Origin: Lenzites betulinus
Lineage: Eukaryota > Basidiomycota > Agaricomycetes > Polyporales > Polyporaceae
Assembly (NCBI GenBank): GCA_022264855.1
Contig: JABYQU010000047.1
Location: forward strand, 62,001 to 126,000
Length of the DNA stretch: 64,000 bases
Direction of reading: 5' to 3'
Below, one piece after another: positions 1 through 64,000 of this stretch (position 1 is its first letter; each line of letters begins with the position of its first letter). The position numbers were made by a program, and so were the translations under genes. Under the pieces are notes generated by a model, which was given only the letters and a program-made list of their open reading frames with translations, was not told the DNA's origin and ran no database searches.

Positions 1-162
1 CCGGTCGCACGGCCAGACTCCTGCTGCGACTACGATCCTCAGGCGCCCGCGACTCAGCCTGGGCGTGCGACGGCTCGCGACGGCTGCGACGGCTGCGCCT
101 CAGCCTGTTACGCCCGTGCCCAGCTGTACCGTCCCGGCCTCAGCGGACCGCAGGTTGCATCA
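1..162 (-). repeat. 3' LTR of the gypsy element, cut by the window edge
   Basis: Position 1 aligns with 11797 of the right-hand LTR, and both copies end in the same GCATCA (162 and 11912). Compared with the right copy, this one has a 46-bp insertion at 61-106, itself rich in TGCGA and flanked by CAGCCT, plus three substitutions over about 116 compared bases. All three read T here and C in the right copy. The outer part of the LTR lies outside the window. Confidence 0.9.
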
Positions 163-172
163 TCTCCCCCTC
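163..172 (-). other. Polypurine tract next to the 3' LTR
   Basis: On the minus strand the sequence GAGGGGGAGA runs directly into the LTR start TGATGC. A polypurine tract abutting the 3' LTR primes plus-strand DNA synthesis in LTR retrotransposons. Its place here independently fixes the element's orientation as minus. Confidence 0.8.
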
Positions 173-303
173 ACTGAGATCCCGACCGCCCTCGGTCGGC
201 CATCGATGCGATCGCGTGATAGACCCTGCGATAAAGGTTACCATTTGCCTGCGGAGGCCCACCTATCCTTTTCGCTCTCTCTCCTATGCGCGGTATTGCC
301 ACC

Positions 304-965
304 ATGGATAACTTGGTCGAAATCGAGGCCGCATCGGCTCGCCTGCGACAGACTACTATCTCCTTGGCCCGTGCACAGGTCGAAGAGCAGGCGGCCATGA
401 TGGAGGAGATGGTCGAGACCGGCTATAGCGTCGCAGATTGGGAGGACGCCATCGACCGCTTCCTGTACCGCACGGTACGTCCTATCGGCCATTCTCCTAC
501 TCTGCGAGCGATGCGATACTGAGTTTGCCTTCCTAGGAGTCGTACTTCTTGATTTCCCTCGGCGATACCGTGATGACGCCCCTCCTTACTCGCGCCCGAG
601 TGGCCTTGCGCGCCCTGGAACGACACAGCGAGTGCCGCGGCGCGGTCGCAGACTTCGACCGACGACTCTTTACCATGTCGCGCGACCTGGAAGGTGTCTT
701 CTTAGCTGCCGCCCGCCAGCGCCTGGTCCTTCTACGCTCTCGCTCCTCTGCGATCCACAACGTTCTTGCGATCGCGGGCGCCGACCGGTCCGTGGACATG
801 GCCCAGTCGCAGGATATCGCGGGCGCGATCGCCCGCCTTCAGTGCGACGTCGCGGCCGCCCAAGACGCCTACCGTGGTGGAGAGCGCACGGTACTGGTCG
901 ACCGCCCTGAGGAGGCCGGATGGGTCGCAGCCATGGAGGAGGTTGCGACTAATCGTTCGGGTTAG
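304..965 (+). CDS. Antisense cargo gene A, two exons, helical protein of about 200 aa
   Basis: Not recognised. Exon 1 is 304-474 (starting MDNLVEIEAA), the intron is 475-536 (GTACGT..CCTAG, 62 bp) and exon 2 is 537-965. Both junctions are phase 0 and splice into one open frame of about 200 residues. The protein is rich in Ala, Arg, Leu and Glu and looks alpha-helical throughout; I see no signal peptide, membrane segment or known motif. It runs opposite to gag-pol, between the polypurine tract and gene B. An intron on this strand would not be recognised in the genomic RNA of the element, so it can survive retrotransposition. ATG 304 was chosen because it opens the frame that splices cleanly; ATG 286 in the same frame is possible. 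The existence of the gene is inferred from splice consistency. Confidence 0.6.
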
Positions 966-1145
966 GAAGGAGGGAAGACACCTGGAGGCAGGAGACGAAT
1001 TGCGATGCGTGTAGTCTAGCCCATCGATGGATTAGATGTCTTGCGATCGGTTCCCGATTGCGACCTCGTGTGGCCCGCTCCTTTCTATAAGTCTGCGACC
1101 TGCGATGCGACCAGCCTGGTATCGCACGCCCCAGTACTCCGCGCC

Positions 1146-1749
1146 ATGGATCCCCTTCCTGACCTTGTCCGCGCTATAGACTCTCTCTGCGGCGAACTTG
1201 TCGACCCCGCCCTCTACCAGTTAGAGTCGCAGGTTGCGACCATCGAGGGCGCCCCTTCTTCCGTGGACTCGCCGGATATCCGCCACTGGCACGTCCTTGC
1301 GACGCGTGTCCTGGTCGCCATAGTGCGTATGCTAGCTGCTTCCCAGCGCAGTCATTGACCCGTAGTCGCAGGAAGCCTGTATTGCGATGGGTTGCGACCA
1401 AGCTCTTGTGGATTCCGCGACCGCCCGCGCCCTCTCGGTCCTGCGATCGCAGACTGCGTACCCCGACCTCGGCCCCTGGTTCCTGCGAGAGAGACTTCGG
1501 TACACAGCCGCTCAAGAATGCCTTACTCTCGAAGTGACTCGCGCCCAGCTACGTTTGTTGGTGTCACGGGCCGACGCGGCTCGCGGAGTGGCCAGTCGCG
1601 CGGGCGGAGCCGGGCATACATTGTCTTCTGCTCTTTCCAGCATCCGAGGGGCTTCGGCGCGCGCCTTGCGGGGAACTGAGCGCGCGCTTACCGAATTAGG
1701 GGAGATGGAGGTCGTCGGCCTCGGTGCCGCGGGGGCGGGACTGGACTAG
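1146..1749 (+). CDS. Antisense cargo gene B, two exons, helical protein of about 184 aa
   Basis: Not recognised. Exon 1 is 1146-1322 (starting MDPLPDLVRA), the intron is 1323-1371 (GTGCGT..CGCAG, 49 bp, with a TTGAC branch-like site) and exon 2 is 1372-1749. The join is phase 0 and gives about 184 aa: an acidic N-terminal part, then an Arg/Ala-rich helical part and a Gly/Ala-rich tail. Size, composition and gene structure resemble gene A, so the two may be a diverged pair or partners, but I see no clear sequence repeat. Same strand as A, 180 bp downstream. No targeting signal or known domain is visible. Confidence 0.55.
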
Positions 1750-2177
1750 TCAGGGGAGGCGGGCCGCCCGAAACGGAGGAGCAGGGAAGCCCGGCGCGGC
1801 CGCCGCTTGGCGCTATGGTGTATTTCTGGCGTGCCAATCCTAGCTCTGGCATTTGCGACCCATTGCGATCGGGGCACGATCTGGTGGGAACGCGTCGCGC
1901 GCTCCGCTGCGCTCTGAATGTACCCGCGTAGCGCCTGTTCGACTGGGTCGCGGCGCGTCAGCGCTAAGTCTCTGTGCGCTGGAAATTTGCTTCCGCGATG
2001 CTTCGGCGCTTGACATGCCGCGTGCTTGCGACTGTTAGCGCTTCCCGACCCTGCGCTGCTGCCGTCCGCAAGAAGAGGCTGCGAACAGCTAAGTACTCGT
2101 CGCATCGGTCGCTGGACTTGTGCTCTCTTCGTCCTCCCTCCGCTTACTCCCCCTCTTGCTTCCTCATCCCGCACACC

Positions 2178-4352
2178 ATGGCCAGCTCTTCTACGCCCGC
2201 CGCCAAGAAAGGCAAAGGTCGCGCCGACCCCGCGACCGTCTGCACCGAGACCGTGGAGTACCTCGAAGACTTGTTCAAGGCAGCTCCCGAGGGCGTCGCA
2301 GGCCCTTCCGACTACGCCGCCTTCGGCTTCTCCGCCTTGGGATGGATCGTACGTCCCTTGCGACTGCGACCGCTCCCTTTTGCTGACTTGCCTCCCCAGC
2401 ACCACCTAGAACGCTACGACGCCGAGCCCGCGCTAGTCGCTCAGTGGGGCGACCGCGTGTTCGCGGCTGTCGACGCGGGGCTCGGCGGCTACTCGGGCGC
2501 GGACGACCCCTCTCGCGACGACCTATACGTCGCAGCGCGCGAGCGCGCCGCCGCCGCCCTGGTCGCGCGACACGAGGAAGAAGCCCGGAGCGAGATCGAG
2601 GCTCGTCGCAAGGTGTGGGCAGACGCGCGCGCCGCGGCCGCGGACTCGGACGACGAAGACGACGTTCCCCTTGCGACCGCCGCCCCAGCTCGCCCCGCTC
2701 CGCCCGCTCCTCCCGCTGCTCCCCGGACCCGTGCGATGATGCGAGCGTCCAACGCCCCTCCGATCGCGGTGAAGGCTCCGGCCGCGACCAAGTCTGCGCC
2801 TCCCGCAAAGCTCGCGCCTGCGATCCAGCTCGCGCCCGCGACCAAGCCCGCGTCTGCGACCAAGCCCGCCCCACGTTGAAGGTCACTCCCGTGGCCAAGT
2901 CCGCGCCCGCGCCTGCCCCCGCGACGCCCCAGAAGTCCGCCGCACCGGCCGCGACCGCTCCCACGACCTCGCCCATCTCTCCGGCTGGCCCCTCGCGCAA
3001 GCGCGCCCGCGAAGTCGAGGACTTCGTGCTGGTCACGAAGCGACCGCGGACCGGCGAGGGCTTCGAGCCTGCGACCTACCCGCCCGGTGCGCGCCTGCCC
3101 TCGGGCAAGGAGGCGGTAAGTCTTTGTCTTGTCCGTCTGCGACCACACTAACCCCTCCCTTCTATAGTGTGCGCAGTGCCAGACCCTTGCGCGCCCCCGA
3201 TGCGTCCTGCGTCGCGGGGTACGCAAGTGCGACCGCTGCGTATACTCGCAGAAAGGGTGTTATGCCGCTGGCCACATCGACTATGGAGAGTGGTACGACA
3301 GCAACGGCTTCGACCGCGGTACGTCGCGAATTGCGCCCCCCTTTGAATTTTCTTGCGATATTGACCTCTTTCCTCGGCCTAGCGAACCCGCCCATCGGGC
3401 ACATCTGGCGTGCGGTCCTGACCGCGAAAGGTCGCCCCTCCGACATCCCGAGTGCTGCCGCTTGCCCGAAGGAGTCACGGAGGAGCAGGCGACCGCCCAG
3501 GAGATCGTCGACATCACAGCCGGTGTCGTCGCGCAGCACGCTGCCACTGGAGCCGCGACCGACCCCGCCCCTGCGATCGCGACCTCTCCTGCGACCGCGG
3601 CGGCGACCGCTCCCGCGACCACTCCTGCGACCGCGCCAGAGGCCGCGCCGAAGACCACGCCTAAGGCCACACCGAAGGCCGCGACGACGGTGATTACGCC
3701 CAAAGGGACGGGCTCCTTTCTCCTCCGGCCCTTCCCCCTCGCGCCTCGACGCCTCCGCCCGCTCCTCGCGCCCCGACGCCCCCTTCTGCGATCACAGCCG
3801 CCCGGGAGGAAGACATCACCATGGCCCCTCTAGCGCGGCCCAGGACGCGGAGCGACTTCCTTCGGTTTTGGTGAGCAAGTTGTTCCCTCCGGTACAGTAT
3901 ACTCGGCTGATCGTGTCCTACCCCGGCCAGGAGGATCTGCTCCACATCAGGACGCGACCTCCTCCGCGCACCTATGGGTCTTCTCGCACCATCGCGGGCG
4001 TGCCGAGCCCCTCGTCGCCCCGGTCGCGCGCTCCGGACTCCGCTGCCATTCGTCCTGCGATCGCACCGGTCGCGGGTCCCTCACGCGTCGCGCCTCGCTC
4101 CCACCGGCTGCGACCCGCCCTGCTCCTCCTACGCAAATGGAGCCGCCGCGCGACGAGGAAGTGGACGACCTCGCGAACGTCCCCGGGATGACGGAGGACC
4201 GCCGCCTCCTCATCCTTGCGTACCGCCAGGAGCGCGCCTTCCTCCGGGCCCGCATCTCCGCGCTGACCCACCAGGTCGCGGACCTCCAGGAGCGCGAGAG
4301 GGTGCTGCTCGGCCTTGAGTGGAGCGCGGCCGACTTGGAGCCCGAGGACTAG
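2178..4352 (+). pseudogene. Antisense cargo gene C: Zn2Cys6-like cysteine cluster and C-terminal coiled coil, frameshifted
   Basis: Start ATG 2178 (MASSSTPAAK). Introns by consensus: 2349-2399 (51 bp), 3116-3167, 3319-3382 and 3871-3930. The N-terminal third is helical and acidic, followed by a long Ala/Pro/Lys linker with basic patches (RKRAREVE). The exon at 3168-3318 encodes a cluster spaced C-x2-C-x7-C-x8-C-x2-C-x6-C, close to the fungal Zn(II)2Cys6 DNA-binding pattern (C-x2-C-x6-C-x5-12-C-x2-C-x6-8-C). The last exon (about 4137-4352) ends in a helical LQERERVLLG segment likely to form a coiled coil. The frame must jump by one base near 2865-2880, 3470, 3710, 3930 and 4110, so this copy is broken or mis-assembled. 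A DNA-binding role is inference from the cysteine spacing; no family name is assigned. Confidence 0.5.
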
Positions 4353-4632
4353 GGCAGCGTCGCAGGCCGGCTGGATGGACATGTAGATAGTTTTCTTGGG
4401 TTCGGACCTGTAAGTAGTCGCGTGCGATCGCAAGTTTGTACTCCGGTAGTCTCCCCTCGGCTCCTTGTATCCTTGCGGCCGCGAGCCAGTCGCAATCTAC
4501 GCCTCGTTCCTCTTTGCCCGCGCCTTGCTTGAAAGAATGTGAATGGAGAGATCGCAAGTGCGATCTCTCTGAGATACATAACTAGGGGTATAGGGTTGCT
4601 CTTGCGACGACGGTACGCTTGCGACCGCGACC

Positions 4633-6182
4633 TCAATCTGATTCGTCGCCTTCGCTGCCCCCTGGCCCTGCGAATACTGGCGGCTCGTCTAAGACTTCTG
4701 GTTCCGGGTCTTCTATACCGTCGTCCTCGGATGCGACTAGCTCGTGTAGCCTTTTGCCTGAGATATCTGCGAACCCTTCAGGTAGGGGTATAGCCTTGCG
4801 AGCTAGGTACGGGATGACTCGAAAGGCTGCGACCGGTCGGTGGAGCACTGAGCCATCCAGTTCGCAGAGTACGTATGCGCCTCCGCGATTGCGGGACACT
4901 ACCACTAGCGGGCCTGTGTACCGCGGTCGCATCTTGCGATTCAGCGACTTCTCGATCTGCGTATGTCGCATAAGGACCAGGGCCCCGGGTTTGAAGTCGA
5001 AGTCGCGTATGGTCGCAGCGTGATCGCGCTCGAACTTTTGGGCGGCCTCCACTCTCGCTCGGTAGACCCTTGAGTGTAGTGTAGCTAGCTGCCCTTGCCG
5101 CTTTTGGAGTTCGATCGCACGTCGCGCGATGAGGTCTTCGGTTGACAGAAGCTTTTCTGGCGCGGGCATGAGGTAGGTCGCCTCTGCGATATCCATAGGG
5201 AGGATAGGGTGGCACCCTGTGACCGCGAAGTAGGGCGAGCAGCCCATACGCTTGCGGACCGTGATGCGATCCGCCCAGAATACGTAGGGTGCGACCTGCG
5301 ACCACTTGGTCTGGTCGCCGTCCGCCGCCTTAAATAGCAGTTGTCGCAGATCGAAATGCGACCTCTCGACGATCCCGTTGGCCTTGGAATTGTACGCGCT
5401 GATACGAATATGGGGGAGGCCATATTTGCGCTGTAGTCTTCCGGCTGCACTGACGAAGGCCGACCCATTGTCGGTCACGATCTCCGAGGGTGCACCCCAT
5501 CGGCAGTACAAGTCTTGGAGGAGGAAGTCGGTGATGACCTTGTCCGTTTCTACTCGCAGCATGCGCCATTCCGTCCATGCGACACGGAGCATCGCGCTGC
5601 GACAATGTTGCGGAACCCGCCGGACGCCGGCATCTTCATGGTGTCCACGTACCATCGTACAAAGAGCGCGCCTGGTCGCGCGACCGTGGGTGGGATCAGG
5701 ATCTTGCGATGCGATCGCACCTGACACAGGTGGCACGTCTTGATGTACCAGGACACGTCCTCTCGTAGGGAGGGCCACCAGAAGCGTTCTGCGACCATCT
5801 GGAGCGTCGCGTAGTTGCCTCGGTGTCCTAGCTCGTCGTGCGCTCCCCGTAGTATGCTGAAACGTCGCTCAGGTCGCACTACTATCTTGTGCGCGCCTTG
5901 TGCGTCCTTCTTCCACAACCATTGGTCGTCGCAGAAGAATCCTTGTGCGTACTTGATCAGAGACGCGTACTGGCTATCCGTAAGGCCCAGTGGTCGCTGG
6001 AGCGTTCGGAGCCAGTCCGCAACTAGTCGCAGCCGCGCGTCGGCTTTGGTCGAGTGCTCGTTAGACGGTAGCTCGGTCTCTTGGTCTATCGCGGCCGCCT
6101 CTGCTTCTGTGTCGCTGCTCGCGCGATCCTCCCCCTCACTGAAATTTCGACTGTCCTCGGTCGCTTCGGATAACTCCAACAT
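4633..6182 (-). pseudogene. Gypsy integrase, one frameshift
   Basis: Reading minus, 6182 to about 5590 encodes the RNase H-integrase linker and the HHCC zinc domain (HDELGHRG then TCHLCQ). After a one-base shift near 5585, the frame ending at 4633 holds the catalytic core: VTDNGSAF with the second Asp, then NGIVERSHFD with the Glu of the D,D35E triad. Next comes the C-terminal GPLVVV/RNRGGAYV segment of the GPY/F type and an acidic tail (EDPEPEVLDE). Integrase inserts the element cDNA into host DNA. It ends 280 bp from the end of convergent gene C. The shift in this otherwise well-kept sequence could be recent decay or an indel error. Confidence 0.85.
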
Positions 6183-6255
6183 TGCGATCGCAGGCGTCTT
6201 GCGTCGCAGACGCGATGGGGGGCTAGGATATGGTGCATGAAGCCATGGACCTTGT

Positions 6256-8053
6256 CTATCCAGTCCTCGAATTCGTCTGGGTCTTCCGTGGGGTCATCTC
6301 GGGTTGTGGGTTGCGACGCGACAGGCCGTCTGGGCCGTGCGACGTGCCCGGCACATGTACCAGGTGGAAGTGGAAGGTGAGGATACCCAAGATCCAGCGG
6401 TTGATGCTTGCACTGGGCGCGAGGTCCGGATTCTGTAGCATTCCGCGGATATATCGCGCGTCGACCTCGACTATGAGGTTGCGAACTCCTACTAGGTAGA
6501 TCTTGGTCGCTTGTAGTGCGCGGAACAGACCGTAGAGCTCTAGTTTTGGTTGCGAGAAGCGCGCTTCGCGCTCGTTGAGGGTGATGGACCCGAAGCGGCT
6601 GTAATAGCGCTTGCGAAGGTCGTCTGGGTCGCATTGGCAGAGGTGGTAGCCTACTGCGATGTAGGATGTGTCGACTGCGAGCACCACTGGCGCTCCATTG
6701 TCGTAGTCGATCGCCCGTAGCGCGGGGGAGGCCAGGAGCGCCTCTCGCAAATCGTCCATTGCTGCGATCTGCGCCTCTCCGAATTCGAATGGGCGTCTTT
6801 CCTTGTGAGTGCGACCAGCGCGTGAGCCCGTCGCGCGAAGTTGCGTATGAAGATCCTTGCGACGCCTACGGTCCCCAAGAAGGCGCGTACCTCCGAGAGG
6901 TCCTTGCATGTGCGCCACTTCTTGATTGCTGCGACGCGCGATTCGTCTGGCTTGCGACCTTCGGGGGTGCACCGGTGCCCTACCACCAGTATCTCGCGGG
7001 CGCAGAGGATGGACTTCTTCCCAGAGAACGTCCCGCCTGCGTACTTCATGCGCTGGACGATGCGATTGTTGTTCTGGAAGTGTTCCCACACAAAACGACG
7101 GATCCCTGGGTTCTCTGGGATGGTCGCGTAGGTCCCTCCTTCGTCGCGATAGTCTGACGCAGGCCCCTTACAGGGTACATCGTCGATGTAGGGGACCGTG
7201 ATCTCAGGTATTTCCGGTCGCAGGATGTAGGTGACGTCGTCGTGGAAAATTGGTACGGAATTCGACCATCCCATAGGGAGGGTACAGTGTCGCAGCGCCC
7301 CGTAGGGCGTCTGGAAGGTTGTGAGGTCGCGCGATGACTCTGCGATCAGCCTCTCGTCGTACCCCACGTAGAGATCGAAGATCGCGCCGCAGGCGCGACC
7401 TCCGAACTGTTCGGCTAGGTAGTCGGGCGTAGGTGTTACTCCAGAGTGTTGGATGGTAACCTTGTTGAGTGGCTCTAGACTGTGTACAATTCGCAGCGAC
7501 TTTGCGTCCTTTTTGAGGACGCAGAACCATCGCGACCGATAGGAGGAGTTGGATGGCTCATAGACGCCGGCTGCGATCTTCTTCTTGAGCATGTCGCAGA
7601 CCTCGCGGTAGAGGCCTGGGGGTATAGGGATATTGCGCTCCACCCAGGGTGTGTGTGGTAGCACGGGAAACTCGACGGGGGGAAGAATTCTGGCTTGAAG
7701 CAGCCGCGCTCTGTGTCGTCCCACGCGAACGCCTCGTTGTGTTGTCGCATGAAGTCGTGTAGCAGTTTGCGCTCTTCTGCCCATAGGAAGTCGCCTCCAT
7801 GCGCCTCGTCCATGGCTTGCTTGCGCTCCTCGGTGTAGCGCCCAGTCGGTACGAACGGGGGCGGTCGCGGATTCAGTCTAGGCATCCCCGCTAAAGGGTC
7901 GCCAGTGATGTTGCGCTCTATGCGGAACTGGCCCGGTACGGTGCCTAGACCGGTCGCACCTTCTGCGCCACGGGCTTGTACTTCTTTTTGGACTGTATGA
8001 AGATCCCGGCTGGGGATGCTGCGTCGCGGTTTGCGACCGAGGTGCGACCACAA
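6256..8053 (-). pseudogene. Gypsy reverse transcriptase and RNase H, frameshifted
   Basis: The piece 8053-7680 encodes the RT lead-in (GDFLWAEERK, NEAFAWDDTERG). It continues after a shift near 7680 in the frame 7680-6790: RT fingers and palm with YEPSNSSYRSRWF, LPMGWSNSVP and the active site PYIDDVP, then the thumb (VGHRCTPEGR, RAFLGTVG). After another shift near 6800, RNase H follows to 6256 with LAVDTSYIAVG, REARFSQPKLELYG and VHVPGTSHGPDGLSRR. Together these copy element RNA to DNA and degrade the template. Catalytic Asp residues of the RT are present, so breakage is by frame only. Confidence 0.9.
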
Positions 8054-8490
8054 AGGAACCGGCGTCGGTTTTGTACGCGAATGCGAACGGCCTCTGCTGG
8101 CGCCCAGAGGTTAGGGGGGTATCGGGGACCGCGGGTTGCGCCGCGGTCGCAGGGCTTGCCTGGCCCGCGGGCGGTCGCAGGCTGGGCCCTCAGGGGAGTC
8201 GCAGGAGAGAAGAAAGACGAGAATCACGGGTCGCAGACGGGATACTGGGTTCGCTTTGTGGTTCTTTTGATAATAAGTGGGCTTCCATAAGGCCCGAGAG
8301 ACGGTCGCACGCAGATAGGTAGATAGCAGGGATAGAGAGAGAACGTCCGGTAACTGGGTATATGCGCAGATCTGCGGTATGCCGAACTCTTCGGTAATGA
8401 CCACCGCGATCGCATCGCCGTCGCAACTAGTCAGATCTCTAGTCGCGGGCTTGGGGGCTGGTTGGGCCCGAAAGCGAGCGCGACCGCGGG

Positions 8491-9260
8491 TTACGGTCGG
8501 GATAGTCGCGATCTGTCCTGTGTTCGGCACTTGATCGTGATCGTCTGGTCCTCGTTCTCGAAGTTCTTGACGACGCTCTTGGTAAGGACGTCGAACGGTC
8601 GCCCTAGTAGGAGGTCGTAGGCCGCGTTCCGTATCACATGTACTTGGAGGTACAGTACGATCTCTGCGACCGCGAAGGGGACGTTCCGCACGAGCCCCAG
8701 TGACTGGTCAACCTCTCCGTTCGCAGACTGCATATTGAGGCGAATGGTAGGGTCGTACGAGAGTCCTAGCGCGTGGCAGACGTGCTCGGACATCGCAATG
8801 ATCATACATCCCGGGTCGACGATAGCCTCGACATACTCTTTCGAGTCTACCAGCCCCACGATGGAGCGCAGGGCGTGCGACTCCTTTGCGACCGTAAGGG
8901 AAGCCTTGTCCGGCCCCGGCGCAGTCTCACGCAGGTATACTTCGTAAGGGTCCGGCAGTATGAAGCCTCCAGGTTCGAGCGGGTCGCCGCTGCATGATAG
9001 CTGCGTCGCGAACTCGTCGATGACTTCGTCTACGTCTGCGAATGCGACCGTACGAGTCGCAGGGGGAACCCTCTTTGGCGTGACCGCCTCCCGGAAACGC
9101 GCGCTGATCTCAGGCGCGACCGATAGCAGCTCTTCGGTGGACAGGGTGATGACCGGTGTTTTCATCGTGCGTGCAAAGATTTCCTCTGCGATCTTGGTCT
9201 GATGTACTGGGATCTGGTTCCTGTACGCGGGCTCTCCTGGCTTCGGTTTCGGCGGGGGTG
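8491..9260 (-). pseudogene. Gypsy aspartic protease
   Basis: From about 9260 the frame reads Pro-rich, then GEPAYRNQIP and ARTMKTPVI, into a retropepsin-like domain with the catalytic DPG at VDPGCMIIA (about 8800) and the family's LLGRPF flap-end motif near 8600. It matures the Gag-Pol polyprotein. The true frame runs on upstream of the ATG at 9165 into gag, so gag and protease were one polyprotein. The ATGA overlap of the gag stop and this ATG is accidental (see rejected items). The linker to RT at about 8050-8490 is in further shifted frames. Confidence 0.75.
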
Positions 9261-10841
9261 CCCCGAAGTTGCGTGTGGTCGGTGGCGCGTAAGTCGCATC
9301 GCGCGACTTTGCGAACGGATGCTCGGGTACCCTCCAGTGTTCGTGGCCTGCCTCGCGGAGGCGTGCGACGTTATGGGCTGAGCGCTCTCGCGCTCTTGCG
9401 ACCTGTCGCGACTGGGCGCCGTCCTAAACGTAGTGTCCTGTGTCATTCCGCCGCGTCCCGGCTGGCTCGCTGGATAGCTCGACAGTCCCGTGTTTGCGTC
9501 GCGCGACATTGCGACCGGCGTTCGCGAACTTGGGCCGTTGCTCGGTGGCGGTACGCGCGGGCTCGTCTGAACAGGAGGGGGGGGTAGCGGTCGCGGATCG
9601 CGCGATCCGCTTGGGGGCGGAGTCCCCGGTCGTGGCCGTTGGGTAGGTCGCCGATAGGAAGGTACCTCTACTCCGTCGAAGCGTTCTTTGGTCCGTCGCA
9701 GAGCGTAAAGCTCGTACTCCAGCTGTGCGATCCGGTCTTCCGTCGCAAGCGCAAAGCCGCTCGCCGTGTACGGGTCCTCTGCGATCTCGAACACCATCTG
9801 CGACGCCGGCCGCGACGCGAGCTGATTGGGATTGCGACGATGCCACTCGTAGACTCGATCGCGCATAGTGAGGCCATTGAATCCATGCATGAACCTGGGC
9901 ACATACATCCCGTTGGGTAGACAGACCCGTCCTTCGTGGTTCCGGATACACCGCCCTGCGTCGACGTCTTCCTGGACAAAGGGGCAGTTCCGTAGCATGC
10001 AGCCGGCGTTCCCGCAATAGTGGCAGAAGCCGTCGTTCTGGTCCTGCGTCGCGTAGCTCCCCGACAAGCGATTCTGTTGCGACTGTGCGGCAGGACCAGG
10101 GGCGTTTCCTCGCTCGTTCACGGACTGTGCGAGCAATCGCAACAGAGGGGCGAGGTCTTCCACCTTTACTGACGGGTTCGCGACATTTGCGGTCGCGTTG
10201 GCGCTAGATGGGAGGGGGGCGGTTGCGAGCGTTCCGTGGAGGACAAACTTCGCGGCCTCGTACACTTTGTTTAGCTCGTAAGGGTCGTCCGGATAGTGGT
10301 CCGGGTCTTTGAGCTGCAGCCTCTGCGACACTTGGTCCCATAGGGGAGCGCGGATTCCTTTGACGAACAGACGCGACTGCTCGGACGTCGACAGTCGCGC
10401 TTGCGATATGAGGTAGGTGGTCATCGCGAAGAAGTCGCGATAGTAGCTGGATAGCTCGGTGATGCTAGTGATTGCGACGGCCGCTCGTCTTGCGACGAGT
10501 GCCTCGACATCTGCGACCGAATATTTGCGCGACTCTTCCGCGCCAGGGTATAGGTCTGTAACCGCTTTGACGAACTCGCGATACGCGACTCCAGCTCCAT
10601 AGGCCGGGAGGCTCTCGCAGAGCTCGGATACGTCGATCGGTAGGTACCGCACTACCCACTGCTTGCGCTGTCGGTCCTCCTCTACTCCGCTGCGCTCGAA
10701 GAGCGCTTCGATATCTTGAAAGAAGCGTCGCAGCGTACGCGGCTGTTCCGGAGTGAAGGTGGGCGCGGTCGAGTGACCTCGCGCTGGCATGGCCGGTCGC
10801 AACTGCGGCGCTGGTGGTGGCGCTTCCTGTGGTTCTGGCAT
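9162..10841 (-). pseudogene. Gypsy gag (capsid and nucleocapsid)
   Basis: ATG 10841 (MPEPQEAPPP) is the first ATG. Seen in order: a capsid-type helical region (FFQDIEALFERSG, WVVRYLPID), then the zinc knuckle CHYCGNAGCMLRNC near 10010, followed by NGMYVPRFMHGF and a long Pro/Ser/Arg-rich region. The knuckle is C-x2-C-x4-C-x4-C: the usual His is Cys. From about 9410-9440 the genuine frame (PEHPFAKSRDATYAPP) continues one base over into protease, so the last ~80 residues of the frame ending at 9162 are not real gag. Gag packages element RNA in cytoplasmic particles. Confidence 0.8.
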
Positions 10842-11696
10842 AACGTCCACGAATGGGTTCTCGAAGAGGTCCTCTAAGGGGGACAGGGGGGAATGAAAGG
10901 CTGGCGCTTGGTATTCAGTCGGTTCGCGGCCTTCCGAGTCGCGTGGTGTGGGACTAGCGGGTGAGAGGCTGGTCGGGGAGAGGTTTGCGATGGCTAGGGC
11001 CGCGTCGCGGAACCAGTCGCAGGCTGCGGGGTCGCGTCGCAGAAGTTCGCAGCCGCGGTCGAGGAGAACAAAGACCGGTTCTATGATCGCAGAGAGCCTC
11101 TCGTCGTCTAGGTGGTGGCTGAACTGGGTGATGAGCAGCTTGAATCTTGCGACGAGTAGCTCGGAACCGAGATCGGGATCCTTGGTCGCTGCTCTTGTCT
11201 TGCGCTTCGGCGCCTGTTGTGTGCGTTGTCCCGGCTCAATGGCTGCTGCGACGACTGCCGTTTGGCCCGGGGAAGGAGGAATGCGGACTACTGCTTGCTA
11301 TATCCCCCTCGCGGTGGGCTCCAAAATGATGCACTGGAACCTGCTATAACAGCAGGATAGAGGGCGCGGCCGAGAGCCTAGGGGGCGAGGCCGGACGTAG
11401 TGCGGGGAGGGAAGGATAATGCCTGCGAGTAAGGGCCGGTTTCCCTTCACTGGGCTTCCACGAAGCGTCGCAGGTCGCGGTCGTCCTGCTATCGCAGAGG
11501 GAAGGTGGGTACGCGGTCCGCCGGTTCTATCGCAACCGGTCGCAGTGCCAGCAAATTGGTAAGGAGGCGTGGACGGGGCAGTCGCGATGGTCAGAGGAAG
11601 CCGCGATCGCAGTCACAAGTTCACGTCGCAGCTCGCGGTCGCAGTTCGCAGTTCGCAGTCGCAGTCGCAGTCGCAGTCGATACCAGGGCCGGTCTA
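10842..11696 (-). other. Gypsy leader with an ATG-less open gag extension
   Basis: The gag frame stays open upstream of its first ATG for 456 bases, from 11297 to 10842, with protein-like composition (LVARFKLLITQFSHH, DWFRDAALAIANL). No ATG exists on this strand between 10841 and about 11755. Either the original start codon was lost, translation starts at a non-AUG codon, or an indel hides the start. The stretch 11300-11640 shows no further gene. A possible primer-binding site on the minus strand begins TGGTATCGAC at about 11685, with only its first seven bases matching the canonical TGGTATC. Confidence 0.5.
11641..11679. repeat. Hexamer tandem array GCAGTC/GCAGTT
   Basis: About six tandem copies of GCAGTY in the leader between gag and the 5' LTR. 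Each junction re-creates TCGCA, making this the densest block of the element-wide pentamer. Confidence 0.85.
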
Positions 11697-11912
11697 TGAG
11701 ATCTGAGGGGTGGGGATTGCTTGCCTTCTGAAAACTACGAACTACGGAATATATACATGGACGATACCGGGTCGCTCTCCCAAAGTCCGAGATCAGCCGG
11801 TCGCACGGCCAGACTCCTGCTGCGACCACGATCCTCAGGCGCCCGCGACTCAGCCTGTTACGCCCGTGCCCAGCTGCACCGTCCCGGCCTCAGCGGACCG
11901 CAGGTCGCATCA
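11697..11912 (-). repeat. 5' LTR of the gypsy element
   Basis: 11797-11912 aligns with 1-162 (minus the 46-bp insertion there). The outer end is TGATGC on the minus strand. The inner end is less certain; 11697 is proposed because the plus strand there starts TGAGAT, giving a TG..CA LTR of about 216 bp with TGA/TCA ends. A TATA-like TGTATATATTC on the minus strand at about 11747-11757 could be the promoter. The five bases after 11912 (CCGTG) are the expected target-site duplication; its partner is outside the window. Confidence 0.75.
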
Positions 11913-12152
11913 CCGTGGTTCGATGTTGTGGCACATGTATGTAGCGTATAAGCTGAGGGTTTCGGCGGTGGGGTCGATGGGAAACGCGTGCAGGTGGATG
12001 AAGTTCAAGTAACTGTTCAAGGCGGAGGAGTACGTGAGTCTGGTACTGGAGTCGAGCGCGTGTCCGAGAGCGATGGCGCGCTCGTGCACGAGTCGTTCGA
12101 GGGTCCAAGGCTGCCTTGGCGGCTGCCGGGACCGTCGGGAGGATGTGATCAT
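11913..12152 (-). pseudogene. Tyrosine recombinase, N-terminal part only
   Basis: ATG at 12152 overlaps the RT-RNase H stop (ATGA). The 80 codons present contain a typical SAM-like core-binding domain (LVHERAIALGHAL, STRLTYSSALNSYL, ETLSLYATYMC). This precedes the catalytic R..HxxR..Y domain in phage-integrase-type recombinases, and that catalytic part is missing here. The reading frame runs directly into the gypsy LTR after codons for NIEPR. The complete enzyme would integrate circular cDNA of the element without target-site duplication. Confidence 0.8.
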
Positions 12153-14020
12153 GACCGGACGACCCCCAGCGCGTCTTGAGGGGGAATGAGGTGTAGGAGG
12201 GTGATGTCGGGAACGCGTTCTCGGACAAGGTCGAGCTTGCCACGGGAGAGCGCGTCCGCCACAACGTTGAGTTCGCCAGGCACGTGGTGTACTCGGACGT
12301 CCAATTCGCAGTCGAGCATGACGTTGACCGCGCTTTTGAGGATGGAGTTGTAGGTGGGGGAGGCGCGCAGCGAGTTGAATATTGCCACACTGTTGGAGTT
12401 GTCGGATAGTATCGCCATGCGCTTGACGTGGCGGCCCGCGCGGCGCCAGATGCGCGCACGGTGGATAGCTGCGCAGATCGCGAGCGCTTCGAAGAAGAAT
12501 ATTGTGCCGGAGGGAGCGCCGCGGGGCAAGCTGCAGTGGAAACCGAGCTTGGACCAGGGGAAATACACGCCGAGACCTGAGCCCGAAGCGTCCGTGAGGG
12601 CGAACTCGTCGCCGAGAGCGTCCTGGACGAGGTCTGAGGGTTGCCATGCATTGGCGTCGAGGAGATGAACGCCGGACGCGCGAACGATGTGCGCGCGGAA
12701 CCATTTGAGGTCGCGGACGATCGCGGAATTGAGGTAAATCCCTGCGTGGCGGTCGGACTTGCCGGCCATCTTCTCGTACATAGCGGACAAGGCGGGCTTG
12801 AGCAGGGGATAGGCGTTGAATGCCCAGTTGGCATAGCCTGTGAACGATTGAAACTCTGCCAGGGAGCGACGGCGGTGGCCAGTCGAGATGTTGCAGAAAT
12901 CGTCGATGCATGCGAGAAGGCGTTCGCGTCCCTCGAGGGGGAGCGATACGCGCATGCTGTTCGGATCGACGTCGAGGCCGATGATGGGGAGTAGCGGGCC
13001 GTGCAGTTGCTTGGCTCGCTCATGCGGTACTCCGATATCGTCCCAGAGGCGAAGGAGACGAGCCTGCGGGGTCGGAAAGTACTGCGAGTACGGTTCGTAC
13101 CACTCGACGTCGCCCAGCAAGGCGAAGCCGAAATCGTCGTCGACGTAGTTGTGTTTGTTGCGTACGCCGGCTTTGTGTTCCGCGAGCCAGCTAACGAGAG
13201 AGTCGAAGGCGGCCCAGACTTTCAGCGATCCGCGACCTCCGAAGAGATTGCACCGATCGACGTGTCGTGCGTTGTCGATGGTGACGACTTGTCTGATCTG
13301 CCAGTAAGGTGAGACGGGCATCCGGCGGTAAGCCTGCGATACGTCTGACTTCCACATGATGAGGTCGGCCTCCGGGTTCGCGCGCCTGAAACGGCGCAGC
13401 GCATCGCCGAGCGCGGGGATCCCATCGAGGACTGCGCCCTTGATAGCTTCCGGACGTATCATGGAGTTGAGGGAGAACTCGCCGGCGCTTTGATCGTTGA
13501 CCAGTCGAAATTTCGTGGTATGCGGCTTGGGAACGACATGTACGGGCATCGAGTACATACCCGGCAAGAGGTCGCTCCCGAACGCCTCCGAGTAGCGGTC
13601 TAGTGCGATCTCTTCGTCTCGCTGAGCGCGCAGGAACGCGGCCGCTGCTGCGTCGAGGGGCGCGTGACGCCGCTCGTCCCAGGTGTCCGGGTAAGCCTCC
13701 GGTTTCGCGTCCGCATAGGGCCAGAAACCCCCGCGGAGCGCGCGAACCACAGACTGTGCGAAGTCTTGGTTGGGGTGATCCTGCAAGAGAAGCTCGAACC
13801 GGTCGACGTTGACCGGCGTCACGATCTTGAACAGGTTGGGATATTTTTTGAGTGTCCCATTGACGACGGGATCCTCGCGTACTGCACGCGGTACTCCCGG
13901 GACGGGGTGGTGCGTGAGTGATACATCCGCGAAACGCCGCAGAGGTGTCGCGTGGTCGTCCCATACGAAGGACCGTAAGAAACGCGGCTGATGCGCGTCT
14001 TCACGCGTCGTGTCGCGCAT
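12149..14020 (-). CDS. Reverse transcriptase-RNase H of the YR retrotransposon
   Basis: ATG 14020 (MRDTTREDAH) was chosen because it overlaps the gag end by 20 bases and opens the conserved region; 623 aa. RT palm motifs are seen: LIMWKSDVSQAYRRMP with the first Asp and NYVDDDFGF with the YxDD pair. RNase H follows with FALTDASGSGLG, a Glu in FFFEALAICAA, AILSDNSNS and HHVPGELNVVADALSRG, so the full DEDD set is present. The frame is undamaged. It copies the element RNA to cDNA. The RNase H 'VVADALSRG' ending is typical of DIRS-group elements. It ends with an ATGA overlap to the recombinase, suggesting coupled translation. Confidence 0.9.
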   Translation of the reverse strand: MRDTTREDAHQPRFLRSFVWDDHATPLRRFADVSLTHHPVPGVPRAVREDPVVNGTLKKYPNLFKIVTPVNVDRFELLLQDHPNQDFAQSVVRALRGGFWPYADAKPEAYPDTWDERRHAPLDAAAAAFLRAQRDEEIALDRYSEAFGSDLLPGMYSMPVHVVPKPHTTKFRLVNDQSAGEFSLNSMIRPEAIKGAVLDGIPALGDALRRFRRANPEADLIMWKSDVSQAYRRMPVSPYWQIRQVVTIDNARHVDRCNLFGGRGSLKVWAAFDSLVSWLAEHKAGVRNKHNYVDDDFGFALLGDVEWYEPYSQYFPTPQARLLRLWDDIGVPHERAKQLHGPLLPIIGLDVDPNSMRVSLPLEGRERLLACIDDFCNISTGHRRRSLAEFQSFTGYANWAFNAYPLLKPALSAMYEKMAGKSDRHAGIYLNSAIVRDLKWFRAHIVRASGVHLLDANAWQPSDLVQDALGDEFALTDASGSGLGVYFPWSKLGFHCSLPRGAPSGTIFFFEALAICAAIHRARIWRRAGRHVKRMAILSDNSNSVAIFNSLRASPTYNSILKSAVNVMLDCELDVRVHHVPGELNVVADALSRGKLDLVRERVPDITLLHLIPPQDALGVVRS

Positions 14021-15245
14021 TCTTAGTGCATTCGTGCTGCGTATGTTTTTCTCCTCCGCAGTTTGAACAAGCGTGGCGGTATCTGCACTCGCTGGCAAGG
14101 TTCCGGCATCCCTTCTCGCTGTTGTATTTCCGGCACGCGTCCTTCTTGCGGTTTCCTCCTGAACCGCGTCGGCCCGCTCCGCCGGACTTGGTTCCTCCCG
14201 CGGACGCTTCAGCGTGATGGACGTTCGCGCCACAGGAGTCGATGAATTGGATCTTGAGATCGGCGAAGTCGCCGACGTCGGTGAGGAGTGATCGCCGGGA
14301 GCTGCCGACGCGCTTACGGACGGCACGGTCAAAGTCCAGCACGCGTGCGTGAAACGCTGGCGCGAGGGCACCGAAAAGCCCGATGATCTGGTCTCCATAT
14401 GCGTCCAGTTCCTCCCGGCGGTGGGGGAAGGCGAAGACGGTGGCGACGGATGCTCGTTTCCAAGCGTAGACCCAGTCTCCGAAAGAGCTAACCTTCTTAG
14501 CAACGACGGGCGCGCGGAAGGAGAACTCCAGGTCCCCGATTCGCTCGGTGGTCTTGTCCTCAGGTCCGGAGGTATATCGTCCGGCGAACACGTGGTCGAG
14601 GTCGACCGCGCGTCCGGTAAGAATGTTCGTCCATTCGGACTCCGGGAACTCGGGTACTGATGGCGAGGCGCTAAGGTCTCGCTTGGCTTGAGTGAGATCT
14701 GCTCCGTAGATCCGGATGAGTTCGAGTGTGCGTAGAATGTGCGGGTGTAGTCGAGTCTCGAGCAGGAAATCGGTCGCAGCCCAAGCATAGCTAGAGGGGT
14801 CCGTTCGCGGTCGTTTCGCTCTAGGTTCGTCCTCGTCTCCGTCGGATGCGGGGGACTGTCCTCGCTCAGACGGTGTATCAGGTCGCGGCGTACCTGCGGC
14901 TGATCTGGCTGATGCCCGTTCGGAGTCCCACTGTGTCGGTTCGACCCTCTCAGGCTCTCCTGCCGCTCCTCTGGGTGTCCCCCCTGATCCGGGCTCGCTG
15001 GTCCTGTGCCTATCGGTCTCATCAAGCATGGCGAGGTACGATTGGAGGGTACTGTCGTCGCCGGCGGCTCCGGCTCGCTGGGCCTCGAGGCTGACGAGCT
15101 GAGTCGTGATAGCAAACAAGGTTTGAGTCTTTCCGCTAACGCCGTTCCGGTAGTCCTCGACTGCTTTGGCGCATGCATCAAGTACGAGCTGGGTTCCGGC
15201 GGGAGCGGTGTGCGTTGCTTCTTGCCCCTGACCATGTTCGGACAT
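14001..15245 (-). CDS. Gag-like protein of the YR retrotransposon
   Basis: First ATG at 15245 (MSEHGQGQEA); 414 aa. The N-terminal helical part is followed by an acidic/basic linker (DGDEDEPRAKRPR, possible nuclear localisation signal) and a capsid-like helical region. The C-terminus has two zinc motifs: a CCCH finger (C-x8-C-x6-C-x3-H) immediately followed by a C-x2-C-x4-H-x4-C knuckle (CSNCGGEKHTQHEC). The last 20 bases overlap the RT ORF in another frame. Likely binds and packages element RNA. Uninterrupted. Confidence 0.85.
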   Translation of the reverse strand: MSEHGQGQEATHTAPAGTQLVLDACAKAVEDYRNGVSGKTQTLFAITTQLVSLEAQRAGAAGDDSTLQSYLAMLDETDRHRTSEPGSGGTPRGAAGEPERVEPTQWDSERASARSAAGTPRPDTPSERGQSPASDGDEDEPRAKRPRTDPSSYAWAATDFLLETRLHPHILRTLELIRIYGADLTQAKRDLSASPSVPEFPESEWTNILTGRAVDLDHVFAGRYTSGPEDKTTERIGDLEFSFRAPVVAKKVSSFGDWVYAWKRASVATVFAFPHRREELDAYGDQIIGLFGALAPAFHARVLDFDRAVRKRVGSSRRSLLTDVGDFADLKIQFIDSCGANVHHAEASAGGTKSGGAGRRGSGGNRKKDACRKYNSEKGCRNLASECRYRHACSNCGGEKHTQHECTKNARHDA

Positions 15246-15780
15246 CAACGAAAATGATTCGATAGATGGGAGCTTGCGACTGTAGTGACAAAAAATGCTC
15301 TGGCAGCGACGAGGAGTGCGTCAGGATATGCCCGACGACTCGAGAAAGGATGGTTGACCCGCGCGGGGTACGAAGCCACTTACCTGGCAGCGACGAGGAG
15401 ATGGTGCGGTAAAGGGAACCGTTTCCGCGGCTGCCGGGTAGTGAGTCCTCTGCGCGGCACACAAACGCCGGGACGGCGCCCAGCAAGGCAACTGGGCGCG
15501 GCTCGCTGCCGGGGCGCGAGACGATTGGTAAGGACCGGCGCCTGGGTAGGGCGTCCAGGTGCGGCTCGCTGCCTAGTGCGGCGCGAGACGGGCGTCCTTC
15601 CAATTCGACTTGTGTAAACATTATTTTAAACTCGATTACTTTGTCCCATATTTGAGTACTCGCGTGTTCTAGATGGACGCGGTGCGATGAATAGACGCGC
15701 GTGAGGTCGGGACTAGTCCGAGTCGGCGCGAGGCGTTTCGCCGACCGTTAGTAAAACATTTCTTAACATCTTTTACTAGT
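15246..15780. repeat. YR-element leader with short direct and inverted repeats
   Basis: No gene. The 17-mer CTGGCAGCGACGAGGAG occurs near 15300 and again near 15384. A second pair (GGCTCGCTGCC then GCGCGAGACG) recurs near 15498 and 15562. Two hairpins follow: GTCGGCG at 15722-15728 with its complement at 15739-15745, and TAGTAAAA at 15749-15756 with its complement at 15771-15778. YR elements carry split direct or inverted terminal repeats used for circularisation, so these are candidates for one terminal structure. Confidence 0.5.
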
Positions 15781-15848
15781 TCTAGTATTCACATCTTCGA
15801 TTTTGACCTGGCCGGGATCCCGCTGGCACTAGTACTAAGAGGTGCTGA

Positions 15849-18327
15849 ATGGCCTGCGCCGGAACTTCTGGGAATGCCTATTTGGATGAGAAGCACCTGC
15901 AACCGCCGAACGGGATTCAGATCTTGAGGCTTGCTTCTGTCTCCCACCAGCAAGTGGAACTGTCCTACTACCGCGATGAACGACCACGTCACCTGGGGAC
16001 GTATGCGGAGAAGCAGCGACTCGGCCAATTCTCAGAGCATACGCCACCTCAGATTGGCGTAACTAGGGGCACGAAATTGCTCATGGCGGTCCTCGTCATG
16101 CTATTCCTGACTGGCTCGACACTACTCAAAGAACGCGACCGCGCCGCTGGACACCTGTATCGCGTCGGAGATGTGAAATGGTGGGCGTGCGACGGGCCAA
16201 ACGACGTACCTGGGGCGGAGTGCGGATATGCAATGTAAGTACTGGTTAGCTATCCGGGAGTTGTGTACAGTTACAGAAAACGCCAAGAGGTACTGAATGA
16301 ACTGTGTCATTTAGTGTGCCTTTGGATTATCTCAATGAAACCGCGGGTGTTGCCAAGATTGCTCTTGCGCGGTATAAGGCGACGAGTCCGAACAGGAAAG
16401 GCATCGTGCTCCTCAATCCCGGTGGACCTGGTGGGAGTGGGACGAGGTTGGCGTCCCCGGACTTCCAACGACTGGTAGGTATATATTTTCATCTTCCGCA
16501 GTGCTCATGCTTAGAGCACGTAGGTCGGAGAAGATTATGATGTTGTCGGCTTTGACCCGAGAGGTATCGGGAAGACTGAGTTGGTCCTGACCGCCAATGC
16601 GTCACGGCGTTAATGCTGAGTCAATCATTGTAACAGGCCGCGCACACAATGTTTCCCGAGTGCGGCAGCCCATGCTGCGTTCGTGTCGAATACCGTGCTC
16701 GATCGCGGATACGACGTCGGTCCGAACCTGACCGACCCGTCGAACCGTGACCACCTCATTCAGCAGCAGAGAGACGCAGACGCCCTGTGGCAGGCGCAGT
16801 TCGAGATCTGTGGGAAGAACATGGGTGACCAGCTCAAGTATATGGGGACTACCAACGTTGTGCGAGACATCGATTATATCACAACTCTCTTGGAAGGCGA
16901 AGATGCACTGATGTAAGTGTTGTTTGATGTCAGAAGGAGGATGGGATAAAACGCCCACCTGACCTTTCACACAGTAACTTCTACGGGTTCTCGTATGGTA
17001 CCATCATTGGACAGTACCTAGTGAACATGTGAGGTGACCTTTTGCCGTCAACGAAATAGCAAAATAACGCCAGCCCAGGTTCCCCGAGCGAGTTGGCCGC
17101 GTTGTGATCGATGGTGTGGCGGACGCCATGTCATGGGTCGGTACGTCTGTCTTGCTACGCTCCATACTTATCAGTGCATCTTTTCTAACGGCATATAGGA
17201 TCTCCCTCCTATACATGGGAGCACCACTGGCTAACCTCCACTGAGGAAACGTACGAGATCCTGCTCTCTGAATGCGCCAAGGTAAATGACAAGCAATGCC
17301 CGGCGACGTCTGTAGCTGACTCATGTCAGGTCGGGCCCTCGCATTGTGCCTTGGCAAAGACAGAGAACGACACCTCGGCTGATATCCTTGAGCGGGTTGA
17401 AGCCTTTATCAATGACCTATATTACAAACCATTGCCAGTGCCCAATGCCAACATTCCTGGGATCCTCACAAACGGTCGGGCACGCAGTACGTCTTCCTCT
17501 CACCGGCGTATTATTTCGTTCCGCTGATCAAGTCGGCGCAGTTTTCCTTCTTGGTGCACTGGAGCGCCCGCCAGTGTGGGCCCACATCGCACTAGCATTC
17601 CACCAAGCCATGAACGGTGACGGCGCAGCAATCATGAACGACCTCAGCAGCACACAACATCTGGTCGACCTTGAGCGTTCAGCCGTCTCCTGCAACGACA
17701 ACGAGCCGTTCAAGGCGCCGACGCCCGAGGAGGTCATCGACGAGCAGCTCGACGTGCTCAAGCATGTCTCACGCTTCAGCCTCGCAGTGATCTCCTCCGA
17801 GCCGGATGCTGGCTGCCAGTACTGGCCTGTCACACCCAACGAGCGTTTCGTGGGCCCGTGGAACCATACCCTGCGGAGCCCGATGCTGATCGTCAGCAAC
17901 ACGGTGCGTCGGGCTTTGTTCGGACAGCGTCATACGCTGGATGCGAGACTGACAGTGCCTCACCCATTGCGCCGGTAGGCCGATCCGGTGACACCGCTGT
18001 CGAATGGGAGGCTCGTACACGAACAGCTCAAGAATTCGTCGCGTCTCCTGATTCAAAACAGTCCTGGGGTGAGTATCATGTGAGCGCGCTGCTTCGAACG
18101 AACTGACTGTGCCGCATTAGCATTGTTCGCTCGCCTTGCCATCTCTCTGCACTATTAAGCACCTGCGCGCGTTCTTCGCGAACGGGACGCTTCCCGAGGA
18201 CGAGACGCACTGCGCTGTCGATGCGTCGCCGTTCCCGCAGCTCGGAGACGTACACACGTTCTCTGCGGAAGAGGAAGAGATTCTCACGAGCGCGCGGCGC
18301 GTAGCTGAGGTGGTCTTCGGGAACTGA
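15849..18327 (+). CDS. Membrane-anchored alpha/beta hydrolase with TAP-like C-terminal domain
   Basis: Eleven exons splice to 630 aa: 15849-16234, 16315-16474, 16524-16579, 16637-16912, 16975-17028, 17079-17140, 17199-17281, 17330-17486, 17542-17903, 17979-18068, 18121-18327. A single membrane anchor lies at about residues 76-95 (KLLMAVLVMLFLTGSTLL). The oxyanion loop NPGGPGGSG is at 163-171, the nucleophile elbow GFSYGT has Ser299, the acid is Asp534 in NTADPVTP and His563 is in GHCS, a complete triad. The fold is that of proline-type (tripeptidyl) aminopeptidases; fungal members are mostly uncharacterised and the substrate is unknown. Intron 3 has an unusual GTTGGT donor. The start lies about 70 bp from the YR element, so the native promoter may be displaced and a longer native N-terminus cannot be excluded. 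Confidence 0.88.
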
Positions 18328-19430
18328 TGTATGATGGAAGTTCAGGTCGCGCACAGGATTCAGTGGGCGCAGAGCGACATGGCCGGTATGCCCATATAGT
18401 TGTATGTGAGATATCAAGGACTGTGTATGACTGCGTAAGTGGCGGTCCGGGTGATGCATGGTATATATCCCCACGTGATGGAATTGTGGAAGTCTCGCGC
18501 GTCCTAAGTGCACGCTGCTCTAAGTATATCATGGTATGTCATATACCCTGTTCTCCGCTTATTCATTCCAACGACTTATCAGTGTCTTCTAGCTAGACAA
18601 AACGATATTTGGCGGATGTAAACCGACCGGACTCGTTTCGGCCCAAGGACGGGCCCGGGTATGTACATTGTGGGCGTAGGCAAGCGTTTCCGCAGGATCA
18701 TTCTTCTCTGAGGCCAAAGCTGCTTCGTGTGTCCGTGGTCGCTATGACACGCGGCCATGCAGATGTACTTCGCGTCTTCTCGGTAAGACTATCAGTAATT
18801 GCGGTGTCGACGGAAGCATCGTGCTCATACTTGTCGGGCGTGTTCTGATGTTCTGAAAAATATAGTAGTAGCTTGCATGTGAACGGTGAGCACGACTTCA
18901 AGTTACGGGTGTACGGTTTGATCACTTGCTACCACTCGCGCCCTCGCAGAATTAATAAGCTCATCGCTGTCAGACTCCTCAGGGCGTACCTGCGGAACTT
19001 CCAAGCAATGAACGTTGGACAGTCACTGTCAAATATCAGGTTAATGAACCAAGCCCGAGCGATCGCCGGCGTACGGTGGTACGGTGGTCGTCATGGCGTT
19101 GCCGCGACCTTTCTACCTTCCATCGCCTTCCGATCTCAGCGTTCGTTGGAGGAACCTTTATGCGAACCTGCCGCTGTGCACATGCCGCACTCGGGTAACT
19201 CACCGTTATAATCTTCTCCACAAGTCTGCCAAGGTCACCATGGGGAGCCGGAGGCTTGGTACTATAAGATCGACAGCGCGTCGCGCCCCAGCACAGTGTC
19301 ACCCCTCCTCATTTTACTAGCTTTTCCTCTTGCGGCCTGGTGCTGTCCTTTGTGCATTTCGTCTTCGTCTTTGCAGTGCAAGCCTAACCTTCGATATCTT
19401 CACGCCTCGTAAACTTCGCATCACTTCAGG
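18328..19430. other. Intergenic region
   Basis: Tandemly oriented gap between the hydrolase and the small secreted protein. I see no ORF with coding character, no tRNA and no repeat of note. A CT-rich stretch just before 19431 probably belongs to the promoter/5' leader of the downstream gene. Confidence 0.5.
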
Positions 19431-20099
19431 ATGTTCCGTCTCCTTGCCCTCGCGTTCGCGTTCGTGTGCCTCCTCGCGGGCTCGCAGATCTACGCTAGTA
19501 CGCACACCCTCACATTGCACGCTGCGGTTAATCCCTAACAATAATACCACAGTCCCGACGAGCGAGATCGTCGCGCGCCAGATCGGGAACCTGCAGTGCA
19601 ATGTCGACCGCCTGAGCATCGTCGCTGGCCTCGCGCAGACGCAGTCCACGCTCAAGAAGCTCACGGCGAACTCCACGTGCGCCTCACATACCCTCTCTCT
19701 CCGCTAGTATTGCGACTAAGACACGCATGACCCCCTGCCTCCTACAGCGACAGTGCAACGGCGTCGAGCGTGCAGACCGTCATCGACAGCGTCTCGGGCG
19801 CGCAGGGCGCGATCGGCGTCATCGGCAAGGCCCTCCTCACCGGGCAGGCCGCCCCCGCAGAGGCGCGCACCCAGGTGCAGGGCAACCTCACTGCCGCGCA
19901 CGATGCGCTCGCCGCTATTAACTCGTAAGTGCTCCCGTTCTACATCGCAGTCCGCAGAGGAGATGAGTGACGCTGATGGGCGCTGTGTTGCGACGCGTAC
20001 AGGACCGACGCCACTGCCGCTGCGGGCCTCCAGAAGGCGCTGACGCAGCTGTCGAAGGCGGAGACCGCGGGAGAGGGCGTCGTTGCGAACTGCAAGTGA
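19431..20099 (+). CDS. Small secreted protein, paralogue of the gene at 27446-28073
   Basis: Exons 19431-19497, 19553-19676, 19748-19924 and 20003-20099 join to 154 aa. Signal peptide MFRLLALAFAFVCLLAGS with likely cleavage before residue 22. The mature protein is Ala-rich and helical, has no domain I recognise, and carries a conserved LQCNVDRL and a C-terminal NCK, the only two cysteines of the mature chain. These two may form a disulfide. The paralogue has the same three intron positions and phases, so both descend from one spliced gene. Function unknown; a secreted cell-surface or host-interaction protein is a guess. Confidence 0.85.
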
Positions 20100-20566
20100 G
20101 AGGTGTGTGCGAATGAGGCCGGGAGGGAGATGGGTAGGTGTATGGACATGCGTCGGGTCTGTGTACTACGATGGACAATGCCAAAGGACTTTGCCGTAGC
20201 ATCGATATCCTGGTGTCTTGAGGCATGTCATACAGCCATGTATGACACCATCGTATGTGAAACTTGAAGGTTAGGTTGAGCTGAGCAGCTAATGTGGGCA
20301 CTGCTGAGAATTTCAATTCGGATACCGCTGTCGCATTCTGCCAGTGCTAACAAATACATATACTCTATAAAAATACACTAACTAATGTACTGTAATCCAT
20401 GTAGTCCCCAAGGAACAGACCGAAAACCCAAGATGATTGTACAGATATGAGAGCCCAGAGGAAACTACAGAGCGTAGGATAGCGTACTGTGGCGAAGAAG
20501 CGTCGTCCCTTATCGTAACCTTCATATTCGTCGTCAGTGTGGCCCAGAAGCAATGGCCCCGTAACA
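20100..20566. other. Convergent intergenic region
   Basis: Lies between the 3' ends of the secreted-protein gene and the zinc-finger gene. AT-richer than the flanks; no gene seen. Confidence 0.5.
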
Positions 20567-21839
20567 TCAGTGCCCGCCCACAGCCTTCGCCCAGCACACT
20601 GCGATATGCCGCACACACGCCGAGCGCCGCTGCTTCTTCTCCGCACCGCAGACCGGGCACTGGTGGCGCACGCCCACATGCACGTTCAGCACATGCCGCC
20701 CGAGGCTGTCGAGCGACATAGGCTGCACGACGCCGCCCCGCACCCGCCCCGCGCAGTCCTTGAAGGGACATAAACACAAACATCTGCGGGGATCAGGGCA
20801 CGCGCGGCCGGCCGCGCAGATCTCGTCGTGATGCCTGTTGAGGAAATGTCCCCGCCAGGCCGAGTCCGTGATGGGCAGGGAGGCATCGCACGAGGGCATG
20901 CGGCATTGCAAACCCTCGTGCGGTACAACGACGATCGGTTCTGGAGGTACGGCGGGGCCTGCAGCTGTTGAAGCGGTGGAAGAGGGAGGGGAAGAGAAGG
21001 GCGTGTGCAGAGGGGAGGTGTAGGGCAATCGGGTACTCGCGGCGCACTTGCTTTTCTTCGGTGGTTTGCTCCAAATTTCTTCGTCCGGTATGCGATGTTT
21101 CCGCGTGCAGGGCCGCTCTTGCACTGCTACCATGCTCACGTCAGGCCTGTAGGGCGGGGGAGTAAATTGTCAGCGGACAGACATGGGCGCTCTGAGGATA
21201 AGGCGTACCTCTCCAGCCCTTCGTCCCAAGGATGAGCGCCACTAGTACTCGGGATGTGCTGCGTGGCCTGGGAGCCTACAGGGGGATCCTGCCCGTCCCA
21301 ATACGCCGCGTCTGCTGGCGCGGCGGAGCCCGAGCCATATATGCCATCGAACGCATCGAGAAACACTTCGAACGACGCGAAGCTCGGAATAGGTGGGGCA
21401 GGAGGGAGGTCTGTCACGTCCGAGAACGTGACGAAAAGCGGCCCTGGAGCGCCCATGCTCGTGATCGCAGGACGCACGTGATCCATAAGGACCGCGTCGT
21501 CGGACAAATTGCGGTCGGACGACGCGTCGAATACGTCCTCAGCAGCGGCTGAAGACGTACAAGGGGAGAGGGACGCGTCAGGAGACGCGTCGTTTTGCGT
21601 GCCGGACGCGGTGAGATCCCAGGGGGTACGCCCCTCCTGGTCGGCCTCCCAGAGGGCCATATCGAATAGTCCAATGAATTCGCGATCGAAGTCAGTGACA
21701 TCGAGCACGCTGCCGCTGCATTTTCAGACGTTGTAGTAGTGAGCACGGATGAGTGTTGCGGATGAAGACGCTTTCACCTCGAGCAAGATCCCGCCAGCGG
21801 GAAGAAGCCTGCGCAGTCCGAGTAGGCCATGGAAGACAT
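20567..21839 (-). CDS. C2H2-like zinc-finger protein, putative transcription factor
   Basis: Three exons (21839-21778, 21709-21209, 21146-20567) give 380 aa; phases are consistent. The N-terminal half is acidic and Ser/Asp-rich (FVTFSDVTDLPPAPP), like an activation region. It is followed by a basic KHRIPDEEIWSKPPKKSK stretch that could be a nuclear localisation signal. The C-terminus has three Cys/His clusters: CRMPSC with RGHFLNRHH, CPFKDC with GRHVLNVH, and CPVCG with ACVRHIAVC, where the last ligand is Cys instead of His. The arrangement resembles agaricomycete C2H2-like proteins. Target genes unknown. ATG 21839 was chosen because its exon splices in phase; the following exon has no in-frame ATG until well inside. 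Confidence 0.75.
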
Positions 21840-22881
21840 GTTGTACAGCAAAGGTCTAGAAAGATCGGGATAAGATAGTGCAAGCTGTCACGCTAAACGT
21901 CCGCCGATTCAGCGGAGAGGAGGGGCAGGGTGATAGCGGGGGAGAGCGGAGGACAGGGGGAGATGATAGGTATGGGTTTGAGAGAGGCAGCAGGGCGGGA
22001 AGGTGTATTTTATACGTCGAGAGCAGAATAAAGGAACGAGGCGGCACATGTGCAGTTCCAAACTAGCAGGAACCATACGTACCTCCATCCAATCGCTGAG
22101 CGCGACCTGCAGCACGCTTTGCCTCGAACATTTGCCACCCGCCCACAGAGCAAAGCGTCCTCAAACTAGCGCCGAGAGCGATGGTAGATACGCTTGGACG
22201 TGCCCTGGCGCGCGCAATTCCGCTTTCCTCCCCTGGGTTGGGTTCGCCCAGATTTTACAGCTGCGATTATATACGCTTGCTCACGAGATCAAGGCTAACC
22301 CAGCCCACCACCCGAGGAGGTGCGGCAGGAGGGACAGCGGCTGGAGGGCTGGATTGTGTGGCTATTCGCTGCTAGATGTGATCACGTGACGCCGACGTCA
22401 CAGCCCTTTGTTCAGCGAGATCCGGTATTGCGGAGTAGTAAATTCAAGAGGAGACTTAGCTGCTCAATGTTTGCCATGGGGCGGAGACCGGAATGTGGGT
22501 AGAACAAAGAGCGATGGTGTGCGCACTTTTGTGACGACGGCAAATGCGCCTGCAGCCTTCTCAACCTGGCGAAAGCGTCGTCATCACCAGTTGTGCATCT
22601 GTTCGTCACACCAGGGAGACGGGCACAGGTAAGTTCGTTGTGAGTTTGTGCCTTCAGACAGATATGTTCAGTCTGAAGAATGAGGGCATAGCTATGCGGA
22701 CGGAGAAGTGCTCATATATCGATAGGGCGCCGAGCGTACCTATCGCGTTCCAGCAGGTTTGTCTGTGAGATATTGCCACGTTAGCGCGATTGACATGGCA
22801 CGACTGATACTCGGGTGGGATAGAGAAGCGATAGAATAAGTCCAGAGAATAAACAACAGGTATAGTAGTACAGCGTCCATA
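21840..22881. other. Intergenic region upstream of the zinc-finger gene
   Basis: Contains the zinc-finger gene promoter and leader and the 3' flank of VPS26. A purine-rich stretch at about 21915-21970 and a TATA-like TTTTATACG near 22009 are visible. No coding sequence. Confidence 0.45.
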
Positions 22882-24181
22882 TCAGTTCTGGTAGATGAAA
22901 GTCAGCGGTGACGATTAAACCAGACTAAGCAGAGCGACTCACTTCTGGTATCCGGAAAATGGTGATTTCCTATACCCGACATCAGGAAGAGAACTGGACA
23001 AAGGACTAGCCGCTCTTACCTGCTGCTTGAAATACCGCCGGTTTTCCTCGTCAATGAGGACGAGGTTTAGGTAGTATCGCGTACTGAACTTCTTGTTCAC
23101 ATCCCGGAACGTTGGCGTAAGGTCGAACCCACCAAGGAACAGCCGTATTGGTATGGTTTCGCCTGAACAGACAGACAATTTAGCCGTACTTTCCAAGCAA
23201 GGAATACAGTGCACGATACCTCGTACGGGAGCACCGTCCATGATTTCAAACTTGGTAATGGTCTCCGACTCATTATACTGGTTCGGCGGCGCGCCTGTCG
23301 TTTCGCGACGGATGATCGACAGTTCCATATGCTTAATCTTGATGCGCACGAGCAGGAAGTAGATCTTGCCAACGATGACGTCCTTCAAGTGGTACCTGTA
23401 TGGTATGTGAGGATGGAGGTGTGTCGGAGAATGCTAGTCAGTACGAACTTGGACTTGTTGTACTCGAACTCGATGTGCAAGCAGTCCTCGATACCGACCT
23501 CCATCTTGATGGAGTTGTTGCTGTCAGGAGGCATTCGGTAGGAGTGCACCCAGATGTCCTTGTCCTTGGTCACGTCGGCTATCCTTCGCGATATAGTAAC
23601 CTTGATGAAGTACCTAGCCCGCACCGGTAAGCGAAGCACAACCTACGTCCACATGAACGCGACGGACCGCAGCTTGACATTGATGCCCTGGTAGCTCTCG
23701 TACTGCTTCTCCACGTTCTTGAACTGGAAGTCAAAGGTCTGCGCTTGTCGCATCTCTCCTGGTGCTGCCAGTTCTTGTGATAGGGAGAGGAATTCATGAT
23801 GGTTCCCTCGGTCGTAGAAAAGCTCTATCGGCACCCCTTAATTGCTGGCCTTCGAACTAGACGGTCGCGACGCGCATACACACCGATACTGCCAATGAAC
23901 TCAACCTTGATGCCTTCGTGTGCCAGTTTCTTGCCGTCGCGTACGCGCACAGTGACCTGTGAGCAGCATCTTTCAGCACACGTATCCCTGTGGTCGTTCC
24001 AGTGGAAACATGCGGCTCATAGCCACAACCATACCTGGCCAGTAATTGACTCTCCGTCGTAGTAGACTGGGCATGAGATGGCCTTGTCCTTCTCCCCCTT
24101 GACGTCCACCATCTTCCTCTCCTCCTCGCCCTCAAGCTTGACGTCGACATCGACCGGGGAGGCAAAGAAGTATGCAGCCAT
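22882..24181 (-). CDS. VPS26: VPS26, retromer arrestin-like subunit
   Basis: Eight exons join to 297 aa: 24181-24035, 23956-23884, 23824-23668, 23613-23449, 23395-23220, 23162-23020, 22969-22943, 22887-22882. Recognised by sequence: [37 protein letters not shown], the [25 protein letters not shown] segment and the [12 protein letters not shown] block, all hallmarks of Vps26. It joins Vps35 and Vps29 in the retromer core that sorts cargo from endosomes back to the Golgi. The last coding exon may be only two codons (AAC TGA) after a consensus intron at 22888-22942. Without that splice the protein ends after a few different residues at 22925. Intron 3 has a weak GTCCGT donor. Confidence 0.93.
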
Positions 24182-25240
24182 GATGATGGAGAGGACAGAG
24201 TCGCGCAGCTGTTGCGGGCGCGTACCGCCCCTGACAAGCTTGTCAGTGTCACTGCCGCGGACCGCGACTTAGACGCTCACTCGGCAGATGCCGCTAGTCC
24301 TCCCCAGTCCTCCCCGCACGGTAAGCTTGATCGTGACTTGGCGGCAACTACTCAGCCCTTAAGTACTCACTGCTCAGGACCAGTACTTAGTATTCGGAGT
24401 CGGTACTCAAGTACTCATGTCTTGAACAAACAGCTTCGAATTAAAGAGTCACCTCGAGCTCATTAATATTGCTTACAATAGTGGAGCCATATGGTACTAG
24501 TACTATCTCATAGCTCCTGGTTGAACGAAACGCGAGACTCTGCAAAAAGGCTGCGCAGTGCGTCTTGCTTCTCTCCGCAGCAGTGTGCGCCCTCAAAGGC
24601 GAGAGACACGGTGGAGTGTATCTGGCATAAAAGTGGTTGTGCGCTCTATGCATAGCACCGTGCCAGTGTAATCACAGGCATAGAATGAACCAAACCACCT
24701 CCCGCCGGCCTCCAGCACCCTGAATCGGACTCGCGGCTACTTGCATGTGCTAATAAATATGTGTCAGACTCTGCAGATAATCGCTTTGTGATCTCTGATC
24801 TCGTGTCACCGCTCACCGCTGGCAACACATGCATGTACAGGTATACATACCCTCACGGCAGCCGTGGACAAGCACCTGGTGTCTATTAATGGGAGGTAAG
24901 CGCTAAGCGCTGATGAATATGTTCCGCAGTTACCGATTACATACAAGTGACTGCATATGATGAAACAACCCTATTGACCTCTTCTGATGGTTCTACATGT
25001 CTGTGCGCTGGAGTCACTGCATGCCGACTCACATAGAAGTACTGTCACCGAGGATTCGGGAGCACTTCATGAAACTGGGGAGACAGTAGGGACAGAGTAA
25101 CACACCATGACACCCCTTCTGCCAACGCCTCGGAAGATTGATATAAAAGACCAAGGGGGTAATATGCTTGGACAGACATACTACAGTGCATCCCCCAAGC
25201 TCTTCGCAACCTACGACAGGACGTTTTCTCTTCCTCGACA
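24182..25240. other. Divergent intergenic region
   Basis: Holds the promoters of VPS26 (left) and the secreted protein at 25241 (right). At about 24358-24420 the motif AGTACT/TACTCA recurs several times (for example GTACTCAAGTACTCATG). No gene seen. Confidence 0.45.
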
Positions 25241-25744
25241 ATGATGCCCTCCCTTCGTGCCACGCTTGCCCTCGTCATCCTGGCGGAAAGCATTATTTGT
25301 GGGGCCACCCCAGTTACCCACAACCTTGCGCCGGCTTCAGAGCTGTTGCCCCTCCTCGTCCCGGTCACCACGAAGTCACCTGCGATGGTCATCACTCACA
25401 CAAACGTCACCTTCCCGTCTGAGGTCGCCAGCTCCGAGTCGCAACTGGCTCCGCGTCGTGACCCAGTGTCAATAGCAAACTCTTTGATTGCCTGTACCAA
25501 CGATGACTGCAATCTGAAAGCTGAAAGCTGCACGCAAGTCCACCTGGACGGAATACCGAAGGACTTATGCGAGCTCATCGACGCCGGCCAGTCGTTCAAC
25601 TCCATCCTCGTCACTGGCAAGCTTACCACGCCTGGCCAGCTCAACGTCGGAAGGGTGGGGTGCACTATTCTCGAACCGGTGCCTTTATCCCAGTGCTTTA
25701 CCATACCCGACGGCCTCGGCGTGTCGGTCTTCAAATTCATCTAG
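25241..25744 (+). CDS. Small secreted cysteine-containing protein, 167 aa
   Basis: Intronless frame from ATG 25241. The N-terminus MMPSLRATLALVILAESIICG is a good signal peptide. The mature part has six cysteines (IACT, DDC, ESC, DLC, VGC, SQC), compatible with three disulfides, and an N-glycosylation-type NVT. No known domain is recognised; size and layout fit a fungal small secreted protein. Start chosen as the first Met before the hydrophobic core (the next Met is adjacent). A TATA-like ATATAAAAG lies about 100 bp upstream. Confidence 0.75.
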   Translation: MMPSLRATLALVILAESIICGATPVTHNLAPASELLPLLVPVTTKSPAMVITHTNVTFPSEVASSESQLAPRRDPVSIANSLIACTNDDCNLKAESCTQVHLDGIPKDLCELIDAGQSFNSILVTGKLTTPGQLNVGRVGCTILEPVPLSQCFTIPDGLGVSVFKFI

Positions 25745-26961
25745 TTCACCCCGGGCAAAACCAGCCCACTGGAGCCAGTATTACCGGTGAGCTCTCTCCC
25801 ACCGCGTACATGTCAGTTTCGTTCGATGTAATGCTGACTATGAGTCGACTGAAGCCCCGTTAACACTGCGAACCGGCGGAGGTGGTGGAGTGGAGATACC
25901 GAGGAGCCTAGCCCGATGATTACACGCGTTGTATACGAATCAGTGAGACTTGACACATTCAGTACAGTTGTTGGTTAGATTGCGCCTGTGCCCCGCGCCG
26001 GAAGTTGCGGCAAAAACAAAAACCCGAATACCAAGGAAGTGCCGCCTAGACATCGGCGTAGACCTTGCAAGTATTAGAAGTCACTTCGGAGTACACGACT
26101 GGACGCGCTCTGCCCTGCTTTGGCTGGACTCCGGATTTTTCAGTTCAGAGACGGGCCGCGGCGCGCAGGAAAAGCTTCAATATTATTGCGGTTCGTGTAA
26201 CCTTGCACGCAAGGTAACAAAACGGGTTTGCAACGTACGCGTGACTTGTCTCCTTTCCGGAGCAATATGGCGAGGCGTGTGACGCGGACATATATACTCA
26301 GTGGTACTACTGGGTCGGCAGCCTGATATGCAAGCGCCCATATCATAGCCTAAAGAGGAAGGCGCTGAAAAGCACTCTTCAACTTGCTTCAACGCTTGCT
26401 GATCCCGCGACTCCGAAACAGTTATCGCACGGCATTCCTCGACATGCTGCTCCGCGGCTCGACAACAACGCCTCTCCTGGCCGCGTATGTCGCTGACGTT
26501 TTCGCATTGTGCGAAACCACCCCCCTCCTCATCCTCGACGCCCCTTCACACGGGGCAGCGGCGGCTACTGTCACAACGGTGCCTCCCTAACGAATGCCCA
26601 CAGGATGGTCGCTACCTATGAACTGCATTGGTGCGAGGTGTGTGATGTCCGTTCCTTCCCTCTCAGAAATGGTGGAGAACCACCACGGATAGGCAAAGCA
26701 GGTTACCTTATTGGGGTGCCGCTTGCTAGACGACCTCGTTACCTGCCGCCGCTATGAAAGCATACATGGCTGACTGTATTTGCTCACAGATATGCTCTGC
26801 GTCGCACTCCAGCCCCATATCGTCCATAGCTTACAAGGCCGAAGTGCACAAGATTAGCTAGCACTATCTAAGTTGGATTCGTGATCTTTTAGTATTACGT
26901 CACTAGCACATACAGGATATTCTAGTTCGAACGTTGTACACTGTTAATTGATCAAAACCCT

Positions 26962-26981
26962 TCTCTCTCTCTCTCTCTCTC
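26962..26981. repeat. CT microsatellite
   Basis: About ten CT units in a row. Confidence 0.9.
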
Positions 26982-27023
26982 ACTCAACATGCACGACTGG
27001 AGCTGGACTTCTGTCGAGAGCCT

Positions 27024-27065
27024 GGCTACCAGGTTGGTTCTGGTGGCTACCAGGTTGGTTCTGGT
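27024..27065. repeat. 21-bp tandem duplication
   Basis: Two perfect adjacent copies starting GGCTACCAGG, 27024-27044 and 27045-27065. Confidence 0.9.
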
Positions 27066-27164
27066 CCTCAATCCCGCTTAGAAGATATACTTAACAAAGC
27101 ACCTCAGTGAGAGCTTTGTTCTCTATCATCGCAGTCGCATGCTTTTCCCCAGCATGTCTCCGGT

Positions 27165-27209
27165 CCGGAACAGGAGACCAGTTCAAGTCATAATCCAACC
27201 CTGTTCCGG
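27165..27209. repeat. Inverted repeat
   Basis: CCGGAACAGG at 27165-27174 and its exact complement at 27200-27209, with a 25-base loop. Additional GGTCCGG matches lie outside the stem. It could form a hairpin in RNA. Confidence 0.8.
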
Positions 27210-27445
27210 TCCTCCGGACCAGAGCCAGGGGTAATTGCCCGTCGTGGATCTTGAAGTTACTAGTGACTACCAAGTACTAGTAGTACTAGCTAGTACTGTG
27301 ACCGCCGTGTGCAATTAGCAACAAATGTTCTCGCAACTGGGTGCTACATCAAAAACGCCGCGGTCCATTCACATCATATTCTCGTGAGTCTCAGTTGACT
27401 CTTATCTGGTTCCACTATGGTAGTCATGCATAGTTCTCATCGGGG

Positions 27446-28073
27446 TCACTTGCAGTTGTCAATGACGCCAAGACCGGAAGACTGGGCGACGGCGAGTTCA
27501 GCCAATGCGGCCTTGAGCGTAACACCCGAAGCTCCAGAGCTGCGTTTTTCCGGAGGTTTGATTCAGCAATCATTCCTGCGTGATACTTTTCATGACCACT
27601 CACGCTGAGATACCCGCCAGCGTACTGTGAGCATTGGTCAAATTCCCTATAACGTCCGTGCGCGCCGCAGCGGGGGCAGTCTGACCCTCCAGCAGGGCCT
27701 TTGCAATAACGCCGATAGCGTCCTGGGCACCGGTGATAGAGCTCTCGACGGATTGGACGTCCGCGGCAGCCGCAGAGTCGCTGTTCAAATAGCCATTTGT
27801 CAGGGATTCGCGGCAATATGTGTCATGGAAGACATACGATGCCAATTGGCTACCAAGCAACTTCAAGGTTCCCTGCGTGGTGGCAAGCGCGGCGACTATC
27901 CCGAGGCGGTCGACATTGCACTGCAAGTCGCCCACTTGACGTGCAGCGATCTCAGTGGTGGGAGCTGTATTTACGCTCAGTGAATGGTGCAGAAAACGCT
28001 GAACAACAAAAAAGTTACTGGCGTGGACTAGGGCTCCAGCGAGGAGTGCCAGCGCAACAGTGAAGAAACGCAT
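27446..28073 (-). CDS. Small secreted protein, paralogue of the gene at 19431-20099
   Basis: Exons 28073-28019, 27964-27838, 27780-27604 and 27539-27446 give 150 aa. The signal peptide is MRFFTVALALLAGALVHA. The mature part follows the sister protein closely (EIAARQVGDLQCNVDRLGIV, GAQDAIGVIAKALLEGQ, ending DNCK). All three introns interrupt the same codons in the same phase as in the sister. The copies are about 7.5 kb apart and in inverted orientation, so this is a local duplication that went through DNA, not RNA. Function unknown. Confidence 0.85.
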
Positions 28074-29487
28074 CTCGTTCAACGGGAAGAGAAATACTAC
28101 AGATTTGGCGCTGTAAGGCTGAAGGATCGAAAGGCAGCACCGGGCTGGCAAGAGCGTAAGAAGAGGTGAAGTCGAATGCAGCTTTCAACATACGCCCTGG
28201 CCTCTTTATAGCCCGCAAGCGGCACCCCGACTGCAAACCCGCCATTAGGACATTCACAGGGCCAGCGACCAAGCAACACCTTGCGTGTGGCAGCTGTACA
28301 TGTGAGTGATCCGCCCTCTTACTTTCAGAGCACGCAGCTACGGGGGCGTTCATTCAGAGCCCTTCGATGTCACACCATGCGCGGACCGGTGTGGACGTGA
28401 TAGAACTCCCGTCATAATATCCAGGTACGTGAGAGGAACCTGATGGCGTGCACAGCTCCGGGTTGGCGTCGGGTACATCTTCGCTGCAGTCCAGCTTCTT
28501 GAACTGGACACGGGGTCCGTTCGAGTTCAGCAAGCCTGCCCGCCAACACCGGGCTGTCAAGGGCCTCCACCTGGAAACGACGGAGAGATGTCAACGGTAT
28601 GGGAAAATGGAGTTTCCTATGGTGCCATACGACGTCTAGCATACGGGCCACAGGACCGGGTGTGGTTTCCTGCTCAGAAGCGTCACGTTGACGCAAGAGT
28701 TGATAGTTGTTGCCCTTTGGCGCATAGTAGCTGGGTCCGCCGAGTCCGCTATACTTTTGTATGTCACGCCGTCAGTGTGAGTCGGTGAGTCGGTGCGTAT
28801 CTGACACTCTTCGCGAAGGAGCTCGACGACGAATCTCTCTATAAGACTTGTCAGGCATAGTGTTGTTATATCAGCGACACGCCCGCTCGAGGTAACGCGG
28901 ATATACACGTACTCATTGTACGAAATGATCTCATAAGTGGTGCTGCGTTTCCACGGTGTGTGTGAATTGGCACTTTACCTCCGCATGTATCGACGGGTAG
29001 AGTCATGGATATGGGCATCTCGGCCTCTAGAATATCTCAGGGCCCGGGCAGTGCAATTTTGGCAGAGTATGTTTGACGTGATCTTCGCGCTGCAGCTTCT
29101 TCATCGGCACGATATTTCCACGCGCTGATTCCAACGCTACAATGCTTAGCTTGCAATACACAGACCAGTACGTACTGGCAGAATACTATAGAGCATAAAT
29201 AATCCGATCCCGACGAATGGACCACAGCGCTATGTAGACTGAAGTCATCGTTCTGAGAGGGATCGACATAGGGGGATCGCAGTACAAAGTACTTCAGAGA
29301 CATCAAGAGGGGGACAGCCGAACCAAACGGTGGATACACGGGACTGTTGTTACAACCATACACTACACCGCCATGCATCAGGAATAGACCGCGCCCGACG
29401 CTCAAGACAGGACAACACCGCCCATGCCACACATGTACACGGCAGTCCCTCTGACGCACAACCTCGAGTAAATATCAAAGGGTCTCC
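28074..29487. other. Intergenic region with a possible unresolved minus-strand secreted-protein gene
   Basis: On the minus strand, 28560-28354 ends in a protein-like frame with spaced cysteines (KKLDCSEDVPDANPELC, SSHVPGYYDGSS), and 28930-28790 reads NEYVYIRVTSSGRVAD. I could not connect them with confident introns or a start, so this may be a small secreted-protein gene or a relic. The rest up to 29487 shows nothing. Confidence 0.3.
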
Positions 29488-32400
29488 TTACACCTCCTCA
29501 AACACGCTCGGCCTCACCACGTCGACTGCCTCCCTCGCTGGACTGTTCGCCAAACGCTCCGCCGCGGCCTTCGCACGTTTAGGGCTGTCAACAGGACCGG
29601 CGATGCTCCGACCCTTCGCCAAGACGTGCCCGAGCTCGACTTGGACGCTTTCCCGCGCGAACGCGGAGCGCTGCGAGGCCGACACCGACCGCTCGAGGGC
29701 GCTCCCCAAGCTTTTCACGCGCACGAGCTGGCCACCCTGCGCCACGGACGCGGAGAACATGTTCTCCTGCTCCGCCTGTGTCGCCTGCACGTCTGCAACC
29801 GCCGCCACGGCAAGCTCGAGAGGCGGCGGGCGCCGTTTGCCAACTGCGGAGAGCGAGCGCGCGCGCTTGGCGGGCCACCGCGCGGCCGTGTGCGGGGGCG
29901 AGAGCGGCGTGGGGAGCGACTGCGTGGCCTCCTGCTCGGACAGGACGCGCGTCGGCGTCACCTGCGCCTTCTCGAGGAGGTCCTGGTACGCGCGTTGCGG
30001 CGTGCTGGGCTCCGATGGGCCTTCCACCTCTTCTGGCACGTCCGCGAACGGGATGGGCTTGCGCAGGGCAGAGGGGGCTCGTTGCACTACCGCTGCGTTG
30101 GCGGGCATCGGCTCGGCCTGGTCCGTGACGAACTCGGTGCGTGATACCTCATGCGAGAGCATGCTCCGAGGGCGGGGGCCCGTGGCGAAGGGACGCGCGG
30201 GAATGCCGGGGAACTGTGCTGCGAGCGCATGCACTTCCGACGCGGTCGTGCTTGAGGACAAGCCACGATCCTTGCGGCTGAGCCCGCCAAAGCGCTGTGA
30301 CGCAGCGGACGGGAGGTCGAAGGACGCCGCAGTGCCGGGCGTGCCGATCGCGTGGAAGCTCATCGTGCTCGGGGGGCGGCTGTAAGTCAGGGTGCTGTCG
30401 CGCGGGTTGTAGCTGATCATGCTGTCGCGCGCGGCAAGATTGTAGCTGATCATGCTATCGCGAGCGGAGGGGTCGTAGCTCATCATGCTGTCGCGCGGGA
30501 AGCCGTTGTAGCTCGCAACGCTGTCGCGCACCGATGGCTGGAAGCTGACGCCGCTGTCACGCTTACTATAGGCGGCAGGGCTGGGGGGCCTTTCTGTTGC
30601 CTGGCTGACGACGCTTGCGGGCCTGTCATGCGTGGTCACGCTCTTCGAACGGGAGTGACCACTTGCGACAGACTCGTGGGTGGATGCAGGGCGTATGGGG
30701 ACGGGAGGTACGCCAGGAGCGGGTGCGCCCTTGTATGCCGGGAGACGGGTGAACGAGGCCGAAACGTGGCTGAACGCTGGCCCTTGCGGTTCGTCGAAGT
30801 TACCAGGTAGTGAGCGTGCGCGCCCATGATCGCGGAAGGGGTCGGTGACAAGGTCGAGGAACTCCAGGTTGGAAAGTCGACGGAGCTGCAAAATGGGGAG
30901 TCGGTCCTGGCGCATGTAGACGGTGACGCGCTCGCGTTCAGGACGCGGGAACGCCGGACGGGGGCGCAGGACAGGCTCGAACTCAGTGGCGATGACGTCC
31001 TCAGCCTCGTCCTGGAAGACTCCCCCCTCGTCCTCCTCGATTGTGTTGTTGGCAATTGGCCATGACTTGCGCTTCGAGGATCCAAAAGAAGACGTGGAGT
31101 CGCGTACACTTGAGCCCTTGCTCTTCCGGCTGCTCGTCCTGATCGACATTGAGGGGCGGCCGGTGAGCATGAACGTGAGGCTGCTCGACTTGCGTGCGGA
31201 GAGCAGGCCCGGGGTCGCACTACTTTCCTCGATCTTCTCGTTCGCGACGTACTTGAAGTCGCGGCGCATCCAGGACGGATCGCCGAGCTTGATGACCGAG
31301 TCGTGCTTCGGCACCACCGGGTTCTCCGCGTCAAAGTCATGGCCGCCGATATGGCGGAATGTGCTGAAACGCGGGTTCTGGATCATAGCGCGGAGGGCCG
31401 ACTTGCGGCGGCGTTTGTGCTCACTGGGGCTGTAGAGCTGGAAGTCCTCGACGGTGTCCACGCTGCGCGGGTGTAAGTGACTGCTCATCAAACGGGACGG
31501 AAATGCACATACCCTTTCACAATGCCAATGATCAAGCATGCGTGCGCGAGCATCCTGATCAGCCGCCGGGCGAACGCGATAGCGAAGCCGCCCTGCGCGA
31601 AACCGATGGCAGTTTCAATTGCACCGAGCTTAAGTCCCGCCACGATCCAGCCAAGGCCGCGGAACACATGCGCCTCGAGCTCCTTCTTCTCCGTACTCTC
31701 GAGGGTGCGGTGGTGCGAGAACGCCTTGACGAGCCGGAAAAAAGCGATGCAGAAGTTCAGGGCCTGGAAGGCGGTCAGCAACCCGAGTGTCACGTCGCTG
31801 AGAGCCGTCTCTATCGTGGAGTTGGTGAAGCCCACGCCGAGGACGACGGGTGTTCCATCTTGGCCGCCGAAGCTCCCTGTGCACGCGTGCAACGTTCAGT
31901 GGGCGAGTTTATGGTATGTTGAAGGACTTACGGTAGCTGATGCTGATGAAGGAGCCGACCTCGTTCAGCACGAGGATCAGCGGGATGAATGCGAGCAGGA
32001 TATATTTCGCGAGCGACTGGAGTCTGACGGGAAGGGAGGGCACGAGCTCAGTACTGGTGAGAAGGTACAGAGACAAGGTGTACAGGAAAAGAGGGAATAT
32101 CGAGGTGACGCCTATAATTGCGTGAGTTGAGTGTCCTATCGAAAAGCTAAAACACCGACCGATGAAGATGTCCAAAGACCGGAAGGCGTCTAGGGAAGAT
32201 CCAAGGGTGGAGAGGGTATGCGTGAAGAGATCTAGGAGTGAGAGGAAGAAGTAGACGTAGATCTCTATCGCAAGGAGCATGTGCTTCCTATAAGTGCAGA
32301 ATCAGTCAGTGTACGTTCCACGATATCGGCGTGCACTGAGAACCCTATGACAGTGAATAGCATCCTGGCTTTGAAGTTTGGAACAAACGCGTAGTGTACT

Positions 32401-32808
32401 GTCCGGATAGGGAGCGCATCCCCATCGCTACCGCTTTACACATCTCCTGGCGAGAGAGATCCATACAGCGAGCTTAGTCCGCCACTTCGCTCGATGTCCA
32501 CTCATCTGCCATGGTTCAAGTCACTCCGCTTATCCTCGGCCTGTCACTTTCTGGATTCAACCCTTCGAACGTCGTCTCATCGACTCCTCTGCCTCAAGCC
32601 CGCAGCCTAGCTCCAGCCCCATATCGTTCCTGGCTCAGAAAGGTCGTAATCGGGACACTTACTTGTCAGCAGAGCGGCGCTTGATCCATAGCAGGACGCA
32701 TGCAAGTATGATCTCGAGGCCTGGGGGTAGCAGAAGGATACCAGCCTGTAGCCTGGTGAGAGATTGGCAGCGGAGGATGGGAGCAACAGAGAGACAGATT
32801 TCGCCCAT
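29488..32808 (-). CDS. Seven-transmembrane protein with long disordered cytosolic tail
   Basis: Exons 32808-32663, 32287-32160, 32111-31932, 31876-31513 and 31462-29488 join to 930 aa. Seven hydrophobic segments lie within the first ~340 residues (for example IEIYVYFFLSLLDLF, YILLAFIPLILVLNEVGS, GLGWIVAGLKLGAIET). The remaining ~590 residues are Ser/Pro/Arg-rich and look disordered. They include six RDS-x-x-SY-type repeats about 10-12 residues apart (30390-30560) that look like kinase or scaffold sites. It looks like an uncharacterised basidiomycete integral membrane protein; GPCR-like topology is possible but no receptor family is recognised. Intron 1 is unusually long (32288-32662, 375 bp) with no exon visible inside. 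Confidence 0.8.
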
Positions 32809-33500
32809 TTAACCGGTATGTATGGTGGGTGAGTTCAGCGGGAGGAAAAGAGCATGTCAAGACAAAACCCGAGCCAGCAGAGAGAAGGCGACGCCGAGAA
32901 AGAAAGGAACGGAATGCAGACTTGCTGCGAGAGGAAGGGCGACGCCTGCACCGAGAGAGAAAGGGAGAAGAAGAGCGATGAACGCGGTTGAGCGCTGCGC
33001 GAGAATACCAACGGACTGATAGGTGGCTCAAACTAAGCTGGTTAATGACCGGTTACGTTCCATTGCTGATGGGCAACACACGGTAGCACGACGGCAACCT
33101 CCCGGGCGGTGTACTGAGATGGCGACACCCGCGAGCCCGTTGTCTTGGTGATTTACACTCTCTTCGAGAAGTGTACCTCACGGTCTGGACGTCTGGCTAG
33201 GCTCGAAAGCTGCGTGGTATCGCGACCATGTCTGGTCTTGCCTCTTCATTGCCTCTTCATTGTGTGTTTGGTCAGAGAAGAGGTGTCGTATCACAGCAGA
33301 TGGCAGATGGGAGTATGAGTTCATCATTTTCGCGAACTTGAAGCGCAAACGGGCAAGGATATCAATCATGCCCTGTTCCGACGTTCTGGGACTTGGATAC
33401 TTTATACGGACCAAAATGATGGTCACATATCCCCAAGCTGGAACCGTGATACGGTCACGCCTCGTCCGCTCTCGCTGGCCCTCGCTGCGTTCTGCTCACG
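32809..33500. promoter_or_regulatory. Divergent promoter region
   Basis: Separates the starts of the 7-TM gene (left) and the Tcd-type gene (right). The purine-rich stretch at 32850-32990 is probably 5' leader of the 7-TM gene. No ORF of coding character. Confidence 0.45.
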
Positions 33501-35193
33501 ATGACTCTAGACCTGCACTCGCACAAGACTCAGCTCGTCGCAACTGCGTTCGCGGCCTCAGCTGTCACGCTCAGCCTTTTCTCTGCCTATCAACAACATG
33601 TAAAGCGACAAAAACGAAGAACTTTAGACCAAGATATCCTCCGCTCTCTCTCAGACCCCGGGACACTGAAGGCGTCGAGACGCGGCCCTGACCATGATAT
33701 CCATGAGGTCACGGTGGGAGGCTCAAGCACGCCGTATCGCGTGTCGCTAGAATACGACGAGGAGCTTGTGCGGGAGCAGCTCGCGCGCAACTACGCGTTC
33801 TTCGGCGAGGAAGGCATGGCAAAGATCAGGAAGGGCACCGTGGTCGTCATTGGATGCGGAGGTGTAGGCAGCTGGGCCGCGGTCATGCTCGCTAGATCGT
33901 ACGCCACTTCCATCTTTGTATTGCCGCAGAATGCTCAATGTACATCTCCCGCTCAGAGGCGTTGCAAAGATCCGCCTGGTCGATTTTGACCAGGTCACGC
34001 TGTCCTCACTCAACAGGCATGCTACCGCCGGCTTGTCTGACGTCGGCACGCCAAAAGTCAAATGCATAGAACGTGCATTGAAGGAAATCACCCGCGTCGT
34101 CGAGATCGACGCACGCATCGACATCTGGCGGAAGGAATCGGGCGGAGACCTGCTGGAGGGCGCAGACTGGGTGATTGGTAGCCTGTTCTCGTTTCGCGGT
34201 GTTTGGAGCCAAACTGAGATTGTCTGTGCCAGATGCAATTGACAACATCACGACCAAAGTCGATTTGCTCAAGTACTGCCACGACCACGACATAAAAGTA
34301 AGCTTGCTGTGTTACTGCTCTGCACACTCGTGTTGAATGTGCCGGCGTTTCAGATTTTCTCGTCCATGGGGGCTGGGGCGAAGTGTGATCCCACGCGGAT
34401 ACAGATTAGTGACATTTCGTACACGATGTACGATCCCCTAGCGCGGTCGGTACGCCGCCGTCTGCGTCTTGCAGGGGTGTCGTCCGGGATCCCGGTCGTA
34501 TATTCGACCGAAGTCCCTGGCGAGGTCAAGCTGCTCCCTCTGCCCGAAGAGGAGTTTAAGAAGGGCAACGTCAAGGAGCTGGGAGTGTTTGATGATTTCC
34601 GAGTTCGTATCCTGCCCGTGCTCGGTAAGCCAAAATTGCGCCTCCTTAATGATACGCGTCCTGATTAAACTCGTTCGCAGGGCCATTACCCGCCATCTTT
34701 GGGCTCCATATTGCGACCTTTATATTGTGCGAGCTTGCAGGTAAACCAATCCACAATCCGCTACCCGTGAAGGGCCGCAAGAAGTTCAACGAGCGCCTCG
34801 CTCGGGATCTACAAAAACGCGAAGAGAAGTTCCTCGGACACCAGATCAAGTGCGCTCTCCGTTCACTGCATCTGCGCTGTTTCCTGATACTCTTGCAGCA
34901 AATTGCCGCTTGACGACGACGATCTCGGACTGGTGTTTGACGACCTGTACCGCGGCCGCTCGGCACTCCCTCCTCATCCCGTGCCCGAGCGTCCGGCACT
35001 TGTCCGGTGGGACCCCTCGCAACCGCTCTCTCTGACGAACTGCGTCGCGTTTGAGATCGCAGACGCAGAGCGACACCTGAAGGAATGTCTCCTGGAGAAG
35101 AAGCGACCAGAAGATGTGTGGGGGGAAGAGGTCGCGGAGGTCGTCAGGAGGCGTACGGAAGAGGCACGGAAGATCGTGGAGTGGGTCATGTAA
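33501..35193 (+). CDS. tRNA threonylcarbamoyladenosine dehydratase (Tcd1/Tcd2, TcdA/CsdL type)
   Basis: Exons 33501-33898, 33957-34177, 34233-34297, 34354-34624, 34681-34849 and 34899-35193 give 472 aa. An N-terminal membrane segment (VATAFAASAVTLSLFSA, about 13-29) precedes an E1/ThiF-type nucleotide-binding domain. That domain shows VVVIGCGGVGSW, the LVDFDQVTLSSLNRH motif and DAIDNITTKVDLL. The C-terminal part (GPLPAIFGLHIATFIL) matches the Tcd family. The enzyme cyclises t6A at position 37 of ANN-decoding tRNAs to ct6A using ATP. Yeast Tcd1/2 are anchored in the mitochondrial outer membrane, which fits the N-terminal segment. Length is close to the yeast proteins. Confidence 0.9.
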
Positions 35194-35612
35194 GGACGAG
35201 ACTTGTGCCCCCACTGGAAGCTTGGGGCATGAGTACTGAGTAGTTGAGCACTGGTGCTGAATATCAGAATGCCGATGTCTCTTGTTCGGTGCTCTGTATG
35301 TGCAGGCACCGGCAGATGCTGCGCTATAATGCAGTGTTGCTCTACTGGCGCAGGTGATGTGGATTGTATATGACGTACTGGTGCGTACCAACTTTGAATG
35401 CTTCAATTTGAGCTCGAGGGACAGACGTGTGGGCTAGCTGTACTCCGACGAATCATTCTATCTTATGGTAGATGAGCGTTTATCTAATCTACATCAACGC
35501 CACGGACGCTCGCACATTTCATAGGCGCCGAGAGTTGCTCTGCCCAATTCCTCCCGCCACTAGAAAAGTCCCTTACTCGCGACCCATTGCTGAAGCCTAT
35601 GTCAACGATACT
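35194..35612. other. Intergenic region
   Basis: Tandem gap; contains TGAGTACTGAGTAG near 35229, a form of the AGTACT-rich motif also seen at 24.4 kb and 40.4 kb. No gene. Confidence 0.45.
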
Positions 35613-37121
35613 ATGGACCAAAAACGCGCCCAAACGTATGTTTAATGACTCTTTGTTCAAATTCTCTGTTCCTTGGCGAACTTTGCGGGCACTATATGCA
35701 TCGTGCAGCTCCTCATAAGGATGCTTTGCTTTGCGAAACAGATATGCGTGCGGCTTCCGAGAGCTTATTCCACCGTTGTGTGCTCTACCTCGCGATATAA
35801 AGTTGACTGACGAGTGTCGTTTCTAGCCTGGAGGCGCTGGAAAACTTCATACAGTCGCAGAAGACCTTACTTGAGCGCACTAATGCCGACATAGCGCGGT
35901 TGATGGAATTGCGGAGAGATGTAGAAGCAAATCCTCCTCATTCGTTAGAATCCCTCGGCGAAAAGGTGTGTATATGCGCATATTAAATTTACGCGCGTGT
36001 GTTCTAATGAGTGCGGAATAAGCTCTCCAGTCCAGCATTTAAGCTTAGCGAGCAGGCCGATGCTATGCCTCCCCTGCCTGAAGGAATCGACTGGTCGCTG
36101 TTCAGCGGGTCAGGTATACTTCTTTCATTCACCCAGACGATATCAATATTGAAAATATGTGTCGTTAGACCCTGCACCCTTCAAAAACATGGCTACCGCC
36201 GCCCGCGAAGCATACAGCTCGCGCAATAACCCGCCGAAGGCACCACTCAAGCCTCCATCAGACCTCCGCAAACTGGTCGCCCAAACGCGTGCCACACTCC
36301 TCGATCCCGTTCTATCCGCGTTCCGTCTCCCAGCAGAGCTCGCACTGCTCTCGGATGACGACGAGCCTGATCCAGAAGAACAGCGCCGTGCCCGGGAACG
36401 CGAGAAGATCCGCGAGCTGAAGAAACGGCGCATCGAGGGCGAAGCCGACACTTCCCCGTTTGCGGGTTTGGGGTTGCGCAGGCCGGCGGCGACGCAGGGC
36501 GTTTTCATTCGACAGGACCAAGAAGATGAGAGCGCTGAAGTGGACATCTCTTTGGACAACCACGGGCGTACCCGTCGCTCGACATCAGAAGCCGTGCCCA
36601 TGGAGGTCGACTCACCCGCAAACGCTTCCTCGCCCCTTCCTGTCTCTTCTGCTTTGCCAGCTGCCCGGGCGGGGTCCGTGCGGGAGCGAAAGCCTTCTAG
36701 AAAGGCACAGGCCGAATCAAAAGCAGGCTCCGCACGTATCAAGGACACGGGCAAGGCCAAGGCTCAGCCAAAGACGAAAGTGCGCGAAGATTCGCCAGAA
36801 CCACCGGCGGAGCCACCGCGGGATAAGAACGGCAAAGCAAAGTCGGAGACCTACAAGCAGGCCTGGTCCGTCTCCGAGCAACACCTGCTCGAACGTCTGT
36901 TGGAAGAGATCCCGGAAGGCGAGAAGAACAGGTACGTTTCGCCGCAAGCTGTCCCCCGTGACCGTGCCTCACCACACGTGTGTAGATGGGCCAAAATATC
37001 CAAGGCGATGAACGGGCGTCGTACGGCACGCCAGGTTGCAAGCCGTGTGCAAAAGTACTACGAGAAACTTAAACGGTTCGGAGTGGAGGTTGGAAGTAGC
37101 AAAGCGGGAGGTGGCGGATAA
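35613..37121 (+). CDS. SANT/Myb-domain nuclear protein
   Basis: Exons 35613-35635, 35827-35965, 36023-36113, 36169-36931 and 36986-37121 give 383 aa. The N-terminus forms a helical coil (LEALENFIQSQKTLLERT). A charged middle follows (EEQRRAREREKIRELKKRR, probable nuclear signal), then a disordered Ser/Lys-rich linker. The C-terminus has a SANT-type repeat, QAWSVSEQHLLERLLEEIP then RWAKISKAMNGRRTARQVASR, with the expected aromatic/hydrophobic spacing. The middle intron of the SANT domain (36932-36985) splits it. Likely a chromatin or DNA-binding protein; partner and targets unknown. Intron 1 is longer than usual (191 bp) after a 23-nt first exon. Confidence 0.8.
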
Positions 37122-37467
37122 TATTAACTGCATCACTAGATCGAAGAATTACCACAGCATACAGCATGACCCCGTACATTTGTCCTACTATTACCTATGC
37201 CCTGTGTATCTATAGCTTTCCCCACTAGTACCGACTCCCGACGATGTACCCGAGCCTCTCGACGACGGGAGCTGTACAGAGTCCCCATACCGCACGCGGG
37301 GGCGATCATCTGATCAAAGGTTGCACGAGACGCACGCGCCCGCGGGAAGCTGGGCAGCAGGCTCCGGCTCGCACAACATCTCTTCCCTCTCTCCGTCCCG
37401 CTTGCCAGCTCATCTTTCTCGCTTTCTCCTCCTCGTCACCACCGACCGAACAAACGACGCAGAAACG
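37122..37467. promoter_or_regulatory. Promoter region of the PBDC1-type gene
   Basis: Nothing coding. A pyrimidine-rich stretch at about 37380-37440 lies just upstream of the start codon, typical of fungal promoters and transcription starts. Confidence 0.4.
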
Positions 37468-38486
37468 ATGGCGACGCAGCAATTTGACCCCAAAAACGCG
37501 CAGAACCTCGTCGAGGTGCGTCCCTTGCACGCCCCATGTTTGCTCACGCCCGGCCGAGAAATGACCGCGCCCGCCCGCGTCGCAGATCGAGAAACAGTGA
37601 GTGCTCGACGTGCTGCCGTGCGTTATACCGGGGTCTGAACCGCCTGCGAGGAAAGGTTCGCAGTCAAGGCGGTCGAGCACGCGCAGGCAAGTTAAACCAG
37701 CCTCTCCCGGAGTGCTCCTCGACACTGCCCCGTCCGATGCTCATGCTCCCCCGCACCGTCCCCGCACACAGACCTACTGGAATCTCCTCGAGAAAGTCAG
37801 CCCGCGCGACCTGAAGCTCACAAAGTGAGGCCCCCCCGCTTCTACCCCCGCGCGAGACCGCCCGCTCACACCGCCTCTGCGCCCGCCGCGCGCGCGCGCT
37901 GCCAGGATCGACGACGAGATCTACGAGCACGCGCTGCAGGCGTTCCCCGAGCTCGTCGAGAACGACAACGCGAAGCTGACGGTGATCGACGAGGAGTGGA
38001 TGAAGAGCGAGTCCGGCAAGGCCCGCTGGCGCGAGTTCATCCAGCTGTGCGTCCCGCCCGCCCCGTGTGCCCCGGGGCACGCTAATATCTGACGGTGTGG
38101 GCCAGATACGAGAAGAAGGTGAAGGACTACAACTTCGGGTCCCTCATCCGCACGGACGCGCGGCAGGAGTACAGCGAGACGAACACGATTTTCGGTGAGT
38201 CCTGCTTGCCGAGGCCCCGCCGGTGCTCCCTCCGCTTGGCGTGCTGATGGACGCGCCGCGCGCACAGTCACGCGAATACAGGTATGTCGTGCACTCCTCG
38301 CGCGCTGCTACTTGCGCCTCACCGCCGCGCGCGTAGTTCTACACGTACGAGATTGCGCGGAACCGCCTCGGGCTGAACGACCGCGCGCACGAGATTGCGA
38401 AGGAGGAGGCGGTGAAGGAGAAGGAGAAGGCCGAGAAGGAGAAGGCGCGCGCGGAGAAAGAGAAGGCGAAGAAGAGGAAGAACTGA
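37468..38486 (+). CDS. PBDC1/Chp1-type protein (polysaccharide biosynthesis domain family; eEF1A chaperone)
   Basis: Eight exons give 178 aa: 37468-37515, 37586-37596, 37656-37686, 37772-37824, 37906-38046, 38106-38194, 38268-38281, 38337-38486. Exons of 11 and 14 nt are true microexons, and the third intron (37687-37771) has a GC donor (GCAAGT). Conserved blocks: TYWNLLEKV, LKLTKIDDEIYEHALQAFPE, EEWMKSESGKARWREF, NFGSLIRTDARQEYSETNT, FYTYEIARNRLGLND, then a Lys/Glu-rich tail. Yeast Ypl225w (Chp1), of this family, assists co-translational folding of elongation factor eEF1A. Any link with polysaccharides is historical naming. Probably constitutive and cytosolic. Confidence 0.88.
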
Positions 38487-38668
38487 TCGTCGTGTGCGGT
38501 GTGGGGGGAAATGAGGCGGCCAGCGGGCAGGGCACATGTGTATAACTATTTTCTCAGGGAAGAAATGTTTGTATTCAACATTCACTGGGGCTCCGTCGGG
38601 GACACTTTCGATTTGCGTAGGTGGGGGATAGTGCATGCACAGCGCTGGTAGAGGGGCCAGATGAAGCC

Positions 38669-40223
38669 TCAGAGAGTCGGCGTGATCCGTGACTGTGCTG
38701 CAGCACCGTCGAGGACGATGTGAGAACCAGAGACATATGCTCCTGCCGGGCTTGCCAGGAACAGTGCTTCGTACCGCGTCTGTTAGAACATGCGAGAGGG
38801 GAGAGTGGTGGAGGACATACCAACACCAGCCATGTCTCTGGGATGTCCGATGCGCCCTGTCAAGCTGCACGTCAGACCTTACCGCTGGATCCTGAAGTGA
38901 AACAGCGTACCAAAGGGGCTCCCATCCGCCAATCCCTCCTCTCCGAACTGCTTGATTCCAAATGCCGTCATCTTCGACGGGAATACTCTGGTGCGCGTCA
39001 TGAACCTCCGAAGCACACTGTGGAATGTGGGAAACAGCTCACCCCGGAAGAATAGCATTCACTCTGCAAGAATACGCGCTCGTCAGTATGACGGGCGGTG
39101 TTACACGGGATCACGACCTACGTGATAAACTTGGGTGCAAGCGTCGTCGCGAGCAGGATGGTGAGGTGGTTGACCGCCGCCTTGCTTGTTCCGTCTGCCG
39201 CACGCATATTATTATCCGTCCGGACGCCATGCGCATGCGAAACTCACAGCTCCAGAGACCGTCGTTCTTGTCAGCGAGGCGCGACTCCGTCGCCGTGGTA
39301 ATGAAACCGGCAACGGACGAGATGTTGATGACACAGCCGGGGTTGAAACTCGTCGCGTCCTTCGCGAGGAGGGGGGTGAGCCTGCGAACAGGTCAGCTAT
39401 AGGTTCTGCCATACGGACGCCGGGGAACGTACGCCGCAGTCACTAGAGGGACAGCCTTGTCAGCAGGACATCCAAGGGCACACAAGAATGCCCACTGACT
39501 GTAAAAGATGCTCTTCACGTTGAGCGCGATGACCTTGTCCCAGCCCTTCTCGGGGAAACTAGAGCACAAAAATGAGGGACAATGGAACGCGGCGCAAGCC
39601 GGAGGACGCACTCGTCGTACGGCGCGCCCCAGGTGACGCCCGAGTTGTTGACAAGGATGTGCACCTTGGACTCGCGCTCCTTGATCGCGTTCGCGAGGGC
39701 GTCGCACCCCGCCTTGCTCTGTGGACGCACACGGGCACCAGGTCATTGTCGCACGAAAGCGGTCACGGGCGGTTACGGGCCCGGGACAGGCGGAAGCACG
39801 CACGCTGATGTCCGCGACAAAGTAGTGGCAGCTCCCCGGCCCCTTTTTCGTCAGGGCCTCGGCGACCTGTCAGGTCCATTGCGTGCGCAATCAGCTGAGT
39901 ATGGGGCGTGGAAAGTACAAGAGCGGGTGCTGACCTCCTTGAGCTGCTTCTCCTTGCGAGACGCGATGTATACCTTTGCGCCGTTCTGGACGTACGCGGC
40001 CGCGATCATCGTGCCGATGCCCGAGCCTCCGCCCGTCACGACCGCTGCAGCACGCATGTGAACTCTTGATGACACTGACGAGGGCGAGCCCTGCTACTCA
40101 CCGACTTTGCCCTTCACATTGAAGAGACCGGGAACGGTGAAGTCTACAGTTAAACGCGTTCGTCCATGAGAAGCCGGTTATGTTCAGCCTAGAACTGTCT
40201 GACATACCCAGAGATTCAGCCAT
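38669..40223 (-). CDS. Short-chain dehydrogenase/reductase (SDR)
   Basis: Thirteen exons give 284 aa: 40223-40208, 40143-40102, 40044-39935, 39866-39804, 39718-39612, 39558-39500, 39442-39433 (10 nt), 39381-39248, 39194-39122, 39063-39043, 38987-38911, 38856-38825, 38779-38669. Rossmann motif TGGGSGIG at 23-30, NNSG at 101-104, Ser158 and the YGTSK motif with Tyr181/Lys185. Between Ser158 and Tyr181 lies an insertion (TTATESRLADKNDGLW), as in RhlG-like 3-oxoacyl reductases. An NAD(P)H-dependent oxidoreductase; substrate unknown. Intron 12 uses a GTTGGT donor. A 12-bp hairpin lies 136-169 bp upstream of the start. Confidence 0.88.
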
Positions 40224-40358
40224 GGGGTTTGAAATTTGAGGGGCTATGAGGCGACGAAAGGAGATGTGTCAGAGGAGCTTGAGGTAGGTCGCTGAGTCCG
40301 ACTTGTTACCCCGGTCCGTACTTAAGCTACCCCAGATTCGGTTTCGGGTCGATCAAGT

Positions 40359-40392
40359 AGCCGGACTCTCAGTACTCAGTGAGAGTCCGGCT
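40359..40392. promoter_or_regulatory. Perfect 12-bp inverted repeat upstream of the SDR gene
   Basis: AGCCGGACTCTC at 40359-40370 and its exact complement at 40381-40392, with a 10-base loop AGTACTCAGT. It lies in the expected promoter of the minus-strand SDR gene. The arms contain CCG and CGG, the half-sites of fungal Zn2Cys6 regulators, so an operator is possible; that is inference. Confidence 0.6.
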
Positions 40393-43062
40393 TCAGTACT
40401 TCAGTGATGGGATCCCGGAGGCTGCCAGCCAGTGGTCTCCGAGAGCCTCAAAGAGCCTCACTGGATCTCTTTTAAAACAACAGGGCTGCTAGCTTCATCA
40501 TGATGCATGATCATGTGGGGGCCAGTGCCTGCCACAGTTCGGTAAGAGGAAAGGATTCAGAAAATATTGATTTTCCTCATGCGTTTGGAGATTAGATAGA
40601 CGCGCATGACAGATTGTACTACACTAATAGTTGCCACGCGGCCAAACCCCGCAGATTTCTTGTGCTGGTACCCCAGCAGGCGACTACAAAAGCTTCGAGT
40701 TCTTGAAGTACCCGTGCAAACGATGAGCAAGCCTATGAGAAAGTGAGACGTTGACGTGGAAAACCATGTAACTCGTCGCTAGGTGTGTCTCCATGGGTAA
40801 TAAATCCACACGGGGACTAAGTAGTGCCAGTAATACTGTCTATCGCGAGTCGCGACTTCAGTGTGCAGTAAGTCGATCTCTTTTTAAAAGGCAGTCATAG
40901 CTGATGAAAATCATGTATGCAGTACTCGCATATGTTATCAAGATTATATGAATGTCGCTCTCGGGCGCACTGATACAGACTACATACACCCAACAGCCGG
41001 GGAGTTTGTGCCGTTGCAGTCATCGGCGTTGTGGAGGCCTCATTGACACTCCACCGGTATATACATATAGAGGGAGAGATGATGATTCATTGGCGAAAAC
41101 AGCGTTCTACAAGATGATACCCATAGACCAGCGGAATAGCGACAAGCTGACTTCACGGCTAGAAAGCGCCCATTCCCTACTACCTGGCTACCTGCCATCC
41201 TGCGAGTACAATAGGTCAGTGACTTTTTGTCATCTGTTTTGGGTAGGATGTGTTGCGCGAGAGGCTTACGATGTCTGTGTTAAAGGCCGCAAGTAACGTG
41301 TGTCGCACCCGGCTATTGTTTGACAAACAAGTTCAACCCGTCACTTATTGTTATCGGCGCCGCTCCAGCACGCCCAATGCGGGTCACTGCAACCCTAGCG
41401 CAAGGCAAAACACCCACACGAAGCCCTTTCAACCCCAGTTCCGCGCAACGCCCCATTATGCGGATGGTCTCCATGGGCCGGTGCATGCACCGCCCGAGAA
41501 GCCTTCCCCAAGTTGATATTCAATGTCCATGGACGTGCTGATGGAGCCTTTCGCACAGCCGCAGCAGGCCTCGAGGTCCGCACACACTGGCCCTACAATT
41601 TGCTCCAGGCTTCTCTTAGCGCCCTGTCCCTCCGGTATATATACAGGGGTCGCCCGCGGAGGGTGGTTCTGTTCCGCCCCTCTCCTTGTTGGTCGCGCTG
41701 GGCTCTGGCGGCGCCACTCCGCTCTTGGGACTTCCCTCCTGCGCTCTGGACGGCCGGGACGTCTATAGCATGTCTTTCTGCGACTTAGTGCTCGGCACTG
41801 GTGGTTCTCTCGCTCTGGTCTAGCTACGTGGTGGTTATAAGCCCTCGGGAGCGTCACGGAGATCATCGAGTACATCCCCGACTAGAGCTCCTTCATGGGG
41901 CGCGAGCCACACTCTGTTGGCTTCGGACGAGGTTGCCGATAAACACCGCGGTCCTTGGTATCAGAGATTACGGACTCATTGCCGCTGCCCCGGACGCGTT
42001 CTGGGTTGGCGGAGACATCACTTCCGCGGTGCGCATGGGTCTTGACTCTGATATTGCTCGCTACATCTCACTGCGCTGAGGCGCGACTTGCTCTGCCTCT
42101 GTCTATCTGTCTCTTCAGGATGCTTGCCTGCAGCCTTCGTCCTCTCTGGTAGGTCAAGACTACGACGGCTAGGCGCGTTGACAAGATACCACTCGCCGAT
42201 GGCACACCCTCGTAACCTATCGGCCTTGACGCTCTCTGGATTCGCCACGACGCCACTCGCATGGCCACAGTCAAGGCTCAGCCTGTGGCCACCGCCGTCT
42301 AAGTTGCTCTGTGTTCATCCGACTGCCTACACTCACCCGTCTGTACTACATGCTCGCCGCGCTCGACGATGGTGGATTCGCTTCACGAGCAGCACATGGA
42401 AGTCATGCCAGGCAAGGGGATATTCGGTGAGTGCTACGCAGCCACTGGCAGTTTCATCCTAATACCCATCTAACGATCACGCTCGGAGATCTGCAGCTTA
42501 CATTATGCTCGGTCTCGTCACCTCGTCACAATATACCCCCTCCACACGCTTGCGAGCGCGGCCTGGACATATGCTCGCTACCAGGCTGCCGCCATGTCCA
42601 GCCCAGTCCCTGTGCGTGCCGCCACCAGCAGGCGCCCGAGCACTGCGGGCACCTCGCAGGCGTCACGTCACTCAGCGCTGCAGCACGCGTCACGGTGTGG
42701 CCGACTCAAAGCGCTGTCCACGCCATGGCGCACGCGACCAAAGGACGGGTAGGTGCCGCAGCAGCAGCTCACGCCCTGGCAACGCTGTCGTTGTTCTTGC
42801 GGGGCGCGGGCGTGTGACGACGGAGGCAATGGCGTGGCCGGAAAAGTGCTGCGTTGTGTCGGGCGGCTCGCGCGCGATGCCCAAAAGCGGGGCGCGGCGG
42901 GTGGGCGGCTGTTTGCGGCTATTTGCCGCGGTGGACTTGACTTTGGCGGCGACGCAACACCTGCCATCAATAGCAAGAAGCAATCCGCCCGCGCTCGTTT
43001 CGACCCTTGGTCTTCCTTTATCCCCGACCGCAATCCCCCTCACAATCCCCCCGCGCCCCCGC
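40393..43062. other. Long gene-poor region
   Basis: No intact gene found on either strand. The first kilobase is AT-richer and featureless. From about 41280 base composition turns GC-rich and carries retroelement-like features, listed separately. 42480-43060 is GC-rich, without convincing exons, and leads into the promoter of the Clp1-like gene. Confidence 0.5.
41280..42460 (+). mobile_element. Degraded LTR-retrotransposon relic with canonical primer-binding site
   Basis: TGGTATCAGAG at 41956-41966 is the canonical core of LTR-retrotransposon primer-binding sites. Upstream there is a TATA-like TATATATACAGG near 41637, as in an LTR. Downstream frames are broken and I recognise no gag or pol motif. 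The boundaries are guesses and the family (copia or gypsy) cannot be told. Confidence 0.35.
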
Positions 43063-43069
43063 TATAAAA
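43063..43069 (+). promoter_or_regulatory. TATA box of the Clp1-like gene
   Basis: TATAAAA, 96 bp upstream of the ATG at 43165, within a C-rich promoter and followed by a pyrimidine-rich stretch. Confidence 0.6.
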
Positions 43070-43164
43070 TGCCCCGATGCCCCCTTCTTCCTCCCACCAA
43101 CCACCCGCTCCCCGCGCGACATCTCCCCCCTTCTTGACCCCCCATCGCGACTCTCCTCCTCCCG

Positions 43165-44318
43165 ATGGGCGTTCTCAAGCCCCACGCCCGCGTCCGCAGG
43201 GCGCACAAGGCGCTATCAAAGGCTGATTGGCTTGCATTCCCGCGCCGCCTCGTGCTGGCCGCGAAGCTTCGCGCGCGCAAAGCCATCACGATCCCCTACA
43301 TCGAGCACATTTGGCCACACTCCCCCGCCCCGGACGCCCAGCCACAGCCGATGGCCTCGTCCATGCGCCCGCCCGCGTATCCAAAGTGGCCCGAGGTGCC
43401 ACTCGTCCAGCCCGAGAACTGGCGCAACCTCCCGTCGAAGCTCGTGCGCCCAGACTTCCCCGAGATCAAGCCCGAGTTCATCACCTCCGCGCAGCCAGAG
43501 TACGCGGGGCTGTCTGCGCGGCACATCCGCAGTGGCTGGGCGCACGTCAACTATAGGTAAGTCGCGCACGCTCCGGTCGCCGCCCCCCGGCTCATCGCAG
43601 CCATCGCGACGTCAGAGTGATGGGCATGTACCGCAAGGTGTACATCGACCCCCCGAAAGCAGCCCTCCCGAGCGGCTTCAACCTGCTTCTCTCGGACCTC
43701 GGCCTCGTGAACTGCTCCTCCCACCTCTTCGGCGTATACGCGCCCATCCCGCCCCAGATCTCGAGCGACCCCGCCGCGCGCCTGCGCAAGTGCGCGCTGT
43801 TCCGCCGCAAGGTCGACCTCTACCCGACGCACGCCGCCGTCTGGGCCGCGTACTGCGCGCACCTCCCGCAGATGCACCAGCACCCCACCAAACTAAAAGT
43901 ATACCGCGAGACGAGCCTGCGCACGGGGCGCGCGTCCGTGCTGCGCCTGCCCGTCGTCGCGGTCCCCGTCCCGCACCCGGAGTCGTTCCACGCGCTGCTG
44001 CTGTTCGTGTACACGTACCGGAAGAGCGCGCTCATCAACGCACTCCTCCCCGTGGTCGTCATCCCGCCGGACCCGCCCGTCGAGCCCCCGCGCGCGGTGC
44101 TCGTCGCGCGCCACGCGCAGGCCCTCGCGCGCGCGTGCGACCTCCTGCGGTTGTGCCAGCTTGCGAAGAACGTGCACGGCGCGTACCGCAACATGGTCGC
44201 GCTCGGCGTGGTGGAGGACCGCATGTGGGACGCGCTCGAGCACGCGTGGGCGACGGTGCTCGCCGCGATGGAGCTGAAGGACCCCGCGGACGCGGCAGAG
44301 GCGGCGGCGTCAGGCTGA
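43165..44318 (+). CDS. Clp1-like protein (clampless family)
   Basis: Two exons, 43165-43556 and 43601-44318, give 369 aa. No known catalytic domain. The order of conserved blocks fits basidiomycete Clp1 as I remember it: FITSAQPEYAGLSARHIRSGW, GMYRKVYIDPP, LYPTHAAVWAAYCAHLP, LRLPVVAVPVPHPESFHALLLFVYTYR, and a helical C-terminus NVHGAYRNMVALGVVEDRMWDA. In Coprinopsis and Ustilago, Clp1 is needed for clamp-cell formation and the switch after mating, acting downstream of the homeodomain mating-type genes. Agaricomycetes often have several Clp1 paralogues, so this one need not be the mating regulator. A TATA box suggests regulated expression. Confidence 0.65.
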
Positions 44319-44976
44319 CGTCGACGGGCCGCGTGGTGGCGCATCGTGAGTGCACGATTCTGGTCGTGCGCGTGTGCGCGACGGCTGATTTTCTCGATAC
44401 AGCGTCCTTTGTCCCCGCCTTCCCAGGCGCGCTGGCTGGCCGCGGCAGCGTAGCATACCATCAGCAGCGCACTAATTGGTCGAACAATGTAGCGATAGCA
44501 CGTCTTGTATACCCGTGGGCCGCACGCAAATAATGCACATGTTATTATTCGAGCGTTTGGGAACATTGCTGCGACTCCGATGATATCAGAGCGCACCCGG
44601 ATCGCCCAAAGGGGTCCGCGAAACAGGCACGGACAGCTCGTCGCGCAATGGATGCATATGCGTGTGTTCACGGACAGCCAAGACGCTCCACATAGGTCAT
44701 AACGGGTCGTAAGGGTTCATGAGTGGTTATCGAGACAAGGAGCAGCACTATGCGGGTAACTGAGAAAAGGAGCAACGGCGATTACATGGGCAAAAAATCG
44801 AAGCATGCGGAAAGTGAACACAGCGCAGTACACAGGATAACGGCGGACGCAAAAGGATGGACAAGACACGTCACGTCAATACAGCCCCGACAGATGGTAT
44901 CACGGCTCGTCGTCCAAAGCAGCACACGTCCGACGACATACCACTCACCCCCACCCCCACCCTCCCCACCGACGCC
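44319..44976. other. Convergent intergenic region
   Basis: Between the 3' ends of the Clp1-like gene and the disordered-protein gene. No gene or repeat seen. Confidence 0.5.
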
Positions 44977-47388
44977 TCACGCCTTCTCCTGGTCGAAGAA
45001 CGCGACGAGCTGGCCGACCGGCACCTTCTTCCGCCCAACGAGCGCGGCGGGCGGGACGGGCGCGCCCTTGAGGAGCGCCTCCTGCGTCTGCCGCCGCACG
45101 ACGAGCGGGTCGACGAACCGGCCCGACGTCGGCGTCGTGGGCGGGATCGGCGCGCCCGTCGCGCCCTCCGACAGCCCGAGCCCGAACCGGTCCGTCGAGC
45201 GCGCGCGCACGCGCAGCGGCGTGATCGGCGCCGGCGCCGAGATCGCCTGCGACGCGAGCGGCGTGTACATCGACTGCGGACGCACGCGCCGCCCCGGCGA
45301 CGGCGACGGCGACGGCGCGTCCGCGGGCGGCGCGCGGAGCTGCCGCCCCGCGGTCTTCCCGATCGTATCCTCGCCCGCGCCGGGCGACGCGTCGTCCGAG
45401 TCGTCCGCGTCCGGGAGCGCGGCCGCGAACGACGCGGGGGAGCTCGAGAGGAGCGCCATGCCGAAGTCGCGCGACTTGGAGCGCGAGTGCGAGTGCGCGC
45501 GCGCGCGCGGGCCGTCGTCGGGCGGGCTGCGCTCGCGCTCGCGCGACGCTTTCATGATGGGCTCGCCGAGTGCGGCCGTGTAGCGTTTGCGCGGGGTCGG
45601 GCTGGCGCTCGACGGCCTCCAAGCGGGCGGGTTGGGCGCCGGGAGCGCCCCAGGGCTGGTGGTGTCGTTGGGCGACTTGGCGGAGGGGAAGCCTGAGGGC
45701 GACCCACTGGCAGAGAACGCGTCGCCTTCTGGACCGGGCAGACCTGCGATGGACATTTGGCGCGCTCGCGTCGCAGAAGTAAGAGAGGCGGGCGGTGAGT
45801 TCGTAGGCGAGAACGGGCCTTGTCCGAGCGTCGAGGAGTCAGGAGGCGAAGCGTAATCTCCTGTTGGGTATGGTAATCTCGTGCGAGATAAGCGGTTAGA
45901 AGGCACGGGGGTAGTAACGGGTGGGCTGGTCGTGCCGGCTCTGGGGGGCGTCGCGCGCGGTGGGCTGGTGAGGGCCCGGGAGATCGACTGCACTGCGACA
46001 GAGGAGCTCGTGGATGGGGCTCGGCCGATTGCTGCAGGACTTCGAGAGGGACCGGAGGAGAGATTGTTCGGCGCGGTCACGATTTTGGCCATTTCGCGAC
46101 CGAGCTCGCCAATGCGCCCTTGGAGCTCTGCCATCTCTTCGCGAATGTCGCTCAGCGCCCTATCGGATATACCGTTGGCACCGCCATTTGGGGCGTGCGG
46201 ATCCTCCTTTTCGCGCTCCTTTTCAACAAGCCAGCGTTCGACGTCGTCCATCCGTTCTTCCAGCGCGCGCACATGACTGACAGTCCATTTCTCCAGCTTC
46301 TCGAAGCGTTTGGTGATGGTGAGCAAGGTACCGGGGACGTCGAGTGCACCTTGAGCGTTGAAATGGGCATACATCGGCTGCGTAGTGCGAGATGGCGAGG
46401 CGCCCTCCATTTCGGAACTGGCGCCACGGAGAGGAGACGCCGCCAAGCTAGGTGGTGTGCTCATGGGCCCGGCATGCGTTGATGGTGATGAAGGGGCAGC
46501 GGAAATGGGTCGAGCTGTAGGAGCAGCAAGACCAAGTTTGATGAAGGCGGGATCGTCCAACTTGCCGTCGGGAGAGGAGGGCCATTCTTTACTCCTCTGT
46601 TTCTTCTCTGTCTTACCCGTCTTCTTCTTCTTCTCTTTCTCCATTTCCTTGTCGCGCGCCTTAGTGTCCTGTATGATCTGTTGGGCGGGTGTGAGAGGAT
46701 CCTTTGTCGGCGTAAGCCTCTGCTTTGCCAGCGTCCACCAATTGGCCTCCTTTTGAGACGCAGATGGGGAGGGGGGCGTTCCAGGCATAGTTTGTGCACG
46801 TGTCGGGGGTGGAGGGAGCGGGCCCTGTGCAGCTGGATTGGCCTGAAGCATGGCCAAGACCCGTTCTTCTACCGTCCGCCTGTCTTCAGCTTCCCTAGCG
46901 AGAATGCGCTCGGCCTCACGCCTGCTCTGCTCGCGCTCTCTTTCAGCCTCCGCCTCAAGCTCTTCATCTGTCGGGAGACCCGGGGATCGAGTGCTCATGT
47001 TGCTCATCAAAGACCCAACGCGCTGGGCGAAGTTTGCCGCAAACTGGCCGACCGATGGTGAGGGGGACTCAGGCCGCTGTCCCCACTGATGACTGCTGCT
47101 TGAATCTTCGGAAGGGTGGGTGGAGGAGGTGTCGCTGATCTCGCCCGTAGCGGGATCGATAGCGAAGCCGTTTCTGAGGGGCGATGGGGGTCGTTTATGA
47201 CCGTATACAGGCTCCGGCTTGGAGTGGAAACAGTTAACGCGTCGGACACGCATGCGCGCTGAACATGAACTCACTAAATCCAACGGAGACGGTGGGGGAG
47301 GCAGGGACATGCGTCGCTGTTGGGTGCCTGGCGCGACAAGATGGGCATTAGAGCCGGAGACTGAGTTTCTGTGGGAAGGAGAAGCCAT
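44977..47388 (-). CDS. Large disordered protein with central coiled coils
   Basis: ATG 47388 (MASPSHRNSV) to 44977. A consensus in-frame intron at 47218-47274 (GTGAGT..CCAAG, 57 bp) is likely; with it the protein has 784 aa. No known domain. A first charged helix (DEELEAEAEREREQSRREAERIL) and a second (KRFEKLEKWTVSHVRALEERMDDVERWL then EEMAELQGRIGELGREMAKI) look like coiled coils. The rest is Ser/Pro-rich with many SP/TP sites and an Arg/Ser stretch (ARAHSHSRSKSRD). The C-terminal ~60 residues (VDPLVVRRQTQEALLKG, VPVGQLVAFFDQEKA) look conserved and folded. Composition suggests a phosphorylated scaffold or cytoskeletal protein; function unknown. Confidence 0.7.
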   Translation of the reverse strand: MASPSHRNSVSGSNAHLVAPGTQQRRMSLPPPPSPLDLVSSCSARMRVRRVNCFHSKPEPVYGHKRPPSPLRNGFAIDPATGEISDTSSTHPSEDSSSSHQWGQRPESPSPSVGQFAANFAQRVGSLMSNMSTRSPGLPTDEELEAEAEREREQSRREAERILAREAEDRRTVEERVLAMLQANPAAQGPLPPPPTRAQTMPGTPPSPSASQKEANWWTLAKQRLTPTKDPLTPAQQIIQDTKARDKEMEKEKKKKTGKTEKKQRSKEWPSSPDGKLDDPAFIKLGLAAPTARPISAAPSSPSTHAGPMSTPPSLAASPLRGASSEMEGASPSRTTQPMYAHFNAQGALDVPGTLLTITKRFEKLEKWTVSHVRALEERMDDVERWLVEKEREKEDPHAPNGGANGISDRALSDIREEMAELQGRIGELGREMAKIVTAPNNLSSGPSRSPAAIGRAPSTSSSVAVQSISRALTSPPRATPPRAGTTSPPVTTPVPSNRLSRTRLPYPTGDYASPPDSSTLGQGPFSPTNSPPASLTSATRARQMSIAGLPGPEGDAFSASGSPSGFPSAKSPNDTTSPGALPAPNPPAWRPSSASPTPRKRYTAALGEPIMKASRERERSPPDDGPRARAHSHSRSKSRDFGMALLSSSPASFAAALPDADDSDDASPGAGEDTIGKTAGRQLRAPPADAPSPSPSPGRRVRPQSMYTPLASQAISAPAPITPLRVRARSTDRFGLGLSEGATGAPIPPTTPTSGRFVDPLVVRRQTQEALLKGAPVPPAALVGRKKVPVGQLVAFFDQEKA

Positions 47389-47611
47389 CGTTGCCGTCGG
47401 CGAGCACGAGGCCCAGCTCGCCGTCGTCGTGGGCGTCGGGGAGCAGGTGAGAGTTGATTGCAAGTCGCGGCCGGCGCTCCGAGTCTGAGCGTCAGCGCGC
47501 GCAGCCAGAGTTCCAGCTCAAAAGTGAAGCCGAGAGGGCGCTCTGGTCTGCAACCCCTCTTCTCCTTCCACCACCACCACCACCACACTCGGCAACGACA
47601 GCTTGGACACG
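47389..47611. promoter_or_regulatory. Short divergent promoter with CAC repeat
   Basis: Only 223 bp separate the starts of the disordered-protein gene and LCB1. A (CCA)n/(CAC)n tract lies at about 47568-47586, just before the LCB1 start. Shared regulation is possible. Confidence 0.5.
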
Positions 47612-49574
47612 ATGAGCAGCCCCTCGCAGAGCCTCGAGCTTTTGTTCAAGTTCCTCTCGCGGTCCTACGCGACTGTAGAAACCAACTTCTACAAGCTGCC
47701 GGGTTCCTCCGTCGTCGCGCGTTATGTCAAGTCGTCTCATCAGAACGACCCCGGCCGCACTCTGCTCGAGGTCATCCTAGTCATCTTTGCTATCCGTACT
47801 CTGCTGCAGTCGCGCACGCGAGGCGACCAGTCGGGCAAGCACTTCATACAGTTTGACGAGAAGGTGAAGCCTACAACAGCGCTTTTTAACCAGGCATCTA
47901 ATACGTCTGGACATTTGCCAGGAAATTGACGACCTCGTTGACGAATGGAGCCCGGAACCTCTCGCCCAGTCTCTGTCGCCCGAGGAGCAGGCGGACCTCG
48001 CGTCCGTCCCAGTCACCGTTGGTCCTACCGGTCCGAAGCCGAGGCTCTCATCTGGCAAGACTGTCATCAACCTGGCCAGCTATAACTTCACTGGGCTTGC
48101 TGGCAACGAGACTATCAAAACCTCCGCAATTGACACTTTGAGGAAGTATGGTCTCGGTAGCTGTGGCCCCCCAGGTTTCTACGGAACCCAAGGTGAGCTT
48201 TACTCTCCACCGTACGGCGAAAAACCCCCACTATTCTGGCGCCGTTGCTGCGTACATCGCATATCGCAGTGGTGGTGTTTACATGGCTACAATGTGCCTG
48301 TCTGTCCACTGCGATCACCTAGAGCGCCCCCAGGTGTCATCTCGAGGTGTTTGGAATGCGCGCCGATCCAAGCTAATTGAAATGCGCTGCAGACGTCCAC
48401 ATACAACTTGAACAGGATATCGCGGACTTCCTAGGGACCGAAGCGGCTATCATCTACTCTCAGGCGTTTTCCACGATCCCGTCCGTGATTCCGGCGTTCT
48501 GCAAGCGCGGAGACGTCATTGTGGCAGATCGCGGTGTGAACTTTGCTATGCAGAAGGGTCTCCAGATTTCGCGATGCACGGTGCGCTGGTATGACCACAA
48601 TGACATGGAGAGCCTCGAGCGCGTCCTTGAGAGCGTGGAAAAGGAGCGCCGCAAGCGCAGGGGCCCTCTCACCCGCAGGTTCATCGTTACGGAGGGTATC
48701 TTCGATCATGACGGTCAAATGTCCGACCTTCCCAAGCTGGTCGAGCTCAAGAAGAAGTTCAAGTACCGTTTGATCCTGGACGAGAGTGTTTCGTTTGGAA
48801 GCGTCGGCCGTACCGGTCGCGGCCTGACGGAGCTGTACAATGTCCCGGTGCGTATCTGTGTTTCGTCGCCTGCCCTGACGCTGACGCCGTATTGTAGGCG
48901 TCGGAGGTTGACATGCTTGTTGGATCTATCGCGACCGGACTTTCGTCTTGCGGTGGTTTCTGCGCCGGTTCGGATGTTGTCGTGAACCACCAGGTACGTC
49001 CCTTAGAAACCAGCACTGCGCCCTTAGACTTATCATATATGCATAGCGCATCAACGGAACAGCTTTCGTCTTCTCCGCAGCCATGCCTGCGCTCATGGCA
49101 GTCGCCGCCTCAGAGGGCATCAACATCCTCCGCAACACACCGTCGATCCTCAACACCCTCCACGAGAACGTTCGCGCAGCCCGCGCGATCCTCGACCGCG
49201 TCGACTGCATCACGATTCCCTCGCACCCCGCGAGCGCGGTTATCCACCTCCAGGTCCGGTGGCAGACCTTGCAGCTGCCCTCCTCCACCCCCGCGTCTCC
49301 CGCGAAGTTGTCGAACCCACACTCTGTCAAATCGCGCGACGAGCAGCAGTTCAACGTCGAGCTCGAGGAGAAGCTCTTGCAGGATATCGTCGAGGAGGCG
49401 CTCGCGCAGGGCGTCATGATCACTCGTGCCAAGCGGCTGCGTGGGCAGGAGCTGACGGAAGTGCGCCCGAGCATCCGCCTCGCCCTCACCGCCGCGCTTT
49501 CGAAGAAGGACTGCGAGAAGGCTGCGAACGTGATCAAGGCTGCGTTCGTCAAAGTTGTTGGGAGGCGCCGGTAG
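47612..49574 (+). CDS. LCB1: Serine palmitoyltransferase subunit 1 (LCB1)
   Basis: Exons 47612-47863, 47922-48192, 48393-48847, 48898-48993 and 49047-49574 give 533 aa. An N-terminal membrane segment (TLLEVILVIFAIRTLL) is followed by the alpha-oxoamine synthase fold: NLASYNFTGLAG, GLGSCGPPGFYGTQDVH, FIVTEGIFDHDGQM, LILDESVSFGSVGRTGRG (near residue 300). The pyridoxal-phosphate lysine of LCB2 is replaced in the GLSSCGGFCAG region, as expected for the non-catalytic LCB1 partner. With LCB2 it condenses serine and palmitoyl-CoA in the endoplasmic reticulum, the first step of sphingolipid synthesis. Intron 2 is 200 bp, long for this genome. Confidence 0.93.
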
Positions 49575-49887
49575 GCGTTCTGTCGTTCGTGGAGTCTGAT
49601 TTAGAGCGTTAGTGTTTTTGCTTTAGTGTAAATGAACGTGCGGTGGGCACTTTGTAATGACCCCTGGGATATATAGTAGCAATTGCTTTCTTAATTGGGC
49701 GATACTGAAGAAAACTCGGCCGATTCTGTATGCAACGTAATCGCCACGAACCGGTCACCTTGGGTTTGAAACAGCATCGTATGCACATATGTTGTAGGGG
49801 CACTTAGCCACAAGGCACAAAGTGGGTAGATAGATTAAACGCAGGGAAGCACGCATCCTAGTGGTATTTTATATACATGTCTCGCTC
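49575..49887. other. Convergent intergenic region
   Basis: Between the 3' ends of LCB1 and the F-box gene; AT-rich 3'-flank character, no gene. Confidence 0.5.
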
Positions 49888-51448
49888 TTAGAAATCAAGA
49901 TCTTCGTCAAAGAGGATCGAGTGTGCAGATGGAAAGAGCCTTTGCAAGTACTCTAGACACCGCTGTCGTATTTCCGGCCGACATGTTCCATTTAGGAAAC
50001 GAAGTTCCTCCAAAACATTCGTGTAGACCGACATGGGCGAGTCCGGGTCTTCAATGAATGATTGTAGATCCGGCAGGGGCATCCAGAGAGACTTGAGATA
50101 CGGGCACTTCCGTGCGAACGCTTCGAGGGCCGTGATCGAAAACAGGGGGTCGGGCGCGGCCTGGACGGCGGGGAGATGGAGGACCTGCACGTTCGTCCAC
50201 GCAGACGCGATAGTCTCAACGTCCCTCGTGGTGTAGTAGAACGAAGTGTCGAAGAACGAAGTGATTACCACCTTCCGCAGCTCGCGGAGCGCGTACAGCG
50301 GAGAGAACCAGCCGTGGAAAGAGTTTTGTTCATCTTCGTCGTACACCCCATCCTGTATCGTGGCGCGGAAGTTGCGGAGGCTGCCGCTGAACCGGGATAC
50401 GACGAGCGCCGCGCAGGATCTCCAGGTTTCTTGGACCGCATCAGAGGTGAGGTCCAGAGAACGAAGCTTGGGGGTGTGCACGGCATCTAGAGCGAGCTCA
50501 GCCAACTCAGATGGTACCGTGAGCGTCAAGGAGTCGAGAGTGGGATGTGTGAGAGTTGGTCTTGTATTCGCCTGGGGATGGTTTTGTCCGCGTCCGGGAG
50601 GTCGCGCGAGGTGAATAGACAGATCCTGAAGAGACGCAAGGGAGCTGCACAGGTCAAACACCACCCAGAAGTTATGTACTTCGCGCAGATCGAGTGACTG
50701 CAAGTGGCTGAAGTTACGCAGGTTCTCGACAAGGCAGGGGAGCGCGCTTGAACGGAGTTCGATGTGTTTGATCATGGGTGCGCAGGCCTGAATCATTCGA
50801 AGGGCCATGCTGGAGGCGTATTCGACCGGGGTGGGGATTGTTCCGAGGCCACGGTCAGGGCGCCTAATCTTGGCCTGCAGAAACTCTAGACGGACGCGGT
50901 GTAGCATGGGTGACAAGAAAATTACGAACAGAGAGGAAGTATCCAAAAGTCTTCTCCACGTAAGATGTTTTAGGCGGGGGAAGAGTGCACGTCCGCTTAG
51001 CTTCTGTATGAGTAGCCCAACACCGAGAGCGTCGACTTTGTCGTGTTCGAAACTGACGTAGGTGCGCACGAAGTTAGCATAGTACTCCAGACGCGCCCAT
51101 TCGTCGTCCCGAATGTTATCATAGAGTACCTGCCATCACATGTATATCAGCACTAGCCAATAGGGCGGTCACGAGGGTCCTCACGAAGTTGTAGAGTTTC
51201 AGGTCTGGTTCGCCTCCTTCTTCGTCCTCATCGCCTATCATGCTGATCTCCACTCTCTTGAAGGATGCTGGTAGAAGGTCTAGCACCCTATCAAGGCCGG
51301 TCTGCTTTTCCCAGAGAACTTCAAGCGCTGCATCGGTAAATCGACGAGAAACCCGCGCCCAACGTGCGAGTGAGCGTTGGTCGCTGGACTGCTTCATGAC
51401 TTCAAGGACTACCTCAGATATCGCCCAAAGAGGGTGTGCGGACGCCAT
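49888..51448 (-). CDS. F-box-type protein with leucine-rich C-terminal part
   Basis: Exons 51448-51173 and 51129-49888 (43-bp intron, phase 0) give 505 aa. The N-terminus has a degenerate F-box (HPLWAISEVVLEVM, SLARWARVSRRFTDAALEVLW). The rest has irregular leucine-rich segments (LPCLVENLRNFSHLQSLDLREV, TPKLRSLDLTSD, CPYLKSLWMPLPDLQSF), as in the large lineage-specific F-box families of Agaricomycetes. Such proteins usually link substrates to SCF ubiquitin ligase through Skp1; the substrate is unknown. The acidic C-terminus (LFDEDLDF) ends the chain. Confidence 0.8.
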
Positions 51449-51883
51449 CTGTACTGCGTTTTTTAATGTCTGTCACATCATCGGGAGTCAATACCGTAAA
51501 TCTCGGGCCACAGAAGCTGAGTGCTGAGTAGGCACTGTCGATTTGAAGACGTACGGTATGAACGAGGGTCAAGAGATTCGAGAACCTGAATGGATTTGAC
51601 GTGGACTCACTCACTCACTCGGGAGAGTCCCCCTTTTTCGGGGAATGCATGTTTGGCGCCCGTTATTATGATTTGGCGCTTGCGAAAGCAGCTTTTCCTC
51701 TTGAGTCTTGACTGCCATCTCTCTTTCCCTCTATCTCGTCCCGGACCCTAGGCGTTCTCTTTGATCTGCTTCATATATAACTTGTTCGAGGGCGTGGCCT
51801 GACAAGGAAGATTAGGTTCGCGAAGATCCAAGGCTCCCGCTGAGTTTGGTGCTACTTTGTATAAAGCTGTTAGGGAGAGCATC
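51449..51883. promoter_or_regulatory. Divergent promoter region of the F-box gene and DBP4
   Basis: No ORF. A CACTCACTCACTCGGG repeat near 51610 and a T/C-rich stretch near 51700-51740 precede the DBP4 leader. Confidence 0.4.
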
Positions 51884-54658
51884 ATGGCGCAAGCGGGACC
51901 TTCCAATCCTGCGAAGAGGGCTAGGAGGGCTACGGAAACCAAGATAAAGTCGAAGAAGGCCCGGAAAGTCAATGAGTCCAAGGCCATCACCGACCTCCAA
52001 CAAGCCGCATTGCAATTCGTGAGCATTTGAACGCAATGTGCTCACTTTTGGATGCTCATTGACATAGTACGCACACCTAGGATCCGTCGCCGGGCCTTGA
52101 AGCCTTCGCGGAGCTCCCAATATGTGACCTGACCAAGCGAGGTGTGTTCGTTCCGGCGTCCGGCCCTGCCCATCACTCACAAAGGGTCGCGCAGGCTTGA
52201 AGCGTGCCCATTTTGTCAAGATGACTGATATCCAGGCCAAAAGTCTGCCTGTATCGCTCAAAGGGAAGGACGTACTTGGCGCTGCTCGGACCGGAAGCGG
52301 GAAAACGCTTGCGTTTCTTATACCGGTTCTCGAGATGTTGTATAGGCAGAAATGGGGGCCGCTAGATGGCCTTGGGGCGTTGATCATCTCGCCGACGAGA
52401 GAGCTGGTAAGCGACTCCCCCAGAAGACACCGTACAGACCGCTCATTTGTTTTTATACCATAGGCCGTGCAAATATTCGACGTATTACGAAGTATAGGGG
52501 GGTATCATAGCTTTTCAGCAGGTCTAGTGATTGGTGGGAAGAACCTGAAAGACGAACGAGAGCGGCTCGCTCGCATGAACATCCTCGTCGCCACGCCAGG
52601 CCGTTTGCTGCAGCACATGGACCAGACGATTGGTTTTGAATGCGACAACTTACAAGTACTGGGTGAGTGCGTCTCTCGCACGTTTGAGTCCATCCCGCTA
52701 ATGCGGTCGCGATCCAGTACTCGACGAAGCCGACCGGATACTGGACATGGGATTCCACCGGACACTTACCGCCCTTCTGTCTCACCTCCCCAAATCTCGA
52801 CAGACTCTCTTATTCTCAGCCACCCAAACGCAATCCGTCGCCGACCTCGCGCGGCTCAGCCTCAAAGAACCCGTGCGCATCGGGATCGAGGAGACAATCA
52901 CGGAGGGCGCGACACCCAAAACGTTGGAACAACACTACGTGCTATGCGAGCTCGACCGAAAACTGGACGTGCTCTGGAGCTTCGTGAAGACCCACCTGCA
53001 ATCGAAGACACTCGTGTTCATGTCGAGCTCCAAGCAGGTTCGCTTTGTGTTCGAGACGTTCTGCAAGATGCACCCGGGCATCCCGCTTCTACACCTGTAC
53101 GGGAAGCAAAAACAGATGACGCGCCTCGCAACGTTCCAGCGGTTCACATCCATGAAGCACGCCGTGCTTCTCGCGACAGACATCGCGGCGCGTGGTCTTG
53201 ACTTTCCCTCTGTGGACTGGGTCGTACAGGTTGACGCGCCCGAGGATGCGGAGACGTACATTCATCGTGTGGGACGAACGGCACGATACGAGAGTGCAGG
53301 AAAGGGCCTGCTGCTGCTGGTCCCAAGCGAGGAGGAGGGTATGCTCGCTGCGCTGAAGAAAAAGAACGTCGAGATCGGCAAGATCAAGATCAAGGCAAGC
53401 AAGACGCAAAGCATCACGAACCAGCTCCAGAAGCTCGCTTTCCAGGACCCGGAAATCAAGTATCTCGGGCAGCGCGTATGTTATGATGAACGCTTCGTGC
53501 TTTGTAGTTTGAACTGACATAGGTCCCGCAGGCCTTCGTCTCATATATGCGCTCTATCTACCTCCATAAGGACAAGTCCATTTTCAAGGTTGGGGAGCTA
53601 CCCGCCGAGAAATTCGCAGAGGCGCTCGGCCTGCCCGGTATGCCAAAAATCAAGTTCCTGAATAAGGAGATGGCAAAGAAAAGGAAGAATGCGTCACGGA
53701 CGGTCGCTGCACTCCAGTCACGCACGGAATCGGACGATGAGAACTCAGAAGCGGAGTCCGAGTCGTCAGAAGACACATCTGGTGAGGAAGACGCCTCCCC
53801 GGTGACCGCCGCCGTCAACGCTACTGCCAGCACCGCCGAACAGAAGGTGTGTCTATAGCCATCAGGGCGGCGATCTGTTTGTTCAACGCGCTTCTCGCAG
53901 CCCACCCAAGTACGTACGAAGTATGACCGCATGTTCGAGCGCAAGAACCAGAACATTCTCTCCGAGCACTACAACAAGCTGGTCGACCACAGCGGTGACG
54001 GTAACGACGACTCCGACGACGACTTCATTACGCTCAAGCGCGCCGACCACGAGCTTGAGGGCGACGCAGCGGCCGAACATGGCTTTATTTCGAAGCGGCA
54101 GCAGAAGCTCGCGCAGTCGAAGAAGGGGATCGCCAAGTCCGGGCCGCGCGGGCACAAGCTGGTGTTCGACGACGAGGGCGTCGCGCACGAACTGTACGAG
54201 CTGCAGGACGCGGCGGATGTGTTCCGGAACGCGGACGAGGCTCGCGAAGCGGGCCGATTGTTTGCTCAGAGTGAGCGCGGGAAACTGCAGCAGGCGGACG
54301 TGACGGATAAGGCGGAGGCGAAGGAGAAGAAGAGGGAGAAGAAGCGCAAGCGCAAGGAGCGCGAGAACGAGGTACAATCTTGCGTTGATGAATCTGCGTT
54401 TGTGGTTTTGACCATTCCGTACAGGGAGATGATGCGACGTCCTCTGGCGAGGACGGAGACATTGCGATGGGACCGACCGTGGCGGAGCTCTCTGATGACG
54501 ACGGCTACGTCTCTCCGGAGTTCGATCTGCCGTCGGGATCCGACAACGAGGCCGAATACGAGCGGCCGCCGCAGAAGAAGGCTAGAACACGACCAGCTGC
54601 GACAACGCTGGAAGAGGAGGAAGAGCTGGCGTTACAGATGTTGCGTAGTAGACGGTAG
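51884..54658 (+). CDS. DBP4: DBP4/HCA4-type DEAD-box RNA helicase
   Basis: Eight exons give 794 aa: 51884-52018, 52081-52141, 52195-52406, 52464-52662, 52718-53475, 53532-53846, 53901-54371, 54425-54658. Helicase motifs in order: AARTGSGKT (95-103), PTREL, the DEAD box within [11 protein letters not shown] (205-208), [18 protein letters not shown] and [10 protein letters not shown]. After the helicase core comes the Dbp4 signature ([17 protein letters not shown]), then acidic Ser stretches, a Lys/Arg-rich coil ([17 protein letters not shown]) and an acidic C-terminus. Dbp4 (human DDX10) releases U14 snoRNA and acts in early 18S rRNA processing in the nucleolus. Length matches the family. Confidence 0.95.
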
Positions 54659-54846
54659 ATACAGATCGTCTTTTCAACGCTAGGTTTGGCTTCTGCCAAT
54701 ATTTTCCCACACAGTTCGTACCTGTGAACGTCGAAGGATCCCACACTCTTTGGCTAGCGTCAAGTCGGTCGATTGCCCCATATTCCGTCCACGTAACACC
54801 GTTACAAAAGAGTGATAGTACACTGTACATAACCGTTCCAACCCAT

Positions 54847-55653
54847 CTACCGCGCGGGGGTGAAGCTGATGCCGTCGAGGTTAGAGGCGAAGGCAGCGGC
54901 CTGCTGAACGAGGGGGTCGTTGATGTTGCCCGCCGACCCACCGGCCACGCAAATCTGGAAGCCAAGCGCTTTGGAGACAGAGCAGTTGGGCGTCGGGGTG
55001 CCGAAACCGCAGCCACCGGAGCCGTTGGTCTGGGCGACGGCGGGTCCCGCGCACTTGCCGGAGGTGTGGCCACAGCAGCCCTGCTGGCAATCGGCGTCGC
55101 TGGTGCAGGGCTCGAAGACGGTCTTCTTGTTGGCCTGGAGAGCGGCGAGCTGGGCGACGGACTTGCCGCCGGAAGCAGGGGGTGCGGGGTTGGCGGGTGC
55201 GGGCGCGGGCGCTGCTGCGTTGCTGCTTCCGGTGGTGGGGGTGAAGGGGATACCGTCAAGGTTCGAGGTGAACTTCGCAGCAGCCTGGATGGCCGGGTCG
55301 GCGAGGTTGCCGTTCACCGCGCCCGCGACGCACTCGGAGAGCTTGAGCGCTGCGGCGACATTGCAGTTGGGCTTCGCGTTGCCGAAGCCGCAGCCGCCGT
55401 CGCGGGTCTGGGCGATGCCTGGGCCGGCGCACTTGCCGGTGTTGAAGGCGCAGCAGCCCTGTTGACAGTCCGAGTCCTGCGCGCAGGGGCCGGTGACAAA
55501 CTGGTTGCCACGGCGGGCACCAGCGTAGAGTGAGGGGATGGAGTGGGCCTGGACGCCGAGGGCGACTGATGAACGGGTCAGAACGAGCGCTGTGCGGAGG
55601 GACAATGGCTACTCACCGAAGGAAAGAGCGACAACAGCAGCGGAGAACTTCAT
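54847..55653 (-). CDS. Secreted protein with two tandem eight-cysteine domains (BAS2-like)
   Basis: Exons 55653-55617 and 55565-54847 give 251 aa. Signal peptide MKFSAAVVALSFVALGVQA. Two copies of an ~85-residue domain are each patterned as C-x5-C-x3-CC..GKC..GGC..C..C and end in SNLDGIPFTP or SNLDGISFTP. An Ala/Pro-rich linker joins them. The single domain resembles the one in 'biotrophy-associated secreted protein 2' annotations of plant-associated fungi. In basidiomycetes, including saprotrophs, its role is not known. The eight cysteines per domain suggest four disulfides. A TATA box lies 151 bp upstream. Confidence 0.85.
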
Positions 55654-55803
55654 GATGATCGTGGAGGAACGGTGGTTGTGAGAAGGTACAGTGGGAGAAG
55701 AGTAAGACACTCGACAACACAGTTGTCTGAAAGAGAAAAGGACGGAGAGGCAAGGGAGGATCGACCGGTCGAGCACAAGAATCTGGGTCAGAGAGCGGGG
55801 GGG

Positions 55804-55811
55804 CTTATATA
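55804..55811 (-). promoter_or_regulatory. TATA box of the BAS2-like gene
   Basis: TATATAAG on the minus strand, 151 bp before the ATG at 55653, within an otherwise GC-rich context. Confidence 0.6.
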
Positions 55812-57879
55812 CCCCTGCGGGCGCAAAGGCGATACACAATCACGCGGTGCCATCCCGCGGGGCTGCACAAGGAGTCGCTTGATCATGTACGGGCGGCCAC
55901 TGCAAGTGCAACGATCGATCTTGCATGTTTCAATACAGCAAAGGGGAACCAGTGTTGGACTGCCCTGAAGATGCTATCCGGCATCATGGGACGGTGTTAC
56001 ACACCGCAGTGCCCAATACCGCCGGTCCATAGCGGTCAAAGCACGCCGCTGGCTATTGTCTCGCAAGAACAACGATTGTGTCTGTGTTACACGTCAGCAC
56101 GTTTGACGCGGCAAAGGAAGACCGCCCACAAAAATACGGCATACCTTTGCTTTCGACGATGGAATGAGCTCCAGTCAATAGAGATCCCGGAACCTGAGGG
56201 AGCCTACCGCCCACCGACGACATCATGATCATGATCCGAGCCCGCATGCTCCGATTTGTAACTCAAGAGGGGCGTCAACTCAAGATGCATCGACGAAAGA
56301 TTGGGATGTTGCCAACATATGTTGCCACTGCCAGCAGACGCTGGGACATGGTACCAGGTTGCCAAGTAACAGACGTGGGCAGCGTAAGCCGTATGTGATG
56401 CTAGTGGTCGGAGTATGGGATGCGAAAGGCAAGTCGGCCAAAGCGCTTGATGGGATGCCTGGGCGGGGATGTGGCTGCGATGGAGGTGGAAGCTTCATCA
56501 AAGTTGCGCATGCAACCACCGGAGTGCGGGCGTTCACCTTTGCTTGCATCCATTGGCTCTGTGCGCATTACATCTCTCTGGACACGCAGCGACACCGGCA
56601 GGCCCCATATCCGCAGTTTCTCGGTCTCTACGCGCCTTTGTCAGTTCAAGCACGAGAAATTTGGACCCCGGCGTCTCCCCCAGCCCTTTAACATTATGCG
56701 ACACTCGAGCGGCACGATTCTTTACCCTAGGTTAGCCTCAAGTGAAGATTGATAGGATTGTTTAAACCCACTTGTGGCTCAAGGAAGTTCAAGGAACAGA
56801 GCTGGTGACAGATGCTGCACGCGTGGTACAGCCTGGTACAGCATGGTACGTGTCCAGGATCAAGATTAAGCGTCGGCAGCGGCCGTTGGCCGCATTATGA
56901 GTATGCGCCATTATGGCATAGCTTCTTGTCCAAATGCATTAAACCGAGGCTGTAGACGAGCGCTGCAACATACGTAAGGTAACCTAGGGTAACCTCGGCC
57001 ATCGCCCCCTGCATCACGCCGCCGACCGTCCGCGGGTCCTTGGCAACACCGCATGGGAAACCCACCGGTGTGCACTCACAGTACTTGCGAATGTCTGTAG
57101 GCAACGACCAAGGCCCTCCAAGGCCTAGGTTTGAACGTACGAATATAGGCTCTCGGTTCTGAGATGGTATCCGGATCCGTCAGCATAATCAGTAAGTTGC
57201 CGTGAAGGTTGGTCCGTGGCACGGCTGCGCGACAGATCGTGTCCTGTATCACCTTGTGGCTTCAAAGATGATGTGTCTGGCATGCGCATCCCAGCCTGTA
57301 CACTGACAGGCTGTGACAGCACAAGTCGTTACGTAAGTAGTCGCAGTCGAGAGAGAAGAGTAGAGCAGGCGGTCTCACCTAGACGATGACCGTGGCCAGA
57401 GTAAAGGTGAGCGTGGGGGAGCTTGCCCTTGACGCAAGGCCACCCAGCACTTGAACGTTGGTTTTTACGTGTTATGTTGAGGACGCGAGTGCTGCTAGAC
57501 ATGTGCCCGAGGCCATCAACGTGTCGTGCCGGAGTCTCCGGAGGCAGAGAAGACGCTCAAGAGCCAGGCAGCGTGATCTTGGTCGAACATCATGATGTCG
57601 GGCGTGCAAAAAGCTCTTCCGAAAGCATGTCGTGGCGGGGGAGGGGGTAATCATTATCGAACGATTACTAGAGCCTGGGACGACCGCCGGCGCCCGGGGA
57701 TGCGTGAAAATATTGCTCTCCATCTCCTCACCTAACATGCGTGCAAGCGGATTAGAGGTGGTGACAACGACGATGACGAAGATAGAAGAAGAAAAAGACG
57801 GTCCAAAAGAGAGAGGGAAAGGCGCAAAACGCACCAATATCGATATAGTTCCCTTTGAAGGGCTCCAACTTGTCCCTAT
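55812..57879. other. Intergenic region
   Basis: About 2 kb with no gene I can support. Open frames near 56280-56750 and 57420-57980 lack coding character on either strand. Small palindromic CATGATCATGATC near 56223 is the only repeat noted. Confidence 0.4.
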
Positions 57880-58780
57880 TAAGTCCCATGAATGGCCTCC
57901 TCCGTGGAGCCACCGGGCTGGTCGTTGACCGCTAGTATGCGCAGGGAACTGTGGCCGTTGAGCCGCTTGCTGGCGGTTGTACAATCCTTCTTAACGGTGG
58001 GAAAGAAGTTCTCCGGGTTCTCGATGGCCTGGTTAGCTTCGGCCAGCTGGGCGCGGAGGTCACCAGTGAACCTCCTCGACATTGTCCTGGGCGCCGTCGC
58101 TGCTCTTCGGCTTCTCGATGGCCATTTTTGTGTATCTCGATCAAAATGCTATGGCGGTCGATGTGGAGGCGTATGGGGTTGAGCAGCGCGTCGAAGGCGC
58201 GAGTACCAAGTAGCCGGACATCCTTGCGCCGACTTTGCGACACCTCCGAGCGGTCCTCGTTGCTATCCTTGAGAATGACGTGGTGGCAGGTGAAGTTGAG
58301 CGTTGTTTTGCTCTCGTCGCTCTAAGCTGACCGTACAGCCATGCAACATGGCGCTTTCAAGTTTCAGCGCCCGGGCGGTCCGCGGCGATGGGCAGCCGGA
58401 GGGCGTGCGTGAGGGGCTCGCAAACGTCGACGGTACCGGTGTTGCTGTTGTCCATGAACAACTTGAGGAGCACGGCAGAGGCGGCCGAGCGGCGGTAGAA
58501 CAACTTGCGAAACTCGAGCTCGACGTCGCGGATTAAGAAGCTGCAGAATATGCTGAGAATTACCTTGGCGGTATTGGAGGCTTAGCCCAGACGTACACCG
58601 TACCACATCATGACCGCGCCCAGCGTAGTTTCGCCGTTGTCCACACCGGCAAGGAAGCTGATGCAATCAATGTGGGTCCACGCCGTGATGTCAAGCGCCA
58701 CGAGGAGGTCAACCGTCACGGACTTTGAGGCCCACCAGGGCCCACCGTCGTCCTCGGTACTGTGTTGAGGTTGTGGCCGA
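57880..58780 (-). pseudogene. Broken, unrecognised gene
   Basis: Protein-like pieces occur on the minus strand in order but in different frames. About 58740-58610 reads KSVTVDLLVALDITAWTH and DNGETTLGAVMMWYG. After an in-frame TAA (where CAA would give Gln), 58590-58370 reads IRDVELEFRKLFYRRSAASA and EPLTHALRLPIA. After another stop, 58330-58130 reads TLNFTCHHVILKD and VRLLGTRAFDALLNPIRLHI, and 58080-57950 reads RAQLAEANQAIENPENFF. I recognise no family. Stops and shifts suggest a decayed gene, although missed introns could explain part of it. Confidence 0.35.
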
Positions 58781-59678
58781 AGACGCTGCGCGCCTACTTG
58801 AGTCTGTATGACCTGCGGGGATTCGCTACAGTCGATATGTGTACATTAACTTTCAAATTTCAAAGGTAAGGATGATGATACCTACTCACGCGTGCTGCAC
58901 CCGTCGGTGTAATCAATAGGTTGCGGCAGATATCAGCTTCTGTGATAGCCCGACAACAGATCCCCCCGCATCTCCGAAGGCGATGTACAACATTGTCATG
59001 ATGACCAGCGGGCAGTGGGATGCCTTTTCGAGAAGCGTGAAGAAGCTCCTACTTAGTGTATCCGTACTTGTAGCCTTGTACGAAGCGGTCTTCTTTACCG
59101 TTCTATTTACGTGTTGTGGGTCGGCCAGTGGGCCACCCTGAGGGGGGCCGAAGTCACCGTGACTTGGAGGTCATAACGTGTCGGTTTTGCGAGCTGTCTT
59201 CTCTTCCCGATCTGATCTTGGTTCCGCGCCGGTACCATCCGGTATTATCCTGGCTGCATATACGGTCCCCCTAGCTCCCCAGACGGTCCGGCGCCTAGTG
59301 CCATCCTATCTGCTCTCGACTACCTTCACCGTAGTGCTCCAGTCGTGCAAATCTTGCACAATCAGACCTCAGAAAGCACTCCAAGAAAAGAGCAGGGCAG
59401 GGGTGGGTCGCGGTGACCGGCGTCTTATCGGCTATTTACCCCGCATTTCGCTTTCCGGCACGCAATTACCCGACCGCCAATGCTGGCGCGGCGAGACATT
59501 TGAAAACGGTCATCCTTGCTCTTCTGACTTCACGACCTGGTTGCCCATCCTGTTTCTTACCCTACGACGGTGCAGAAACGCCAAACTTCACTTATCCACC
59601 AGCTCGCGAGGTCTGTTTGAGACATCACTGCCCCCGACTACGTACACTCATTCGCCGACATACGCAGGTTTCAAGCAC
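58781..59678. other. Region between the broken gene and VWA8
   Basis: Possible further minus-strand fragments of the broken gene near 59000-58890 (MTMLYIAFGDAGGSV). The part from about 59180 is pyrimidine-rich and probably VWA8 promoter and leader. No supported gene. Confidence 0.35.
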
Positions 59679-62600
59679 ATGGCCAGCCGGCGGCTCAAGC
59701 ATATCATAAATGGGCTCACGCCCCCCCGGGAGCCAGTTGGAACCATCCGTCTAGGAGACATCTCACACGAAATATACCGCGCGGCAGAGCCGAGTCGATT
59801 GCCACACACGGAGGACGCGCTCCTGGACACCACCGATGCGTTTAACCTGGGCAATCTGCACTTTATGCTGCAGAAGTACCTGCTAGGACAGGATATATTC
59901 TTGCTTTCGCAACCTGGTCCCTACGCTAGACGTTTGGCTCTGACATTCTGCAGGTGCTGGGCGCACTCAACGGCCGGAAATGATCGTGGCTGACACAGTG
60001 CAACTTGCTCACAGGCTCATCAACTCAGAATACGAGCTAGTCGCCCTACATCGTGATGTGGGTGAGACTGAACTTAAGCAAGGAAGAGAGATCCGCACAG
60101 GCGGCAACCTTGTCTACGTCGACAGTGCCGCTGTGCGAGCTGTCAAACATGGGCGAGTACTCATACTCGAAGGGGTTGAAAAGGCAGAACGCGGTATCAT
60201 GCCGGTATGTCGTACGACGCTGCGATATAATTCGGTACCTAACGAGTGTGGGATATGCAGGTCCTCAACAATCTTCTCGAGAACAGAGAAATGCAAGTTC
60301 GTCTTGCAACAACTCGCCCAACTGACACTGATTTTAGCGTACAGGAATCTCGACGATGGTTCCCACATAGTGCACCCCCACCGGTACGCCGTTCTCGACC
60401 AGGGCGAGGCCGATGCTACTGTGTTTATCCCGGCGCACAAAGACTTCAGGGTTATAGCGATTGCTGCGCCGGTCCCGCCCTATCCTGGGTACCCGCTCGA
60501 CCCACCATTTCGCAGCCGCTTCCAGGCTCGATTCGTGGACCCCATGGGCTCTTTACTCGCGCTCCCGTCTAGTAGCACTCAAGTGCCGGAAGGGGACTTG
60601 TATGGGAAGCTGCGTGACATCATCCTGTCTACGCAAATCGCTAGCGAGTCCCGTCATACGTTAGATGCTGTCGCGAGGTCATCTCTGCCAGCGTTCCCGC
60701 AGACCTCACTGTCCAAGGCAAAGACGCTCTTATCGGCATTCCCGCCCCCTGCACACCTGTCTGCGGAGCAGCTCGCGCGTCTTGTGCTCTCCCTTCACCC
60801 TGCTCTAATCCACAGTCCGTTCATCGCATGGGCGATGCTCTCCCACCAGTTCGAGGAGGCCGGGCTCGGTAGCTTGGGCCCTCCAAGTCTATCCGGAGAT
60901 GAGGACGAAGTGGGCTTGTTGGGGTACCGCTTGATCCGCATCGTCAAATTGGACGACCAATCTGTTGAACTCTCCTTCGAAAGCCTGTCTGGGTCCACTG
61001 TCACGCACACTGTTCCTGGAGGTCCCCACCAGTGTCTTGGGTTCCCGTTCACAAATCCGGAGATGCTCGGGTTTACGCCAAGTAGCCGGTTCATGGGTTT
61101 GCTGACATCGCTCCTGCAGGTGCATGTGCTCGGTTGGGATATCTCGTATGTACCTCCGGCGCTGCCGTCGACTGCATCGTGCTCGACATCGCTCCTCGTG
61201 CGCACGTTTTCGGCGCTGCTTGGCTACGATCTTGAGGATGTGCACATGTATAAGGAGCTTGGAGGGCGCGAACTTATCATGCGAAGGAAGGTGGAGAATG
61301 GGGGCGCGACGTCTTGGGAGCCAAGGTATGTTTTTACATGAAAGACTCAGCAACCTCTCCGTTGTCCTTACCTCGCCGCTGTGCAGTCCTCTCATCCAGG
61401 GCGCGTGGCAAGGACGCCTGGTGCACCTGTCGGGCATGGATGTAATCGGCTCGACGGCAGGGTCACTTGCAAGACTCACGCAAGACCGCGAAGTGGAGCT
61501 ATGGGAGAATAAAAGGATCGTCAGGCGGCTTCTCGAAGGAGAGGTACGTCAGTAAGGAATTCCGCCTGTCCATATTCTGCTCACCCATCGCCACAGGCGT
61601 CATCGCCCGACCTCTCAATTGCCCACCGGTCTTTCCGCGTGATCAGTACCGCCTCCAAGTCTCTCCCGTTGAAGGACTGGCTCTCGGACGAGCATGCTAA
61701 TATGTTCTTCACAATACCTGCACAGCCTATGTCCCCGTCCGAGGAGGCGCACGTCCTGCAGCAAACCGGGTGCCTTGTCGCGATCATAGACACTCTATTG
61801 AGATTCGCAGAGAAGTACCGGGCGGGGATGACGGCTGACGCGGTGCAGAAGAACCGCAAGCTTGGGACACGCGCACTCATCCGCATCGCACGCCGCGTCG
61901 CAAGGTTCCCCGCGGACGGGGACGATCTGCATGCGATGCTGAGCCGAGCGCTCCTCGCCGAATTCCTGCCTGCTACCGAGACGATGAATCTGCAGAACAT
62001 CTTCGAAGAGTGCGGGATCAACAAGCGGACGCCTCCTGTCGGTCTAGTTTTTGTCGAAGAGCTGGGTGATATGCTGACCCCCACTCCCGTGCAGTTCAAC
62101 CCACCTGCGGAAGTGCGCGAGGAGGGGCTTTTCTTCCCGCCTGCCACAGGAGCATCTACGAAGGATACGCGTTCGACTACTATCCCGCGATTTGACGCTT
62201 CCCAAGACCGAGAGGGAGCCTCCCACGTCCCACACATGGACCATTTCTACGACAACAGCCTGCAGACTGGCTTGATGCGCGATCTCGCGATAGATTTTGA
62301 GATCCTCGGTGAACACCTCGTTCTACTCGGGAATCAGGTCAGTGGTTCCCTGCCATGAGGCCCGTGTGCGTCACTAAACAATATTCTAGGGAGTGGGCAA
62401 GAACAAGGTTATAGATCGGTATGATACTTTCTTTCGACTAACGTGTCCATACACGCTAAGCTGCAATCCCTTTACAATAGATTATGCCAGGTAAGACGGA
62501 TGATTCGGCCTGTTCCTTTACCTGACCCGGCAACTCACTCGGCAAATTGCCATAGCTCCTTGGCCGACCTAGAGAATATATTCAGCTCCATAGAGATACG

Positions 62601-64000
62601 ACAGTGAACCAACTAATGTTCCAGACGGTCCTGGAGGACGGTGTCATCAAGTATACTGACTCGCCCTTGCTACGCGCCATCATTCACGGGCGTGTGATCA
62701 TCATAGACGAGGCCGATAAGGCGGCAGAGCACGTCGTAGCGATATTCCGGAGCCTCGCGGGGCATGGACAGTTGACGCTCGCGGACGGGCGGCGTGTACG
62801 CGAGGTCGAGGATCGCGAAGGAGACATTGTCGTTCATCCCAACTTCCGTTTGATCCTCTTGGCGAACCGCCCGGGATATCGTGAGTCACTGCCCCGGTAC
62901 CGGGACAAAAGCTTTCGTACCTATAACCACCTCGCAGCGTTCCTCGGTAACCACTTCCTCCAAGTGCTCGGGGACAACTTCTGCTGTCATGCGGTGACAA
63001 ACCCGGACATGGCGAGCGAGCGCAAGTTACTATCGCAGCTCGCGCCCCAACTGAGTGAGGACCTGATCCTCCGTCTCGTCGCCGCTTTCCACGACCTCCG
63101 CAAGGCATACGAGAGCGGTACAGTCACATATCCGTACTCCCTTCGAGGTCAGCAAACCTCGTCCTCCATTCCCTCAGAGATCTCGACTCGCTGATCTGTT
63201 CCCACAGAGCTGCTCAACCTTGTTCGCCACATGCAGGCATATCCCGGAGACCCGCTCGAGGACGCCCTCCGGAACGTATTTGACTTTGACGTGTACAAGC
63301 CCGAGACAATCGCGAAGCTCTCTGCCATCCTGGATCACCATGGGTGCGTTCGGACTCCTCCTTGCCCTCCGTACCTCCTCACGATCATTCATGTCGTCAA
63401 TGCCATTGCGTAGGCTCGTTGTGAAAAATCTCGGGATCGGCGCCGGGCGGGATGCAACGGAGAAGAAGGTCCTCGACGTGAAGTTCGAGCCGAAGGGTGA
63501 CACAAGCCTCTCGGAGCCCAAGTTCGGCAAAGATGACCCGGAGAACAAGGCACACACCGGGGGGAACACTTGGTCGGGCGGGGTACGTGGGAGCTCGCCT
63601 TGGCTAACAGCGTGTTCAATCTCATCTCTGTACCGCAGACTGGCGGAAGGGATACTGCCGGCCTTGGGGGCAGGGGCGGATATATGCGTCTGTTCAAGGG
63701 GCACGATATCAACCAGGTTTGTGGCGCGACCCTGTCCCGATTCCGAGCAGCAGCCCTTACTGTGGAGGTGTGTTCTTCAGGTTCCCGATGCGCTGAAGAA
63801 CGACGTCCCGGACCACGTGAAGGAGCGTGCACGGGAGATGGCCCGCCTGGAACTCGCGCGCCGCCTGGAGGAGCTCAATATGAGCGCAGGCGAGGCGAAG
63901 GAATATGGGGCGCTGTTTGCCGCCGTCGAGGGCCACATCGCGCAGCTCCACGACCTGCTTGAGAGTAGGTATCTGACGATCACTGCTGCGCGCCGGGGCT
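59679..64000 (+). CDS. VWA8: VWA8, mitochondrial AAA+ ATPase with von Willebrand A domain (N-terminal part)
   Basis: Fourteen exons, cut by the window edge, encode about 1172 aa: 59679-59953, 60015-60204, 60261-60292, 60345-61325, 61387-61543, 61597-62337, 62390-62418, 62481-62490 (10 nt), 62556-62880, 62938-63147, 63208-63343, 63414-63582, 63639-63716, 63781-63964. Seen: LLGQDIFLLSQPGPYARR, the LHRDVGETELKQGREI block, VLILEGVEKAERGIMPVLNN and ENREMNLDDG; later a second AAA+ module with GNQGVGKNK (P-loop-like) and VIIIDEADKA (Walker B), then LILLANRPGYP. The intron 60293-60344 has a GC donor; that splice gives exactly the family sequence. The VWA domain lies beyond the window. VWA8 is a mitochondrial matrix-side AAA+ protein of unclear substrate. 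Confidence 0.9.

Follow-up and report, generated by a model that had tools for sequence, protein, structure and literature searches.

The first 11912 nucleotides of the window (the whole stretch of DNA analysed here, 64,000 nucleotides) belong to an LTR retrotransposon of Ty3/gypsy type, referred to as F1, in which LTRs flank protease, reverse transcriptase (RT), RNase H and integrase in that order. The classification is based on the Pfam order of protease, RNase H and integrase on the minus strand, on the LTR pair and on homology for the RT. The right LTR (11327-11912, minus strand, 586 nt) is the 5' LTR in pol orientation and contains a short tandem array of TGCGA. The left LTR, which is the 3' LTR in pol orientation, enters the window with its right-hand part (1-162, minus strand), repeating 11797-11857 and 11840-11912. 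A blastn comparison between L001 and the right LTR, together with the position of TGATGC, places the full left LTR at C51:61531-62162 (632 nt), so that the right LTR is 46 nt shorter. The right edge given for the element in the earlier note, 11912, stands, whereas its start lies 470 bp before the window. A putative primer-binding site at 11302-11326, assigned from its position next to the LTR, reads TGGAGCCCACC on the minus strand and is common to F1 and a sister family, F2.

All pol components are encoded on the minus strand. The Gag-like ORF (9162-10850, 562 aa) is named by position and has no Pfam family at E 0.001. It is followed by an aspartyl protease (8491-9165, Asp_protease_2, E 1.6e-7) and by RT with RNase H (6256-7784, RT_RNaseH_2, E 8.5e-12). 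The RT ORF itself (6651-7784) has no Pfam family at E 0.001 and was called from 1389 homologous proteins, with RT or RNase H families in many of the 120 listed. The integrase (4633-6182) matches the zinc-binding domain Integrase_H2C2 (E 8.7e-19) and the rve core (E 6.8e-5, below the curated cut-off of that family). The chromodomain that would mark a chromovirus was not found after the integrase, where the Pfam scan at E 0.001 returned only rve for ORF 4633-5778; the label “Chromovirus” given to L073:768-4804 was assigned by eye and not by a search.

Three further genes lie on the plus strand, antisense to pol, with splice sites read by eye. Gene A (304-965) has two exons, 304-474 and 537-965, and an ORF at 549-965. 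Putative gene B (1146-1749) combines ORFs at 1041-1358 and 1387-1749, and its intron boundaries are uncertain. Gene C (2178-4352) has several exons and encodes a candidate DNA-binding protein; translations of the window copy indicate a change of frame near 2879 in exon 2. One exon of gene C (3168-3317) carries a cluster of six cysteines, CX2CX7CX8CX2CX6C, followed by a conserved GEWYDSNGF stretch (alignment A1). Zinc clusters of the Zn(2)-Cys(6) type (PF00172, Gal4 type) are spaced CX2CX6CX5-12CX2CX6-8C. The cluster of gene C resembles them in its six cysteines (CX2C...CX8CX2CX6C), and the F2 protein fits the usual CX2CX6C first half, whereas the first loop has 7 residues in F1 and 11 in a third family, F3. 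The profile match to Zn_clus (PF00172) is not significant: F1 and F3 gave none, and F2 gave E 1 with 10 bits (cut-off 21) over 12 residues. Alignment A1 matched no solved structure in the PDB, and a single-sequence AlphaFold2 model of the cluster exon alone was poor (pLDDT 63, pTM 0.35). Database searches found no homologue of the gene C protein outside this genome, with one query that is alanine-rich and another with which no candidate had enough words in common.

The whole element is saturated with the pentamer TGCGA and its complement TCGCA. There are 187 sites in 1-11912 (111 TGCGA and 76 TCGCA), i.e. 15.7 per kb or about one per 64 bases, against 35.4 expected from dinucleotide composition (z 25.5) and 52.2 from a trinucleotide Markov model (z 18.4). 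In a full count of pentamers, TGCGA ranks first by the dinucleotide z and by its ratio (5.75) to the rest of the window; in raw count it comes second, after the overlapping GCGAC (209). The most frequent hexamers containing it are TGCGAC (109), CTGCGA (92), TTGCGA (51) and TGCGAT (50). The other 52 kb of the window hold 2.7 sites per kb (z -2.0). The saturation stops at both element edges, with 2.5 sites per kb in the right flank and none in the 1,030 bp of left flank, which lie beyond the window. The earlier note had described this saturation, its halt at the edge and its course through LTR, leader, introns and coding DNA on both strands, and the region counts bear it out; its hand counts of 33 in 1-1500, 30 in 4501-6000 and 4 in 12001-13500 are exact, and about 4 in 60001-61500 is close to the 5 found. 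Outside the element, the richest 1.5-kb bins hold 8 sites, and the GC-richest bin (45001-46500, GC 0.695) holds 7.

Sites are spread evenly, since 59 bins of 200 bp have a mean of 3.12 and a variance of 2.85 with one bin empty. They occur in LTRs, leader, introns and genes, including both exons and the intron of gene A, and in all three frames and both orientations of pol, e.g. 23 sense and 25 antisense sites in the pol of L047. Density reaches 24-39 per kb in several non-coding parts (27 per kb in the right LTR, 11330-11912), 12-15 in other non-coding parts and 9.5-15.7 in exons. Short tandem arrays of TGCGA are present in both LTRs and in gene C. A single local array as the cause is ruled out by the even bins and by the z of 18.5 that is left after removing the LTRs and the repetitive part of gene C. 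Across the genome, TGCGAC shows no enrichment (25,226 occurrences vs 26,784 for the reversed control); triple clusters are enriched, both for TGCGAC (226 vs 18) and for TGCGA (1,070 vs 159).

Protein sequence does not explain the excess, as had been claimed from the letters alone. Synonymous codons were shuffled in 19 ORFs, drawn from 4 of 9 F1 loci, 10 of 14 F2, 3 of 5 F3 and 2 of 2 F4 (a more distant family). TGCGA is the top of 512 pentamers in all four F1 pol ORFs (z 7.6-10.5), i.e. synonymous sites in pol are biased toward it, and CGCGC ranks first in 8 of the 10 F2 ORFs. At the 429 residues identical in F1 and F2 pol, TGCGA occurs 14 times in F1 and 5 times in F2, while CGCGC occurs 25 times in F2 and 10 times in F1. 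Codon bias and amino-acid composition are ruled out as causes by these shuffles and by the presence of sites in all frames and both orientations.

In this genome each of the sister families, whose pol is 65-73% identical, has its own word: TGCGAY in F1, CGCGCGC in F2 and, more weakly, YGCGRA in F3. The three words have GCG in common and differ in the flanks. Around the RT, all 9 F1 loci (8 copies, L068 and L072 being one copy) have TGCGA as their top pentamer and all 14 F2 loci have CGCGC; both F4 loci have no outstanding word (best pentamer z 4.2-4.5). Around gene C, CGCGC leads in all 12 F2 loci. Of the 12 F1 loci (11 places, L019 and L020 being one), 8 are led by TGCGA and 3 by the overlapping GCGAC, and in L011 TGCGA takes third place. 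The F2 word ends at the LTR edges in the one copy inspected. The F2 word is less exclusive to its family than the F1 word. Under the trinucleotide model it falls to z 4.6-6.1, and CGCGC is mildly favoured elsewhere in the genome, with z 5.9 in an unrelated Ty3-type element and z 4.9 in a window ORF outside the F1 element (both by synonymous shuffling) and 33 per kb in one GC-rich host stretch. The F3 signal is modest (z 4.5-6.9 under the trinucleotide model). Searches at the DNA level in the non-eukaryotic collections viral_contigs and genome_contigs found no relatives in other species.

Sites are retained among diverged F1 copies. In a diverged stretch of gene C, 28 of 38, 23 of 33 and 9 of 12 sites are kept, compared with 53%, 45% and 43% of control pentamers; these three values are not independent, because L013, L014 and L016 are copies of one gene C allele, and control counts for the Fisher tests were rebuilt from rounded fractions. 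In closer F1 pairs TGCGA is kept slightly above controls in 12 of 14 and below them in L002 and L003, with significance computed for L005 alone (p 0.19). The L005 figures (64 vs 50 sites, 47 of 64 kept) are confounded by about 850 nt of extra sequence, which matches pol at 64-73% in bins 5101-5999 and is taken for a neighbouring element.

Gene C is carried antisense by F1, F2 and F3, and its cluster exon has 31 matches in the genome. At E <= 1 no match to gene C fell in an F4 place, in a sequence search that gives a lower bound and with two stretches read by eye. The cluster is under purifying selection within F1 (dN 0.026, dS 0.69-0.86, dN/dS 0.03-0.04), and between families it has diverged to 39-43% identity (dN 0.56-0.62). 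Two divergent alleles of gene C occur among near-identical F1 copies; between the alleles, identity is 69-84% in bins 2101-4200 and 94-100% in the bins of LTR, gene A, gene B and pol. An F2 copy that moved recently (LTR of 872 nt, 872/872 identical) is without gag and RT and has kept genes A and C. Genes A and B are likewise antisense and could be alternative candidate binders. Gene A of the window differs from that of L005 by dN 0.007 and dS 0.046, and it has a homologue in F3 (31% over 97 aa, E 1e-11); homology of gene A between F1 and F2, and a homologue of gene B in F3, were not detected.

We give about an even chance to the explanation that the whole element has been selected for sites of its own DNA-binding protein, most likely the product of gene C, with a VANC-like role in anti-silencing or self-activation. 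The six-cysteine, zinc-cluster-like protein would be the reader. Dense sites would allow it to coat members of its family exclusively, as VANC does on VANDAL transposons, and coated copies would stay accessible or transcribed. Copies with more sites would transpose more and, therefore, sites would accumulate wherever the protein code permits. A change in gene C specificity would take the word along with it. The earlier proposal of protein-binding sites along the full length is strengthened by the synonymous excess, the use of all frames and strands and the retention of sites; the binder and its function keep the status of candidates. Where that proposal named the element's own protein or the host's, the reading now leans to the element's own, because sister families in one nucleus differ in their words. 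Three families are too few to prove that protein and word vary together. Methylation, offered earlier as an alternative, is weakened, and a methylation-driven excess is disfavoured, as CpG is undepleted in F1-F3 (observed/expected 1.21-1.31, F1 1.21).

In Arabidopsis, VANDAL21 with VANC21 and VANDAL6 with VANC6 provide sequence-specific anti-silencing in related families with different motifs (PMC5735166). As far as described there, the two systems are alike in that each family is dense in a short motif of its own, related families differ, density marks self, the elements encode proteins with conserved and variable parts, and some motifs lie in tandem repeats. The earlier parallel to VANDAL holds for a dense family motif that is rare elsewhere (187 sites in F1 vs 2.7 per kb outside). 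It fails for the arrangement, since the VANC21 motif mostly sits in tandem repeats that are non-coding and share one orientation (PMC5735166), whereas F1 is a fungal LTR retrotransposon with single motifs dispersed through coding and non-coding DNA in both orientations and a candidate protein encoded antisense to pol. Antisense genes as such have precedents. Boty-like retrotransposons of Botrytis cinerea are, like F1, fungal Gypsy elements with an additional antisense gene, brtn, and the cited passages mention no saturating motif (PMC8365987). Plant Grande (gene23), RIRE2 and Retand, in other hosts, have extra antisense ORFs between pol and the 3' LTR, some with nuclear products whose function is unknown according to the review, which in the passages cited mentions no motif saturation (PMC7264820).

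Alternatively, the words could be sites at which the element makes use of a transcription factor or chromatin protein of the host, with a different factor for each family. A host factor is equally able to select sites in LTRs and coding DNA, and the mild preference for CGCGC in other sequences of the genome is consistent with it. However, different words in sister families of one nucleus would demand a separate factor each, TGCGAC is unenriched genome-wide, and the density over 12 kb is far above the need of a promoter, which makes this reading unlikely. Less probable still are sites serving the element's Gag or integrase, either for compaction of cDNA or for targeting insertions into or away from existing copies. 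These proteins are also element-encoded, could be sequence-specific and could act along the whole length, but the word differs between families whose pol is conserved, introns and antisense genes contain the sites as well, and the two insertions inspected adjoin CCGG (F2) or CCGC/CCGT (F1) and not the word.

It is decidedly improbable that the words arose neutrally, through bias in mutation or copying by reverse transcription, slippage or gene conversion. Slippage contributes locally, as seen from the short tandem arrays in both LTRs and in gene C, and many sites are inherited, because the copies are close relatives. Against a neutral origin, the word is evenly dispersed, its excess persists without the LTRs and the gene C repeats, it tracks synonymous freedom, and different words are carried by families that live in one host and have similar machinery. 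An RNA-level signal for packaging (suggested earlier), export or splicing would fit the sites in leader and LTR and is extremely improbable given the nearly equal orientations in pol, the palindromic CGCGCG core of the F2 word and the sites within introns and oppositely oriented genes.

The different words of the sister families suggest that each family may have evolved binding sites for its own protein, perhaps escaping silencing. We also propose, at somewhat less than even odds, that these basidiomycete families use a self-recognition code that covers the element from end to end, genes included, and is written by synonymous choice. Each would have its own word and an antisense zinc-cluster reader, with swapping of gene C alleles among elements that are otherwise nearly identical, co-divergence of word and reader and no cross-activation within one nucleus, as an independent invention of a VANC-like system in a retrotransposon. 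If true, VANDAL-like sequence-specific self-recognition also arose in fungal retrotransposons and is able to reshape protein-coding DNA over 12 kb. Gene C would then make it possible to test directly what antisense genes do in LTR retrotransposons, and the three families, each with a candidate reader and a word related to the other two, would form a natural series for the co-evolution of specificity and target.

The element at window positions 1-11912 is an LTR retrotransposon that encodes on its minus strand a gag-like open reading frame (ORF), protease, reverse transcriptase (RT)/RNase H and integrase; the best 120 RT relatives listed include proteins of Meripilus and Grifola, which points to a basidiomycete host. 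In the assembly (37.4 Mb, 108 contigs), where the window is contig C51:62001-126000, the left LTR starts 470 bp upstream of the window start. Aligned, the LTRs (632 and 586 nt) show 46 gapped positions and 9 mismatches, and as the flanks read CCGC and CCGT, there is no perfect target duplication. Two or three genes antisense to pol lie between integrase and the left LTR: gene A (304-965), putative gene B (about 1146-1749) and gene C (2178-4352). One exon of gene C encodes six cysteines (CX2CX7CX8CX2CX6C), and the window copy of the gene has a frame change near 2879. Directly adjoining the element, a minus-strand ORF of 1028 amino acids with a YVDDD motif (12149-15235) matched no Pfam family at E 0.001 and appears to belong to another retroelement.

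The element holds 187 copies of the pentamer TGCGA/TCGCA; the 52 kb of window that begin at 12001 hold 141. The earlier note's hand counts of 33, 30 and 4 were exact, whereas its "about 4" is 5. Its view of the word as an outlier that stops at the element's edge is also confirmed: TGCGA scores highest of all pentamers against dinucleotide expectation (35.4; z 25.5), and it falls to 2.5 per kb in the right flank (11913-13500) and to zero in 1,030 bp of left flank. The excess persists against a second-order Markov model (z 18.4) and once both LTRs and gene C's repetitive part are excluded (z 18.5); in the remaining window the word is slightly rarer than expected (z -2.0). Sites are evenly spread: per 200-bp bin (n = 59) the mean is 3.12 and the variance 2.85, and a single bin is empty. 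Introns, LTRs and two intergenic stretches have 24-39 sites per kb, the remaining non-coding stretches 12-15 and exons 9.5-15.7, roughly the pattern that a limit set by the protein code would produce. As had been claimed, the word is not a by-product of protein sequence. The pol ORF of locus L047 carries it in all three frames (23 sense, 25 antisense), and under synonymous-codon shuffling (300 rounds) TGCGA ranks first of 512 pentamers in all four F1 pol ORFs given (L047: 48 observed vs 14.8 expected, z 10.5), F1 being the family of this element; synonymous sites in pol are thus biased to create it.

A genome search with the cluster exon of gene C found 31 matches at 30 places, which fall into three groups; RT gave 118 matches, and the 30 taken as loci form four groups, namely F1, its sister families F2 and F3, and the more distant F4. 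RT identity is 93-100% in F1 (74% in a single decayed copy), about 80% in F2 (as low as 61% in decayed copies), 85% in F3 (54% in an additional decayed copy) and 47% in F4 (two loci). Around RT, TGCGA ranks first among pentamers in all 9 F1 loci (8 copies); around gene C (12 loci, 11 places) it leads in 8, the overlapping GCGAC leads in 3, and TGCGA ranks third in L011. The F2 word is CGCGC, which leads in all 14 RT loci and all 12 gene C loci; around gene C, TGCGA is no commoner than background. Under synonymous shuffling CGCGC comes first in 8 of 10 ORFs, tying with CGCGA in L055 and missing from fragment L067. In F3, CGCGRA, GCGGAA and GCGAA are in modest excess (z about 5-8), and GCGAA and CGCGA take the first two ranks in 3 of 3 shuffled ORFs (z 4.2-5.4); this signal is modest on every test. 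The two F4 loci have no pentamer above z 4.5 (3.9 under shuffling), F4 places are absent from the cluster-exon matches, and no gene C-like antisense ORF was recognised by eye in either locus (L073, L074). The words of F1, F2 and F3 share GCG and have family-specific flanks. At residues identical between F1 and F2 in runs of at least three (429 residues), TGCGA occurs 14 times in F1 and 5 in F2, and CGCGC 25 times in F2 and 10 in F1; at residues identical between F1 and F3, the counts are 16 vs 7 for TGCGA and 5 vs 13 for GCGAA.

Against the exclusivity of the F2 word, CGCGC is mildly favoured across the genome. The F2 signal drops to z 4.6-6.1 under a trinucleotide model; an unrelated Ty3-type element (L073:768-4804; CpG o/e 1.33) has a mild CGCGC excess only, with z 5.9 under synonymous shuffling, and an ORF in the part of the window beyond the F1 element has z 4.9. 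Dense CGCGC is possible without F2, as a GC-rich host stretch at window 45001-46500 shows (GC 0.69, 33 CGCGC per kb); an open frame of 846 amino acids on the minus strand encloses it. Genome-wide, TGCGAC is not in excess (25,226 vs 26,784 for the reversed control), whereas close triples of it are (226 vs 18). Most of the triple places listed belong to F1. The main exception, a minisatellite at C1:321415-324458 (unit of ~26 bp containing TGCGAC, unrelated in sequence to the element), supplies many of the listed clusters outside it. Tandem TGCGAAC arrays lie at C12:407886-407987, C12:394377-394479 and C4:2662-2764. The first, near an F3 element edge, is comparable to the array of TGCGAC that the F1 LTR contains, which suggests that the F1 and F3 words derive from a common LTR array by a one-base change.

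F1 copies L014, L016 and L013 carry the other of two gene C alleles, 81-84% identical in the compared stretch. They keep 28 of 38, 23 of 33 and 9 of 12 window TGCGA sites, vs 53%, 45% and 43% for composition-matched control pentamers (Fisher p 0.011, 0.006 and 0.034, not independent), and the totals are 38 and 38, 33 and 34, and 12 and 17. In 14 closer comparisons, the retained fraction slightly exceeds that of controls in 12 and falls just short of it in L002 and L003 (p 0.19 for L005, the only one tested; figures confounded by a neighbouring stretch). In F2 and F3, 10-17% of window sites are kept vs 25-29% of controls, the pattern to be expected had the word changed. The F1 copies compared match at 94-100% across LTR, gene A, gene B and pol bins, and gene C bins (window 2101-4200 vs L014 and L016) form a sharply bounded divergent block with 69-84% identity between two alleles; in copy C60, LTR, gene A, gene B, pol and gene C bins were all compared. 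In gene C, dS is 0.6-1.0, vs 0.05 in gene A and 0.11 in pol (L047 vs L045); gene C dN is 0.026 in the cluster exon, 0.015 in the C-terminal part and 0.22 in exon 2. By sequence divergence, both gene C alleles are old, and the elements that carry them are otherwise nearly identical; because the high dS accompanies a nearly unchanged cluster exon and C-terminal part, we read this as probable exchange of divergent, functional alleles. Between families, identity is 39-43% in the cluster and 65-73% in pol. The first loop of the cluster is constant in length and nearly so in sequence within F1; between families it has 7, 6 and 11 residues and differs in sequence. The cluster had no significant match in Pfam or PDB, and its predicted structure model is poor.

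VANC proteins of Arabidopsis VANDAL transposons bind dense family-specific motifs, leading to loss of silencing marks (PMC5735166; PMC10398659). Motif-guided self-recognition is thus already known from VANDALs (PMC5735166), as are antisense genes from plant LTR retrotransposons (PMC7264820) and an antisense gene from Boty elements (PMC8365987). The parallel drawn by the earlier note holds for the dense, family-specific word; the VANDAL motif, however, lies mainly in non-coding tandem repeats of one orientation (PMC5735166), an arrangement unlike the dispersed sites of F1, which occupy coding and non-coding DNA in both orientations. For this reason F1 is grouped with the VANC system by supposed mode of action only, not as a member. 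In the open-access literature searched, no fungal LTR retrotransposon was seen described as saturated with a word of its family, which does not prove that none exists; at the DNA level, no relatives in other species were found in the non-eukaryotic viral and genome contig collections scanned.

Because the word is family-specific, strand-neutral and overlaid on genes, the simplest account is that a factor differing between families would bind double-stranded DNA at the family word. Binding sites for a protein, the element's or the host's, had been proposed; a putative binder encoded by the element itself fits best. Gene C is the candidate among the antisense genes because of its cysteine cluster and pattern of change, although three families cannot prove that protein and word co-vary. 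F1-F3 show no CpG depletion (o/e 1.21-1.31), whereas F4 is depleted (0.76); undepleted CpG agrees with escape from methylation, but also with youth or GC content, and the unrelated Ty3-type element, with its mild CGCGC excess, has 1.33. An F2 copy at C46:194877-200352 (L039:4877 to L040:352) has antisense genes A and C and no gag, protease or RT; its LTRs are identical (872/872), its target duplication is CCGG, and its word density is 67 per kb from LTR to LTR vs 2.5-8.4 outside. Two other F2 gene C places (C20:24643, C55:23852) also have no nearby RT match among those listed. An inverted repeat lies 2.8 kb from the copy (L039:1-2053; 989-nt arms, 99% complementary, 75 nt apart), in AT-richer, CpG-poor surroundings (o/e 0.34 over C46:190001-192500). 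With identical LTRs and without those genes, the F2 copy at C46:194877-200352 is a recently moved non-autonomous derivative, showing that recent movers can be without replication genes and still have A and C. Binding by the element's own factor would, by analogy with VANC, most likely result in anti-silencing or self-activation.
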